Assembly: GCA_019096065.1 (NCBI GenBank)
Contig: JAGUCH010000007.1
Location: 4,362,501 to 4,426,500 of the forward strand
Length of the DNA: 64,000 bases
DNA from: Paracyclopina nana
Taxonomy: Eukaryota > Arthropoda > Copepoda > Cyclopoida > Cyclopettidae
Direction: 5' to 3'
Part shown: piece after piece, positions 1-64,000 of the stretch
Layout of the letters: the number at the start of each line of letters is the position of its first letter
Position numbering within the stretch: position 1 is the first letter of the stretch
The notes under the pieces: generated by a model
Seen by the model: only the letters and a program-made list of their open reading frames with translations
Database searches by the model: none
Told to the model about the DNA's origin: nothing
Translations under genes and position numbers: made by a program

Positions 1-627
1 ACTCAAATATTCACTAATGAACTATATCCACTTCATTTTGACGAGCACGGTAGTAAAATTGATGAGCAGGTGGTACATGATAGTTAAATACAAATTAAAA
101 CAGACTAATTTTTTTAGTTTGACTTGGCGTCGCCTCGATTGCATAAAGAAAAAAATAAAAACTTAGATTCATATGAAAAGGGACTAAAACAGACGTGAAT
201 GGCAATCACTCGAGAAAAGAATGAAAATGAAAAGACTTGGGCGCTTAAAAAAAGGCACATTTTATTTAAGCAAAAGCTTGAATTTCCATGCGACAGATTT
301 ATCCAAATTGTCATCAGACAACTCCTATCCAACAATCTCTGACAAGTATTTTTGCAAATAGGTGAAAAAAACCGAAAATTGCATCAAGTTCACTTTTAAG
401 TATGTTAAAAGATTGCATCTATTTAGCTCTATGTTCATTAGATATCATTATATTCTGACCTTTTTTGTTGGCTCAATGCTAACTCAAAAAAAGGTGATAC
501 TCATTTGTTTAAATACAAATAAGTAATGGTTTTAGGCTATATACTTGCGAATTTAGAAAAGTTTATTAAATCATTGAATCCGGATAGAAGTTAAGCCAAT
601 CAAAAAACAAATGAAAACCCTGTGAAT

Positions 628-1643
628 TCAACAGGTTTGAAACGGTAAAGCATAAAAAATGAATGTGCTTGTAGTCGTGGAAGCAAAAGCCATTGGAGAG
701 CTTGAGGAGCAAGATCCGGAACTGATGGAATTCACGCCAATTTGGAAGTATTTGTTATTCCTCACAACTACCACAGGTCCTGAAAAGAAAGTAGCGTAAA
801 CTGGTGAATGAAAAAATGTCATTTATCAACTTTACCTCCTTCATCTTCACCACAAATAGCCCCATTGTTCCACCTTGCACAGAAGGAATGAGCACTGTTG
901 AATCTTGATCCATAAAACGAAGAGCAAGTGGAGTCGGCATTCATTTTCAGGAAAGCTTTTTTCAAAGTACTGGAAGGTGTTGAGCTACTACCGCTAGTCC
1001 TTCCCCAGCCCAGAGCAATAATGCCAGAATTCACACTCAAATCAGCAGCTGAGGTCAACGACAAGCAAACTGGGCTGACTGAAGGAAGATAAATTGGCAA
1101 GGCCATTTGTACGTGCAAAAAGGCAAAATTGGGATTGGGAGTCCCATTGCTCAAGACATAAGGTGGAGTGCTAACAGTCATGACTGGATATTGAAATGAT
1201 CTTAAGGTGGAACTGAAGACAGATCCAACTGAGACATAAAGTTTAGCCCCAGGATATTGCCTTACGCAGCTCAAAGATGTCAAGACTTTGAAGGCTGAAA
1301 TGATGCTGCCGCTGCAAAAGAGTTTGCCATTGTACCAAACTCCAGCCATCCAGGGGTACTGATTATCATTGGGGATAACGTATCCTCCGACAATCCTGTT
1401 TGACACCTTTTCATTATCACCAAATAACTCCATAAGGTCTTGTTCAAGGCCAGTTAAATTGGAATTCAATGGCGAGACAGTGGTGCTATTTGAGACTTCA
1501 GCCTCTAGACTTTTTTCCATGTCAGAAGGAGCAGAGTGGGATAACAGCACCACAAATCCCTGAGAGATTCAAGTTAAATAATGTGTTAAACGAAATTTTA
1601 GTGTACTTACAAGTAAGATGAAGCATGGCAAGTTGAACATCAT
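628..1643 (-). CDS. secreted serine protease homologue (catalytically dead S1 domain), 302 aa, three exons
   Basis: Exons on the minus strand: 1643-1611 (starts ATG ATG), 1559-836 and 779-628; junction phases 0 and 1 fit and the introns have GT-AG ends. The N-terminus is a hydrophobic signal peptide (MMFNLPCFILLGFVVLL), then a Ser/Thr/Asn-rich propeptide, then R66-IVGG at the usual zymogen cleavage point. The S1 fold is recognisable, but His57 of TAAHC is replaced (TSLSC), the Asp102 region reads NFAF, and GDSGG reads EDEGG, so Ser195 is Glu. The last exon continues correctly with GPVVVV. It should therefore be a non-catalytic homologue. Family members of this kind act as cofactors in clip-protease cascades or as secreted binding proteins; which one applies here is not visible. 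A TATAAAA on this strand lies about 50 nt upstream of the start. Confidence 0.85.
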
Positions 1644-1691
1644 GATCCTTAGGTTAAAACTAGGAATAGTAAAGTTCTGGCAAAAGTGAAA

Positions 1692-1698
1692 TTTTATA
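1692..1698 (-). promoter_or_regulatory. TATA box of the serine protease homologue
   Basis: TATAAAA on the minus strand about 50 nt upstream of the ATG at 1643. This leaves room for a transcription start near 1665 and a very short 5' UTR. The assignment rests on motif and spacing only. Confidence 0.45.
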
Positions 1699-1699
1699 C

Positions 1700-4600
1700 T
1701 TTTTATTGCTTAATTTGTCGGTCATGAAGTTACTTTTGTATATGTTCAATATGTTTATGAATAGGACACATTGGGAAGTAAGGTCCGATTTTCAGGACAT
1801 AAAGGCCTTTTTCATTCTTGTTTTCATGCCTTCAAGCACACCCTTGATTGAGCGAAGCGATTAAGGCATAATCGACCATTTCGTTTCAATTAATAAAATA
1901 GAGACTTTTTAGACGATTGTCCCATCAAAAATCTTCATTTTAAGTTGACGCGTGATCCCATGGAAAGGGTTCTTTTAGATAAATAAAATTCAATAATGGA
2001 CTGCATACCTGAGTCTCTTGAATGATATTAATTTTGTGCATGCCTTATACGAGATTAAGGGTACAAAAATTCGTGCAGAAAAGTAGTACTTTTCTAGCAA
2101 GAGCCGGGGGCTCTTTAATTGAGCCAATGCATTGATAGATGACAAGCAAAAGTACGCGTTCACTAGAGTTATCCGAGACAATGTTAAACAGCTCCTCGCC
2201 TCGGACACCTATCTAAACCATTTTGGCTGTGTATTAACCGCACGCAAGCCTGATTTTATCCTTAAACGTACCTTGATGATGTATTCCAGCAGAAAACGGA
2301 AAACTGTAGAGTCCTGTATTTAGAAAACTGTAGAAAATCCAGTTGAGATTGTTATTGTTTTCCTTTTGTTGCGAAATCCGTTTGTCCTTTTTAAGGGCGT
2401 AGGTTTATCAATTATATGCTCGCGGACATCTCACGAACTTCAAAACGATTATTTTCACAGGAACGAATTGTATTTTGAAATTGAGTCGGTGTGCGAAAGC
2501 AATTAAATGTTGATTAAAATTATGTTAGATCGCGAACAAAGTTTTTTAATACTGGATTGGCCCACAGAATCGACCCATTTTTCGAAATCCAGATTTCGCT
2601 AATAAAGTCAGCTGCCAACCTTCTTCTTCGTTTCTTCCAGTGACTCCAGTCTTCTATTGACGGTTCTACAGCCGTGGTAAGGTTGAAGTGAAATGTGAAA
2701 TTTAATTATGTATTTACTAAGTCCAATGGTAAGCTCTTTTAAACAACAATCATGTCTTTAAGCCCATACGTTGGGAATGAAATAGCTACTATAAGCTTGT
2801 CCGGAATCGAATTTTCACTCTTCCTAGTATTTCGACTTTTAGCAAAGTTTTTCTGAAATGTCTTAAGTAGAGCTGCTGACAATGCATTCTTTGAAATCGA
2901 TTAAAAACCTTCATACTATTAATTTTGCGCAAACTTTGGCATAACCGAAGTTTTCGAGCTATGTCAGTTTTGCATGAAGAGCGTCTTTAAGTTGAAAAAC
3001 TGCTCTTGACATCATTGTAATGAAGATGTTGCATCACTTGCATAAAAAATGTGCCAGGAGGACTCAAGATAGTGCTGGTAAAAAATCATCGCTTGAAGGA
3101 TTTAGCTCAAGCGTTTGTTTGTATCATTATGTTAAGATAGCGAGTAAAATAAGTCTAATTTTCGAGGTTCGGTGGAGTCATTTCACTTATAGTTTCGTGG
3201 AAAAGGTAGCTAAATGAAAAATTGAAATATTCTAAATATTTTAAAGTTACCATAAAGACGACTGTGAATGTAATCCTATCTTTATGCAATATTTTTCAAG
3301 AAAAAGAAATGATAGGAAGACAAAAAGGGAAAAAGAGCGCAATCTAGACTGGCCTCTTCATATTCCAAAAGATCAAGTATCTTTGAAAGCCATAGTCAAA
3401 TAAAACAAAATGATATCAATAATATGATGTATGAGCCCCTTGGGGCCTGTTCATCTGCTAATTATGACTGATATTTTGGCAAAATATCGAAGAGAAATAC
3501 TAAGAAACTGAAAAATTTTATATTGGTGTAGGATGGCTTTTGGTACCAATAGACCGATTCCGAAGTCAAAATCTAAAAAAAACATTTTACAAATACCGGA
3601 TATGTGCAAATATCAGCATAATATCGTGCGTTATTTTGTTGATATTATCGCAGGTGAACATGGCCTTGGACTGCTTAGGCTAGAGTAGCAAGTTGTAAAT
3701 CATTCTAAAGTTAATTCATTTTATAAAATAAATCTTGAAATAAGGAGTAAATTTCAAATAAAAAGTTCTTTAATTGGGCACATTGATTAACTTCTCAGAA
3801 TATAATGCTAGCAACTGGAAAAACTGGAAAATATCATATCATGAACAAGATAGTTCAACCGTGTTTCGCGGCGCCAAAGCCGGTTAAAGTCAGCAACGGT
3901 TTGCCACGCGTCATCGCGCCGTTACACGCGTGTTCAAGCTCGTGCTTAGCTCGTGATCTGCGATTCGACGCAGCTCCGCCACCTTGTCAAGCACACGTCA
4001 ATTTCCAGCCTAGATTTACGATACTTCGACAACACCATCAGAAATGCATTTATCGTCTGCATTGCCTCGTTGATTTCTGCAACGGCTTTAAATAACGTAA
4101 ATGAGGCCCTTCTCATCTGCTGACTAAAGCCTCAAAAATCAATTAATGTATCGCAATAATTGAATTGACCTTTAAAGTCCCATCTAAAAGAAGAGCAACT
4201 TTTAGCGAAAACATGCCCGTTTATGGCTTTTTTGTAGTGTCACTACACACCTGTAGCTGCATGTATTTTTTGAAAAGAATGAATGAAAATTCAGCCCAGT
4301 CATGTTTCACTACAATCAGATGAAAAAATGGAAGCAGCAGAAGCGTCAGCTTGAGAATGGCGCCTCAATTTTGGTAGTCTGATGCTTGTATCTTGCGGTT
4401 TATTTCTCATCGCTTCTTCTTGGCTTATTCAGCTTTGGGTTGCCCACAAAACCAAAGTGAGCAACAAACAGCCATGAAATTAACCCCTATGAAATTGAAC
4501 TCTTCAGTACCGAGCGGAGCGACTCATTTGAAATATTCGTTATTTTTTTCGATACGCCGGCTAATAGGCAACTTTTGAAAATATCCCGAGTCATGTTTAC

Positions 4601-6396
4601 TCTCATCAGAGAATGAATCAGATCGCATTTCCCACCCTAAAAAAGCTCCCGAGTTGACCCTGAAAATGTCCGTTAAAAGCTTTTAAAGAGGTTTTTGAAT
4701 GGGTGCCCACAATAAATGACCGGAAGTGACCTGTTCTTTCCGGCTGATGATCATCGTCATTTACCAGCTGACGAGTACCCATTTACCACTACCATCTTTT
4801 TTTGGGGTGGAAGCCGCTCAAGATTATTTCATTCAAAGCGTTCTCGTGGGAAGCTCAAGCAGGTGTTGCATTATTACGCAAAAATGGCCGCCCGAGATAA
4901 CAACATTCCTCTCTAATTCGCTTTATGACTCAAGTTTCCTTTTTTATTTTCAGCTGCTTCAGCACTTGATCATTTTCATCATTTCAGAAGCATTTTCAGC
5001 TCTTTTTCTTATGATCTTCCAAGTTTGGGTCTTTTGAAATAAAAGCCAGTTTTCCTGTATTTTTAGCGGCTGTTTAACCGCATTCTAAGCCCTTTTTCAG
5101 CAATGTTTTTTGTTTCATTCAAGAAGCTAGTCCGGTGAAAGGAAGCAACATTTGACACACGGGATTTATGAACCAAATCAAACAGTTCAAAGCGAAGCGA
5201 TCCGGAAATTTTAGGGTCGTTGCACAGTGGGCCACGGAGACCCTTATTTCTCCATTTCAGCTAAATTATGAAATCCAGTTTCAAACACTTTTTTATCTTA
5301 TAATAGTTCCTATGGGTTCTTGGTGATCAGAAATGGCCATTTAAAAGGCTCTAAATTCAATTCGATTTGTGAATTGAAGATCATTTTTGAGAAGCATCCC
5401 GAATTTGCTAAAAAAGTCTAAGAAAAAAGAAATGTCAAAAAGTGGCTACAAGCTTCTACTGTTCCATTAGAACTATAATTTTTTTGTTGAAGCCTTTAAT
5501 TAGAGTTAGTTTAAGTATTTTAGGCCTCAAGAGAACAGGATTTCATTTAAAATAAGTGTCAAAATTGACCCAAAAAGATGACTCTTCTTTAAAACTAAAC
5601 CAAATATTAGCAGAACTTAATTTGTCCAAGGTTGTCCAACCTATAACACTGTCAAATTAGAGAAAAAGTAATATGAACAGGGTTGGATTGTAAAAAAAGT
5701 GCGTGGATGTGCGTAAGACTTTGCTAGAAAGAGTTAAAGTTCGAGTTTTACAGTCATTTAGGGGCTTTGCTAATGCACTGCCGATTTGACGAAAAATCAG
5801 AAATGGAGGAAAATGCTTCAACGGGACCCACTGTGCGTTGGTCGGTTATTTTTAGTGTCCGGAAACGTCGCGACAATTTTCGGTCAAAGAGGTCATCAGT
5901 GCAAGAAGCATTGGGTCAATATTCCATGTTGTCTTTTGTCGGCAAGCTCCAGAAAAATGTCTTTTATGCCATGTTCACTTGACGGCGACCTAAATTCCAC
6001 TTATGACAACTTCTTCCCCAAATTGGGAGCAATTTGAGCAGCGAAGAGCGCCTTTTTCAGCGTGCAGGTAGATGAACGGCGCTTGAATGAGATGAAAAGA
6101 TCTTTTACAAAAAGGTAGCTTGTAATTGATGACGTGAGTCTACTTGTGATATGGGGGGTCCCAAAGTAGCGTGGCTAAAATGCAAAATGAAGTTGCTAAA
6201 GCACAATGAGCTGGCTTTGGAGTAGGCCAAAAAAGAAAAGTCGCCAATCCAGTGCATTGAAAAAACTACCTTGTCAATCACTGCGGGCAAAAGTTGGCCC
6301 AAATTAACCATTTCCACAAAGATGCGTATCTAAAGAACCTAAAAGAAGTAATTCCAGTGGGCGGGGCTCCGAACTGTGTTTTCAGATTCTCTACTT
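1700..6396. other. gene-poor intergenic region
   Basis: AT-rich sequence with no frame that shows coexisting splice sites, signal peptide or family motif. The open frames are short and mostly start at non-ATG codons. The one compositional oddity is a GC-rich patch at about 3858-4090 (see findings). I see no gene here. Confidence 0.5.
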
Positions 6397-6490
6397 TATA
6401 TATACAGCCTGAGTCGTCAAATACTTTACACTTTCAATCTAAAAGTATTTGTAACGTGTAAAGTATTTGACGACTCAGGCTGTATATATA
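6397..6490. repeat. perfect 35-bp inverted repeat with 24-nt loop (miniature TIR element or hairpin)
   Basis: The arms at 6397-6431 and 6456-6490 are exact reverse complements, starting TATATATACAGCCTGAG. The outer ends are TA-rich and the arm reads TACAGCCTGAGTCG, like a mariner-type terminal repeat flanked by TA. The loop is too short to code for anything. It may be a minimal MITE, or two TIRs left after an internal deletion. Confidence 0.75.
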
Positions 6491-6572
6491 TATAATTGTT
6501 GAACAGGAGCAAATTTGATGTAAAAAAAACAGCAGTAGTACAAGTAGGTTATTTTAAGTTTTGATCAAGTTT

Positions 6573-6781
6573 AAAGTGCTGATAAACGTGTAAAGTAATT
6601 TTAGTGGGCGGGGCTTCTGCCTTTTCCATGCAGATTCAGCCAGAAAATGGCTGTCAATTCTGATCAAAAACAAAAGCAGTGCATACATGATAAAAAGTGC
6701 TCATAAACGTATTAAGTAATTTTAGTGGGCGGTGCTTCTGCCTTTTCCATGCAGGCTCAGCCAGAAAAACTGTGAATTCTC
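6573..6781. repeat. tandem duplication, about 90-bp similar block, period about 120 bp
   Basis: Blocks starting at 6573 and 6693 share most of their bases, including TTTTAGTGGGCGG and CTTCTGCCTTTTCCATGCAG. A third short match to GTGGGCGGGGCT lies at about 6358. GGGCGG looks like a GC box, but no gene starts nearby. It lies roughly 0.9 kb upstream of the first HES gene. Confidence 0.65.
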
Positions 6782-7588
6782 ATGTACAATGACCAAGAAA
6801 AAATAACATTTTCAAAGCTTATGCTATACCCCCAAGAAATGGTATTTGGCAGTTTTTTGTATGTACACTACCAAGCAACAATTGATTTTGTTTGTCCTCT
6901 TCAGCAGCTCCACTTAACCGTGAGATGCTTTTATGTCAAAAAGGGTTGGGTTCGTTCCACTGTGCACACAAAAAGGGGAGATTTTATGATTATTTTTCTT
7001 TGAAATTCCAATACGACATGGTCGTCAACATCCTTGGGATTTGTGTGTGCAGAGGAGGACAAAAAATCGGTTGGTGCCAGTAGAAATATATATACCTGAT
7101 GGTTCAATATTATTTCTGCTTTCTAGGAGGAAGTGAACGGTGAAAAAGGAGGCCGTTTTTCTTTTTAAAGTGAGTTCACACATTTTGTGAAAAGGAACTC
7201 TCGCATCACTTGAGTGAGCTTCTCAAGAGATTACGGAGGAAAAAGGAGGAGGGGAAGAATGCAGTGACGGTTACTACTTTTAAAAGATGCCAATACGACT
7301 AAAACCAAAAAACGAGATGATTCCTTTTGCCCCATTGATCCGTTGCTATGTTGCTGTAAATGCAAAGCAAATACGGCCGCTATGGCCATTTTTCGGATTT
7401 GCGTCACCGCAGCAGTATTTCCACGCAAGGCCAAGGGCAGAATCGGGCCAGAATACTCATCGAGGTGACGTTTCTTCATCGCTTCTAATTGGCATCCATT
7501 TGGATGTGCCCGGCGGTGCGTTTGAGTGGGGAAGGCGAATTCTTAAGAAGACTTGTTGTTTTGGCCCACCACCTCGCTCGTCTAAAAC

Positions 7589-7620
7589 TTTGGGACGAGC
7601 GGTAACCGACATTTCCCACG
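7589..7620. promoter_or_regulatory. Su(H)/CSL paired site upstream of first HES gene
   Basis: TTTGGGAC at 7589-7596 (degenerate) faces the consensus TTCCCACG at 7613-7620, the reverse complement of CGTGGGAA, with exactly 16 bp between the octamers. Head-to-head CSL sites with 15-17 bp spacing are the SPS architecture of Notch target E(spl)/Hes promoters. The paired site lies 88 bp before the ATG. The second HES gene has the same layout. Confidence 0.6.
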
Positions 7621-7707
7621 GTTTCACGAAGAGCGCTCGATCCCCACTGCAACTACTAGAGCATTCCTTCTTGGATTCACTTGTTGCCCAGCTACCGAAC
7701 CATCAAC

Positions 7708-8367
7708 ATGATCACGTTGGCAGATAGCGGATTTGATTCCGGATCATCGCCTGAACTGCACTCCACATCGATGGAGGATCCTCCCATGTCGAGGACACAT
7801 CAGTACAGAAAAGTCATGAAGCCCCTGCTCGAACGCAAGCGAAGAGCGAGAATCAACAAATGCCTGGACGACCTCAAGGATCTCATGGTGACAGCTCTGC
7901 AGTCCGAAGGAGAGTCCATCACCAAGCTGGAGAAAGCCGATGTGCTCGAGTTGACTGTGCGACATTTGCAGAAGCTCAAGCGGCAAAACGCCCTGGGACT
8001 CACTCCGCAAGCCACCTATGCCGGACGGTTCAAAGCAGGCTATGCCCATTGTGCGCAAGAAGTGTCCAAGTACTTGTCAGCTCAGCCAAAGGATGCCGTC
8101 AGTGTTGATGTGACAACCCGATTGTTTTCGCACCTTGGCAATTGCATGCAAGCTTTGGACTCGATGCCGCCCTCAGTTTTGTCGATGGCTGTGCCTTGTC
8201 CCACACCGAGTCCTCAGTTCATTCCGTCGAAATATTGTGAAGATCAGCTGGCTCCTCTGGATCTGATCAAGGCGGGCAAGGAGAACCAAGCTCAAGATCT
8301 CAGCATGAGCACCCTCAAAGCCAGACAGCCTCTGTCCAATGTCAATGACAAATGGAGGCCGTGGTAG
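7708..8367 (+). CDS. E(spl): Hairy/Enhancer-of-split bHLH-Orange transcriptional repressor, 219 aa
   Basis: A single exon. I chose the ATG at 7708 because it gives the short N-terminus usual for E(spl) proteins; the frame is open upstream but without ATG. Residues about 32-90 form a HES-type bHLH whose basic region carries the diagnostic proline ([20 protein letters not shown]). An Orange domain follows at about 105-145 ([20 protein letters not shown]), then a Pro/Ser-rich tail. The protein ends in WRPW, the Groucho/TLE-binding tetrapeptide. It should bind N/E-box DNA as a dimer and repress proneural genes downstream of Notch. Regulation: a Su(H) paired site lies upstream and a K-box/miR-2 site lies in the 3' UTR. 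The bHLH is nearly identical to that of the gene at 31911, which suggests tandem duplication within an E(spl) complex. Confidence 0.95.
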
Positions 8368-8406
8368 CTCCCCCTGAAGAACAGCCGCTCACCTTTTAAA
8401 AATACC

Positions 8407-8414
8407 CTGTGATA
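8407..8414 (+). promoter_or_regulatory. K-box / miR-2-family target site in 3' UTR
   Basis: CTGTGATA 40 nt after the stop codon. TGTGAT is the K-box described in Drosophila E(spl)-C 3' UTRs and pairs with the seed of the miR-2/13 family. The same octamer recurs in the 3' UTRs of the other two complex genes in this window. Confidence 0.6.
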
Positions 8415-11400
8415 TGCAAAATATATATACGATTCTTATTACCACAACATGACTACTGCCAGACACTTTCTTTTGATCTTTTGAATGGTGCATTTTCCTC
8501 ACGAAACGAACTTTGACCTGTAATCATAATGGTTGAGCTACTTTTCTGCTACCTCAAGATTTATTTCTTCATGGCCCATTTGATGCCCAACCATTGAACC
8601 TGGTCAAAACCACAAAATTCATGATTACACGCTCCGTTTGACTCTCATAGCACTTGATTTGTTACAACGTCCATATTCGTCCAAACTGGTTTGGTTTACT
8701 TCTCTGTTTTTTTCGCACGCAACTACTGAGCGCGCAACAAATGAAGCTTGTGGTCACGCAACCTCTCCTCGCAAAAAAACAAAAAAACAATCAATCATGC
8801 GCAAAATGACCCTTGTTATCATCCCCACTCGGGCTGCTTCGCCAAGGACCGACAGAGGCAATTTTCCATTACAATAATATTGAGAATGAATGGGGCCGAG
8901 TTCTTCTAAATTATTGCCTTGATATTGCCCTGAGCATCTCTCAAATGGGGATAAGGATGAATGGCTTTTTCCGCAAAATTGCACCTTAAGCTCCAAATAC
9001 ATTACAAGAAATTCAAGAATCGTGCGAGCAATTTTAGTTCAGGTCAAGTTCACCAACGGTTTCCTCAAAGAAGGAAATGACATAAGTAGCACAGTGTGGT
9101 CATGGAGCGAGCGGAGCGACGCCCAAAGGCCGAAGGGCTCAGCTAAAATTCCCTCGAAAATAGAGGTTTTCAATTAATTTTTTTTGGCCTTTTTTGGCCC
9201 CAATGTGAAAAGTAGTTTTAAAATCTTTCCTCATTATCACGTTTGATCATCTGAGTGATTTGCCAGGTTTTCCTCCCTTTCTGCGTACCAGACACCTATT
9301 TTAGAGGGCAGACAGAAAATCTGTGATAATGACCTAATCCTTAACCGACAAAACACTGTATGTAAACACTGGCGAAAAAAGGGGTTGCTGCAGTAACATG
9401 GTGAAAATTGGCAGAAATCACCAGGACACTCATTTAGCTGAGGCTGCTTTTCCTGTGCTCTCAAAGAGTCGAATTTCGCGTTGAGCTACAATTGCTGGAA
9501 AATGAGCCTTGGCCGAGTCATTAAAGTAAACGGCTCTTGAAGGCAGTTAGAGATTAGTAAAAATGCCTTTAATCCAGGATTGTTGACTTTTCCCACACTC
9601 CAACTTGAGATAACTCTAATGGAGTGTCAATATTCATATGAGAGCTAGCGAAAAGTAAAACGCAGAATATACTACTAGCACTTACGTAGATTTTGCTACA
9701 AAGTCAAGCAATGTTACTTTTTTGTTTACTTTGTGCTTATGCCAGATTAACCACGTGCTCTGGCTTTCTTCGTAAGCGCAAACAGGAGCACTATGACAAG
9801 CTATGGCCAATTAATGTGCGTCTTCTTCTTGAAAAAACGATGACGGTTGATGTTCCCATGAACCGAATTTCCTTGAAGGAAACGAGCTCGCCTTGAGCAC
9901 TAAGATTTCGGCTGTCTAAATAATGTGATTCCCACCTTGCTGTATTTTTACACAGGGGATTGTTTCACATATCTTGAGGCAACAACATCCTCCAACTACA
10001 CAGGATATGCTTAGCTTTGCTTGCTTTTTGGGGACAAAATTATTACAAGGTAGACGTCCATTCCCATTTGCCTCAGATTATTCGAGCTAACATAAAATTA
10101 TACTAGAATGCCTCATTAATTGATTGAGGCTGAAGTATTTGATTCTATCTTAAAGTCCAAAAATCAGATATGCTCTTGGCCTCAGGTTACTCGAGCACTG
10201 CTAAGCAAATAGAGATCAAGCTGAAAGAGCTCGATTTTAAGGACGTAATTTGCTTTTAGTTTCTGTTGCCTTGGATTACCCGAGCGAGGCAAAGTTGAAA
10301 AGGAAAGCTCCAATTTGGAGCTGGCAATCAAGGATAATTTCAGTTGCCTCATTACCATCAACAGATGAAGCAAAGCAAGCTGAGAAGGAAATTAGCCGAG
10401 ATGAATGAATGGCTGAGCCCTGGAGGCAAATCCCGATGCTACTTTTTGAATGAGAGCTATCAGCAGGTGCTCGACTGAAATCAAAAGTTGGTGGTCGCGA
10501 GGAAATGAAGTCATTCTACTGATTGCTATTCCAAAATCTAGGCTTCATGTAGCACGATAAGAAGTGGGACAAAATAATGGCAATTTGTGCCCTAAATGAG
10601 CTGTGGTAGGGCTAGAATTCATTTCTTCGAAATTAAAGGTGCCAAAAATCCAATTGGGCAAGTAATAAGGAGGCGTGGCCCAATAGAGCTGACGAAGCCG
10701 CCAAAGGAAAAAGGGGCGTGATTTGGTGTGACAATATTCTCAAATTATCCTCTGAGTGAACAAAGCGGCTTTTTCAGTTAATTTTCGACTTTTACAATGT
10801 GCTTTTAGGGAACCCAAAAGTGTGAGGCCATATAACAACAATTTCTACTCTGGGTGCATGATTCATCAGAAACAGATCGATTTTTGAGCCCAATTACATT
10901 TTTAATAATATCACTTGGTGAGTGACCTTTTTTAGGTTCATGATCCTTTTATGCGTCTGAGATTCTTCTCATGACTTCTTTCAAAGTTGGAGAGCCTGAG
11001 AAAGATCTCAGCATGTCAAAAGGGCAAGTGAACCTTCAATGTGTGGGATTCACCTTTGCTTCTTTGTTTCATTCTGTTGCTTATGTGTGCAATAATGCAT
11101 GAGCCTTATAATTTGCATGTCTGGAAAACATTAGCCTATTTAAAAGGCCAAAGCCAGCTTTTCTGCTTTGTTTTCTAATTTAATGTGACGTTCATCTACG
11201 CTCCCATTTTAACTAATTAGATTCATCTTCTTACATTATTGGTTTTTCCTCAGCCCTTTTCAAACCTCATTTCCTTCATTTTATTTTCATTTAAAATGTG
11301 GAAGACAGTGAACAGTTCTGGTATAAATCTAACATATCTGAAGAATTCAAGATCCTAAACTTGCTGATGAATGGCCTGTCTCAAAAGCAAAAATGTTTGT

Positions 11401-11552
11401 GTGTCTTCTCGGAAAAATACGTTGAGATCTCCTCCACCTGTTAATGCTATGCAAACGGTTGCAGTTGAATAATGTCAAGAGGGAAGTAGTTATGCAAACA
11501 AAAGTGCCCTAATCCCATTCATTTTGTGCGATGCTCTCCGAGCCGATGCGAC
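8415..11552. other. intergenic DNA of the E(spl) complex
   Basis: About 3.1 kb without a defensible gene. Scattered short frames lack family motifs or paired splice sites. It probably holds cis-regulatory DNA of the complex, but I cannot point to a dense cluster of consensus Su(H) sites. Confidence 0.4.
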
Positions 11553-11568
11553 TACCCCACAAAACAAA
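11553..11568 (+). repeat. left terminal inverted repeat
   Basis: TACCCCACAAAACAAA, probably TA target duplication plus 14-bp TIR. It matches the right end exactly in inverted orientation, and similarity stops immediately inside. Confidence 0.7.
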
Positions 11569-12106
11569 TCATCCCTATTTTATATCTATTAAATCCTGCC
11601 TTAAAATAAACTTCTCTCAAATCGAAAAAGTTTTGCATTATCGTATTCTCTATGATGTACCGACTGCACACATACCTTTTTTTTGAATGTACTCCGTTTC
11701 ATTTATGAGATATTCAAATTTAAAGTTTTCTTTTTTTTCGTAATTTCGCGTAGTTCAAATCATAAATTTTTTCTGAATTTTCATAGATTTTAAGTATCAA
11801 TATTAATAGTTATAACATTTATGACAAACTTACATAATTATTTTTTTTGATACCTTAATTTTCATAATCTCTATTTTTAATTTTTTTTTTCCCTTTTTTA
11901 TGCTTTAAGTTGTTCAAAAATGTACCGTTATTTTTTTCTCATTTTTTTTATATTCTAATAGAAGAAATTTAATTAAATATTTGTATATTTTATAGATTTA
12001 AAATACCATTTTTGAAGTAATTTTATTTCCATTTTTTTTTTAATCACAAAACATTTGTCATCACCTTTTTAAATATCGACTTCCCAACTAATTAGATATA
12101 GTTACT

Positions 12107-12962
12107 CATGATTATTTATCTATTCATGCTGCATGCCATAACGAGGAAGTTGCTCAACGGAATTCACATCTAACTGTTGTAAAGACATCATGCCTTTTGC
12201 TAACTATTGAATTGTATCACTTCAAAATAAAACTATATTTTATTGCCACTTTTTCCTATTTGTTTGGATTAAGTGACTACAGATTATTTATCTATTCATG
12301 CTGCATGCCATAACGAGGAAGTTGCTCAACGCAATTCACATCTAACTGCTGTAAAGACATCATGCCTTTTGCTAACTATTGAATTGTATCACTTCAAAAT
12401 AAAACTATATTTTATTGCCACTTTTTCCTATTTGTTTGGATTAAGTGACTACAGATTATTTATCTATTCATGCTGCATGCCATAACGAGGAAGTTGCTCA
12501 ACGCAATTCACATCTAACTGCTGTAAAGACATCATGCCTTTTGCTAACTATTGAATTGTATCACTTCAAAATAAAACTATATTTTATTGCCACTTTTTCC
12601 TATTTGTTTGGATTAAGTGACTACAGATTATTTATCTATTCATGCTGCATGCCATAACGAGGAAGTTGCTCAACGCAATTCACATCTAACTGCTGTAAAG
12701 AAATCATGCCTTTTACTAACTATTGAATTGTATCACTTCAAAATAAAACTATATTTTATTGCCACTTTTTCCTATTTGTTTGGATTAAGTGACTACAGAT
12801 TATTTATCTATTCATGCTGCATGCCATAACGAGGAAGTTGCTCAACGCAATTCACATCTAACTGCTGTAAAGAAATCATGCCTTTTACTAACTATTGAAT
12901 TGTATCACTTCAAAATAAAACTATATTTTATTGCCACTTTTTCCTATTTGTTTGGATTAAAT
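12107..12962. repeat. tandem array, five copies of a 172-bp unit
   Basis: Five head-to-tail copies (unit starts at about 12107, 12279, 12451, 12623 and 12795) are nearly identical; the first is the most diverged and the last two share private changes. Each contains CATGCTGCATGCCATAACG and a short palindrome around AATAAAACTATATTTTATT. Open frames in the array are by-products of the repetition, since 172 is not a multiple of three. It lies 0.55 kb inside the left end of the candidate transposon. Confidence 0.95.
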
Positions 12963-13104
12963 AATTCCCTATTTCTTCATAACTAGAATGCTGTTATTTA
13001 TCTTAGTTTCCTGTTTCATCACTAAACCTGATTTTCTTATTGTTTGTTAATTTTTCATTGCTTAGTGGCAGTTAATACGTGCTACTTGACTGGAGTGGGT
13101 TACC

Positions 13105-13370
13105 ATGGATCCTAACGAGATTAGAGAAATTCTTAGACTACTTGCTGAGAATTTGCAACTAAGATTTTTGCAAAAAAGAGCTGACAACAATTTAAGGTAT
13201 AATTACTCAATATGTAAGTTTATGTACATACTTTTGATTAATGCATATACTTTATCAGATCCGCAAAAGAGAAGGCTGAAAAAGTAGAAGAGGATATAAG
13301 ACTTGTTGAGAATGCTATTGAGCATTTGAAGAGGGAATTGATCAACTTAAGCGATAAAAAGAAGGAATAG
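13105..13370 (+). CDS. small coiled-coil protein of the transposon, 67 aa, two exons
   Basis: Exons 13105-13196 and 13259-13370 join in phase 2 with GT-AG ends across a 62-nt intron. The start is MDPNEIREILRLLAENLQLR and the second exon adds KEKAEKVEEDIRLVENAIEH. Heptad-like Leu/Ile spacing and high charge (Lys/Glu) throughout predict an amphipathic coiled coil for almost the whole chain. I recognise no family. The clean junction and the intron size, matching neighbouring element genes, support a real gene. It may dimerise or bind another element-encoded protein; that is inference only. Confidence 0.6.
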
Positions 13371-13440
13371 TAAAAATGTTTTTGTAATATGAAATTACGA
13401 AATAGATTCAATTGCATAGAGAGTAGTTTATTCGCAAGAT

Positions 13441-13528
13441 ACTGATTGGGTGAAATGATCACGTGATCAAGCTTTTGGAGAAGAAGCATACATAACTATG
13501 CACTGATTGGATGATCGTGGAGCCGAGA
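13441..13528. repeat. internal direct repeat, copy A
   Basis: About 88 bp similar to 20768-20854 in the same orientation, sharing TCACGTGATCAAGCTTTTGG exactly plus GAAGAAGC, two GATTGG (inverted CCAAT) motifs and GGAGCCGA. It lies between two convergent small genes. Confidence 0.75.
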
Positions 13529-13625
13529 TGTGACCTCTGAGCCGATAAATTTTAAAATTTAAACTTTAACAAAAAAAAAGTTATATTTCAAATATTTTTG
13601 AACATATATACGAAAAATATAGAAA

Positions 13626-13937
13626 TCAAACTTCTTCCTCACTATCCGTGATGTAGACAATGGCTGGTTTCTTCTTTTCGTATTTACATCGAACGCTATT
13701 TTGCATTCCGCTCTGACATCTGTAGTTAATCGTCCCAAAGTTTTCAGGTGCCGACATCTTTTTAGAAGAATGAATTTCTTTCGTATCAGTCTCCATTTCA
13801 ATTCTTGAGAATATGAATTTTTCCGTTCTTGTCATTATTGCGTGACCAATTAGTGAATGCTTATTGCCAGCTAATTCATTAAGTTTCTTTATTAGCACTT
13901 CCCTCTTCAAAATCTTTTCTTTATCCACATTTTCCAT
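13626..13937 (-). CDS. hypothetical 103-aa transposon protein with C-terminal SUMO-interaction-like motif
   Basis: An uninterrupted frame with a true ATG (MENVDKEKILKREVLIKKLN) directly downstream of, and on the same strand as, the transposase gene, 107 nt after its stop. The N-terminal third is charged and probably helical, and there are two cysteines in mid-chain. The C-terminus reads AIVYITDSEEEV, a hydrophobic core followed by acidic residues, as in SUMO-interacting motifs. I recognise no family. Its place and strand suggest it belongs to the element and may be a partner or regulator of the transposase. Confidence 0.5.
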   Translation of the reverse strand: MENVDKEKILKREVLIKKLNELAGNKHSLIGHAIMTRTEKFIFSRIEMETDTKEIHSSKKMSAPENFGTINYRCQSGMQNSVRCKYEKKKPAIVYITDSEEEV

Positions 13938-14044
13938 CGTGCCGCTTGTTTTTGTTTACTTCATTAATGACGTGATTGATCGATTTTTACTACAAGCATG
14001 ATTTTTTCTAAAAAATGATGACATTATTCTTTTATTATTCTGTT

Positions 14045-16723
14045 TTAAACAAACAAAGTAGAAAATGATACTGCATATATTAAATTATCAACAATAGCAC
14101 ATTTGCATTTAACATCCTCTTTTAGGACAGGAACTAATTCATCTTTTATCACAACTTTGACAAACTTTCGTACCATTATTGCGTCGTAATTGAGTTCTGG
14201 TGTTTCATCGTCAACAAATTTTTCTGTTTTCACCTTATGGCAGTAGAAATATTCATCTTTGTCTGATATGACTTCGTAAAATATGAGATTATTCGCAAGA
14301 ATAAATGCATCATTGCTGTTATTTTTTCCTTGCTTACTAGTTATACGAATAACTCTTGCACAGTGATGCTTTTGCATGGTCAAAACATTAGCTTTGTTGA
14401 TGAGTTGTTTTCCATACGACTATATGTCAAAAAATGATATATTATACAGAAAAAATATATAAATGCTATATGTACCTGCGTGTTATTTTCCAAAAATCGC
14501 TTCAGATAACCATAGTTGTTTTCAAATTGTTCAGCAGAAATGTCATCGAACTCATGATCTTCGCGAACAAGAAATACGTGGCTGAAAGCATGGAGGTTAT
14601 AGGTACACTTCTTATCTCCAAATTGTTCGCACCACATTTCATAGAAAATGTCTAATACTTTTTCAAGTGGCAAATATGTTTTTTCATGACAGAATTCAAT
14701 CATCTGGTTGTCTAGAAGAACAGCTTTGCACAAAAATCCAAAAAACTTGAATAATCGCCTCAAATGCCTCTGCGAAATTGTCCTATTTGCTGATACAATA
14801 TCACTAAATGCTTCAGCCATATGCCAGAATGCACAGCACGTTATAGTCACAAATTCCTCTGACTTCAAATGAATAAATGACCGCTCAAGATCTCTCGGTT
14901 TCCTAGAAAATTCTGATGGCAGTTGTATCTTTGTCCATGTTGCATCAAATCTAGATTGATATACAAAGTCATTAAAGTAACTCTAATATATAGGAGATTT
15001 ATACTTTTTAAATACTGTGACGACTCTTTGCGGAAAAGTTTTGACTTTGCCAGATATACCAAGCATTAGTTTAAGTAGGCCTTTTGCTAGGCCTAAAAAC
15101 AAATTATGCATTGGCTCCACAGGAAAATCTCGGATAATATCAAAATGTGGCAATCTAAGAAATGGAGAACTGCCAACAACTCCAAATTTGGCATAGTCTG
15201 TCAATTGCTTATCCGAGGTTTTGATCTTCTCAACAATGCGCATCCAACCAATATGTGTTCGTAGGTGATATTTCTTCTTTGTTGGTGGGTATGCAATGCA
15301 TCCAGGTCCCAAGCTTGTTCCAACAGCATAGCACCTCTCACATGAGCAGTATCCACCATGTCCTTTAAAACACTTCCCTGATGAACGGCATGGAGCATCG
15401 GCAATTGCACATTGGCAAATAAATCCATCCATCAGTCCATCATAAATAATCTTCTCCATCAATGAATTAAAATCAACCTTTGATTTCTTCCTTTAAATTA
15501 TTAATCAATATTTTCATAAATATTGATAATTTATTGAGAAAAAGAATACCTGTACTTATGAAGACCCACATTATACACAAACCGGCAACCAACGAATCTT
15601 ACACACAAAACAGTGGCTTTGTCTATTCCCGATTCAGTGACTGGAACTCCATCGAATGATAAATCATATTTCACATTCATAACGCTGTTGTTGTCGATCG
15701 ATATGTTGTGGTTTTTCGCATGAAATTTGTAAAGCTCTAGAATTGATAACTTAGTCCATTCAGATAAGATTTCATACTTCTTAGCTGGGTATTTCTTGCG
15801 TGGAAATGAGTCTTTGTCAGTTAAGTTGATAATCAATCCATTTTCTTTCTCCAAAAGTTGATAATCCATTTTTGGTTTTGGTATAGTCATATAGAATTTC
15901 CTTTTAATAGTTGCAAATGACTTTAAATTAGGAAATTTGTCATGCATTGAGGCTCTCAAAAAATTCCACATAGCCCGTGCTGAATTTTCAGACATCATGA
16001 GTTCAGTGTAAGCCATGATGAAGCTGTCACTTATATGGTCACATGCTGCGTCATCTGGCATTGATGACGCTTCCTCAAATATGGCAATAAACTTTTCAAT
16101 GGAATAGTTCTCTTTAAGTCTATGTTTTGTTACATCCAGAAACATATATTTCCTATCAGCTGTGTAGTATCCATCTTTGACACCAAATCCGGAATCATGA
16201 TCACAAATAAAAACCTATGAATAGACAATGCTTCATATAATAATGGGTGATTATATAAATTAAATAGCTAACCTCTTTGTCTGATTCGACATTTTCATGG
16301 TTAATAACCGTACCGACGTCACCTATCAATTGCTCAATTGATGAATTAATATCTCTAATTGATTCTCCTTCAGTGCTGCTGCTGCTGCTGCAATCGTCAT
16401 TCTAGAAAAACTTTTGATTATAAATGCCGATAACTACTTAAAATATAGATTACTTCTTTCTGATATTTCGTTTCATGATCACTGGAGCTATTAGATGTTG
16501 AACGTTTCCGCTTATTTACATCTGAAAGTCTGTCATTTTGGAAATCTGTTGCTTCATTTCCATTTGACAACTCAATGTCCATGCCATCGTCGTAAAATGC
16601 CTTTTGTTTAGACAATTCTGTATTCAAGAATTCATTTTCCGTTTCTGAATTGCTATCAAGTTCACGTAATTGTCGCTGTATGCGTCTTTGACGAAGTAAT
16701 GACATGCGATCCTTTGAGGACAT
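14045..16723 (-). CDS. CACTA/EnSpm-like DDE transposase, 796 aa, six exons
   Basis: Minus-strand exons: 16723-16454, 16401-16273, 16214-15550, 15490-15046, 14982-14476 and 14419-14045; all phases fit. The fourth donor (GTCAAA) is the least certain. An acidic, Ser-rich N-terminus precedes the catalytic core. Segments match the CACTA/EnSpm plan: LSFDGVPV (Asp about 321), CAIADAPC (Asp about 386) followed by a Cys cluster (FKGHGGYCSCERC), FPVEPMHNLFLG, then NLHAFSH and AEQFENNYGYLKRF (Glu about 657). These would be the DDE triad and zinc motif. No stop codon interrupts the joined frame, so the gene could still be functional. It is divergent from accessory copy 1, whose start lies 500 bp away. 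Confidence 0.8.
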
Positions 16724-17222
16724 TTTAAACGTTTCAGTTCAAATTCGTGTATTTGTATTTTGATTTTATGAAAACTGACATATCATATATGAGATCATCA
16801 TTAAGACATTACATACGAAATATAGAAAATCAAGTAGTTACCACTGTAAACATATTATTATTCAATAATGCAAATAATAAGTTTGAATATACTGAGATAC
16901 AAATAAAATGATTCGTCAGTCTATTTAAAAATTGAATTTCTATATATTAAGTAAATGTCCGAAATAACTATAACCAATTTTAAAAACAAATAATATTTAC
17001 AGTGAGCAGCTCTATTCTATTAGATGCGCGAGTAGACGTGCCGGTACTGCATCCAGCCAAGCTAATCAAGCAGACGCCATTTTGTTTTCGGCAGTTAGTG
17101 CCGGCGCATGTTCTGCCAGTGCGGCCGGTACAGCAAAGCTATATCTGCCGGCCCAAACTAGTTTAGTTGAGAAGTTATACTGAGCGGGAAAATTGAGCGC
17201 CAACATCCATTTCCGGTCAATA

Positions 17223-19966
17223 ATGGTGAAGACGAAAGAACAGTTGCTTTACGAAAAACGAAAAAAGTTTCGTGCCGACTTTAATATGCCGCCACCGACG
17301 CCATTGCCATCACCCGGAGCAAGTCCATCGACCAGCGAGGAAATCTTTCCTCTTTCAATTGGTGTGGCAATCCCAGATGACGAAGATTGGACTGGATTAC
17401 CAAAGGAGGACGCCGTCGCCCGTCAGGGAAAATCCGAGTACAATCGGGTTTTGATCGTCATGCCTGAGGAGTTGGAGCCAGTCTCAATTTATCCGATCAC
17501 CACGATCTGCGGCTATACCGGTAAATCGATGTCGGACATTTTTGGATTCGAGCCCAAGGGACGGTTGAGCGATAAACTGCGCTTAAAGGAGGGGAAAATG
17601 AACATTAGCAATCGAATCAAGAGGAAGGCCTTCATTTTCTGCCGAGTCGAGAATCGTAAGTATATAAAATCAAACTTTTATATACTTCATTGACAAATTT
17701 TTGATTTACAGGAGTTGGACGCGCGAGGATAACCACATTGCTCAAGTTCCTCAATGACCACTTCCACGCAAAGAACGAGTCCGCACGTATTGACGTCTAC
17801 AACCAAATGGTGACGAACTATACGGAGAAAGTAATGGCCGACTATACTTTCCCAAGCCGTGATCCAAACGGGGAGTTTTACTTCCACCGGTTGACTGATA
17901 TCAAGGATAGGAGAGACTCTCTTGCCGAAAGCGTAACTGACGCTATAACTATGGTAACATTGACAATTTATATACTTATTTTTGAGTTAAAACACACATT
18001 AATTTCAGGATGATGCCGATGAGCCACAATCGTCGACGCCGTTATCGAGTCCAAAAAGGAGGAGCACAAGGTCGTCGAGGACAAAGGGCAGCCCACTGAA
18101 AGTGCAAATGCTGTTCCAAACGAGGGAGAAAGCTAAGGCCAGCGAGGAGGTCACCGAGGAGGCATCCCATGACACCACGGCAGTCTTGGACACTGCAGTT
18201 GAAGAGTCGACTCAACCAGATGATGATCCCAATCCCGCACTTGTACGAAATCCATCGATTACCTTTCATCCGCCCGAGTTTGGAACTGCGACGTCCTTGA
18301 CGAAATCTCAAATCGATGAGATTGCAAATTCGGTTGCCGAGAAGGTGATGCCGCGCCTGATGGAATGCTTTTCGCAAAGGGATCAGCGGCTCATTGATGT
18401 CCTCGTAATGATCAAGGATGACGTGCAGTCCATCAAGGCTGACATTACGAACGGAAAAGAGGTCACTGCCACATTCCAAGATACGCTCGGCGAGGTAACT
18501 CAAAAATGCGAGAACTTTGGCAAAATATCGGAACTGTGCGAGGGAATCAACAAGATGACACTCTCCACAAAGGATGCGTTGACGGTAAGCTTACAATAAA
18601 AGAGATATTGTAGATAAATAATACTGATATTATATTTATAATTAGAAAAAGGCTGTTGATCAACAACAAGCGCTGGTGACGTGCAAGGCAATACTCGAGA
18701 AGGTCTCGATGATAGAGGATGCCTTGAAGGACATCAAATCGTCCAAGGTAGAGCGCGTGTCGTTGGCAAGGAGGATTGTGTGCAAGTACGTTCCCGTCGA
18801 TCATGTCACTGCTGGACATGACATGTTCTTTGGCTGCAATGTCATCAGGGAGATCTTGCTCGGGGCCATTGTCACCATTGTTGACAATATTCGATTCGAG
18901 GTATTGTCATCAAAAATGCCAAGCAAGATTTCCAGTTTCCTGTTCACCAGTAATGCCTTGGCGCACATGATTTTCGGCAAGACGACAACGTAAGTAAAAA
19001 AACAAGATTTTATATACATTTTATATAGAAACTTTTACTTTACAGTGGAAATGCCTTGAAGGTTTGGTTCAAGAGGAAACTCCCAACTGGATGTATAAAG
19101 TTCATCTCCGAGGTCGTCTCTGATAACCATCAGAGACGAAACATGACTGAGCAGCAAATTCTCCGAATCTCGGTCAGTGAGATCAACAAGAAGGTTGCTG
19201 ACGGCTTCAGCGCTGCTCGCCAGCGCTTGATCAAAGAGGTATGCCGTGTGGCAAATGACTGGGAAATGGCCATGTCTGTACTGTACGACGAGGCGATGGA
19301 GTTTTGGACTCACAATCAGGTAGTTTATTCAGAAAATATACTTAGCCTTAGTACATAATTATAAAATATGTTATTATTTAGCATGTTAACCTCGATCCGA
19401 ACATGACGTATGAGGAGTTCAAAGATCAGTACGGGCATTCAGATGATCTTCAGGCCAAATTTGAAGCGGATCCTCTTGGAGTGGACATTGCCAAGGAGAA
19501 TGTTCTAAGGAAATTCAAGGGAGCGCATGGTTCTCCTATTGGATCGATCGAGGAAGCATGCCGTATAATTGCCGCTGTCTGTCACGCGCTAGGGCGTGAC
19601 CCAAAAGAGGTCGAATTCGATGAGCTCGATGGGATTAAAAATGTAAGTAGTAATCTATAAAACAACAAAACATGAAATAATATTCCGTGTATATAGAGAG
19701 TTGAAACTAATGATGATCTTTTTTTTTTTCAGCCATACGATATCTACTCCAGATACATTTCTGGCCTCGACATGAATGCAGTCCTCGAAAACATTCAAAG
19801 AGGCTGTGGCGTGAGGGACGACGATGATCATGACACTGATGACGATACCGATGACACCGTGACGCCACCAACCAAACCGTCAAAGCAGCCGGGCAAAAGG
19901 AAGTCGTCCGACATCAGTTCCCCTGCCTCAAGCGTCAACGCAAGCCATTGTCAGCGGCTGCAGTGA
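17223..19966 (+). CDS. transposon accessory protein family, copy 1, about 787 aa, seven exons
   Basis: Exons 17223-17655, 17712-17953, 18009-18584, 18646-18989, 19046-19319, 19382-19642 and 19733-19966; phases 1,0,0,2,0,0 all fit GT-AG introns of about 50-90 nt. The N-terminal domain (GYTGKSMSDIFGFEPKGRLS) and the next exon (RITTLLKFLNDHFHAKN) are shared with copies 2 and 3. A variable acidic/basic linker and a coiled-coil-like stretch follow. The best conserved region (exons 4-5; MFFGCNVIREILL, FKRKLPTGCIKFISEVV) resembles a BEN-type helical DNA-binding module, but only loosely. The frame stops at 19966, while a Lys-rich tail continues in another frame to 20142, suggesting a one-base shift. 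I do not recognise the family by name. Confidence 0.7.
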
Positions 19967-20142
19967 AGAAAGCGCTGCTCGAGGCCAAAAAGACTGAGTC
20001 CGCCAAGAAGAAGACGGCAGCAAAGGCTACACCAGCCAAAAAGGATGTGGTTGCGTCCACATCAGGGATGCGAGCTGCGACACGATCGCAATTAACGAAG
20101 CCGCCAAAAGATGACAGCTCATCAGAGGCTGAAGAAAATTAA

Positions 20143-20767
20143 GGATTTCTTTTTTTTTATGCTATTTCGGAAAAAGAATTGAGTACCCATTACTCCGCCC
20201 AAAATTTTAGTGCTCAAATAAGTTAAAATATGCATGTGACCTAAGAATTAATAGAATATAAGCATGATATGTATGATTCGGTCTAATATTTTTATTGACT
20301 CATTCATTTTATTCAAATTGTTTGTCGCTTATTGAAATGATCTTGAATTTTTTTAAAAACATCTCTTTTACGTTGCGTCTCTATATATTGTCAATATTCT
20401 CTCATTTTTGAGAATTGATTAATTATATATTGACTTCAATATTTTACATTAGAGTTTTTAAAAAAAGAATTGGACAATAATTTAGTAGTTTTTAAATGTT
20501 AAGCTTTAAATTACTTTATATTAAATAATACTTATGCAATTAGATGTTTCAAAATCGGCATTTTGCGCACTTGATTGCTCCGCATGAACATTAGCAACTT
20601 TCTTTTCTTTTCAAACGCGCAACATGACGCTTTTCAGAGATGCACTTTAAGTAATTTCATTGTAAGTGCTGATTGTAAGTAATTATGCATAAAATTTGGC
20701 ATTATCGTTCATTAGCTTTGATTACGTTTAGATTTGTTAGCTCCAGCAGAAATGACGCATTCTGCAT
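20143..20767. other. AT-rich spacer between copies 1 and 2
   Basis: About 620 bp of low-complexity AT-rich DNA with short palindromic stretches. I see no gene in it. Confidence 0.4.
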
Positions 20768-20854
20768 TGTGATTGGCTGTACTTGTCACGTGATCAAGCT
20801 TTTGGGGAAGAAGCCTATATTCACGTGCGCTGATTGGCTGTTGTTGGAGCCGAC
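20768..20854. repeat. internal direct repeat, copy B
   Basis: Matches copy A at 13441-13528 in the same orientation. It lies after copy 1 and about 500 bp before copy 2, and carries inverted CCAAT motifs and a CACGTG. It could be promoter-like, or a trace of segmental duplication within the element. Confidence 0.7.
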
Positions 20855-21356
20855 GCTGGCAATAGTGATCATTCTCTTTTTACGGTAATAATGGTGCCAA
20901 TGATGACGTCTCATTTTAATAATTGTAATGTCCTTAATTTAATTCGATAAATAATTACTTCATATAGTAACATGCATTACTATCATCTAATAAGAACGAT
21001 CCGACGCATGGCAAAGTAACCGTTCGATTATTTCATTAATTAGTGTTGAAATGAAGAAGTAACAGCGTAATCTTACAAATGCACTGATTCAAAGTAGATA
21101 TTTATTTAATTTTTATAGATACAGATCTAACTATTTTATAACAATAAACATTTTATTATTCTTAATCTTTTTCGAGGTTGAGTGACAAATAAAATTCAAA
21201 ATAGTTCCGACATTCAGCATTGCTGAGTACCGCCAAAAACATAACAGCAGCCGTCGACTGCCTTCTCTGCCAGCAGACTGGCGCAAAATATCAGCATATT
21301 TCTCAGCAGAATTGTTTGGCCTTCGAAAAACACGTGTCGAGCTAATACGAGAAGCA

Positions 21357-22498
21357 ATGGCGAATCGTGGATTACGAAAAGTCGTGAACTTGCCACAAAA
21401 ATTGGGTATAGTTGTCCCATTGCTTGAAGAGACGATTCATCTGCCGAAGTCTAAGAGTGTTGTGCGGCCCAAAAACGGAAAGTTCGATCGATTGTTCCTA
21501 TTCAATCCTTTCAATGACAAAGATGTCATGTTCTGTCAAGGATTTGACTATTTTTGCAACTACACCGATCGTACGCTCATGGATATTTTTGACTTTGATC
21601 CACGGAAACAGTTGTCAGTGGACAACCGATTGAAAGGTCATTACGTTCTCAATAACGGACGTGAGGAGCAGTTCTTTGCATTTGCACGAGTTCAAGAAAG
21701 TAAGTCACTGTGATATCTACATATAATAATTATATTTGACATAGTATTGCTTGTTTTAGGAGTTTCTCAGACTCGTGTTAATCGGCTCATTGGTTTTTTG
21801 AACGCACATTTCAAGTCATGCGAGTCTGAAGATGATCGGCGTGCAATGTACAAGGAATTGGTCGCGAACTATTCGGAAAAGTTGATGGGACTGTACACCT
21901 ATCCGCCAAGAGACCCGCAGACGAATGAATTCAACTTTCATTGTCGCAGAATGGCTCTACGAACTCGTCTGGTGATTGATCTTTCATCAGATAGTGAGGT
22001 AATATTATAATTAAAATTGCGAGTTTATACATTTTTAAGCTTTTTATTGTTAAAATAGAATGAAGTTGCGAAAGTTGAAGAAATCGTAGATCGTGAGGTA
22101 CCTGCTGATGGCAATGGCAATCAAGACGCCCTTGTGCAGGCAATTGTCGATAAAATAAGTCCGTTAATCAAAAGCTACTGCGATCAGCGACAAAGTATGA
22201 TTGATGAACTGATTGGATCAATCCATGACGATGTGAAGGTCATCAAAGGTTCCTCGAGATGATCAAGATTGATAATTTGGAAGCCATGCAATCGATGAAT
22301 GAGTGCATCAACAATGTCAGCCAATCTGTTGAATCTTTGTATGCAGTCAAATGGGCTACCAACAACGTTGATACGAATAGTCAATCAATTCTTGAAACCT
22401 GCAATGCAATGGCTGATGCAATCGTCACTATTGGTGAGCAGGTCATCAATATTCGTTCGTCATTGAGGGAAATTGGGAATTCAAACCAAAAGTAAGAT
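21357..22498 (+). pseudogene. accessory protein family, copy 2, frame-broken and 3'-truncated
   Basis: Exons 21357-21699 and 21760-21998 join in phase 1, and 22059 onward continues in phase 0, at the same intron positions as copies 1 and 3. Similarity to the family is clear (RTLMDIFDFDPRKQLS; RVNRLIGFLNAHFKS). The third exon runs into TGA at 22260-22262, and homologous sequence continues in another frame from 22259 to 22495. There the copy ends, without the region equivalent to exons 4-7. Exon 2 ends in RLVIDLSSDSE, a SUMO-interaction-like motif. It is probably a decayed copy, although a short N-terminal protein could still be made. Confidence 0.7.
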
Positions 22499-22744
22499 TC
22501 AGTATTAGTGAATCTATATTATCACTATGTAATGAATCCGAGAATAAACTCAATGCCATGTTCAAAATCTTCATAGTTATTGACAGATTGTAGAGTTTTT
22601 ATAGACACACGCACATTTCGTGATAGTTTTTAAAAACATCCATTGATTTATATCTATTGCTCATTCAACTGAGACATACAGCATCATACTCATCACTTTA
22701 AATGCCAGCTGATATTTCCAACTCATCACGGAACACGTGGGAAA

Positions 22745-25651
22745 ATGAAACGTGCGAAGAAAAGTTCCATCTTTGATGAAGAATTGCCCCCAATTGAGCC
22801 CCATCAGGAGAATGAAGTCATTGGCGAAGAACTGACAATTGTTGCCGGTGTGGATGTTCCTGAATCGGAGAATACTAATCAACTCGACTTGAACAAATCG
22901 GTTCATCTGCCTAAATCAGGAGGAGTCTATGATCGGTTATGCCTCTTCGATCCGAACAGGAAAAAGGATAAGCTATTCATTCGTTATGTCAATCATCGTT
23001 GCGATGTTTCTGGTAAAACGTTTACTGACATTTTTGGCTTCAAACCCAACAAGACTCTCAAAAATTCGGCACGTTTGAAACCATGTCTTGTTCATGATGG
23101 CATTGATTTTGCATCAACTTATGTCTACTTCAGGATAGAAGATCGTAATTAAAATTCAAAGTCTATATTATCAGAACAATTAAGCATATATGTATTTTTA
23201 GGAGTAACTAATGGTCGCTTGTCTAGTGTGCTCGAATACCAAAACAATCTCTTTCGTAAGTGTAAGACTCTTCTGTCTATTCAGAGAATGTATTCCCAAA
23301 TGGTATCGACCTATCCTGAAAAACTGATGATGGATTTCACGTTTCCACCCATCGATTTGAAGACTGGGAAGCACATCTACCATAATTGGCATGGTCAAAA
23401 TTTGCGTAGTAAGCCAGTTACGATCCCAATGACATCTGATAGCGATGTGACGTCCAAGACCAGCAAGCTGCCGAAGGTGATTAAAATACAAATGATCTAT
23501 TTTGTACGTATTATAGATTAAATTATTTTTAAAAATAGACATTTCCATCGGTTGAGGACAGTGACGATGAAGAAGACGATAGCCGCCATGCCAAATCAAA
23601 CCTTAAACGGAAGGATTCAAAAAAGGAATCTTATGGCAGACGATCTCAAATGGATGCATCTGAACAATCTGATGATGAATCCGGAATTAGCGACATCCTG
23701 CCACCAAATGAGGTCAATGACTCAAATCAAGCTGCTAAACTCATCATGAATGATGATTGTTTGTCTCAACAAGATGAAGTCAATGATAATGGTCCATTGC
23801 GGAAATTGGTCAGCTCACTAGCTCGCGAAATGCTACCACAGATCCAGCTGACAATCTTCCAAAAAATCGACGACGCTAAGGATGAAATTATTGAGCATAT
23901 TACCTCTTTGGCGAATGGAAATGCTGAAATCAAACAGCTATGCGAGAAGATCAATGAAAGTGCTGTCTCATCTACAAAGTGGATCAAAGCGTCTGTCTCA
24001 ATTAAGCCGGTATAATCACAAATGTAATCTCTGTAATCTCTGTATAAATATTACTTTATAGAGAAAGGTTGATGAGCAACAGGAACTGCTCAAGACTAAC
24101 AAAGCTATTCTAGAGCATACATCGGTCATGAAAGAGCAAATGTCTATGCTCCGAACAATTCCTGTGGAGAAAGAGTCGCTGGCGAGACAGATTGTGATGA
24201 GGCATCTGCCAGTCGATCACCTCAATATTGGTCACGATTACTTTTTTGGTTGTGATGTGATTATTCGTGTATTGCAAACTGCAGTTAGGCCACGCATTGA
24301 TAAGATTGATTATCCACAATTGAAAAGCAAAATGGGTGGTCTGATCAATCGAATCTTGTTCACAAGTAGTGCTAGAGCGCATTTAATCCTTGGAGAGAAG
24401 ATGACGTATGTATATAATCTCTAAATAATTCATCTATTTTACTATCTCTATCATTTTTACAGCGGCACGCACAACAAAAGTTGGTTTAAGAGAGGATTTC
24501 CTAACGGCTGCTTGAAGCTCGCTGAAGAGGTTGTGACGTCCTATTTGTCACGACGAAAAGTGGATGAAGCCTTTTTGAAGAACATATCTCTTCAAGACAT
24601 TAAGAACCGAATGGGTGACGCTCTCAGTGGTGATAGGCAAAGATTCATCGATGACGTGTGCAAGAAGGCTACATCAGGAAAAGATGCCATGAAAGCGTTG
24701 TATCTGGAAGCAATGTGGTTCTGGAAGAATAATCAAGTAAGCAAGTTAGATGTTATTTAATCAATCAATCTTACCTTTGACATTTACAGCATACAAACAT
24801 GGATCCATCAATGACTTATCAGCAGTTCTTCGATACAACTAAAGACATGACTGCTTTGAGGAACAAACTTGCGTCGGACAAGGATGACAGTGAGGGCAGT
24901 GATGTCACCTTGGACGATTATCCAAAGTACAAGCATATCCTAAGCAATTCTAAGAAGGGAGCAGGCGAACAAATTCATGGATTGAATGATGCGACAAAAA
25001 TCATCGCAGCTGTTTGTTTGGCATTGGATAAGAACCCTGAAAGCGTTGTGTTCTACTCTATGGAAGGAGTCCTAAAGGTATAATCTCACTATAAACACTC
25101 AATATATTAGACATTAAGCATTTATACTCTTTTGCAGCCCAAGCAAAAATACTTGGAAGCCTTGGCTAATTGTGAGGACGTGGCTGAGTCAATTCGTGAG
25201 TGGCGTAACAAAGACGCTTTACGTAGCGTCATGACACCATCTAAGGACATGTCTGTCGCTGAAGGATCGGAAGATGATTTTGAAACTGAAGAGGAGACAA
25301 AGAGAAAAGCAATGAAGAGAAGACTGGAGGAAATACCCTTTGAAGATGATTTAATGCCTCCAAGACCTTCTAGACCATCGGCTAGGTCTGTCAAAATGGC
25401 TTTATTAAGTCAACAAGTGCCAAAGTCAACAAAGCAATTGCCACAGAAGTCACACTCGCAACAACCAATGATGATCGAGGAAGAGGATTGTGAGATGCAA
25501 GTAACATCTGGTAAGAAGTTGATGAGGCAACAGAAAATATCATTTCCGAAAAAGGTAAAAAATATATTACATTAAGAAGCATTATTGATTACAACTACAT
25601 TTTTTATAGAATACGATGGGACGGACTGAATCATCGGATGAGGAGAAATGA
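22745..25651 (+). CDS. transposon accessory protein family, copy 3, 836 aa, eight exons, intact
   Basis: Exons 22745-23144, 23202-23476, 23539-24009, 24062-24405, 24463-24736, 24790-25077, 25138-25554 and 25610-25651; phases 1,0,0,2,0,0,0 fit throughout. Exons 4 and 5 have exactly the same lengths as in copy 1 (344 and 274 nt) and the intron phases match, so the copies are true paralogues although their proteins have diverged strongly. The order is: N-terminal domain (KTFTDIFGFKPNKTL), an acidic Ser/Asp linker, helical segment, conserved core (DYFFGCDVIIRVLQTAV; WFKRGFPNGCLKLAEEVV; ALSGDRQRFIDDVCKKA), then a basic Pro/Ser tail ending GRTESSDEEK. It is likely a DNA-binding or chromatin-interacting element protein. 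AATAAA follows at 25748. Confidence 0.75.
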
Positions 25652-25747
25652 GGAGACGAATTGAATTGCTACATTTTTCATATTATGCGTTATTTCACAT
25701 GAAGCATTTAGCATTAATATTCATATAATGCACTATTGAGTACGAAA

Positions 25748-25753
25748 AATAAA
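25748..25753 (+). terminator. polyadenylation signal of accessory copy 3
   Basis: AATAAA about 97 nt after the copy 3 stop codon. Confidence 0.5.
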
Positions 25754-26635
25754 TGCTATGTTCATCCATATTAATTGGTTTTTTTGTTAGTCTATTATAT
25801 GGCAATTAATTCCCGATTTCCTTTTTCTATACTAATAGTCTATTTATGTTCAGGAAAAATAGGGTAATTTAATCTAGTTGAAACACAAAATTAAAACACA
25901 GCTAAATGCATTTAGTTGCGACAAATAGATGTATATGGAATTACTCATTTTTCCACATCTCAAATATCACTACGAAATAAAAAATCTGTAAAAATATATA
26001 TCCAATTTAAAATAAGGTGTTACTCATGGAAAGTGGGTGTTTAATAGTATGAAAAAAATGAATACTACATATAACTGATTGGTTGGCAGAAAGTTAGAAT
26101 ATAAAAAGGGATTGCAATATAAAAATAGATGGAATGAAATAAAATACGTAATGATAAAATAATAATTTAAAAGTAATATAAATGTACATTTAATTACCGT
26201 ATATGCCAAACATGTAGGAATAAGTAGGCAATAAGTCACAAAGTTTATGCATATTTTTTACCAAAAAATTAGAATAAATAGGGAAAAAATAGAAAGTAAA
26301 TTTTAAAAAATGAAAAAATAAAAAAAAAAAATTAAATCCCCATTTAATCCATATTAAAGAAATTAAATATATATTAAAACGGGATTATGATAATTTTCAT
26401 GAATGCATAACTCTTACATTTACAAATATTTCATTAATATTTCAATCATGCGTAATCAATAGAAGGTGAGGGAGATAATAAAAACAAAAAATCAATCCTA
26501 GCGTTTATTTTTAGTCATCCCTATTTCCGAAATCATATGTTTAGCGATATCGTTACGCTTTTTGTGCCACTATTTGACATTAATCGGGATTACAATACAC
26601 TACGAAATCCCTATATTTTAACAACTTTTTTTCAT
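25754..26635. other. right-end non-coding arm of the transposon
   Basis: About 0.9 kb of very AT-rich DNA without genes, holding several CCCTATTT/AAATAGGG motifs (about 25856, 26276, 26518 and a near-match at 26608). These are also seen near the left end (11573) and just after the tandem array (12967). They are candidate subterminal transposase-binding repeats. Confidence 0.5.
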
Positions 26636-26651
26636 TTTGTTTTGTGGGGTA
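26636..26651 (-). repeat. right terminal inverted repeat
   Basis: TTTGTTTTGTGGGGTA, the exact reverse complement of 11553-11568. Confidence 0.7.
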
Positions 26652-28917
26652 TAGAGAAACATCAAAGGTGTAGCCGGTGATTTTATTCGTGTGAGGCGAA
26701 TCATTCACGCTTCATCGCGTCCATTTGGGCGGTAAATGACCGGTATACTACTATACATGTTATTATAATCCGAATTTTGCCATACTTGCCATGGTCATTA
26801 AAATTGGCAACCACTCATTTCTCAGTCATTTTCAGCTCTCCTGGAGGTCCAATAAATAAGCCAATTTTGAGGGGAAAAACTATTAGCAGTTTTGCTGGAC
26901 TCATCCCCGCGCAATAATAATTTGGGCTCAAGGTCATGAAGTTGCTTTTTTGGCTTTTGTTGTAGCGAGCTAGCTGAACTGTTTGTTGTTTTGCCCCGAG
27001 GCCAAATTGCGTTCAATGTTTACTAATAGATCTATTTTGTATGCCGCTAAGTTAGCTGTGAGAAAATCGGTTGGATGTTACAGGTGGCGTGACGCAAAAA
27101 ATAATGTGTATTTTGATGACCTTTTGACTCTTTTTGGCTTTTGGACTTGGGAAACACGAGATATTGAGGAAAATGAATCGGTTTTGGCCCCAAGCTTCGA
27201 AAATGGATCAATGGCAAAATAAATGAGCTTTTGATAACAATGCCAACCGTTTAGACCGGCTGAAAAGTGATCAAGAAGCATCTGGCATCCTCAGCGCAAA
27301 GATTAATGCTTTGCTTGATATGTCATTCATTGGAAGGTAAACTAGTTGTTATTTCATTACATTCGCTTCATCTGTTGCTTTCACGCAAACTCTGCCGTAT
27401 CATTTTTCAGCTCAACTATCAAAAAGACCGTATCGGAATCGCTGAAAAATCACTGGCTTGACTTGTTTGTTGACAATAAATGGATCGAGTGTAACCGCTC
27501 GAGCTTTTGTTGTGAGCGCCACCTCGCGGTGGATTTTTCGACGCTGCAGCCTTATTAACAAGTACTGAACTGACTGAATCTTTTAAAACGTGAGAAGATC
27601 AGCTGAGCTGAAGATAAGATAATTTTCAAGTAGTTTCATGCTTGTTTGTCAAGTTAATCTTATCAAAAGTTAGCTCTCCTCATTTTCCACATTTTAAACA
27701 TACTACTTATCACTGCTATTCTTCTTCATGTTCTTCTAGCTATAAAATGTATTATTATGGATGACAAAAGTAGTATCAGTATCATTGAGCTCCTGAGCTC
27801 GAAACTGATGAATGAGATCAAAGCTCAAAATTCCTGCGTTGCACCTATTGAATAAATTCCACTTGCACTTTTATGTTGCTCCTTCTTCTTCAAGTTGTTT
27901 GTTATTGCTGCTGGTTTTCAGGTGTTTCTTTTCATTCTGAATTCCTGCTCTCAATTCAGAAGCTTATTTGTTCAAATAAGCCGACGGGGGGTCAAAGACA
28001 ATCGTCATATTCAAGGGTAGCCAGCTAGCTAGCTGCTGGTAGCACCCAGGAAATCAGCCTATTGAGATGATTCTTGAAATAGTCAACAATTGACTCAGCA
28101 TGCGGCAAAAATTCCTAAACTGGTGGTCCATTTTTCTACAATGAGATTATTATTGCGCACCTCAGCTGCTCACCCAGAGTTAGCCACCTAAATTCTACAA
28201 ATCGCAGCATAATTTAATGCTGCCCAAAAATACTGCCTTAAAAAGCGACAGATTTACCTGAACATATTAAATCTATTAGCTGAGATGTCAACAGTAATAT
28301 CGTACTTCAAATTTGAAATCAAAGTTGCTTGTTATTTACCAAAAATGTTTGCCAAGCCGCTCATCTTATACTTCCACGTCTATCTGGTTTAAGCAATATA
28401 AGGTTATTGTTTGCTCAAAAATTGCCTAAAATAGCAAAATGCATCTGAATCTCATTGATAGCTTTTGACCAATTGGCTACAAATTGTTACTTTTTATGGC
28501 TAAAAATATGGCTATGATAATATAATAAAGAGTAATTTTTGAAACTCAGAATGATAATTAGTCATTTTACAGAAAAGCGAAAAAGTTGACAATCTTAAAC
28601 AAACTTTGCTAACCCGTTGGTGAAAAATTTCAATAATATTTTAACTTGATATTTTTTTGCCTAAAGAAAGGAACAAACGATTTAATAGAATTTTTGAATA
28701 AAATGTTAGGTATTAACTGTGATATTAATTGCCACTAGATGGAACCTTTAAGGATAATAATAAGGATGGCAATAATCTACTTTAGCTGGTCGAAACTTGT
28801 GTAGACGAAGGAGGAAGTGTTTGAACATTTGAGCGCGGACGCTCAAAAGTTGGGAGACGCTTCCAAAATAATTTCAAAGTGGAGACAGAAACTCGGCGAC
28901 CTCTCGCAAGTAGAGAC
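26652..28917. other. intergenic DNA between transposon and Bearded-class gene
   Basis: About 2.3 kb with no defensible gene. Single consensus Su(H)-type octamers occur at 27057 (TGTGAGAA) and 27589 (CGTGAGAA) on the plus strand. These may serve the neighbouring complex genes, but single octamers are expected by chance in this much DNA. Confidence 0.35.
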
Positions 28918-29127
28918 ATGGACCTCTTTTCCTTCTCCAAGAGAATCAGCAAATTGAGGAGCAAAAAGTACAGCAAACTTCACAACTTTTTCGACTCGTA
29001 CGAAGAGGACGAGAATTTGGCCAATGAAGAATTGGAAGCAAAAATGGCAGAAGCTCTGGCACCACTCAACATCAACAGCATTCCGGCCAATCCAGACCGA
29101 CTTTTTATGCTTTTATTAATGCCATAA
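28918..29127 (+). CDS. Bearded-class small protein of the E(spl) complex, 69 aa
   Basis: A single exon starting MDLFSFSKRISKLRSKKYSK. The first 20 residues form a basic amphipathic helix, and a later segment reads ENLANEELEAKM. Bearded-family proteins (m4, m-alpha, Brd) have exactly this order: a basic amphipathic helix followed by an NxANExLE motif. Motifs further along in the long members (the PVxFxRT and DRWVQA regions) are absent unless PANPDRLF is a remnant. The family antagonises Neuralized in Notch signalling. Support comes from position between two HES genes, a K-box/miR-2 site in the 3' UTR and AATAAA shortly after. The protein is short and the motif match partial, so it could be another small protein. 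Confidence 0.65.
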   Translation: MDLFSFSKRISKLRSKKYSKLHNFFDSYEEDENLANEELEAKMAEALAPLNINSIPANPDRLFMLLLMP

Positions 29128-29172
29128 CTACTGATGTGCAAAAAATTATGTACACACTCACACATATTTCGA

Positions 29173-29180
29173 CTGTGATA
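29173..29180 (+). promoter_or_regulatory. K-box / miR-2-family target site in 3' UTR
   Basis: CTGTGATA 46 nt after the stop of the Bearded-class gene, identical to the octamer in the 3' UTRs of the two HES genes. Confidence 0.6.
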
Positions 29181-29189
29181 AAGAACAAT

Positions 29190-29195
29190 AATAAA
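29190..29195 (+). terminator. polyadenylation signal of Bearded-class gene
   Basis: AATAAA shortly after the K-box, giving a 3' UTR of roughly 80-90 nt. Confidence 0.55.
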
Positions 29196-31705
29196 AATGG
29201 TTTGCTCAGCTCAGCGTAACGTTTTGCTGCTCACCTGCTCGCGATTCTCACGGGAATTTCATACTTTTGATCGTAATCACTTTGACTGATGATGATGTCA
29301 TCAACATGTCCCACATTTGTTGCTCTTCCAAGAAAATGATATTCACCTGCAATCCATGGCCACATTTCCTATGTAGCATACAAAATTGCACCCTCACAAA
29401 AATTATGCAAATCAATTAACGTGCCACATTTAAGTCATGCTGAGCACAAATCCCCTTTTCTAGTTTACTTTTATTACAACAGCTACTATTTTTAAGGGGA
29501 GCCGAGCCATAAATCATCGAAATAATGCCAAGCCACAGTAGTTCAATTTATGGGAAAAAGTCGTGAGTGGTTTTAGGTCAAGCCCAATGCAATGGGAGCA
29601 AATGGTGGAATTCTTGCGTAATTGGTGTCATCCGGGCAAGCCAGGTTTTTTTACGAGACGACACTTTTTTAATAAGGGCACCTGTTTCTCAAGTTGCCTT
29701 TTGGTTTTTGGAATGCGCGGAATTCACCACCAATAAGTTGGCGTGGGTTCAAGCAAAAGGCCAGCTAATTTTTAAGACTGTTGTCATGATCATAAAAACA
29801 CCTCAGGTGACCCAAGATTTCCTGGCCAAAGAGCTATACTTTTCTTTGGGCTATAAAAAAGTGTAGAAAAGGGTCACCACAGCAGTCAGTAGTAAAAAAA
29901 GCCTCCAAGAATTTGTGAAACTGCTGGCTTTTGTTGGACGCAAGCACAAAATGCCAACTAATTCTAGACTTGTTTGGCCTCAGATTTGATGGGACACTCT
30001 TGTCCTGTTTTGATGACGCGGCAAAAAATTGTAAACAAAGCTCAAGAGCTATTAACCATTCCGGCGGTAATTGGGCACCCACGTGAAAAAAGAGGTTTTG
30101 CTGCTGCTGTTGATGATCAAAGCCATTAATTTGCAGCCACCACCACTTTTGGGGTCTGTTGTTGTCTCCATGAAGTCACATGGCCAAGGGCAACTTCCAA
30201 ATCATTGGCTTTGCTCCCCTGCACACTGAAACACTCTGAGGTGAAGCAGCTTTCAATTTTCATAAGCTAGCACTTTCAAGAAGGCTTGTGGGGGAAGAAA
30301 TACCTGAAAATATTATATTCATGCTCCCCCACTGTGCACTGCTGCTGCAGTTAGGGACCTTCAGAATTTCGTGGTGTTGACAACAAAGTGTGTGCAGGAG
30401 TATCCCTTTGCGTGCTGTATACAGGTGGAAAAACGGTTTTTCACACGAGCCCCACTCGCGTTTTTGGCGCCTGCCTCCAACCAGGGGGGTCTCGTAAGTG
30501 AGTTCTTGACGCAAGTTTTGCATGCTAAAATCACCAAATCTGTTCGTCTTAGCTGCGGTGGCGCTAGTAGTTCTTACTACATAGCGCGTGAGCTCAAGTG
30601 ACGTCAGTGATGGAAGCGAGCGGGCTAATATATCGCTTTTTAAACAGAGCTCCCAGATAAGTTCTGTTTTTATAAAAAAAAGTTTCGTCTTGAAGCCTAC
30701 CACAGCTCAGTCAGACTGTGCGCTATAGTAAAGCAGCGATAAGAACTCACCTTATAAGTATAGATCATCTTGCCTCCAACTACTATTTTTCAAAGACAAT
30801 TGCAGCAGCTGCCACTGATTCCCATATTCCATGGGAAGACAAGATCTTCTTGGTCACCACTCATGGATGGATGGATGGATGATCATGAGGAGGAAGAGGA
30901 AACTTGCTTCCGAAATAGCCAACCGTTTTTCCTCCTCAGAGCTGGTAGCGGCGCAATTTCTACTTAGTTGGATGTGAAATGCAAGGAAGAGCTGGAATTG
31001 CATTTTTCGGTTCAATTCGCACTTGTCTTGATGGGTGAGACGTAAATACCGTTGTAGATGCTGCGGGAGAAAGAATGGGATCCCCATTAGCAAATTGTTC
31101 TCACGAAGATTGCGTAGTAGTTTGGCCAAAGGAGCCGCGCGCGAGAGAGAAATCAAATTATGCTTCATCTTGATCGCTAATTCCCAGCTGAGTTCATCAT
31201 CATTAGCATTTTTGATACCCTGCTAAGTTCACATTGAGCTTCTGGAATCCATCAAAGTATAGCTGAAGCTCCGCGGTTGTTTTCGTTCTTTTTTGCGGCC
31301 TTATTTTTCTATGGCATTCCTCCGATGCAAATTATGCAGGCAATTAACTCAAAAATGCGAGGACCATGTGGCACAGATTCAAGTGTGATTATTTCAAAGT
31401 TCACTATCTTGACAAAGAGATGATGCACGCATGGATCCGTAATTACAGCGTGAGTCATCGACTTACTTTTTTTCCACCGTGCAAAAATCCAAACAATGAA
31501 TCCGTACATGTTGACTATTTTCCTGAAAGCTGCAAAAAGCATGAATTTAAATCATCAATAATCTTTTGCATACATTAAATCTTTGGTTTGTTTTGTTTTT
31601 GAGATTTGTGTAGCGTAGTATAGCATTGCAGCAGCATAGGCAGGGGGTAAATGTTTGCACCTTGCTCGTGCCCCACAGTCACACTTTGAACCTGAGGCCA
31701 ATTTC
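29196..31705. other. intergenic region upstream of second HES gene, with an orphan promoter-like segment
   Basis: No family-supported gene. At 30600-30715 there is a promoter-like stretch: TGACGTCA near 30600, TATAAAAA at 30671-30678 and TCAGT at 30707-30711. The 65-codon frame after it has no ATG near its start. The stretch may be an upstream promoter or a non-coding first exon of the HES gene at 31911, or the promoter of a non-coding RNA. Bases 30863-30882 are a short GATG microsatellite. Confidence 0.35.
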
Positions 31706-31737
31706 GGTGGGATCTTGGCTGCAACATCGTTCCCACG
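31706..31737. promoter_or_regulatory. Su(H)/CSL paired site upstream of second HES gene
   Basis: GGTGGGAT at 31706-31713 (degenerate) faces the consensus TTCCCACG at 31730-31737 with exactly 16 bp between, the same geometry as at 7589-7620. The base context after the consensus half (GGTT) is also shared. It lies 173 bp before the chosen ATG. Confidence 0.65.
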
Positions 31738-31910
31738 GTTCCTTCAACTCTCGGCTCGTTCGGAGCTCCGCGATGGCATGTGCCCGCAACCGGCTACTAA
31801 CCTGTGCTGCGCCCGTTGCAAGCGCACGCGCGCACTCCTCTGCTCCCACTCAGCAGCCACTATTGCTCATTTCGTATCTCGACGTTCTCAGATCAACACG
31901 TTCAGCAATC

Positions 31911-32492
31911 ATGGCACCCGTTTTAGCCATCCCAGAATATGCCGACCACGACGAGGCACCCATGTCGAGGACCCATCAGTACCGCAAGGTCATGAAGCCC
32001 CTGCTCGAGCGCAAGCGCAGGGCGAGGATCAACAAGTGCTTGGACGACCTCAAGGACCTCATGGTCTACGCTCTCCAGTCCGAAGGAGAGTCCATCACCA
32101 AGCTGGAGAAGGCCGACGTCCTCGAGTTGACCGTGAGGCATTTGCAGAAGCTCAAGAGGCAGCAGCAGCTCCAGGCGCATCCCAACCTCGATGTGGACCG
32201 ATACAGGGCAGGATACTCTGCGTGCGTCAATGAAGTGTCCCGATTCATCACAGCCGTACCCGGCATCCACGTCAACTTTGGCAACTCGCTCATGGGCCAC
32301 ATCACCTCCAGACTGCAGCACGACACCAGCGAACAGCAGCCACAACCTCAAGTGAGACCACGCCTGTCAGCATCACCACTATCCGACGGCGGCTACAACT
32401 CTGGAAGAGATTCCAACTCTCCATTGTCCGTAGGATCGGCATCACCAAAGCCCTTGCCAATGACAACTGGCAAAGTGTGGAGACCTTTCTAG
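31911..32492 (+). CDS. E(spl): Hairy/Enhancer-of-split bHLH-Orange repressor with WRPF C-terminus, 193 aa
   Basis: A single exon. I chose the ATG at 31911 because it gives an N-terminus of the same length class as the paralogue at 7708; an in-frame ATG at 31773 would add 46 low-complexity residues. The bHLH at about 21-79 is almost identical to the first HES protein, with the proline in the basic region. The Orange domain spans about 89-130 (DRYRAGYSACVNEVSRFITA), and the tail is Gln/Ser/Pro-rich. It ends in WRPF where family members have WRPW, which may weaken or alter Groucho binding. Regulation: Su(H) paired site upstream; two K-box sites and AATAAA in the 3' UTR. Confidence 0.95.
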   Translation: MAPVLAIPEYADHDEAPMSRTHQYRKVMKPLLERKRRARINKCLDDLKDLMVYALQSEGESITKLEKADVLELTVRHLQKLKRQQQLQAHPNLDVDRYRAGYSACVNEVSRFITAVPGIHVNFGNSLMGHITSRLQHDTSEQQPQPQVRPRLSASPLSDGGYNSGRDSNSPLSVGSASPKPLPMTTGKVWRPF

Positions 32493-32524
32493 GAGAAGGC
32501 TACCACCAAAAAATGCTGGCAACT

Positions 32525-32644
32525 CTGTGATCTCATTAAGCTACTATAGCTAGCTGCAACAACATATCAACAGTTCTTCCAACAAATCTATCTGTACATA
32601 ATAAGAAATGGCACGTGTCCTACCACTGCCAAAAAGCTGTGATA
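32525..32644 (+). promoter_or_regulatory. two K-box / miR-2-family sites in 3' UTR of second HES gene
   Basis: CTGTGAT at 32525-32531 and GCTGTGATA at 32636-32644. The second extends the miR-2 seed match by one base. Both lie between the stop codon and the polyadenylation signal. Confidence 0.6.
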
Positions 32645-32682
32645 AATTATATCGTATACTACATGACTGGGCAATGCCCATG

Positions 32683-32688
32683 AATAAA
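32683..32688 (+). terminator. polyadenylation signal of second HES gene
   Basis: AATAAA 190 nt after the stop codon. Confidence 0.6.
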
Positions 32689-32699
32689 AAAAATCACCT

Positions 32700-33735
32700 T
32701 TTTTGCGTACACACAATGAATGGCATTCTTTCTCATGATTTCTCATACTAGTTCCTTCCGGAGGAGCTTCAACATCATATGCTGCCTTTTCCCAGACTGG
32801 GCACGCGTGACGTTATCATAATTGTGTATTAGAATAATTGCCTGATACTTTTGGCAGATCGTAAAACCGAGAAAAATCCATGACCCAATTTCAAAGTTGA
32901 GTCCTGATCCCAGAGCTCAGTTGGAAAATGGGGAAGGGTTTTTAATGCAGTGGGATTTTTTGCCCAATTTAATCCAGTGTGGCCTCTTGAAAATCATTTC
33001 CCATGAAGCACGTGGTTGTATTATAGTCAGTGAAGCACATCTTCATGTGCAATTACCGCTAACACCGTCATTGAAAGAAAAAATCATGTAACAGCCATGT
33101 GAAAAAGCATCCACCATGCTTTTCTCCATGAATTCAAAGATGATTTCTGGCTGAAAATCAAGCCAAGCAAGGTGAGCATCCCATAGCATAGGGAGCGTAT
33201 TTTTTTGTGTGCATTATTATTGCTGCTAAAATCCATTGTGGGCTCACGGGTCTTTTGAAATTCTAGCAGAAGACATGACATGAAGGAATTTGGTCTGATT
33301 GGCACTGAATTTTATGAACAAGTTGATCTTTCCAGCATGGAGTCCACATATTTCTCCTTTGAGATAATAAAAGGCAAGAACATATTTCCCATCAGTCTTC
33401 AACTGCTGCAGCCGTAAAACGAATTGGTCCGTGACAAAAACCATGATAGATCAGCTTCTAAACGACGACAACTTAGGATCCTCTGCTGCAGCAGCAGCAG
33501 CAGCAAAAAATGGTGGTCAGCCATTTTTGTGCCACTTCTACGCTTTTCCCGTGAGAAAATGAATGAATGAAGAGCACTGATGCAAGAAAATACAGGGTAG
33601 ACATCGAAAGATATCGTGATGCTTATCTTGGTAGCCGTTAAAATCTGCAAAAGTAACCTTTTTGCCTTTTTGGCGCTTTGCTTACGCCTCATTCTGGTCG
33701 CGCCGCGACTGGTCAGTTTGTTTGTAAACAAAAAG
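32700..33735. other. intergenic, no gene seen
   Basis: A mixture of AT-rich DNA and a GCA/CAG microsatellite at about 33485-33505. No supported gene. Confidence 0.4.
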
Positions 33736-34161
33736 TCACGTGATCAGCTGCGAGCCGCTAGACGCAGTGAACTGAGCTGGCGATTCATCGGGGAGGAGAA
33801 AAAACGCGTTTTTTCTGCAGTTCTTATGGTAAGACAAATATTTGAAACGTTTTTTAAGATTATCAACAACTGTCATTGCTTCAACTGACTTTTTTACTGT
33901 GCGTGCTGGAACCTGTTTTGGCACAAAGTTAAGGCATTTTAACAACTCTCCGCGAGTTTGTACGGCTATGCGACGGGAATTCCGTTCATTATCGCTGAAA
34001 ACCTTCGGAGCTTCATTATTTGGGCTCGAGTCTGGCTTGGATGTGTGTGCATATTTTCGTCCGAGTGGAAACACAAATCTCTGGTCAATTACGACAACTT
34101 TGTAAGACGAAACTTGAAAATGAACCTTAGCTTTTGGGGGCGTGTCAGCTCGTCTGGCCAT
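33736..34161 (-). CDS. hypothetical open frame, 141 aa
   Basis: A true ATG at 34161 follows an in-frame stop. The frame is open for 141 codons with fairly mixed, non-repetitive residues (MARRADTPPKAKVHFQVSSY at the start, VVVIDQRFVFPLGRKYAHTS next). It shows no signal peptide, membrane segment or family motif that I recognise. It may be a single-exon gene, an exon, or chance. Confidence 0.25.
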   Translation of the reverse strand: MARRADTPPKAKVHFQVSSYKVVVIDQRFVFPLGRKYAHTSKPDSSPNNEAPKVFSDNERNSRRIAVQTRGELLKCLNFVPKQVPARTVKKSVEAMTVVDNLKKRFKYLSYHKNCRKNAFFLLPDESPAQFTASSGSQLIT

Positions 34162-34736
34162 TCATGATTATGTTCAAGTAAACCTTTGTTCTCGACACTT
34201 TATGACCAAAGGTCAATTTCCGGTCAGAAGCTCAGCCTCAAATTAAGGTGCAAGGAGCCGCGGCGAAAAGCCCAAAATAAGTTGACGGAGAGCAGGAAGT
34301 GATCTGCTCTGCTTTTTTCGCACTATTTTTCAATTGATTCATCGCGGCGCAAATTGGATTATTCAACTCTCGTGGGAAAACGGCTAAAAATCTTGGTTTC
34401 TTAGGAAAGAATCCTCTGCTGTTATGAAACAACCGAGGCACTTGAAGATGCAGCCATGCAGAACTCTTTATATGGCGAACACGTGATATTCCCGAGATTA
34501 CAATTTCGTCTTCTGTTACTGGAAAGAAAAAAAAAGAACCAAGAGCTTTGTTTACAAATTGCGATTGACCACGTGGGTCCGAGTGATCGGAGGCGCAAAA
34601 AAGGCCAAGCTTTTTGCTCGGATCTTTTGTCACGAGCGGGTGTGCAATTGAGCTAATTTCGAATCAATATCTGCAAATGTGGCATGTTTCAAGTTACTCC
34701 AATATATGGTGCATTTGAGATTCTTAGGTATCAAGT

Positions 34737-35172
34737 TCAGCTGTCAAGGAATGCGTCGCGCAGTCGATCTCGTGAGAAACCGAATCTTGACCAGTTCTCA
34801 GCAGCTTCTCCCTTAACAAGATATATGACTGAGCACGTGGCCACTACTTCAGGGTTATCTTTAGCTGCATGTGCTAGTGCATATACACCGCGTCTTATGT
34901 TTTGCCAGACGATTTTCTTATTGCGCCGCTCTTCATCGGGGTCAAAGAGCTTGTAAAAATCAGTACAGAAGAAAGTAGCGTTCAAAAGATGAAATGCAAA
35001 AAATCCGAACTCTTTTGTAGCAAGATCTTCACCGTCCTCGCTACTCTTAGCTGACGGCTCTGAGTGAGAATCTCGATTTCCATTAATGTAAACATCAAGA
35101 TTTTCGTGTTGACATTTTCTCAGGCTGAATTGTCTACTTGGCCAAGCCTTGATGAATGTGAACGCAAATATG
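34737..35172 (-). CDS. hypothetical terminal coding exon, about 145 codons
   Basis: After an AG acceptor at 35174-35173 the minus strand is open to TGA at 34739-34737. It contains SIFAFTFIKAWPSRQFSLRK, an acidic Ser-rich stretch, and a final part with KLFDPDEERRNKKIVWQ. Codon use looks protein-like. A possible upstream exon (35211 to about 35310) would add a strongly hydrophobic helix (ALIIFLFTQLLFVLFLTKFA), making a membrane protein, but the intron would be only 38 nt and no start codon was found. The family is unknown. Confidence 0.35.
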
Positions 35173-35399
35173 CTGCATAAAGATAAAAAAGCGTTTTTCT
35201 TTGTATTTACTTAACACTGTGTGACTCTTTTCCCAGATATGCGAATTTCGTCAAAAAGAGCACAAACAGCAGCTGAGTAAAGAGAAAAATGATCAGCGCG
35301 TCATGAGAAACAAGCTTTTTTTTGGCCAGTCTTTGTAAAAAGATTTATTAATTATTGATGTCAGCTGTTGGCATACTCCTAAAAACTAGAAATCTCCTT

Positions 35400-38300
35400 T
35401 TTTGCATTCGAATAATCTCTGCATTTTGGCTCTTTTTTTTGTTTTACAAAAAACATCAGCCCGTTCTAGTATTGTAGGGAAAAGAATTTTTTCTATCAAA
35501 CGAGATGAGCATTAAATTGGCTTCACTTTGATAAAGTGTTTCTTTTGAAAGATGGATCTCCTCTGGTCTCCAGCTGTTGTTGAAAACTTGAATATCTGAG
35601 TAGATTGAAAGAGTCTTATCACATGGTGAATGTATGGCCACATTCCAAGCATCTATTTGATTTATGGCAGGAGGAAGTCCTTTTGTGCTTGTGAAAACCG
35701 AAAAAAGGCAGTGGAATGTTGAAAAGCTAAGAAGTAATTTAGGTCAAAATATAGTAGAGTTACAACCTTGGGATTTGTCCCAATCACAAAGACTTATAAT
35801 TAATCTAGAACGTGGGGGGCTGATTTTGGATGGTAATTATCACAACCACCTGCCAAGCTGATCTTTGAGCTCGAGCTTTACATTAATTATCATTGTGTAA
35901 GTCATGGAGGAGTCTTTATTAATTTTAAAAAAGATAGCAATACTTTTTGGCAAACCTGAAAATACTACTTTTAAACAAATATTTTCACCTAACAACTAAG
36001 AAAGTAAACTTAGCACGTGTTTAACTATTGTTATGAGGTCCTTGAAGATCTTGATTGACACCAGACCCTCGCCAATTTTAATTGGTGGACGACCCTTCAA
36101 ACATCTGTGCTGCTAAAAGTGTTCTTCTTTTGTTGTCTACTATCACCGTTTCGGATCGTTTTGACCGAAAAAAGGTCGAAAATCCACGCTAATGCGGTTT
36201 GCAATCACAAAGGACGGATCTCAGTCCGGGCCACAAAAAGGAGTAAATCACCAAGATTCATATCAGCACATTTTGCCATTTTTTCCCCTTTTCAAATCAT
36301 GTTTAAATAAGGCTCAAAACCTACTGCAAGTATTTTGGCTTTTCCCCTCATATAATGTGAATGACCCCTAGCTACTTTTGGCTTGAACAGCACACCTGAC
36401 GCGCGCAACTGAAATCATGTATAGCTGAATGGGGCAACAAAATATGCTGAGGAGAAGAAGGCATCATTAGAAAACAGGTGCCTATTCAGTCCCCATCTGC
36501 TATGGTTGGACTAATTGAGATACAGAGGCAGATGATGACAAAGATGGCAGAAAACGGAATTTTCTCCAAGCCAACATAAGCCATATGTGCTTGTTATAGC
36601 ATGAAATGTGCTTTTTGCTATACATGGCATGCAAAGAAATCAAGCGATGACTGCAAGCTTCAAAGAAAAGATGCCATTTTTTGCCAACATGCTTCCAGCT
36701 TGATTTTTAGCATGAAATGTGAAGTCACTCAGAGCTGATGTAAAAACATGTTATTTGAATAGCTGAGAAATGGTAGATAAACACAATTGCTATCCACCAT
36801 TCAAGTTGACAACAAAGCCATTTTGATAAAATCCTTTTGATGATGTTTTGCTGTAATTGATGCATTTCTGTGGAAAAGATGGCCTAATGGAATGTGACGA
36901 CACCACCTTTGTTGTCTGTTTTCAGGCCAATGAAATGCATTTTATGACACTCTTTTCTGATCAAAAAAGCAACAAATAACTGTCATGGTTTCACACACCT
37001 TCAGCATTACTTTATTCTATGGCACATTCTCAGTTTCATTCAACTCAATTGTTTGCATCGTTCCTAAAAAAACAGACATACGCTTTTTACATCAGCTCTG
37101 TGTGACTCGACATTAAAAAGCATAAAATGAGCTGAGAGCATGTTTTCAAAAAGTGCCAATTATTCTTGCATGCTCGCAGGCATCTGCTGATTTCTTCGGA
37201 TGCCATCTGACAAAGCACGTGGGTCACTTTTGTGGGTTTCGAGCTCGATTTTCTCTAGGACAGGAGCAACTGAGACAGCGACGGTTTTGGCCTTGAGGGC
37301 AGACGCGCCTTTTATTGTCGGTAGTCTACATGAAATAAGGGGTTCCTTGCCTCAGCCGAGGAGCTGTGACTTGAGAAGGGCCATTTCAGAAGGCTACATG
37401 AATTTGGGCACGTGAGCCGCAAAATATGGCCAGCCTACTGCCTTTTAACGTTAAAAGAGAGCCATCAAAGCCTGGGCAGAGCTAAACACCCAGGATTAAA
37501 ATCCCTTTGACCCATGGCATAAATAGGCTCTTTAATGCATTTCTTCTGCTGTCTGATTGCTTGGAATGAAGTTTATAGGGCTATAACTAGTCCCTATGTC
37601 TGGAGATAAGATGTCTTGGGCTGCTGCGGGTCCATTTCGGTTGCATGCAACAGTTCCACCTGATGCTACCTCGTTCCCACGGTCAGCTCGTGGCGCTTTT
37701 GGAGCGATCTAAAGTTAGCGAACGCCCTGCACTGCCTTCGAGCCCACATGTAAGGGCAGCAAACCCGAGATAAATATACCGCATGCTCATCCACGTGCCT
37801 GGTAATGATCACATGCCTCGAAAAAAAGCCCACTTTTGCTCTCCGTATAGCCGAACACGATTTGACCTTTTTGGCCTTTGTGCTTATGGCATGCGCCCCA
37901 ACTCCGCCCAAATGGTCGGAATTCAAGTCACCACATACCAGAGTCATAAATGTGAACATCAATTCCGGCCGGACTGGCCTCAAAGCCGAAAGTTAGCGTT
38001 AATTTTGGAGTGGATTTAATTTAGCGAATCGCAATCCAGCAATATAATGATTGCCATCTAAATGCTAGTTGACCCTAAAAGGCCGAGCCACAAAAATGGC
38101 CTGCTTGGCTTGCGGCTGGCTTCATTCCAGCTCTAGAATAATATGTATAAAGGCAAGCCTTTTTGGCTCGTGCGCTGCCAAGCTACGCATGGCGTGCAAA
38201 ATGGGCTGGAAACCCGAGGAAATTTACATACAAAGCCACATTCCAATCCAGCCATTATTATTTTTTCCACGTGCAGCCCCCCTAATCATTGTCAGAACTT

Positions 38301-40200
38301 TTTGGAAATCTTTAAAAATGATCCTCCACAAAAGATCTTGTGCACTTTGGAAGTAATTGATGTCCAAGCTGGACAGTAATCATTGTGAGCACCCCACACA
38401 CACACACAGACTAAGAAAAGATCAAAACTTCAAATCTGAATAGATGACCAGAGAGCCTGGCCAATGACATAATTTGTTAAGCCTAACCTTCAGACCCCAT
38501 GACATCTAGAATGGCCATAGCACAAAAATAGAATCTCAGAGGACTCACAAAAAGATTCCAACAAAGTATGGCATTTTGTTGGACCTTACAAAGGTATTTC
38601 AAGAGCTAAGCTGAACAATGGGCATATACGTGTGTTGCTGATCATAAATATAATTGTGCAAAAATGTCACTAGCTTTGAAAGCAACTACACACTCATTAT
38701 TTTGAAACAGACCTTTGTTCCCTGATGCAATTTAGCTTACATATTGATGCACTTGTTGTGGTATGCACTCGTTGATCCACCTCAAGGCCTTTCTGTCATA
38801 ACATGGTCAAAGCTCTGATAATTATTACCTCAAGGAAAATCTGCAGGGCAATCTTTGTTTTATGTTGTGGTCGGTTTTGGATAGACAAAGTCGGTTTGTT
38901 GTTGTCTCAGAAGCAGATCTCGTGCCGAATTTCGGTTAGCATCGAGCGGGAAAAAAACCGTCACAGCTCTTCTTGGGCTACATCCAAAGAACAAAAGCTA
39001 TTGATTTTTTGGCCCTTAGGCCACAGAAGGAGGGAGCTTGAAAAAATGAGGATGAATGAGAAAACCCTGCAGTAGGTAGCAATCACCATCAAGATCTTCT
39101 TCCATCATGCTTTAGAGGAGTCACTCACACTGAGACGAAATGGCCTGAAAATCCTAAGAAAAGCTTCAGGGTACTTTTTCCGCCGAGATCCTCGCCGAGT
39201 GGACAGAGAGCCATTTTTTACCCAAGCACGTGTAGAGACAGACGGTTAACATCAAAGATCTCTTCTCTCTTAGAAAATTGAGATTCGGTCTGAGAAGAAA
39301 ATTGAACTTTGTAGTAGCAGCACAAAGTCGGGGCATTGAAGCAGTGAATTTTCCGCTAAATTGAGTGGTATAGTTTGTGCTTTGTCTGCTCGGAGAGCAA
39401 AAGCTACCGACTTTTTGACCAATTGACATTTGACCTTATCCTGAACACCCTTGAAATCAAAATTCGTTGCCTAGCTTAAAATCAGCCTATTTTTGATGCT
39501 GCAACTTTGGTGCTTTGTTGCGAATAAGGCAAATAAAGAATTTTGGACTGTTAAAAATCGTTAATGCCCAGTACGCCAAAGTAGCACGTGGATCCAGAAT
39601 GTGTCTTCAGTTCTATTACTATATTGTAAACAAACGTCCGAGTATTCTTGCCACCTACGAAGATTCAACAGTTGCATGAAGTGCAGCAAACACAGAGCTG
39701 GGACAAATATCCAATAGAATAATATGCGCTATTTATCCGTTTCTTGAGAATTTCGAATTCCGAACGAATTTTATATGGCAGTTGAAGCCATAAAAGTTGC
39801 GGTTGGGCGTGAAATAAAATTTTGTGAGATGCTTGAAACTGTCTACACCTCAAGAAATACAATGGCACACGCGATAGGAGATGATGATGACCATTTTGGT
39901 TGGTGGTGGCCGTTGGAACTCTCCGATTCAAGGACAACTTGATTATGATCTTTGCTCAAAATTCCTCACTTTTCTAAATGCCAAGATGCTCAGCTAGAGA
40001 TAAGGTATCAAGTTTCAAACACATTTGCTATTTTAAAGCAAATACAACTTCTCCAAGTTGACTGAACTTTTCTGCGCCACCGCGCAAAAACTAGCCAAGG
40101 TTGGGTGATTGTTTACAAATGTTGCGCTTTGCGCGGAATTTCAAATTCAAAACAAAGCATAACTCATTTCAGAGCCGCCAGTACGTCCGGGCATTTAATG
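35400..40200. other. long intergenic region, no supported gene
   Basis: A small plus-strand frame at 35664-35861 (true ATG, MAGGSPFVLVKTEKRQWNVE) is protein-like but unassigned. An isolated consensus Su(H) octamer TTCCCACG at 37674-37681 lies 11 bp after an E-box CACCTG (37657-37662). A CA microsatellite is at about 38395-38410. Nothing else rises above background. Confidence 0.35.
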
Positions 40201-40233
40201 GCCAAAAGCAAATAAATGCAAATTGAAGGTCAT

Positions 40234-43049
40234 TTATGGCCTTGTGGCAACCCAATAGAGTGTATTGGTCAAAGTGTTGCCATCATCAAAGGCTGTCAAG
40301 GTGTTGACTTCAGTCCAAGCTGCAGCCTTGTCAATGATTGCATGGGCCATGTAAATGAAGCCTTTCCAGCCTTCTTGAGCAGAGCCAATGGCAGTGGACA
40401 AAATCGGATACTCTTCAATGATCCAATCAGCTGGAAGCAACTCCTCGGATATGGGAAGGAAAGGAAGCATTTGGATGCAATGGATGAACTCAGTATTGGC
40501 GCCAAAAAAGGTGGCATAGTCCACTTTGGTGCCCCACAAAATGCCCACTACTTTGTTGTCAGCAAAAGGAGCCGGGTAAATATTGCTGCCAGATTTGATT
40601 TGCCAGTAATTTTTCACTGATCTAATTTCAGTGGCCAAGGCCAACCTTCCAAGGTCAGCAAGCCTTTCGTTATTTGTTGCCATTCCATATAAAGCAATGG
40701 CATACCAACCATTGACTGATTCAGAGGTGGACTCCTGATTTCGAGCATCAGCAAAAGCATACAAACCTAAGCAAAAAAAACACAATACTGAATCAAACTG
40801 GTTAATATTGTTTTTTTTTTGGACTTGCCTGCTGCCCAAGAATGGCCCACAAACCAATCTTTGGAACGCATGTAGGTGAAATGAGGATCACTTTTGGAAG
40901 GATTGGAGTAATCTCTGATCAAGCTCATCATAGCATCACCATAGGTTTGAACCCATCCTGGATCACCTTTAGCAATGACTGCAGCGGCATAGACAAAGTA
41001 ACCATAATGAAAATGGTGATCGTTGTAATAGTTCATGCCAAAGTCTCCATTCAAGTCGATGATTCCACCCCAAAGTCGGTCATAAATCAATTTGCCTCCG
41101 GATTTGAGCCAGGGCTCAATTGCAGCTTTCACATTGGATCTGTACTTTTCAGCCAAATCAGTTTCGCCCAACTCATCAGCAATCAGTGCCAATCTGGCAA
41201 TGGCTGCCATTTGCTTTCCACCAAAGTAAGTGTCATCAGCTTCAACACTCTTGCCAATGTCATTTCTCAGGGCTTCTCTCACAGCCTCAATTTTGTCACT
41301 GTCTACAGGTCTGGGTGCATACCAAGAGATACTTGTCATTGTCTCGACCATGCTCCAAGTGGATCCAGTGACACCAATCATGGTTCCCTTCAAGCATTCC
41401 AGCCCAACTTGAGGTTGCAATGAATCCGGATTGAGCAAATCTTGGTGATGTGGCAACGCCATCATGAGCAAGTCTCCAGATCCGGAAGTCTGGAAGTTGA
41501 AGTTCATCGTGACTGAGTTCCCGTTGGAAAAAGCTTCAATGCTTCCACCTAAAATTGAACGCAAGTATGCTCAAATTCTTAATTAGGTCTTAGTAGCCAA
41601 GGTGGATTTCCTCATGTGGAATAAAGGCACTTTAATGGTATATTTTGGGATTCATTCCTCTAAAGTGGATTCTTTCACAAAAGAAAGTAAAATCTAAGTA
41701 TGCGCAATGATAAGCTTCCACAATCTTTTCATTGAAGAAAGAATCATCAGCTTTTTAAATCACTCCAAGCCTGGCTTTTAGCGTTCATATAAAACGGTAA
41801 TTTTGGGCCTTTTTACCATGAAATCCGGCGATTAAGAATTTAGAGATATGCCATCTGTTGGCAGGAAAGGGAATTACCAACTGGAATAGCATTTTTGTGC
41901 TGGTCCAAAATGTCCTTCATTCCAGGATTGGCCACCATAGCAGCTCTGATGCTGCCATTGAATACATCCTTGAAAGTCAGGGCCTGTCCAGTGTAGATAA
42001 TTGTAGCTGGAGCTGACAAATAAAGCACCCAAACTTGGCCATTATTCATCTCAAACTGGAATTCTTCTCCGGAAAATTCCATGCCAGGCTGAATATTTTG
42101 CCCATTGATGTTGAGAAAGGCATGAATGCTTCCAATCGTGGGTTGAATGTTGGTATACATTAAAGTTACATATGCCATGCCTCTAACCAGAGGAACTTCC
42201 AAGGAAGATCCAGCTCCATTATCCCACCTAATGTTTGAATCATTAATTCTTTTACGTAAGTGCTAGCAAACTTTGGGCCATATTGCACAATCGAGCTATT
42301 TTAAGAGGCCACGAAAGTGGCCTCTTTCTGGCTATTTCACATCCTACATCAGGTGCCAGAAATCATCCATTTTTGGGTACATAACAAATGAATGAATACT
42401 CACTTCAAGGTAACTGACAGCTCATCAAAGGCAACAACTTGTCTGTTTCCCAAGCCAGAAGTGGAGGCAAAAACAAGACTGTCAAGAAATGCTGTAATGA
42501 TATAAGTAGATTCCACCACTTTATTAGGAAGGCACACGTGAAGTCCATCTTGCTGAGTATTCATTTGGTAGGGCAGCGTGGTCACTCTGTTGTCCCCATT
42601 TTCCAGAACTGCACAAAAATAAAGATTTTGAAAAAGATGCTTTTGAAGTTTTTTTGTGAGTGTATCTACTCAAGTTTGGCCCCCAGGAATTTGTTGGTAG
42701 TGGATTTACTTTAAAACTGTCTGCTATCGAATTGCTAGGTTGCAATGGGTGGTCTTCCGAATTCCATGGCAAGCTAGTGCTTAGTGGCTCGTCACTAAAA
42801 ATGTCAACTCCGAAACCTGAAATCCACAATTGGACCAAAATTAAATCTCCTACATCAAAAAATGTAAAAATTAATAGTAAACTTCATGCTTATGCAATTG
42901 ATTTGCCAACGTAATATATAAAAGTTTAATTTTTCAAGATAGCTATAAAAAACATACATTTTTTTCATGAATGAGACTTTTTAAGGTGTACTTCGTTTCT
43001 TACTTGGAACAAATGAGGCGAGCAGCAAAACACTGATGAAGAGCTTCAT
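40234..43049 (-). CDS. secreted GH81 endo-beta-1,3-glucanase, 666 aa, six exons
   Basis: Minus-strand exons: 43049-43004, 42816-42670, 42608-42404, 42227-41878, 41548-40829 and 40766-40234; phases 1,1,2,1,1 fit. A signal peptide begins MKLFISVLLLASFVP. GH81 landmarks appear in order: PTNSWGPNL near residue 60, PLVRGMAYVT, NDHHFHYGYF (Asp about 426, proposed general acid), DWFVGHSWAAG, then ARNQESTSESVN (Glu about 501/505, proposed base), VDYATFFG, IQMLPFLPISE and TLYWVATRP at the end. The length and order match a complete enzyme cleaving beta-1,3-glucans such as laminarin, callose or fungal wall. Intron 5 uses a GC donor (CAG|GCAAGT). GH81 is best known from fungi, oomycetes, bacteria and plants, so its presence in an arthropod deserves phylogeny. 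Confidence 0.93.
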
Positions 43050-44670
43050 CTTCTTCAATCTCTTCCACTACAGCAGATTACCTATACTAAGAATTTATTA
43101 ATCTAGTCAAGCACTGATAAGAACTTTGTAGGAGACTCCCTCGCAAATGCTTCAATCCTCGCAACATATTATTAAGTAAATCCGATTAGAATCAACTCAA
43201 ATAATAATCTTTTTGCTCTTATTTGGCCGATTCGCAAATCTACAATTTCCTCGAAACTTGAGGTGCCAGGTTCGATTCCTGATAATCTGCACATCTTTCG
43301 AAATTATCAAAACTTAAAAATCTTATAAGGGAGCCATTGATTTAGGCTTTGCTGAGAACACGATTCGTTTTGGCTCAAAACGCTTCCGGATTTAAGAGCA
43401 TGAGAGTGCAACTTCTTTTGATATTGGAAGAAAGTACACGAAAAAAACTGTATATAAAGAACATTCTTAGATGAGAGAGGTAAAAGTTGAAATACTAGTT
43501 TTTTATATCTACATTTACTTCAAATAGTTTTTTGATTTTGTGCAATGAAAATCAACGGATCTCTATACTATTTTAAGAGTAAATCGTAATTCGAGCTTAA
43601 TTGCGTTGGTGTGCACGAAGGAATGCGTAGAATGAAATTGATGAATTTTAAAATGGGCCTTTTTCCTTTACATGTCTTTGTTTACCAAGTACATAAATAG
43701 CACAAGTATAGAGCAATTAATTTTTCAGCAATCATAAGTGCTTTTACAAAAAACTGCCTCTTTTTATGCCCATGTGGGCAAATGTACTGCAGCATGATCA
43801 AAATTGCCACGCTTTTTACATGCCCTTTTTCTCATAGTCATGCCCAGTTCAAGTTGTCCATAATTAGTCACAATTTTTTCTATCTTTGGTTATTCTCGAG
43901 TAAAAACAACTTTTGCTGTTATCTGTCCATTTCCTAGCTTGTTCTCTCTTTTATTCTTCTTACACTGGACCCTCCACATAGTGATTCAGCTTTTTTACGA
44001 GTCTCTTAAATTGCGGCCATTTCAGTACAAAAAGGGTGCTAGCTAAACAATGCTGCTATACACCATTTAAGGTTGGAAGATTCCAGATTTTTATGATTTT
44101 CACCCTGCATGACATCTTGAGTCGACAGCTTGACTCCATCTTGTTATACAACATTTACTTATCCACTTATTCATTATTTAATTGCGTTAAAAGCTTTTAT
44201 GGGGTGTTCATCTACGTCATTTTTCCTTATTACAAGGAAACTTATGATTTCAAGACTCCGTCATTTTCTTACTTAGAAACATTATTTCACCTTAAAGCTA
44301 TAAGGGATTAAAAATCAACATTTAAGAATAATTACCAACTCTTAAGCTATCAGCCAAAGGAAAAAGGCGCGTTTCACTGTACTGATTGTCCTTTCCTTAG
44401 TAAATGAACACCACATTACTAGTACAGCAGCTCCTTAAACCAATGAAAAGTTCTACCCTTTCAGTTGAGTGACAAAAACTTGACAAAAACATGGTATAGG
44501 ATTCTTGATAATTAAGCAAGCTTTTGAGCGCGCTCGTTTTAGGCGCGCGAAGAATCTATTTCTGCGCGGATTTTTGTCTGCCAAGCGCCATTGATTGTTT
44601 TAAGTGCATAATAATTCAATAATGGTCAATATCAAGTTCAAAGAGCTTTCTTTCCATCTACTCAAAGCAA
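43050..44670. other. intergenic, no gene seen
   Basis: An AT-rich spacer between the divergent GH81 and lectin genes. It contains a tRNA-B-box-like word at 43269-43279 without a foldable tRNA around it. Confidence 0.4.
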
Positions 44671-45528
44671 ATGGCGAAAAAAGCTTTATTTTGCTTTTTG
44701 CTTGCGCTGCTCACTTCATCCACATTAGCTGAGCTCCACAGTTAACAGCATTACTTTCTATTTGAGACTACTTTAATGCAATTTTCTAAGTAGATGATGG
44801 ACTCTGCCCATTCAGATTTGTCCCTTACAATGGCAAAGATTGCTTTTTGATGGTGGACAGGCCTTACAATTATCCAACTGCAAAACAAGTGTGCAACTTG
44901 ACAAAGTCAAGCATGTATGTACCTCACTACTCAAATTACACTGAATTGAGGGACTTCATCACGAAATACATTGGAGCTGGGCGAAGGTAAAATCAAAAAA
45001 GTATTGCAAATTCTGTATCTAAATTGTGAGTACAATTTTATTTTAAAGTTACTGGATTGGAGTTGAGAAAAAGATAGCCAACTATGCTTACATGGATGGA
45101 TAGTAAGCTTTAACTTTAAAAGTTTCCACATAATATTTGAAACTATTTTCAAGCTGGATAAATGGCGTCACAGGGGAGAATATGACTTACTGGCTATTTG
45201 ACAGGTCTTACAAGTACAATCCCACCACTTATGATGATGATGTTATGGTATTTTCTGCATCCTGTATAACTGTAGTTATTTTTTTGCATTTTATTATGCA
45301 TAGGGTCCCTACCATTGGGCTTTCACTCACCCTCACTACATTCACAGCAGATACAGTATGCATAAGTGACAAAAAGGTGATGTAATGCATCATTTTTTTG
45401 TATTCTTTGAACTAGTGCTCAGAACATGTGCAGTGGAGTCAGTGACACTCTCATATGGAGCTTGGATACCAGTTTTTTGCAAATGGGTGGAATATCCTTT
45501 TGTCTGTGTCAAGCCAGTGGTTAATTAA
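44671..45528 (+). CDS. secreted C-type lectin-like domain protein, 191 aa, six exons
   Basis: Exons 44671-44740, 44794-44986, 45049-45102, 45154-45247, 45304-45355 and 45416-45528; phases 1,2,2,0,1 fit with GT-AG introns of 48-62 nt. A signal peptide (MAKKALFCFLLALLTSSTLA) is followed by one C-type lectin fold: GLCPFRF and DCFLMV, AKQVCNL, SYWIGVEKK, then TCAVES and FCKWVEYPFVCV at the end, giving the expected disulfide cysteines. The EPN/QPD sugar triplet and WND motif are missing, so calcium-dependent sugar binding is not predicted by the usual rule. Possible roles are immune recognition, or binding of protein or lipid ligands. AATAAA follows 27 nt after the stop. No exon exceeds 200 nt, so single-frame scans miss this gene. 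Confidence 0.85.
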
Positions 45529-45554
45529 AACCCTTGAAGTAATTCAGTAGTAGC

Positions 45555-45560
45555 AATAAA
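45555..45560 (+). terminator. polyadenylation signal of lectin gene
   Basis: AATAAA 27 nt after the stop codon. Confidence 0.6.
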
Positions 45561-46200
45561 TGTGCTTTCCTGACCAGAAGATGGCTACAAATAGATTGCT
45601 AATCATGTAGGATGAAAGACAGCCATTTGATTAAATTAGGTTCTATATATAAGAGGCTTCTTTCTTTATGATCTAGGAGATCTTAGAGATTTGGAGTAGC
45701 TTGACAATAGTTATTTTTACTCTGATCCATTCATTAGGTTGTTGCTAGTTGCAAATACTACTCAGAGTCAATTTTTAAAAGGGAGCTTTTAGCGTGAAAC
45801 GAAGCAAATATTGAATTTATTTGCGTGGAAATATAGGGGAAAACTTGTTGCCGGTTCAGTTTGATGGCATGTTGCCATCGAGCCCTTTTTTGATAGCATG
45901 GCAACAGCAAATTGTTGGTCGCCTGTTGCTGAGACCAATTCTGGCAAAAACCAACCAACTACGAATCAGAGCTATAATTTGCCTCTGATTTCCTTCCTAA
46001 TCCCATTTGAGGCATAAAGCAACTTTAATAGCTTTAAAAAAATTAAATAATGCTTGCTCGCAATCAGAAGAGCTGCAGTTTTCACATTTCTTGACTTTGC
46101 AGGTGATTGTATAATTTTTTCAATTTGGGTACATGTGCTCTATTACGCAGTACATAGCATAGGCCCAGTCTGTGGAAATGATGTATTGACCTAAATGGCT

Positions 46201-46282
46201 GTACAATCAGTTTCAGAGAATTGTGAGCATTTAAGCCAAAAGTTTATACAAAGTGCTTACAATTCTCTGAATCGGGCTGTAT
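46201..46282. repeat. imperfect inverted repeat (82-nt hairpin)
   Basis: The arms at 46201-46229 and 46254-46282 pair over about 24 of 29 positions around a perfect core CAGAGAATTGT/ACAATTCTCTG, with a 24-nt loop. The size and loop suit a MITE remnant or a small hairpin RNA. No known microRNA seed was recognised. Confidence 0.55.
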
Positions 46283-46299
46283 GTTGGAGACACATAGTC

Positions 46300-49200
46300 G
46301 GGCAACTTATTTAATAATTGCAAACACTCCTTATTGACACTTTAACTAAAAACATTAATAAAAAGTTATAAGATTTATCAAGTATTTTCGGGAGATTTTT
46401 TTTACTAATGAACTTTTTGTTTTAAATAAGCTGTTGCCTTTATTTAACGCTTTCTTTTAAAATTGATTTTTAAGTAGCTTTAATATCCCGTTCATGTGCC
46501 CCCAAATTCCTTACGATAATGCACGCCGAACGCCTTACCGAAAGGAGAAAAATTGTCTTATGACAAACACAAAAGTAAACTTCTGCTGATGCTAACACTT
46601 TGGAAAAAAAACGGGTCAATTTTAAGACTATTGAAAAGTAAACACTCACAAAGCTTATTTCAATTTCAGTGCCAAACTGGTTACTTCTGAATCAAAATGT
46701 CTCTCACAAATTCATATGAATCAACTCAAAAATTGCAGAGCTGTTACATCTAAGATACAGCTGAAATAATCAAAGTTTTTCTGAATTTTGCCCTAAATTT
46801 GTTAACTCGTTTCCTGGTTCAACTAGTTGAGAAGCCCTTCTTAAGTGGTTTGATACCAAAACTCCTTTGCCTTATGACAATTTTTTACTTTCCGAAAAGC
46901 AACTTTGCACATGAACGGGATATAATAATGGTGGAAAAAGTAGAAAATGAAAATGTAGCGCGGAATTTTGGGGAAGTGAAATCGTCAATATTACTCAGGG
47001 CATAAATGCGACGCAATTTCTTCCATGTCCAGGCTCGAAGTTTACATCAGGATTATGACCTCTAACTTGACGATAAATCTTCGCGGCCTTCATTCAAAAC
47101 TGCAGCAGCAGAAACCCTTTTTAGCAGGCAGTTTAATTCAATCACCTTCTCATAGCCTAATTGATTATAATTGGAGTTTTGTGCTCTGCTTTAATAATTA
47201 GGCCCGTTTTTCCTTGTTAGCAATGCAATGTAATCTTTTCGGTAAGTTTTCTTTTCGTATGCTCAGGAATAGCTGACATTTGATACTTTAAGCTCAGTCA
47301 CATTTCCCCTGAATTATTGCAAGAAGATTTTCTATGAGAAAAACAGTGTTTGGTTTGTTCCAGTTTTATCCAGTTTGTCATTATGTCATTCCATAATTTT
47401 TCTCCCCCATTCATGCAGTTTCGAGTTTTTTGGGTATGCGTCAGTCAAAATTACGTAATTAATGGCACCGGATAAAAAATGCTTGGAATCCTCAACATAA
47501 ATGTAAGATGAAATGTTAGGTTTTCGCCTTAAATTATTGCTTTTTGCCCAGCATACTTTATTTTCGAGTCTAGACCATCAGCAGAAGCAATTGAGTTATG
47601 GGCAATTAATTTTGAAAAATCTTGACGCCAATTGCGCTTGAGTGGTAAAACGTACTTGGGTTGCTCGAACAAAAGATTTTTTCAGGTTACGCTCTATTAA
47701 GATGGCCGATTTTGGCACTGCTTTTGTCTTTTTTAATGTCTATTCTAGGCCTCAATGTCATGCTTGTAGAAATGTCATTGAACCGCGTCATAATGAATAT
47801 CGCGTTTTTTGAGCTTCCTTAGGAAATGAGTGCTTTAACGCTGTTCAAAAAATAACGACCCATTTTGTAAACATCTCTAGCTGCATGAAAAAATGATGCA
47901 ATCATGTCTAAAATTGCGTATTTTGCTAGCTAACGACATTTTCCAACTGGAAGCTAGGCCACTCGGATTTCTTGCAAATAAATCACACCTATTGTGCCAT
48001 CCATCGACATTTTTCTTTTTGAACTCATAAAGAGATTTCATTTGGTAACTAGGATGATCCAGGAAAAGGCATTCTGAGCATGTTGAATGCATATCGTACG
48101 ATAAAACAAGGAGAATCTACACATAAATCTCTATTCATGAAAAATGTGACGACGTATTTCATGAAGCAATGCTAGCAAATGTCAACACTGGTCAAGCCCT
48201 ATAAATCAAATCAGTGCGACTTTTCTAAGGCATCTCACTCAATGTGCGCTCACATGCGTACTTTATTTTGCTTCAATGGGATGACGCAAAAGGAGGATAT
48301 AAATCTATGCGGCTTTCTCATGATTAATGGGTTGCTAAAAATAATAAGCAATTTGAAAGTTAGGCCTAGTCACAAGCGGACTCAATCGAATCCTCTCAGG
48401 CATGAGCAGCAAAAAATGTTTGGCTTTGCATTTTCCGCCTTTCTCTGAAAATCACGTGATAATTGTTGTACTTCATGTTTAAAATCAAACCGTATATTTT
48501 GCCCGCATGCATATAAATCATTCGGGCATAAAGGAACGCAGCCTGCGGCAGTGGTGATGCATTTCAGCGCAATTACTTCTTATGGGCTTGCAATATGTTA
48601 ACAGCCCCCTTTCCTGGACCTAACTAGATCTTGAATGCATGCTCATAAGGAGTCCCCGCAAAAAATCTCTCTTGATGGCACAATTGAAGTTATTTATTCA
48701 CAAGTAATTCTGGTGGCCTAGATAGTTTGCGGTCTATGTTTAACACTGCGAAACATCCAACAGTTTTTTTTTTTCATTTTCAAGCCTCTCTTCAGTACTA
48801 TTTCAAAGATTGAAAATATTTTTTTTTAAATCATTGTTGTAGCGTACTTGGCTCTGAAATTCTGTACTTTGTTGTAATTGCTTGTCAACTCTTATTAATT
48901 TTTTAATAGCTATTTCCCACCTTGAATGCTTGAGAGAGCAGCTGCGCGTTGCACAGGTTGGAAATTTGGATGGCGTGATGATGACGTCACATGAGGTCAT
49001 GTCTAGGAAAATTTGCTTCTTATTTTGTGTACGCTGCTTTTACAGAGTGAGCCGTTGACTTGGCACACCGTTTACCCAACAGAGCTTAGGTATGCCAGCA
49101 TACGACTCACACTGTAAAATAGCAAAAAGTTAGCATGAAAAATGCACTCGTCATCTTTCTTGCTGAGCTGTCATGCATTTGAGAGGGGACCTCCGAAACT

Positions 49201-52000
49201 TTCTCTGAAAATAAAAATTCCGATTTATTTTAGAGCAGATTCCGCCAAAAATATTAGCTCACTCTCACAGCAAGATTCTGGTAAAGTGAGGCATATCAGT
49301 TTTACATGCTGACAAAAATTGATGAAACTATTAACCCGGTGCTGCTGTTGACCGGCGTGCATAAATTGAAGCAGTTTCAGCTTTTGGTCTCATTCATGAG
49401 AACGACCTAAAATGGCTTCCATTATTATGACCGAACTTGCCTACAGGGCAATGTTGAAACAAATGAAGCTTGGAGGAAAAAGTGAGCTTGAAATGGGGGG
49501 TCTTCTAAAATGCACTTCTCGACCTTTTTCATCTCATTGGCAATATCACGAAATGCAGCAGTTGCTAACCGCCCTAAGATAAAAAACAATCAAAAATCTA
49601 GCGTTACTTTTCTTCCAGGAAGATCACTGTGGCAGTAAAAAACTTGGAAGCTACCAAGAATCTCACACGAAAACAAGACTGAAACTCAGTGGAGCTTTTT
49701 GCATAATTCTGGCTTTTGCCCTCTAATTTTGGCTCCTTCCTGAAAGCTCTGAAAACAGCTCTGAAACTGGATTTCTTTCTTGAGGAAAAAATACAAGGAA
49801 AAACTGGTGTAATAAAAGTTTTATTGCGATAGCCAATAGTAAAATGCCACTCCTACGTCTTGCAGTCTTGCATTAGTACGCAAATCACAGGGGTGGCTTC
49901 TTTGGCGGCTGACGCGTCGCAATAATTCACATTTGCGTCAGTGATGACGTCATTAGGGCCCTGCGTGCAGACAAAGCTAAGGCGGCGGGTTGTTTTTTGG
50001 TTGGTCAATTCCTCAAGGGGAAAAGTAACAAAGAATATTTTATGGGAATCAAAAGCCATTCATGAAACGTTTTTTGGGCCAATTAACTTGCTTGCTTTTT
50101 TTTCATTAATTAATAGAAGCTACTTTTGGATGCAAGATTGACTTGGAAATCCGAGCCCGCATCAAAACAACTGGTTTCTCATTGCATCAACAGCTGACTT
50201 CCAAGATCACGTGACAATTCCGAATAATTGCGTCTACATGCTTCGAGCTGAAAATTGTCTGATGCATGAGTAGAAGAAACAAACGAGGATGCAGTTTCTT
50301 TTAAATGCAAACTCTTGAATCATCCGATTTCGCGAATAATTGGCATTTTTAGTTTTCCTGGTGCATTTAAATGGTCAATGGTTCCGTGTCTGGATATCTC
50401 AATCGTCAAATAATTTCAAAGCTACCTGATTTAAATTACATGTCACTTGCATGACCGGCGCGCTGAAATCGAGTCTTCTTATTTAAGGCACTCGTGAATT
50501 TTTCGTATCAGATGATTTGGGGCCAATTATTTTTGGTTTAAAAGTGCATTTTTCAAATATGAGACCAGAGTACAATTCTGCTCATTTTACCTGGGCTCAT
50601 CCTACTCATGTAGTTCTTTGAAATTCTCGTCAGAGCAGATTTAAAAAATGAGTTAGGCAGCTCCGGAAATTCCATCATAATTGACTTAAAGCTCACTTAA
50701 GCCAAGCGAGAAAAAAAGGATATACCTTAATGATTCATATTTCTCTATTGTCATGTAAGAGCCGCCATTGAATCTTTCTATTCTCATTATAGCACCATTT
50801 TGCAACAATCGTTAATTGAACATTGTTAAGTTTTGTCCCTTCTGTTTGCTTGGAAGTCGTCAAAAAAATGAAATATGATGAAGAATGTTCCGCAGAAATC
50901 TTTTTAGCTTTTGTTCCCACTTATGCACAATTTTTTCACTTTTGTTTGCCATTTTAGGCCATAAAACGCGCGTTACTTTTTCCCGCCGTAAAAAGTCAAA
51001 GCAAAGATTGCTCCGAATTTTTTGGCCCCTGGCTGCCAAAAAAAGCTTATGAAACGTTTACGACCCATAAATGAAAAATGCTTCAAGACATAATTGGGAT
51101 AATTTCATATTTGGCAACCCAACCGCTTACAGCTATGTGACTCACCCTGTATGTATAGTTCAACGGCAATAAAAAAGAGATGCATTGACGTCACTTGTGG
51201 ATTGTCTCAGTTATTTACTCTTCATCATCATTACCACTGCGGTCTAAATCGAGCCTGTCATTCCACGGTTCATTTGTGGTTCAATTGCAATTTTTTCTTT
51301 GCTCTACAATTTTTACCTTCATGTACTTTGCTGTATAAATTCCTTTTTTAGCCACAGTCAGTCGCAACCTCGGCCTTTCTTTTACCATCTTTCACTAATT
51401 GAGCTACAAAAAGGTACCAAAAAAGGAAGAAGTCCTAATATGCTTCTTACACAACCCCAAGGTATTTAAAGTTACCCTTCGTTACTGTTAGTTATATAAG
51501 GATTTTTTCAAAGCTTCTGTTTAACCCATTGGATGCTTGGTATTCATGATATACCAATCTCAAAAGCTGAAATAAAATCGGGGCATCTTTTCAGGGTTTT
51601 TCATTCACAATAATTCAACCTGGCAGAAAATAATTCACACTGAAGCCATGTTGGCTGCAAAGATAAATTTCTCTCAATTTTGATTTTTCAGCCGATCAGA
51701 TTGGTATACCACTGGTATCTACTGCTCTAGTAGATAATATAATTGTTAACGCTAGACTTTGCACAGCCTTTCTGTAAAGCAAATAAAAGTGGCTTTTCTA
51801 AAATTGCCCTGCCCACCAAAATCAAGCAATTGTAGGCTAAGCCTGATTTTAAGGCTTTTCAGGAAGGTAGATCATTTTTTAGTGAGTATGTGCAGTCAAA
51901 GTGGAAGAAGAAGAAGACGAAGACGCGCTCGCTCGTCGTACATCGTCGTCGTCGTCTTTTTCAGCGCATCAGACATCGTGGGGCCGAGTCACTGGCCTAG
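46300..52000. other. long gene-poor region
   Basis: About 5.7 kb of AT-rich sequence. Open frames are short and often begin at non-ATG codons, and none shows a motif, signal peptide with a follow-on exon, or phased splice sites. GAA/GTC microsatellites occur at about 51903-51957. No gene is supported. Confidence 0.45.
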
Positions 52001-52040
52001 TATATAAAAGGCTACGCCGCGACCCTTGATTTAAGTCAGT
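52001..52040 (+). promoter_or_regulatory. core promoter (TATA box and initiator) of the small secreted peptide gene
   Basis: TATATAAAAG at 52001-52010 and the arthropod initiator TCAGT at 52036-52040. Spacing from the TATA start to the initiator A is 37 nt, slightly long but acceptable. If transcription starts there, the 5' UTR is only about 14 nt and the ATG at 52052 is favoured over 52043. Confidence 0.7.
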
Positions 52041-52051
52041 TAATGTCCAAA

Positions 52052-52486
52052 ATGGAGCCGATCAAGACTCTCCTCGCCTCAGTACTGGTCCTGCTTGTGC
52101 TCTTGGCAGCCTCCGCCAACGCCATCCCCAAGATCAGATCTCCCGCCAGAGACAGCACCGGAGACACCAATGCTGTGGATGAGCCACCAGTCAGACAATT
52201 CCAATCCTGCTACGAAAGCATCCCCTGCGGATACGCCCTGTACACCACCGAGCGAAGGCAGCCATTCCGGAGAATCTCCACTTATACGAGAAATCGATTG
52301 TAAGTTGCTTTAAGCACTATTTACGCGTAAAAGGGCGAATAATTCATTGTGCAACTTAGGTGCACTTGCGATCCTGGAAGGAGGTGCGTCCTCACTGACA
52401 ACTGGCAAGACAGAAGAGCCTACGTTTTCCACTGCAGGGATAGTGACAGCAGTAGTCACATGTTTCCTTTTCCGGACCGGAAATAA
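52052..52486 (+). CDS. small secreted six-cysteine peptide, 124 aa, two exons
   Basis: Exons 52052-52299 and 52360-52486 join in phase 2. An in-frame ATG at 52043 would add three residues. The signal peptide is textbook (MEPIKTLLASVLVLLVLLAA SANA). A polar propeptide-like stretch is followed by a Cys pattern C-x5-C-x24-C-x1-C-x5-C-x15-C (SCYESIPCG; CTCDPGRRC), then a Ser-rich end. The stretch between cysteines 2 and 3 is Arg-rich and contains RR/RXXR sites that could be cleaved. I do not recognise the family. A secreted regulatory, immune or structural peptide is possible. A strong TATA promoter suggests high, regulated expression. Confidence 0.8.
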
Positions 52487-53673
52487 CCGAACCACGTGGT
52501 CAAAAAGACATCACGCACACTGAAGTAACTGAATCACGCGTCGCGTTGTGGTACGTCAGATCTCAGCTCTAAGAAAAGGAAAAAACCCTGCAACTACCCA
52601 AAGAAAAGAATACAATTCTATTATATGCGTATTGTACTGCACACCAAGACATATTCTATTTTTATGTTTATTCTACGTTTTGCGGTCACGCGTAACGCGC
52701 GAATTTCCTTGCATTGCGCCGAGCGCGTGACCAGCTCCGGGGAAAATCAATACCAATCCGATCCTCTGTACGACTGATGATATTTTCGCAAAAATTGAGA
52801 CACAAAAGAGAGACTTTATTTACTACAAATTATCATTATCATTATTATTATATAAATATGTACTTATATCATGATTGTGACCTTTACTGTAATAACGAGA
52901 GAAAAATATACACACGCACAATGTTGCTCTTCCCTCTGACTCCATAAGAGAATTCTCACTTTTGGGCTCAAATCCATGAATTACCTTGTCAGCAAGTCGG
53001 CCTAACCGGATTAAAACATTTCACTCAAAGTCTGAATGTCAAGTATGAGTGATGTGAATGAATGAAACCTTCTTAGGATTAAAAGGTTGCGTGACTCATA
53101 ACGCAAAAAAGTTCCTTTACTTAATAAATGAGAGAGGTTGCGTGACATTACTTCATTTCTTTCCGCTAAGCCAGCATTTATTTTCGGAATATTTCTTTAC
53201 TTCTTTATCAGAGCGCCTTGCTTAAATTCTACCTTTCAATGTGAAATAATAGTTTACTTTTAAAGGTCTGATCATTTTTGTGGTAGTTTATTGTAGAACA
53301 CTTAATAGTGTACATTCTAGTATGCAGTAAAATCCATTGATGAAAAACATATAGCATTTATTTTAACGCTTGTTAATGTAGATATTTTTTGTAGAATCTT
53401 CTTTTTCTTAATATATATTTCCAATAACATCACATGTATGACAATGATTTTCTTCACTAACTTCATCTTCCTTTTTTTAGCTTAAGTTTTATGCATAGTG
53501 CAGGACAGCTGTACCTGGTTTATCACTGATGCCAATTACATTACATAACACATCACGTTTAGCTATCATAAACTCTGCTGCTTTTTGTACAAATACTTAA
53601 AGTACATTGTAGTGTACAGTATTCAACAGTACTGCTTAATATGGTGGGCTAGTAGCTTTTTCCTGCATTGTAG
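52487..53673. other. intergenic between peptide gene and nuclear receptor
   Basis: About 1.2 kb of 3' flanking DNA for two convergent genes. TTTATT words (AATAAA on the minus strand) at about 53177 and 53356 could end the receptor transcript. No gene seen. Confidence 0.4.
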
Positions 53674-56575
53674 TTACTTTTTTTGAGATATCATCTCAGA
53701 CAAAATTCTGAGGAGTGGCAAGAAGCTCAAGTACTTGTGGATCACCACATTGGACCTGGTCAATCCCACCCTGGTCCTCAGATACTTGAGCAATTGTTCA
53801 GTGAACACCTCCTGATAGTGCTCAACTTTGCCCGGATCCTCCAGCTGTTTCACATCCAAGCCCAGAGTGCTGAAGAGTGTGATCAGTTGAAGGAGGAGGT
53901 TGCTTTTGGCGTCAAAGGCCGGCAAGGCCACCAGGCCATCAATGACACGTGTGTAGAGGTCCACATGGTCCTGGTTAGCAGCCCAGGGCATTTTGAAGAT
54001 TTGGCCAATCCGGATTCGCTCCTGACCAAAGGGGATGTCAGGCCTGCCCAGTTCCTTGAGTTGGGCCATTGGGACCTTGGGATCCAGGCAAGCTGCCATC
54101 CGGATCGTGGCCACTGGCTCCAGATTGAAGCTGAGCAGCAGCCTTCGATCCGATGTGGTCAGCTCGGTGAACTCCTCCAAAAACGAGGTGAACTTGACGA
54201 CCCTGCTGTAGAGTACCTTGTACAGCTCCAGGGTACTGCACTGGTCCAGATCATTGTTGGCCTTGGTCAAGTTGGCCACCTGGATGGCCACCGAGGTGGG
54301 CAGAGTGATTGTGTGCCTGGTGGATTCCATGGCAAAGAGCCACTCCTCAATATGAGAGTCTTCCAGAGTTGTCAACGAGATCTTGGACAATTTGGAGGTC
54401 AACACGAGATCACGATCTGGAAGCAGCTTAAGTAATGAATAGCTCAGCTTTTCAAGCGTTTCAAAGTGTTCACCTTTCACTTGAGCATTCCTTTTCTCCT
54501 GCTCTCGTTTGGCAGCATTGGCCCTCTTCTTGACGATCCTCTCTCGTTTCTCATCTTCGGTGAGAACCCAGCTGGGTTTCATGCCTGAATCCAGACACTT
54601 GTGATACCTGCAAAACTGGCAATTTCTCCTGGTGGACACATCAATGAAGCATTTCTTCTGCTCCTGGCATTGGTAGGTGTGAGCCTTGTCCACACTGCGA
54701 CGGAAAAAAGCTCTGCAGGAAAAGCAGGCCACGCCCCCGTAATGCATGTGGTCTGGAGCCAAGTCTCCGCACACTGAGCAGGGCAGCTTGACTGGTCCAA
54801 CTCCCTTGCCACGCCCACGTCGCCCCGGTGTCTTTGTGGGAGGGGCTGGAACGTAGCTAGTCTCTTGGGGCTTCTCGTAAAAGTGAGGTGATACTGAGGG
54901 GCTTGAGGAGTCGATGGAAGATCCTCTGGAGCCAGACACGGATTGGGAGGAGAATGGTCCCAATTCCAGGGACTCATGTCGTCTCTCAATCGGCAAAAGT
55001 GGAGGTGGCTGTTGAAAGTAATCTGAAAAAAGCTTGTATGTCATTACACGTTTCAAACTTACTAGATGGAGCAGCGATTTGCTTGAACTTGCGAACAATC
55101 CCATTCCATTTAAGCCACTTGACTGTTAAAAATGCCAAATAGCAAAAATAGCAAAAAAGCCACATCTGGTAATTTTGTCCCACTCGACAGTGGCGCCATC
55201 TAAAGTGAAAGCGAAAAGAACGCCTGAACCAAATCGCCTTTACAAAATAAAGTAAGGCGTTTTTCTTTGCTTAGCTAGAATAGAAATTGAAAACGAGCCA
55301 CCTTAGCTCAAACTCGTCTCAGCAGGTCAAGCGAAAAACTGGTTCTCAAAATGAGTGTACTTGGCTTTAAGCAGTGGTACAATTGACCTTTATTAGGTAC
55401 ACTTTGTGTTCATGCTGGAAGCCTTTAAAATTCGCATTAATTTTGCTAGTTGATTTTATTTTCGAAAGGATGCAATTGCCCTCTTACGCTACGAATTTAG
55501 ACACTAGCTTTAGGAAGGAAAGATTTTATCCAAAATATCATAAGCTAACTTGAAGGGTAGCCAAGATTACAAGCTAGTATGCACTGCAGATACTTCTACT
55601 GCGCAGCATTCTAAATAATATGTACACACATTGACTTGAAGGAGGTCCTAACCCAAACTCTTTACAACACCCAAAAAATATACATTTTCTGAAAGCTTAT
55701 GTTTTTAGGGTTCATTTGGTAGTAATTTAAAAATCCTGGCCTATGGCTTCCCAAAACATAAAATTTTCAAAAACGTCTAGCACCTACAGTTTAATATTTT
55801 TTGAGATTATAAATAGCAATGACCCCCTCTGAAAAAAGAAGGTCTAACTTTTTTTATTTCATAAGCAAGTCAGTAAAATGCACTCAAATTGAGATATTTG
55901 CTGCCAAACTTATAATGCAAAATTAATTAAGTTGGCATTAATCTACTTTTAGCATCACTATATCTCCGTTTCTGTTCATCCTAGCGATTTTACTATTAAG
56001 TAACTTAAGTTTTATTTTTGAATTTTAGTGGGGGTTATTGAAGCTAATTATCCCCAAAAAATGAGCCATTTTTGCGCAAAACGTTTTTAAAGATTTTATG
56101 TTATTGGAAGCGATAGGCCAGGATTTTTATTTTATCACCAAATGAACCCTTGTGACATAAGCTTTCAGAAAATATTTAATTCTGGGGTGTTGTAAATAGT
56201 TTGGGTTAGGTCCTTTACCAAGTCAATGTGTACAGTAAACTGTATGTGTTTTTTGTACTGTGCACACCGGTTTCGGTTCGCATTCCGAATTTTTGCGCAC
56301 ATTTAGCACTTGGATACAAGCTCAAAAGTTGCCTAACATAACAATAAAACTGCTAACTTAAAACTAAAAAGGCTGAAATTACCTTCAAAAGGATCCTTGG
56401 CCTTTGGTTTCACGAGAGCAAGTCCTTGGCCTAATTCTTGGCGGCCTTCATTGGGCGGATTGAAGAAGTTGGCATAGCTCGCGTAGATCCCTGTGGAAAA
56501 GGGGTCGATCCTCATGCTGGCCTCGAGGTTGACCGAGGCTGTCGGCCTGGACTCGCGGTTGCAAGTTCGACACAT
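53674..56575 (-). CDS. nuclear receptor with atypical DNA-binding domain, 513 aa, two coding exons
   Basis: Exon 1 (56575-56383; begins MCRTCNRESRPTASVNLEAS just after an AG acceptor, so a 5' UTR exon probably precedes) joins exon 2 (55022-53674) in phase 1 across a 1.36-kb intron. An A/B region rich in Pro/Ser is followed by the zinc-finger DNA-binding domain from Cys146. The first finger has 14 rather than 13 residues between Cys 2 and Cys 3, and the P-box reads CFSCRAFFRR instead of CEGCKGFFRR. It is closest in style to the SCKAFFRR of HR96-type receptors. The C-terminal extension is GMKPSWVL. A full-length helical ligand-binding domain ends LPLLRILSEMISQ, a plausible AF-2 helix. Ligand and DNA target are unknown. 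Confidence 0.88.
55621..56234. mobile_element. 614-bp fold-back (MITE-like) element inside the nuclear receptor intron
   Basis: The outer ~135 bp of each side are imperfect inverted repeats (left begins TGTACACACATTGACTTG; right ends CAAGTCAATGTGTACA). They share AAGCTTATG, GGTTCATTTGGT and ATCCTGGCCTAT blocks, and weaker pairing continues toward the centre. It has no coding capacity. It is typical of non-autonomous inverted-repeat elements. No clear target duplication was found. Confidence 0.75.
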
Positions 56576-56629
56576 GTCTGTAAAGTACGAATAGGAACGC
56601 TGCAATCGAGGTGCGTGCGACGAGGTCAA

Positions 56630-59600
56630 AGTTTACGATGCTACTACTGCTATACTTGTTTCTGTAGCACATATCGCGCGCGCGCGAGCCATGTTAGCTT
56701 CTCTCTTTGCAGCCTCAATCTAGGCGAGAGTTGTATATGAAAAAAAGTATCACGGTCGCTTAGAGTCGCGGGCAAAATTGATAAATTCAAGTTCCCTTCA
56801 GTGACTGATTTTTAAGTAGTTTAGGAATATGCAGTGATACAAGGGCCTGCAATACTTGGCTTTAAAGTGCTTTGCTTCAGGCCTGCTTTCCTAGCTATGT
56901 AGCAAAGCGAGCCGGGAGGAGCAAAACGTACGTGCAGTACAAACGGGCCTCTCTGTCTCTTCGAAAAATGTTCGGTGATGGCCTTAATGCATGCTTTGTG
57001 GTCACAAAAGCAGGAAAAAGAACGCTTATTGATGAGGCGACTGCTACAATTAAATTGCTCAATAAAACAAAAGAATTTCAAGCTCAATTTTTTTACGCAT
57101 TTTAAAAGCTATAAAAATGAAAGAAAAAAATATCTTTTCAAGGTGCGGGTATTTTCAGTCTAATGGAATTTTGACAAATGCGAATTCAAAATTTTACTTG
57201 AGTTGCTGCACTTACGTACATATGTTTAGAATGTTCAGCTGTTGCGCGTGAGCGCATCGATAAAAATTAGCCAATCGGAATCATGTTCACATTCAGCTGA
57301 TGCAATGAGTGCACGCGCACTCGTAACGGCAACTCTTTCCTAAAACTTTTCATTTAAACAACTGAACATTTAGTCAAGCTCTACGGCTGTGCCCAAGATG
57401 CCGTAAACGTACTACTATACACACCATCCGGACTTGTCTGGATTTTTTTACGCTTTATTGCTGACGACGAGTCAAGGTGAAAGTCGTACGATGTTGAAGT
57501 ACACAAATACATAAGTATGCGTGCACCATATTGATTTCATGTACGTTATGATCCTAAAACGGTCGATATTTGCTATGCAGTTTGTGCTTCGTTTTGGTTG
57601 TATGCTTGACCAAATCGTACTCGAAACATTGTAAAAAGCCATATGTGCAACAACGGTTGCTAGCAAGTAAATATTGCAAAGCTATCGCGAGCGAAAATGT
57701 ACCGAAAACCAATTATCCATTGGAGCAGCGAATGTTCTATAAATGAGCTTAAAATTCTTATTATTGGATTGGAGTGAAAAAGCAACTTTCTTGATGTTTT
57801 CCTCTATTTTAAGAGGCTTAACAAAATCATAAGTTTGTCTGCAAAAAGTAGCTCTGCATTACATAGCTCTTAGCCGAGTAAAAGTAACCTTCAGCTTCTA
57901 TTTTTTTGTAGGTGCTAGCTTGAAGATTTTTTATTTTCATTTTTCATGACTTGCAACGATCAAATTAATTTATATTGTTTATGCAAAATTTCTTTTCCCC
58001 GAACACAGCTGTTGTTATGCTTGTAGATAAAATTCTGCTAAAACAGCTGAAAAATAATTTAAAACCCACTCACAAAGAATCCCTTCTTCACTTCTTCATG
58101 TAGCTTCCAATGATCCTGAGTGCCAACAAATTAAGGAAATTCTTGATTTTCACTTAACGAGCCAAATAATGGGGAAAATGAAGTTTTACGCCTTAATTAG
58201 GTCCAATGAAGTCTTGTGGCCTGTTTCGCTCACATAACCGGCAACAATGACTGCGTGTGTATGAATGAGCGCCTATTGGCTAAAAAGGCCCTTGCCTCGA
58301 ATGTACTGCATAAATCAAGCCGTATAGTACAAGCAAACGTTGCATGCGCCGCGATTGCAGTACTGTAAGCAATTTGCTACCCGGATACTAGTCCTTGGCC
58401 TTGGAGAAAATTGCCGATGACTTTACGAAGTAATACTTTTGTATAAGTTTGGAATCTATGAATAAATCACGATGAACAACTTGTTGGTTTGAAAGGTGGA
58501 ACGTAACTGACTTTTTATTCAGCTGAAGCTGACGAGTTTAATGAGAGGGAGGGAAAATATAAAGAGCGGGAATATTCAAATATAGTAGCGAAATATTTCA
58601 GACAAGTACAGGCTAACAATTCGATGATTCAGACTTTGATTTTCTGCCCGCATTTCTTACTAACTATAAATGCTATACATACACTCACCAAATATTTACT
58701 CTTGAACCGCAAGCAAATATTCAGCTTAACAAAATGAGAGCACAGCTTTAATTCCGTTAAAAAAGGTAGGTGTAGTATATTAATGTGACCCGTAGAGGTT
58801 TATTCATGTCTGGGAAACTTGATAAATTATGCACAATAATAAAAGGCCAAAGGACGAAAGTCTGCTGTGAAAGCCAAGCTGAATTTGTATTTCTAGTAGC
58901 GTTTTGTACCCAAGTTGTTTCAATGCCAAAATGGCGCCCAAATCATACAATCAACCATGAATTGATTTTTAGAACTTGCCTGAACACTAATCGGATCAAT
59001 TAGGAAACGTTAGAGAGCTTGTGCTTTTTTATGCTTGTTTTTGAAGAAGAGTCTCGGTTAATTACTCGTGATTTTCCAGGCACTTGGATAACTGCTCATA
59101 ATGACCAAACAGTATTTTTTCTGGTTATAACAGAATTTGAAGTAAGGCGTGCCAAGATGTACTTAAAATTGGAATAGTGAGAACCAGTGAAGACCAGCGC
59201 GTTCATGACTATACCAAGCAATTCACTAATGGATAGCCGATACGTCATATCTCTTTTAGAGTAAGTAGAAATGAGCTGCCAAAAAATGCTATCTATGAAT
59301 TTTAGGACTTATACTCAAATTCTAGCGAGAACATGGCGAACAGCTGAATTTTCCGCGTGATTTTCCTCCTTTCTGTTTTGCATCACAGCGCACATATGCA
59401 TGTGCTTTCTAGCTTGTATTTCATAGCACAAAGTAGATAAGGCAGACAAAGCTGCTTAATACCACAGGTGACAAGCATAAAAAATCCATTATTCACACAT
59501 CAAACGAGTGTGTAGTATCACTTATTCCAAAAGTTTGGCCACTCATCAAAATAGAAACTCTGAAAGTTGCATAGTTGGTGGAAAGCGCAAGCATTTGACG

Positions 59601-59700
59601 TATTTACGACGTAGTTCAAAAGTAATTTTAAAGTAGGCCCCTAAACATCACTTAAGTACTCCACTAGAAATACTGCGCATAAAAATGTATCGTTGTATTT
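56630..59700. other. gene-poor region
   Basis: About 3 kb upstream of the receptor exon. Open frames lack ATG, motifs or paired splice sites. A non-coding first exon and promoter of the receptor could lie here, but I cannot locate them. Confidence 0.4.
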
Positions 59701-59730
59701 TTTGTATTGTACGCGTGTGGCTCGTGTATT

Positions 59731-62020
59731 TCATTGTACATAAATCCAGTGAGGTTCTCCTCCGATCTTCTCAATGATCCAATCCCTATAATATCTGATA
59801 TCCGTGTAGACTCCTGGAAAATCAGGCCTCGCACAGCCCAGGCCCCACGAAACGATGCCTACCAAAGTGGGCACGCCCTCCTTTCGCCTGAACAAGTCTG
59901 GCTGCAGCAAATTCAAGGCTGGCGGTTTGTTGTAGTAAGCCGGAGGCCTCAGCAAGGCCGCCAAGGCCGCGCCTGGAAGGCCCAGACTGGAAAAGTGAGG
60001 CCTTTTCTCCTCCTTCTCCGCGTCGTGTTCTTCTTTGCCATTGTTGTGATAGTTTGCGGCGTGATATTGCTGCAGTGAGGCCAAGGCTGAGTAGAAAGCA
60101 GCCTCGATACCAGCCTCAACAAGTTTTTGAGCCGAGCTTTCTCCTGAAGACCAAAATAAACGGCTTTCACCATTCGCAATGTCTCGTTTCTCTTTCTCAG
60201 CTTCGGGGGCCTCTCGCAGTAATTCTCCTAAGCGGAGATGCTGCTTGCGTTCAAAGTCCGAGAGCTTCAATAAATGGAATTTTCCGGGAAGGTTGCCCAC
60301 CAAGGGACCTCCGCTGTCGCCCTGGCAAGCATCGCGACCTCCCTTGGGCCAACCTATAAAATTATTGAAGTGAATGAAAATCGTAAATATGAGGTTGCTA
60401 TGGTGACACCTTGAATTGTCTTGAAGGACCTCAATTAAAAAAAAGCTTGCTCTCCTTTTTAAAAGAGAGATGAAGAGAAGCAAGCCTCGAAGCCATAAAA
60501 GCTCTCAATCTTCTGAGCTTTTTTCAATTACTTTACAGATGACGATTTCAAGACTGCGTTGAAAGGGCAAATTAATTCCTAATTTTTTTTACTACTAGAT
60601 TTGTCTGGTTTGTAAGTTTTCTCAAGTGAAGGATGATGATTGGTTGAAGGATGATATTTATGCATAAAATTCTACTTGAGCAAAGCCTCATCAGCATCTG
60701 AAAATTCCCTTTCAAAACTGCTCAGTAATGAAGGATAATCTGATATGGTAAGCTTTTCGAGCGGTATTTGTGCTCTCATCTTCATTCTTAGCCGTTTTAC
60801 TACAGCTTGTTAACTGCTGAGGCTTTTTTGAGCAACGAAAAATAGAAAGAGTCAAATCCGGAATGAATGGAAAAATACCTGCGCAAATCATGCCATCCCT
60901 CACTTTGACAGTTGTCAGGCCCAGGACACTGTAAATATTTTTGCATTCCTCATACGGGACAAATGGGACCACCACTCGTCTCAGCCTTTGCGAGGATTCT
61001 CCACGCTCACGTAGAGTGCCCCAACCAGTTCCGTTGAACTGAAGCCCAGCTAATTCCGTTCCAGGTGAGGCCAAGGCCACTGGCTGCTTGTACTGATCGA
61101 ATGTCACTCGTTGAGCTAACTCAATTATAGCCAAATCAGCCTCAAATGTCATGGAACTGGAAAAAATCATTTCTTTTAAAATGTATCTTCAACATTTACC
61201 AAATCTTACTTTTTTCGATGAAAATTGAAGAAATGATGATTTTCTCACCTAACCAAATCTCTATTTTGATGCTTTTGCTCTTTGATAGGTATAATTGAGA
61301 AACTTAATTTTTTTGGCTATCTTCAAATTGAACGTTTTTTTAAAATTAATTTTTGGTCAGAATTGTGACGTTCACCCTGTCTAATTATGTAGTTTGCACT
61401 TACTTGTAATTAGGGTGCAAGTCCACTTTGACCACAGCAGTCAGAATTTCGCCGAAATCCTGCACGTCCTTGTCCCAATCGCCCACGCCGACAAATAATT
61501 CGTAGGGCTGATGATAATGCACGCAGTGAGCCGCGGTGATCACATGTTTGTCCGAAATGAGCGAGCCTCCGCAGAAAGTGTAGAAATTGCGCCCGTCCCT
61601 ATGCTTAATGCTGCAAAAAGGTGCTTTACATCTAGCTGCAGTACTGAACAATAGTCTGGCTCAATTGGCGATGATGATCCATCAAAAAAGACGTCAAAAG
61701 TGTGCGAAATTTGTGTACCTAACTGTCCACGGCGATTCTCCCTGGTCCACAGGCATTCCACCCACGATTTTCTGCTGCCTCGCGTACCCATATTTGGCCT
61801 TGCGTATCAATTCAGCCTTGGTCACTGGCCTCACTTGCAGGACCTCCTCGTCCTCGGCGTCCTCCGCTTGGTCCCCTGTGCCATGCACACTGGTACAGAG
61901 CCAGCACAGTGTGCCACTCACAGAGCACAGTTTGCTGCACAAGTCCGCAGAAAAGCCTGCCGACCTTTGCCATTGAGTCAAGTGAAGCAATACGAGTAGT
62001 AAAAGAGTTGCTATCTTCAT
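59731..62020 (-). CDS. secreted trypsin-like serine protease with ~135-residue internal insertion, 469 aa, four exons
   Basis: Exons 62020-61719, 61610-61404, 61156-60879 and 60353-59731; phases 2,2,1 fit. Signal peptide [17 protein letters not shown], then a Cys-containing, acidic pro-region and K84-IVGG activation site. The catalytic triad is complete: TAAHC (His129), EADLAII (Asp177), GDSGG (Ser276). Asp270, six residues before the serine, predicts trypsin-like cleavage after Lys/Arg. After GGPLV the usual short loop is replaced by about 145 residues (282-426; genomic 60297-59863): Glu/Lys-rich helices, an HNN/EE tract and a Pro-rich end. The fold then resumes [10 protein letters not shown]. 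The insert has no cysteines or stops and no convincing intron of the right phase. It may act as an exosite or regulatory domain. Confidence 0.9.
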
Positions 62021-62651
62021 GGTGAATGACGTTGACGAAGGTTCGTGACCTCTTCAATTATCCGGCAGCAGCAGCAGCGAGCTGCTGACCGGCGCTCTGA
62101 CAACACACTGGGCGGAAAAACACTCTCACTTTCCACAACATTCCACCCTCAATTTCAGCCCTGATAAATCTAAGAATTTAGCTAAAATACACATAAACTG
62201 TACAAATATACATTCCAAATTTGGATATTATCAACTGGAATTTAAGCAAGCCTTGAAATCTAAAAAAATACCATTTCAGAATTGGAAAAGTGCGGCAAGT
62301 TTTATAATTTAAGGATAGCTTACTTTTTAGTGCGGCCAGTGTGCTGCGCAAAAAGTATCTCTGGTGGGCAACAACCGAAACCGCGCCGGTCATCACCATA
62401 TCTTGCCGGTCACAGGCTGCTACGCAAGTTTCCCATATTCGAAACTATTTGTTTCTCCCCTCTGCTCTCCTCTGAGCTGCGGGAGGAGCAGACTATTAGC
62501 CAATTTTCACGGGAGAAATGTCGCGCTTAATCCCAAGATAAAGTAGGGTTTAATCCCTTTAGCTATTTCTGGATCTGCATCGCGCGCATCAGCAAAGATC
62601 GCCCGACCAGATAAGTGTGCGACTTTATTTTTCGCTCATTTTTTCCCTTAT

Positions 62652-63311
62652 TCACAATTCGCTGACATTCCTGATGACGGAGTCCTCGATGAATTGGACG
62701 ATTAAGCCCTCTTCGTTGGCTCCCCAATAGTCAACTTCTTCATTGCCTCGGCGAAAAGCCTTGATCGAAGGGTACCCAATGACCTTTTTTAGAGAAAATA
62801 TCGAAATTAGCCTAAAAACTCGTTACATTGGGAATAAGTGGATAAGAAGTAATTTTTCAGTTTTCAGAGCTTCTGAGCTTGAGATTTTTTAATTAGTTCT
62901 AGGGTTTTTTTGAAACCACTTTTAGACTCAAATTTTAAGTTTTTTACCTTGAGGTCAAAAGGCTTGTTTTTGGCCAGATCCATGCGAGCAAACACGAGGC
63001 TTTTGTCGTTGGCATACGATTTGGCAATTTTCCTGTAGATTGGATGCAAAGTTCGGCAATGCACTGAAAATTGAAGAAAATTGAAGAAAATGGCAACCGT
63101 TGCAAAATCAGTTTTCTTAGGTGCGCTACTTACTGCACCAGCTTTCGCTCGAATAAAGCTCGACTATGACATGCTTTTCGATGTCATGAACGACTTGGTA
63201 AAAAGAGTCAGCTGTCAATTCCACCAAATTGAGGTCTTCCAAGACAACCTGAGAATTGGCCAATTGGACAGAGAAGAGCAAAAGCAAAATGGCCGCTGTC
63301 AAAGTCTTCAT
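62652..63311 (-). CDS. secreted single-domain thioredoxin/PDI-like protein, 141 aa, three exons
   Basis: Exons 63311-63134, 63063-62948 and 62783-62652; phases 1 and 0 fit. I chose ATG 63311 because it starts a clear signal peptide (MKTLTAAILLLLFSVQLANS); the upstream extension has no ATG. One thioredoxin fold follows, with VIVELYSSESWC-MHC: the redox motif is CMHC (Cys59, Cys62), created across the first intron. The cis-proline segment is VIGYPSIKAF. PDI a-domains have CGHC, so the site is variant but still CxxC. There is no KDEL-type ER signal at the C-terminus (it ends NVSEL), so it may be exported. Exon 3 has a weak polypyrimidine tract, so that acceptor is least certain. Confidence 0.8.
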
Positions 63312-63376
63312 TTTTCTGCTAGTACTGTAATTGTGGACTCTTTGAAAGTTGGAGCAATATTGACACAAGAATTAAC

Positions 63377-63688
63377 CTATTTGTCCCTTAATGTCCCCTT
63401 TCCATGTCGTGGTACATTTTGATTGGTCCACCTCATGTCCAAAAGTGCAATTATGTGCATTGATTTCCACCAGAAAATAATCTTTACATTGATTGCCATC
63501 ATCATGTCAGCTAACGGCAAAATGAAACAAAGCAAGAAGGTTGGGTGAGTTATTAATTGGTAGTCCATAAAAAAACTTCCGCTTTGTTTTGACCAGATGT
63601 TGCAGTCCACCCAGCCCAAATTTGTAGATGTTTTTTCAATCAGGTCGTCGAGTTGAGCCAAAACCAAGGTAAATACAGCAAGGTGCAC
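63377..63688 (-). CDS. possible partial exon of an upstream gene
   Basis: An open frame at the window edge. It contains FTLVLAQLDDLIEKTS and THPTFLLCF, vaguely like the middle of a thioredoxin-type domain and therefore possibly a diverged neighbour of the PDI-like gene. There is no cysteine pair, and start, end and splice sites are not established. It could be chance. Confidence 0.15.
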   Translation of the reverse strand: MHLAVFTLVLAQLDDLIEKTSTNLGWVDCNIWSKQSGSFFMDYQLITHPTFLLCFILPLADMMMAINVKIIFWWKSMHIIALLDMRWTNQNVPRHGKGTLRDK

Positions 63689-64000
63689 CGAAAAGCATTT
63701 TTAAAAAAGAGTCAAAATTGTGTTCAGCCATCTATCTGCTCGGTAATTTTACTTTTGGCTGAATCTAAAAAATCTGAGCAATGTGCATATTTTTAAGAGC
63801 TATCTAGAAATATCGCAAAATGGCAGTGTTCAATATTGGAAAAAAATTAGTTTGACGTCTTTTTTCCGCGGAAATGCCCATAATAACATCTAAGCTAATC
63901 TTATTGGATGAAAAGAGAAAAGTCGATAGTTCCTTTGTCCAAATTATTAGGAAATATCTTTGAGGCAGACAAAAAGAGTTCAATGACACAAATCCAACCT

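What the first reader, a model, noticed from the sequence alone, without database searches (positions are those of the whole stretch)
11553..26651. A 15-kb multi-gene DNA transposon with CCCC-type ends and a CACTA-like transposase
A 16-bp exact inverted match (TA + CCCCACAAAACAAA) brackets a transposase with a plausible DDE triad, two small proteins, three copies of an unnamed multi-exon protein family and a tandem array. Animal CACTA-like elements normally start CACT and are smaller; this combination of cargo, TA-like target site and size looks like an undescribed lineage.
Basis: partly seen in the sequence, partly recalled or inferred. Interest (0 to 1): 0.88.

Follow-up and report, generated by a model that had tools for sequence, protein, structure and literature searches.

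The report
15-kb multi-gene CACTA-like transposon in arthropod
This is a real and apparently recently mobile 15-kb jumping gene of a known animal kind (CACTA-related, ends starting CCC), notable because besides its transposase it carries a set of conserved partner genes of an unnamed family.

Summary
Window 11555-26649 (15,095 bp) is a DNA transposon with a perfect 14-bp inverted repeat (CCCCACAAAACAAA) inside a 2-bp target-site duplication (TA). A second copy, 99.91% identical, sits at an unrelated site. A third full-length, diverged copy sits in a repeat with 39 listed empty paralogues, five identical with a single GA. All 13 two-ended copies scored have a perfect 2-bp duplication, TA in 6. 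The transposase (799 aa, 6 exons) has D-D-E with C(2)C and H(3)H, the mark of the CACTA/Mirage/Chapaev/Transib clade. CCC ends with 2-bp duplications are already described for animal 'TRC' CACTA-related elements, so the ends show no new lineage; Pfam Transposase_21 was not detected, so strict membership is open. The 'cargo' is not cargo: the three paralogous genes belong to a divergently transcribed partner family found beside transposases in 43 of 46 and 54 of 54 matches, kept as 3 or 5 genes in 13 of 14 elements of this lineage. Most other transposase loci (108 of 146) show no such partner at this sensitivity. New variant of a known kind.

The parts
11553..11554 (.). left copy of the 2-bp target-site duplication (TA)
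   Evidence: 13 of 13 two-ended copies scored have a perfect 2-bp duplication
11555..11568 (+). left terminal inverted repeat CCCCACAAAACAAA
   Evidence: same end in 9 two-ended copies, one-mismatch version CCCCACAAACCAAA in 4 more
12110..12960 (.). subterminal tandem array, 172-bp unit x 4.9, units 99% alike
   Evidence: repeated units also present in the diverged full copy and in six of six ~2-kb copies with this left end
13105..13370 (+). small gene P, 2 exons (13105-13196, 13259-13367 + stop), 67 aa, coiled-coil-like
   Evidence: 85% aa identity to the C1 copy, dN/dS 0.41; only weak sub-cut-off Pfam matches (best E 0.0072)
13626..13937 (-). small gene S, single ORF, 103 aa
   Evidence: 61% aa identity to the C1 copy, dN/dS 0.33
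14045..16723 (-). transposase, 6 exons, 799 aa, GT-AG introns of 52-59 nt; D321, D386, C405-x2-C408, H637-x3-H641, E660
   Evidence: dN/dS 0.108 against the C1 copy
17223..20142 (+). accessory gene A (full-length type); last exon carries a 1-bp deletion relative to the other full copies
   Evidence: dN/dS 0.077 over exons 1-6
21357..22495 (+). accessory gene B (short paralogue: N-terminal domain plus coiled coil); exon 3 carries a 1-bp deletion relative to the other full copies
   Evidence: dN/dS 0.186 up to the break
22745..25651 (+). accessory gene C (full-length type), 8 exons, 836 aa, frame intact in the window
   Evidence: dN/dS 0.112
26636..26649 (-). right terminal inverted repeat
26650..26651 (.). 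right copy of the 2-bp target-site duplication (TA)

Best explanation
Window 11555-26649 is an autonomous-type cut-and-paste DNA transposon of the CACTA/EnSpm-Mirage-Chapaev-Transib clade, of the animal 'TRC' style (CCC ends, 2-bp target-site duplication). The DDE transposase is expected to cut at the CCCC ends and insert with a 2-bp stagger (boundaries and duplication shown; chemistry inferred from the motif). Upstream and divergently transcribed lies an accessory gene family that belongs to the element group itself and is tandemly duplicated in this lineage (three genes here: two full-length, one short). I infer that these proteins are the functional partner of the transposase, binding subterminal DNA and assembling or regulating the transposition complex and/or countering silencing, by analogy with TnpA beside TnpD in maize Spm. 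Short 1.7-2.2-kb relatives with the same ends, too small to hold the transposase gene, are probably moved in trans. The host is most likely an arthropod (TTAGG repeats at two contig ends); species not identified.
For: Second copy at C2:4523159-4538262, 99.91% over 15,104 bp with unrelated flanks, 14 differing alignment columns. Third full copy, 15,244 bp, on C1, with 39 listed matches spanning its empty-site join, five at 100% over 122 bp. Perfect 2-bp duplications in 13 of 13 scored. D, D, C2C, H3-4H and E shared by the window transposase and four relatives at 30-33% identity. A relative with a 33% identical transposase also ends CCCCAC/GTGGGG with a TA duplication, 8,319 bp, with one transposase and one divergent accessory gene; two near-identical copies elsewhere (their left ends not checked). 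Accessory exon-4 matches: 43 of 46 within 20 kb of a transposase match, all 43 divergent, against 2.9 expected (maximum 10 in 1000 placements; length of contig C4 assumed). Accessory exon-2 matches: 54 of 54 beside a transposase; 13 of 14 lineage elements keep 3 (11) or 5 (2). dN/dS 0.077, 0.186 and 0.112 for A, B, C and 0.108 for the transposase. Published animal TRC elements: CCC ends, 2-bp duplications (PMC1636069, sections 6 and 8 read; PMC4298943, passages).
Against: No Pfam transposase model, Transposase_21 included, matched the window protein or four relatives with the limit at E 1 (HMMER's filters drop most matches above 0.1); the genome family search was blank, though it rang in none of 14 control genomes either. 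PDB sequence searches gave nothing better than E 0.44. Accessory proteins have only sub-cut-off Pfam matches (DUF6877 E 0.0034, ARM repeats E 0.0076) and the two AlphaFold models are unusable (mean pLDDT 47 and 46), so their role is inferred from association and selection only. 108 of 146 transposase loci show no accessory match at this sensitivity, so the partner may be absent from, or too diverged in, much of the wider group. The window copy has 1-bp deletions in accessory genes A and B, so it may not be fully autonomous. No transcript or transposition data.
Confidence: 0.86

Rival explanations
1. The three-copy family and small proteins are captured host genes (cargo) carried by an ordinary CACTA-like element.
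For: No match above cut-off to any described protein family; exon-intron genes inside a DNA transposon are typical of captured genes (general knowledge); 3 of 46 accessory exon-4 matches lie far from any listed transposase, and 108 of 146 transposase loci have no accessory match.
Against: 43 of 46 and 54 of 54 accessory matches sit beside a transposase, in one fixed orientation wherever scored; the pairing extends to an element whose transposase is only 33% identical; 14 of 14 lineage elements have at least one and 13 have 3-5.
Confidence: 0.06
2. A lineage distinct from TRC/EnSpm-type CACTA (for example Mirage-like, or a new branch of the CMCT clade) that merely shares CCC ends.
For: Transposase_21 is not detected in five transposases of the group, whereas SmTRC1 is reported to contain it (PMC1636069). 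CMCT lineages are said to end CA..TG in most cases, with 2-5-bp duplications (PMC12730594, passages).
Against: CCC plus 2-bp duplication is exactly what is reported for three animal TRCs and Hydra Spongebob; the C2C/H3-4H DDE signature is shared. Absence of a Pfam hit is weak evidence at this divergence.
Confidence: 0.25
3. Assembly artefact, nested insertion or segmental duplication rather than one mobile unit.
For: Two copies almost identical over 15 kb, and the window copy has two frame-breaking 1-bp differences that could be sequencing errors.
Against: The alignment of the two copies stops exactly at the inverted repeats plus duplication and the flanks differ; a third copy with the same gene order is inserted precisely in a repeat with many empty copies.
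Confidence: 0.02

Closest known systems
Animal TRC elements of the CACTA superfamily (SmTRC1 of Schistosoma mansoni; Tribolium 5.2 kb; Aedes 9.2 kb; Spongebob of Hydra 5.8 kb)
   Same: Terminal repeats begin CCC; 2-bp target-site duplication (in 7 of 14 SmTRC1 copies); spliced genes; a tandem-repeat region is drawn for SmTRC1; SmTRC1 transcripts also hold a second, TnpA-like product (PrA/PrA2) apart from the transposase (PMC1636069 and PMC4298943).
   Different: 15.1 kb; three accessory genes of one unnamed family on the opposite strand, plus two small genes; Transposase_21 not detected; 14-bp CCCCACAAAACAAA ends. SmTRC-PrA could not be compared with the accessory proteins: its sequence is not held.
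Plant CACTA elements (maize Spm/En; Rim elements)
   Same: Two-component plan: catalytic protein plus a second protein; multi-kb (Spm 8.3 kb, Rim coding elements 14.1 kb on average, PMC1636069 passages).
   Different: CACTA ends; 3-bp duplications (recalled for plants; reported for fungal EnSpm in PMC12730594); in Spm the proteins come from one alternatively spliced unit, here from divergent genes; no sequence match.
Mirage, Chapaev, Transib, Plavaka, ESTA, Lanisha (other CMCT lineages)
   Same: DDE with C(2)C and H(3-4)H (PMC12730594, passages; met here).

Membership tests
CMCT clade (CACTA/EnSpm-Mirage-Chapaev-Transib) | DDE transposase with C(2)C and H(3-4)H between second D and last E | tested here: met
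   D321, D386, C405-x2-C408, H637-x3-H641, E660; shared by 5 of 5 aligned transposases of this genome, one with H-x4-H. The residues are identified by motif, not by structure.
Animal TRC (CACTA-related) elements | terminal inverted repeats beginning CCC | tested here: met
   13 of 13 copies scored end CCCCAC...GTGGGG; also a distant relative. One further copy, C1:10.06 Mb, has a damaged left end and was left out of the 13.
Animal TRC (CACTA-related) elements | 2-bp target-site duplication | tested here: met
   13 of 13 scored; empty sites with a single dinucleotide for one copy.
Animal TRC (CACTA-related) elements | Transposase_21 domain (PF02992) | tested here: not met
   no match with the limit at E 1 for the window transposase (exons and spliced) or four relatives; genome family search blank, but it also rang in none of 14 control genomes. 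So filed as TRC-like, not as a proven TRC member.
Animal TRC (CACTA-related) elements | transposase phylogeny inside TRC/EnSpm | not testable with these tools
   Repbase/Dfam and the SmTRC1 protein are not held.
Plant CACTA (En/Spm) | CACTA termini and 3-bp target-site duplication | tested here: not met
   ends CCCCAC, duplication 2 bp; that 3 bp is usual in plants is recalled.
Mirage | Mirage-specific termini and transposase similarity | not testable with these tools
   no Mirage sequence held; in the listings and passages I saw no description of its ends.
Captured-gene cargo element | extra genes derive from host genes and vary between copies | tested here: not met
   an accessory gene is present in 14 of 14 lineage elements and beside 24 further transposase loci; number per element does vary (1, 3 or 5).

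The most novel reading that the evidence does not exclude
Animal CACTA-related elements of this group are two-component systems: transposase plus an undescribed, divergently transcribed multi-domain partner protein. In one lineage the partner gene has become a retained array of three to five specialised paralogues (full-length and short forms), amounting to a multi-subunit transposition or anti-silencing complex encoded by a single 15-kb transposon.
Probability: 0.4. Interest if true: 0.62.

Novelty: new variant of a known kind. Interest (0 to 1): 0.42.

Why it matters
Whether animal CACTA elements need a TnpA-like partner has, as far as my searches of open papers show, been raised only for SmTRC1, from transcripts. 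Here a partner family is tied to the transposase by position, orientation and selection at 38 loci of one genome, and two nearly identical 15-kb copies suggest recent movement. That makes it possible to test directly whether the partner is needed, and why one lineage keeps several.

Tried and rejected
Rejected: captured cargo; strict TA target; artefact. A transposase gene model with a different exon 4/5 junction was replaced by one supported by the C1 copy and the relatives; the spliced protein sent to Pfam still had the old junction and lacks three residues, and so had the alignment (motifs unaffected).

Led nowhere: Pfam and PDB searches of transposase and accessory proteins; family search with PF02992 (also blank in its controls); viral contig scan with a relative's transposase; AlphaFold of two accessory exons, too poor to search; literature searches for a second gene in animal CACTA elements, for Lanisha and for Mirage ends. 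Short subterminal repeats: I saw no clear TnpA-type motif array beyond the 172-bp units (not tested statistically). In the empty-site search only 40 of 590 candidates were scored, so the lack of empty sites for 11 of the 13 copies means nothing.

Full report
The window lies on contig C7 of an unnamed 92-Mb, 10-contig genome. Of three contig ends read, two (C1 right, C6 left) carry TTAGG repeats and one (C1 left) a GGCCT-type repeat. Neighbouring genes include trypsin-like proteases, two Hairy/E(spl)-type bHLH genes, a GH81 glucanase and a nuclear receptor. The host is therefore most likely an arthropod (inference); I could not name it.

Observation. The 14-bp sequence CCCCACAAAACAAA occurs at 11555 and inverted at 26636-26649 and nowhere else in the window with up to one mismatch (0.06 expected). 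BLAST of the two terminal 300 bp against the host genome gave 10 left-end and 23 right-end matches, the window itself included. I fetched all ten left-end places and 15 of the 23 right-end places; the other 8 right-end matches stop about 95 bp short of the terminus and were not fetched.

Copies. (a) C2:4523159-4538262 is 99.91% identical over 15,104 bp; the alignment stops exactly at the inverted repeats plus duplication and the flanks are unrelated; 14 alignment columns differ, 9 substitutions and 5 single-base gap columns. (b) C1:17.726-17.741 Mb is a full-length 15,244-bp copy at 73-87% DNA identity in the aligned blocks. (c) Six 2.0-2.2-kb copies keep 0.94-1.13 kb of the left end (with units of the tandem array) and about 0.5 kb of the right end, at about 85% and 73-75% identity to the window. 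(d) Five 1.7-2.0-kb copies share the right end and an internal segment with (c) but have a different left arm ending CCCCACAAACCAAA. The short copies were not checked for open frames; they are too small for the transposase gene. I scored 13 two-ended copies: 13 of 13 end CCCCAC/GTGGGG and 13 of 13 have a perfect 2-bp duplication: TA 6, TT 2, and GA, CT, CA, AG, TG once each. Left out of that count: C1:10.06 Mb (left end damaged), C1:13.06 Mb (right end only) and C1:9.95 Mb (left end only).

Empty sites. I joined the flanks of those 13 copies with one copy of the duplication and searched the genome. The join of copy (b) has 39 listed matches across the junction, five at 100% over 122 bp. This shows that a full 15.2-kb element inserted there and duplicated exactly 2 bp. 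For one short copy (C6) a 100% match crosses the join by 26 bp. The other 11 joins had no listed match, but only 40 of 590 candidates were scored.

Genes. Models come from open frames, GT-AG introns of 52-62 nt (one of 90) and comparison with copy (b). On the minus strand: transposase, 6 exons, 799 aa; small gene S, 103 aa. On the plus strand: small gene P, 67 aa; accessory A, B and C. A and C have the same plan in their first six exons (exon 4 is 344 nt and exon 5 is 274 nt in both). B is short, ending after the coiled-coil region. Compared with copy (b), dN/dS is 0.108 (transposase), 0.077 (A, exons 1-6), 0.186 (B up to the break), 0.112 (C), 0.33 (S), 0.41 (P). The window copy has one 1-bp deletion in the last exon of A and one in exon 3 of B, where the other two full copies are in frame; it may therefore depend on intact copies, or these may be sequencing errors.

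Transposase. Aligned with four single-exon relatives of this genome (30-33% identical to it), the residues expected for a CMCT transposase are shared by all five: D321, D386, C405/C408, H637/H641 (spacing 3, in one relative 4) and E660. [quoted passage not shown] No Pfam transposase model matched any of the five, and the PDB searches gave nothing better than E 0.44.

Partner family. The core transposase exon has 161 matches in the host genome, 150 of them listed, which I merged into 146 loci; 14 at 73% identity or more form the window lineage. An accessory exon (exon 4 of C) has 46 matches. Of these 43 lie within 20 kb of a listed transposase match and all 43 are divergently transcribed; random placement gives 2.9 on average and at most 10 in 1000 trials, the length of contig C4 being assumed. 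The other three of 46 have no listed transposase near them. Exon 2 of B has 54 matches, all near a transposase: 44 in the 14 lineage elements and 10 at 2.5-3.0 kb from wider-family transposases. Counted by exon-2 matches, not by full gene models, 11 of the 14 lineage elements have three accessory genes, 2 have five and 1 has one; several of the 14 are near-identical pairs, so they are not 14 independent cases. Against a universal partner: only 38 of 146 transposase loci have an accessory match by either probe, 108 have none at this sensitivity. A distant relative (transposase 33% identical) was delimited: 8,319 bp, ends CCCCACCAGAATTTCT, TA duplication, one transposase and one divergent accessory gene, with two near-identical copies elsewhere whose left ends were not checked. 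So the accessory gene is an old part of at least a branch of this element group, and its duplication is characteristic of the window lineage.

What is known. PMC1636069 (2006; sections 6 and 8 read, passages elsewhere) describes animal CACTA-related TRC elements: ends beginning CCC, 2-bp duplications (7 of 14 SmTRC1 copies), a 9.2-kb example in Aedes, and in SmTRC1 a second TnpA-like product from alternatively spliced transcripts. PMC4298943 (passages) used CCC plus 2-bp duplication to assign Spongebob of Hydra to TRC. PMC6004678 (passages) reports CAC ends with 2-bp duplications for another animal CACTA. So ends and duplication are known. I found no description of this accessory family or of an accessory array in animal CACTA elements in the listings of searches; Repbase and Dfam, where such elements may be filed, could not be searched.

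How it probably works. Shown: precise mobile unit, 2-bp duplication, near-identical copies, conserved coding genes, short relatives with the same ends. Inferred: cut-and-paste by the DDE transposase; accessory proteins as partners at the ends (perhaps the 172-bp array, units of which are kept in six of six short copies of type c) or as anti-silencing factors; movement of short copies in trans. The accessory function rests on association, orientation and purifying selection only.

Verdict. A real transposon of a known animal kind (TRC-like CACTA), in an enlarged, multi-gene version. Strict TRC membership is left open because Transposase_21 was tested and not found.

Noticed in passing
G000 genome-wide: At least 161 matches to the transposase core exon, many in open frames of 600-1000 aa: this host carries a large and diverse population of CACTA-like elements.
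   Followed up: partly
window 46483-46923: A ~440-bp repeat, one of 40 listed near-full-length matches at 90-99% identity to a copy in L048 (ends near ATATCCCGTTCAT); by-catch (match C7:4408983-4409423), where only 40 of 471 candidates were scored.
   Followed up: no
window 13443-13526 and 20770-20853: An 84-bp motif (79% identical, same strand, with a CACGTG E-box and inverted CCAAT boxes) occurs twice in the element and again in the diverged C1 copy; possibly a promoter module.
   Followed up: no
window 7660-8364 and 31614-32489: Two Hairy/E(spl)-type bHLH-Orange genes flank the insertion, so the element may sit inside an E(spl)-type gene neighbourhood.
   Followed up: no
window 40237-42262: A glycoside hydrolase family 81 gene in three open frames, unusual for an animal and possibly horizontally acquired (the inference is from general knowledge).
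   Followed up: no
G000:C3:11185929 and C6:999228 elements: Two lineage elements carry five accessory exon-2 matches instead of three.
   Followed up: partly
L025-L030 and C6:4.97M, C1:15.28M, C1:10.06M, C3:8.25M, C1:5.53M: The two groups of short copies have different left arms but share an internal segment of about 490 bp plus 95 bp at 91-97% identity that BLAST does not find in the full copies; it points to another, unfetched autonomous source.
   Followed up: partly
G000:C1:1-1500: The left end of contig C1 is a GGCCT-type tandem repeat, not the TTAGG seen at two other contig ends.
   Followed up: no
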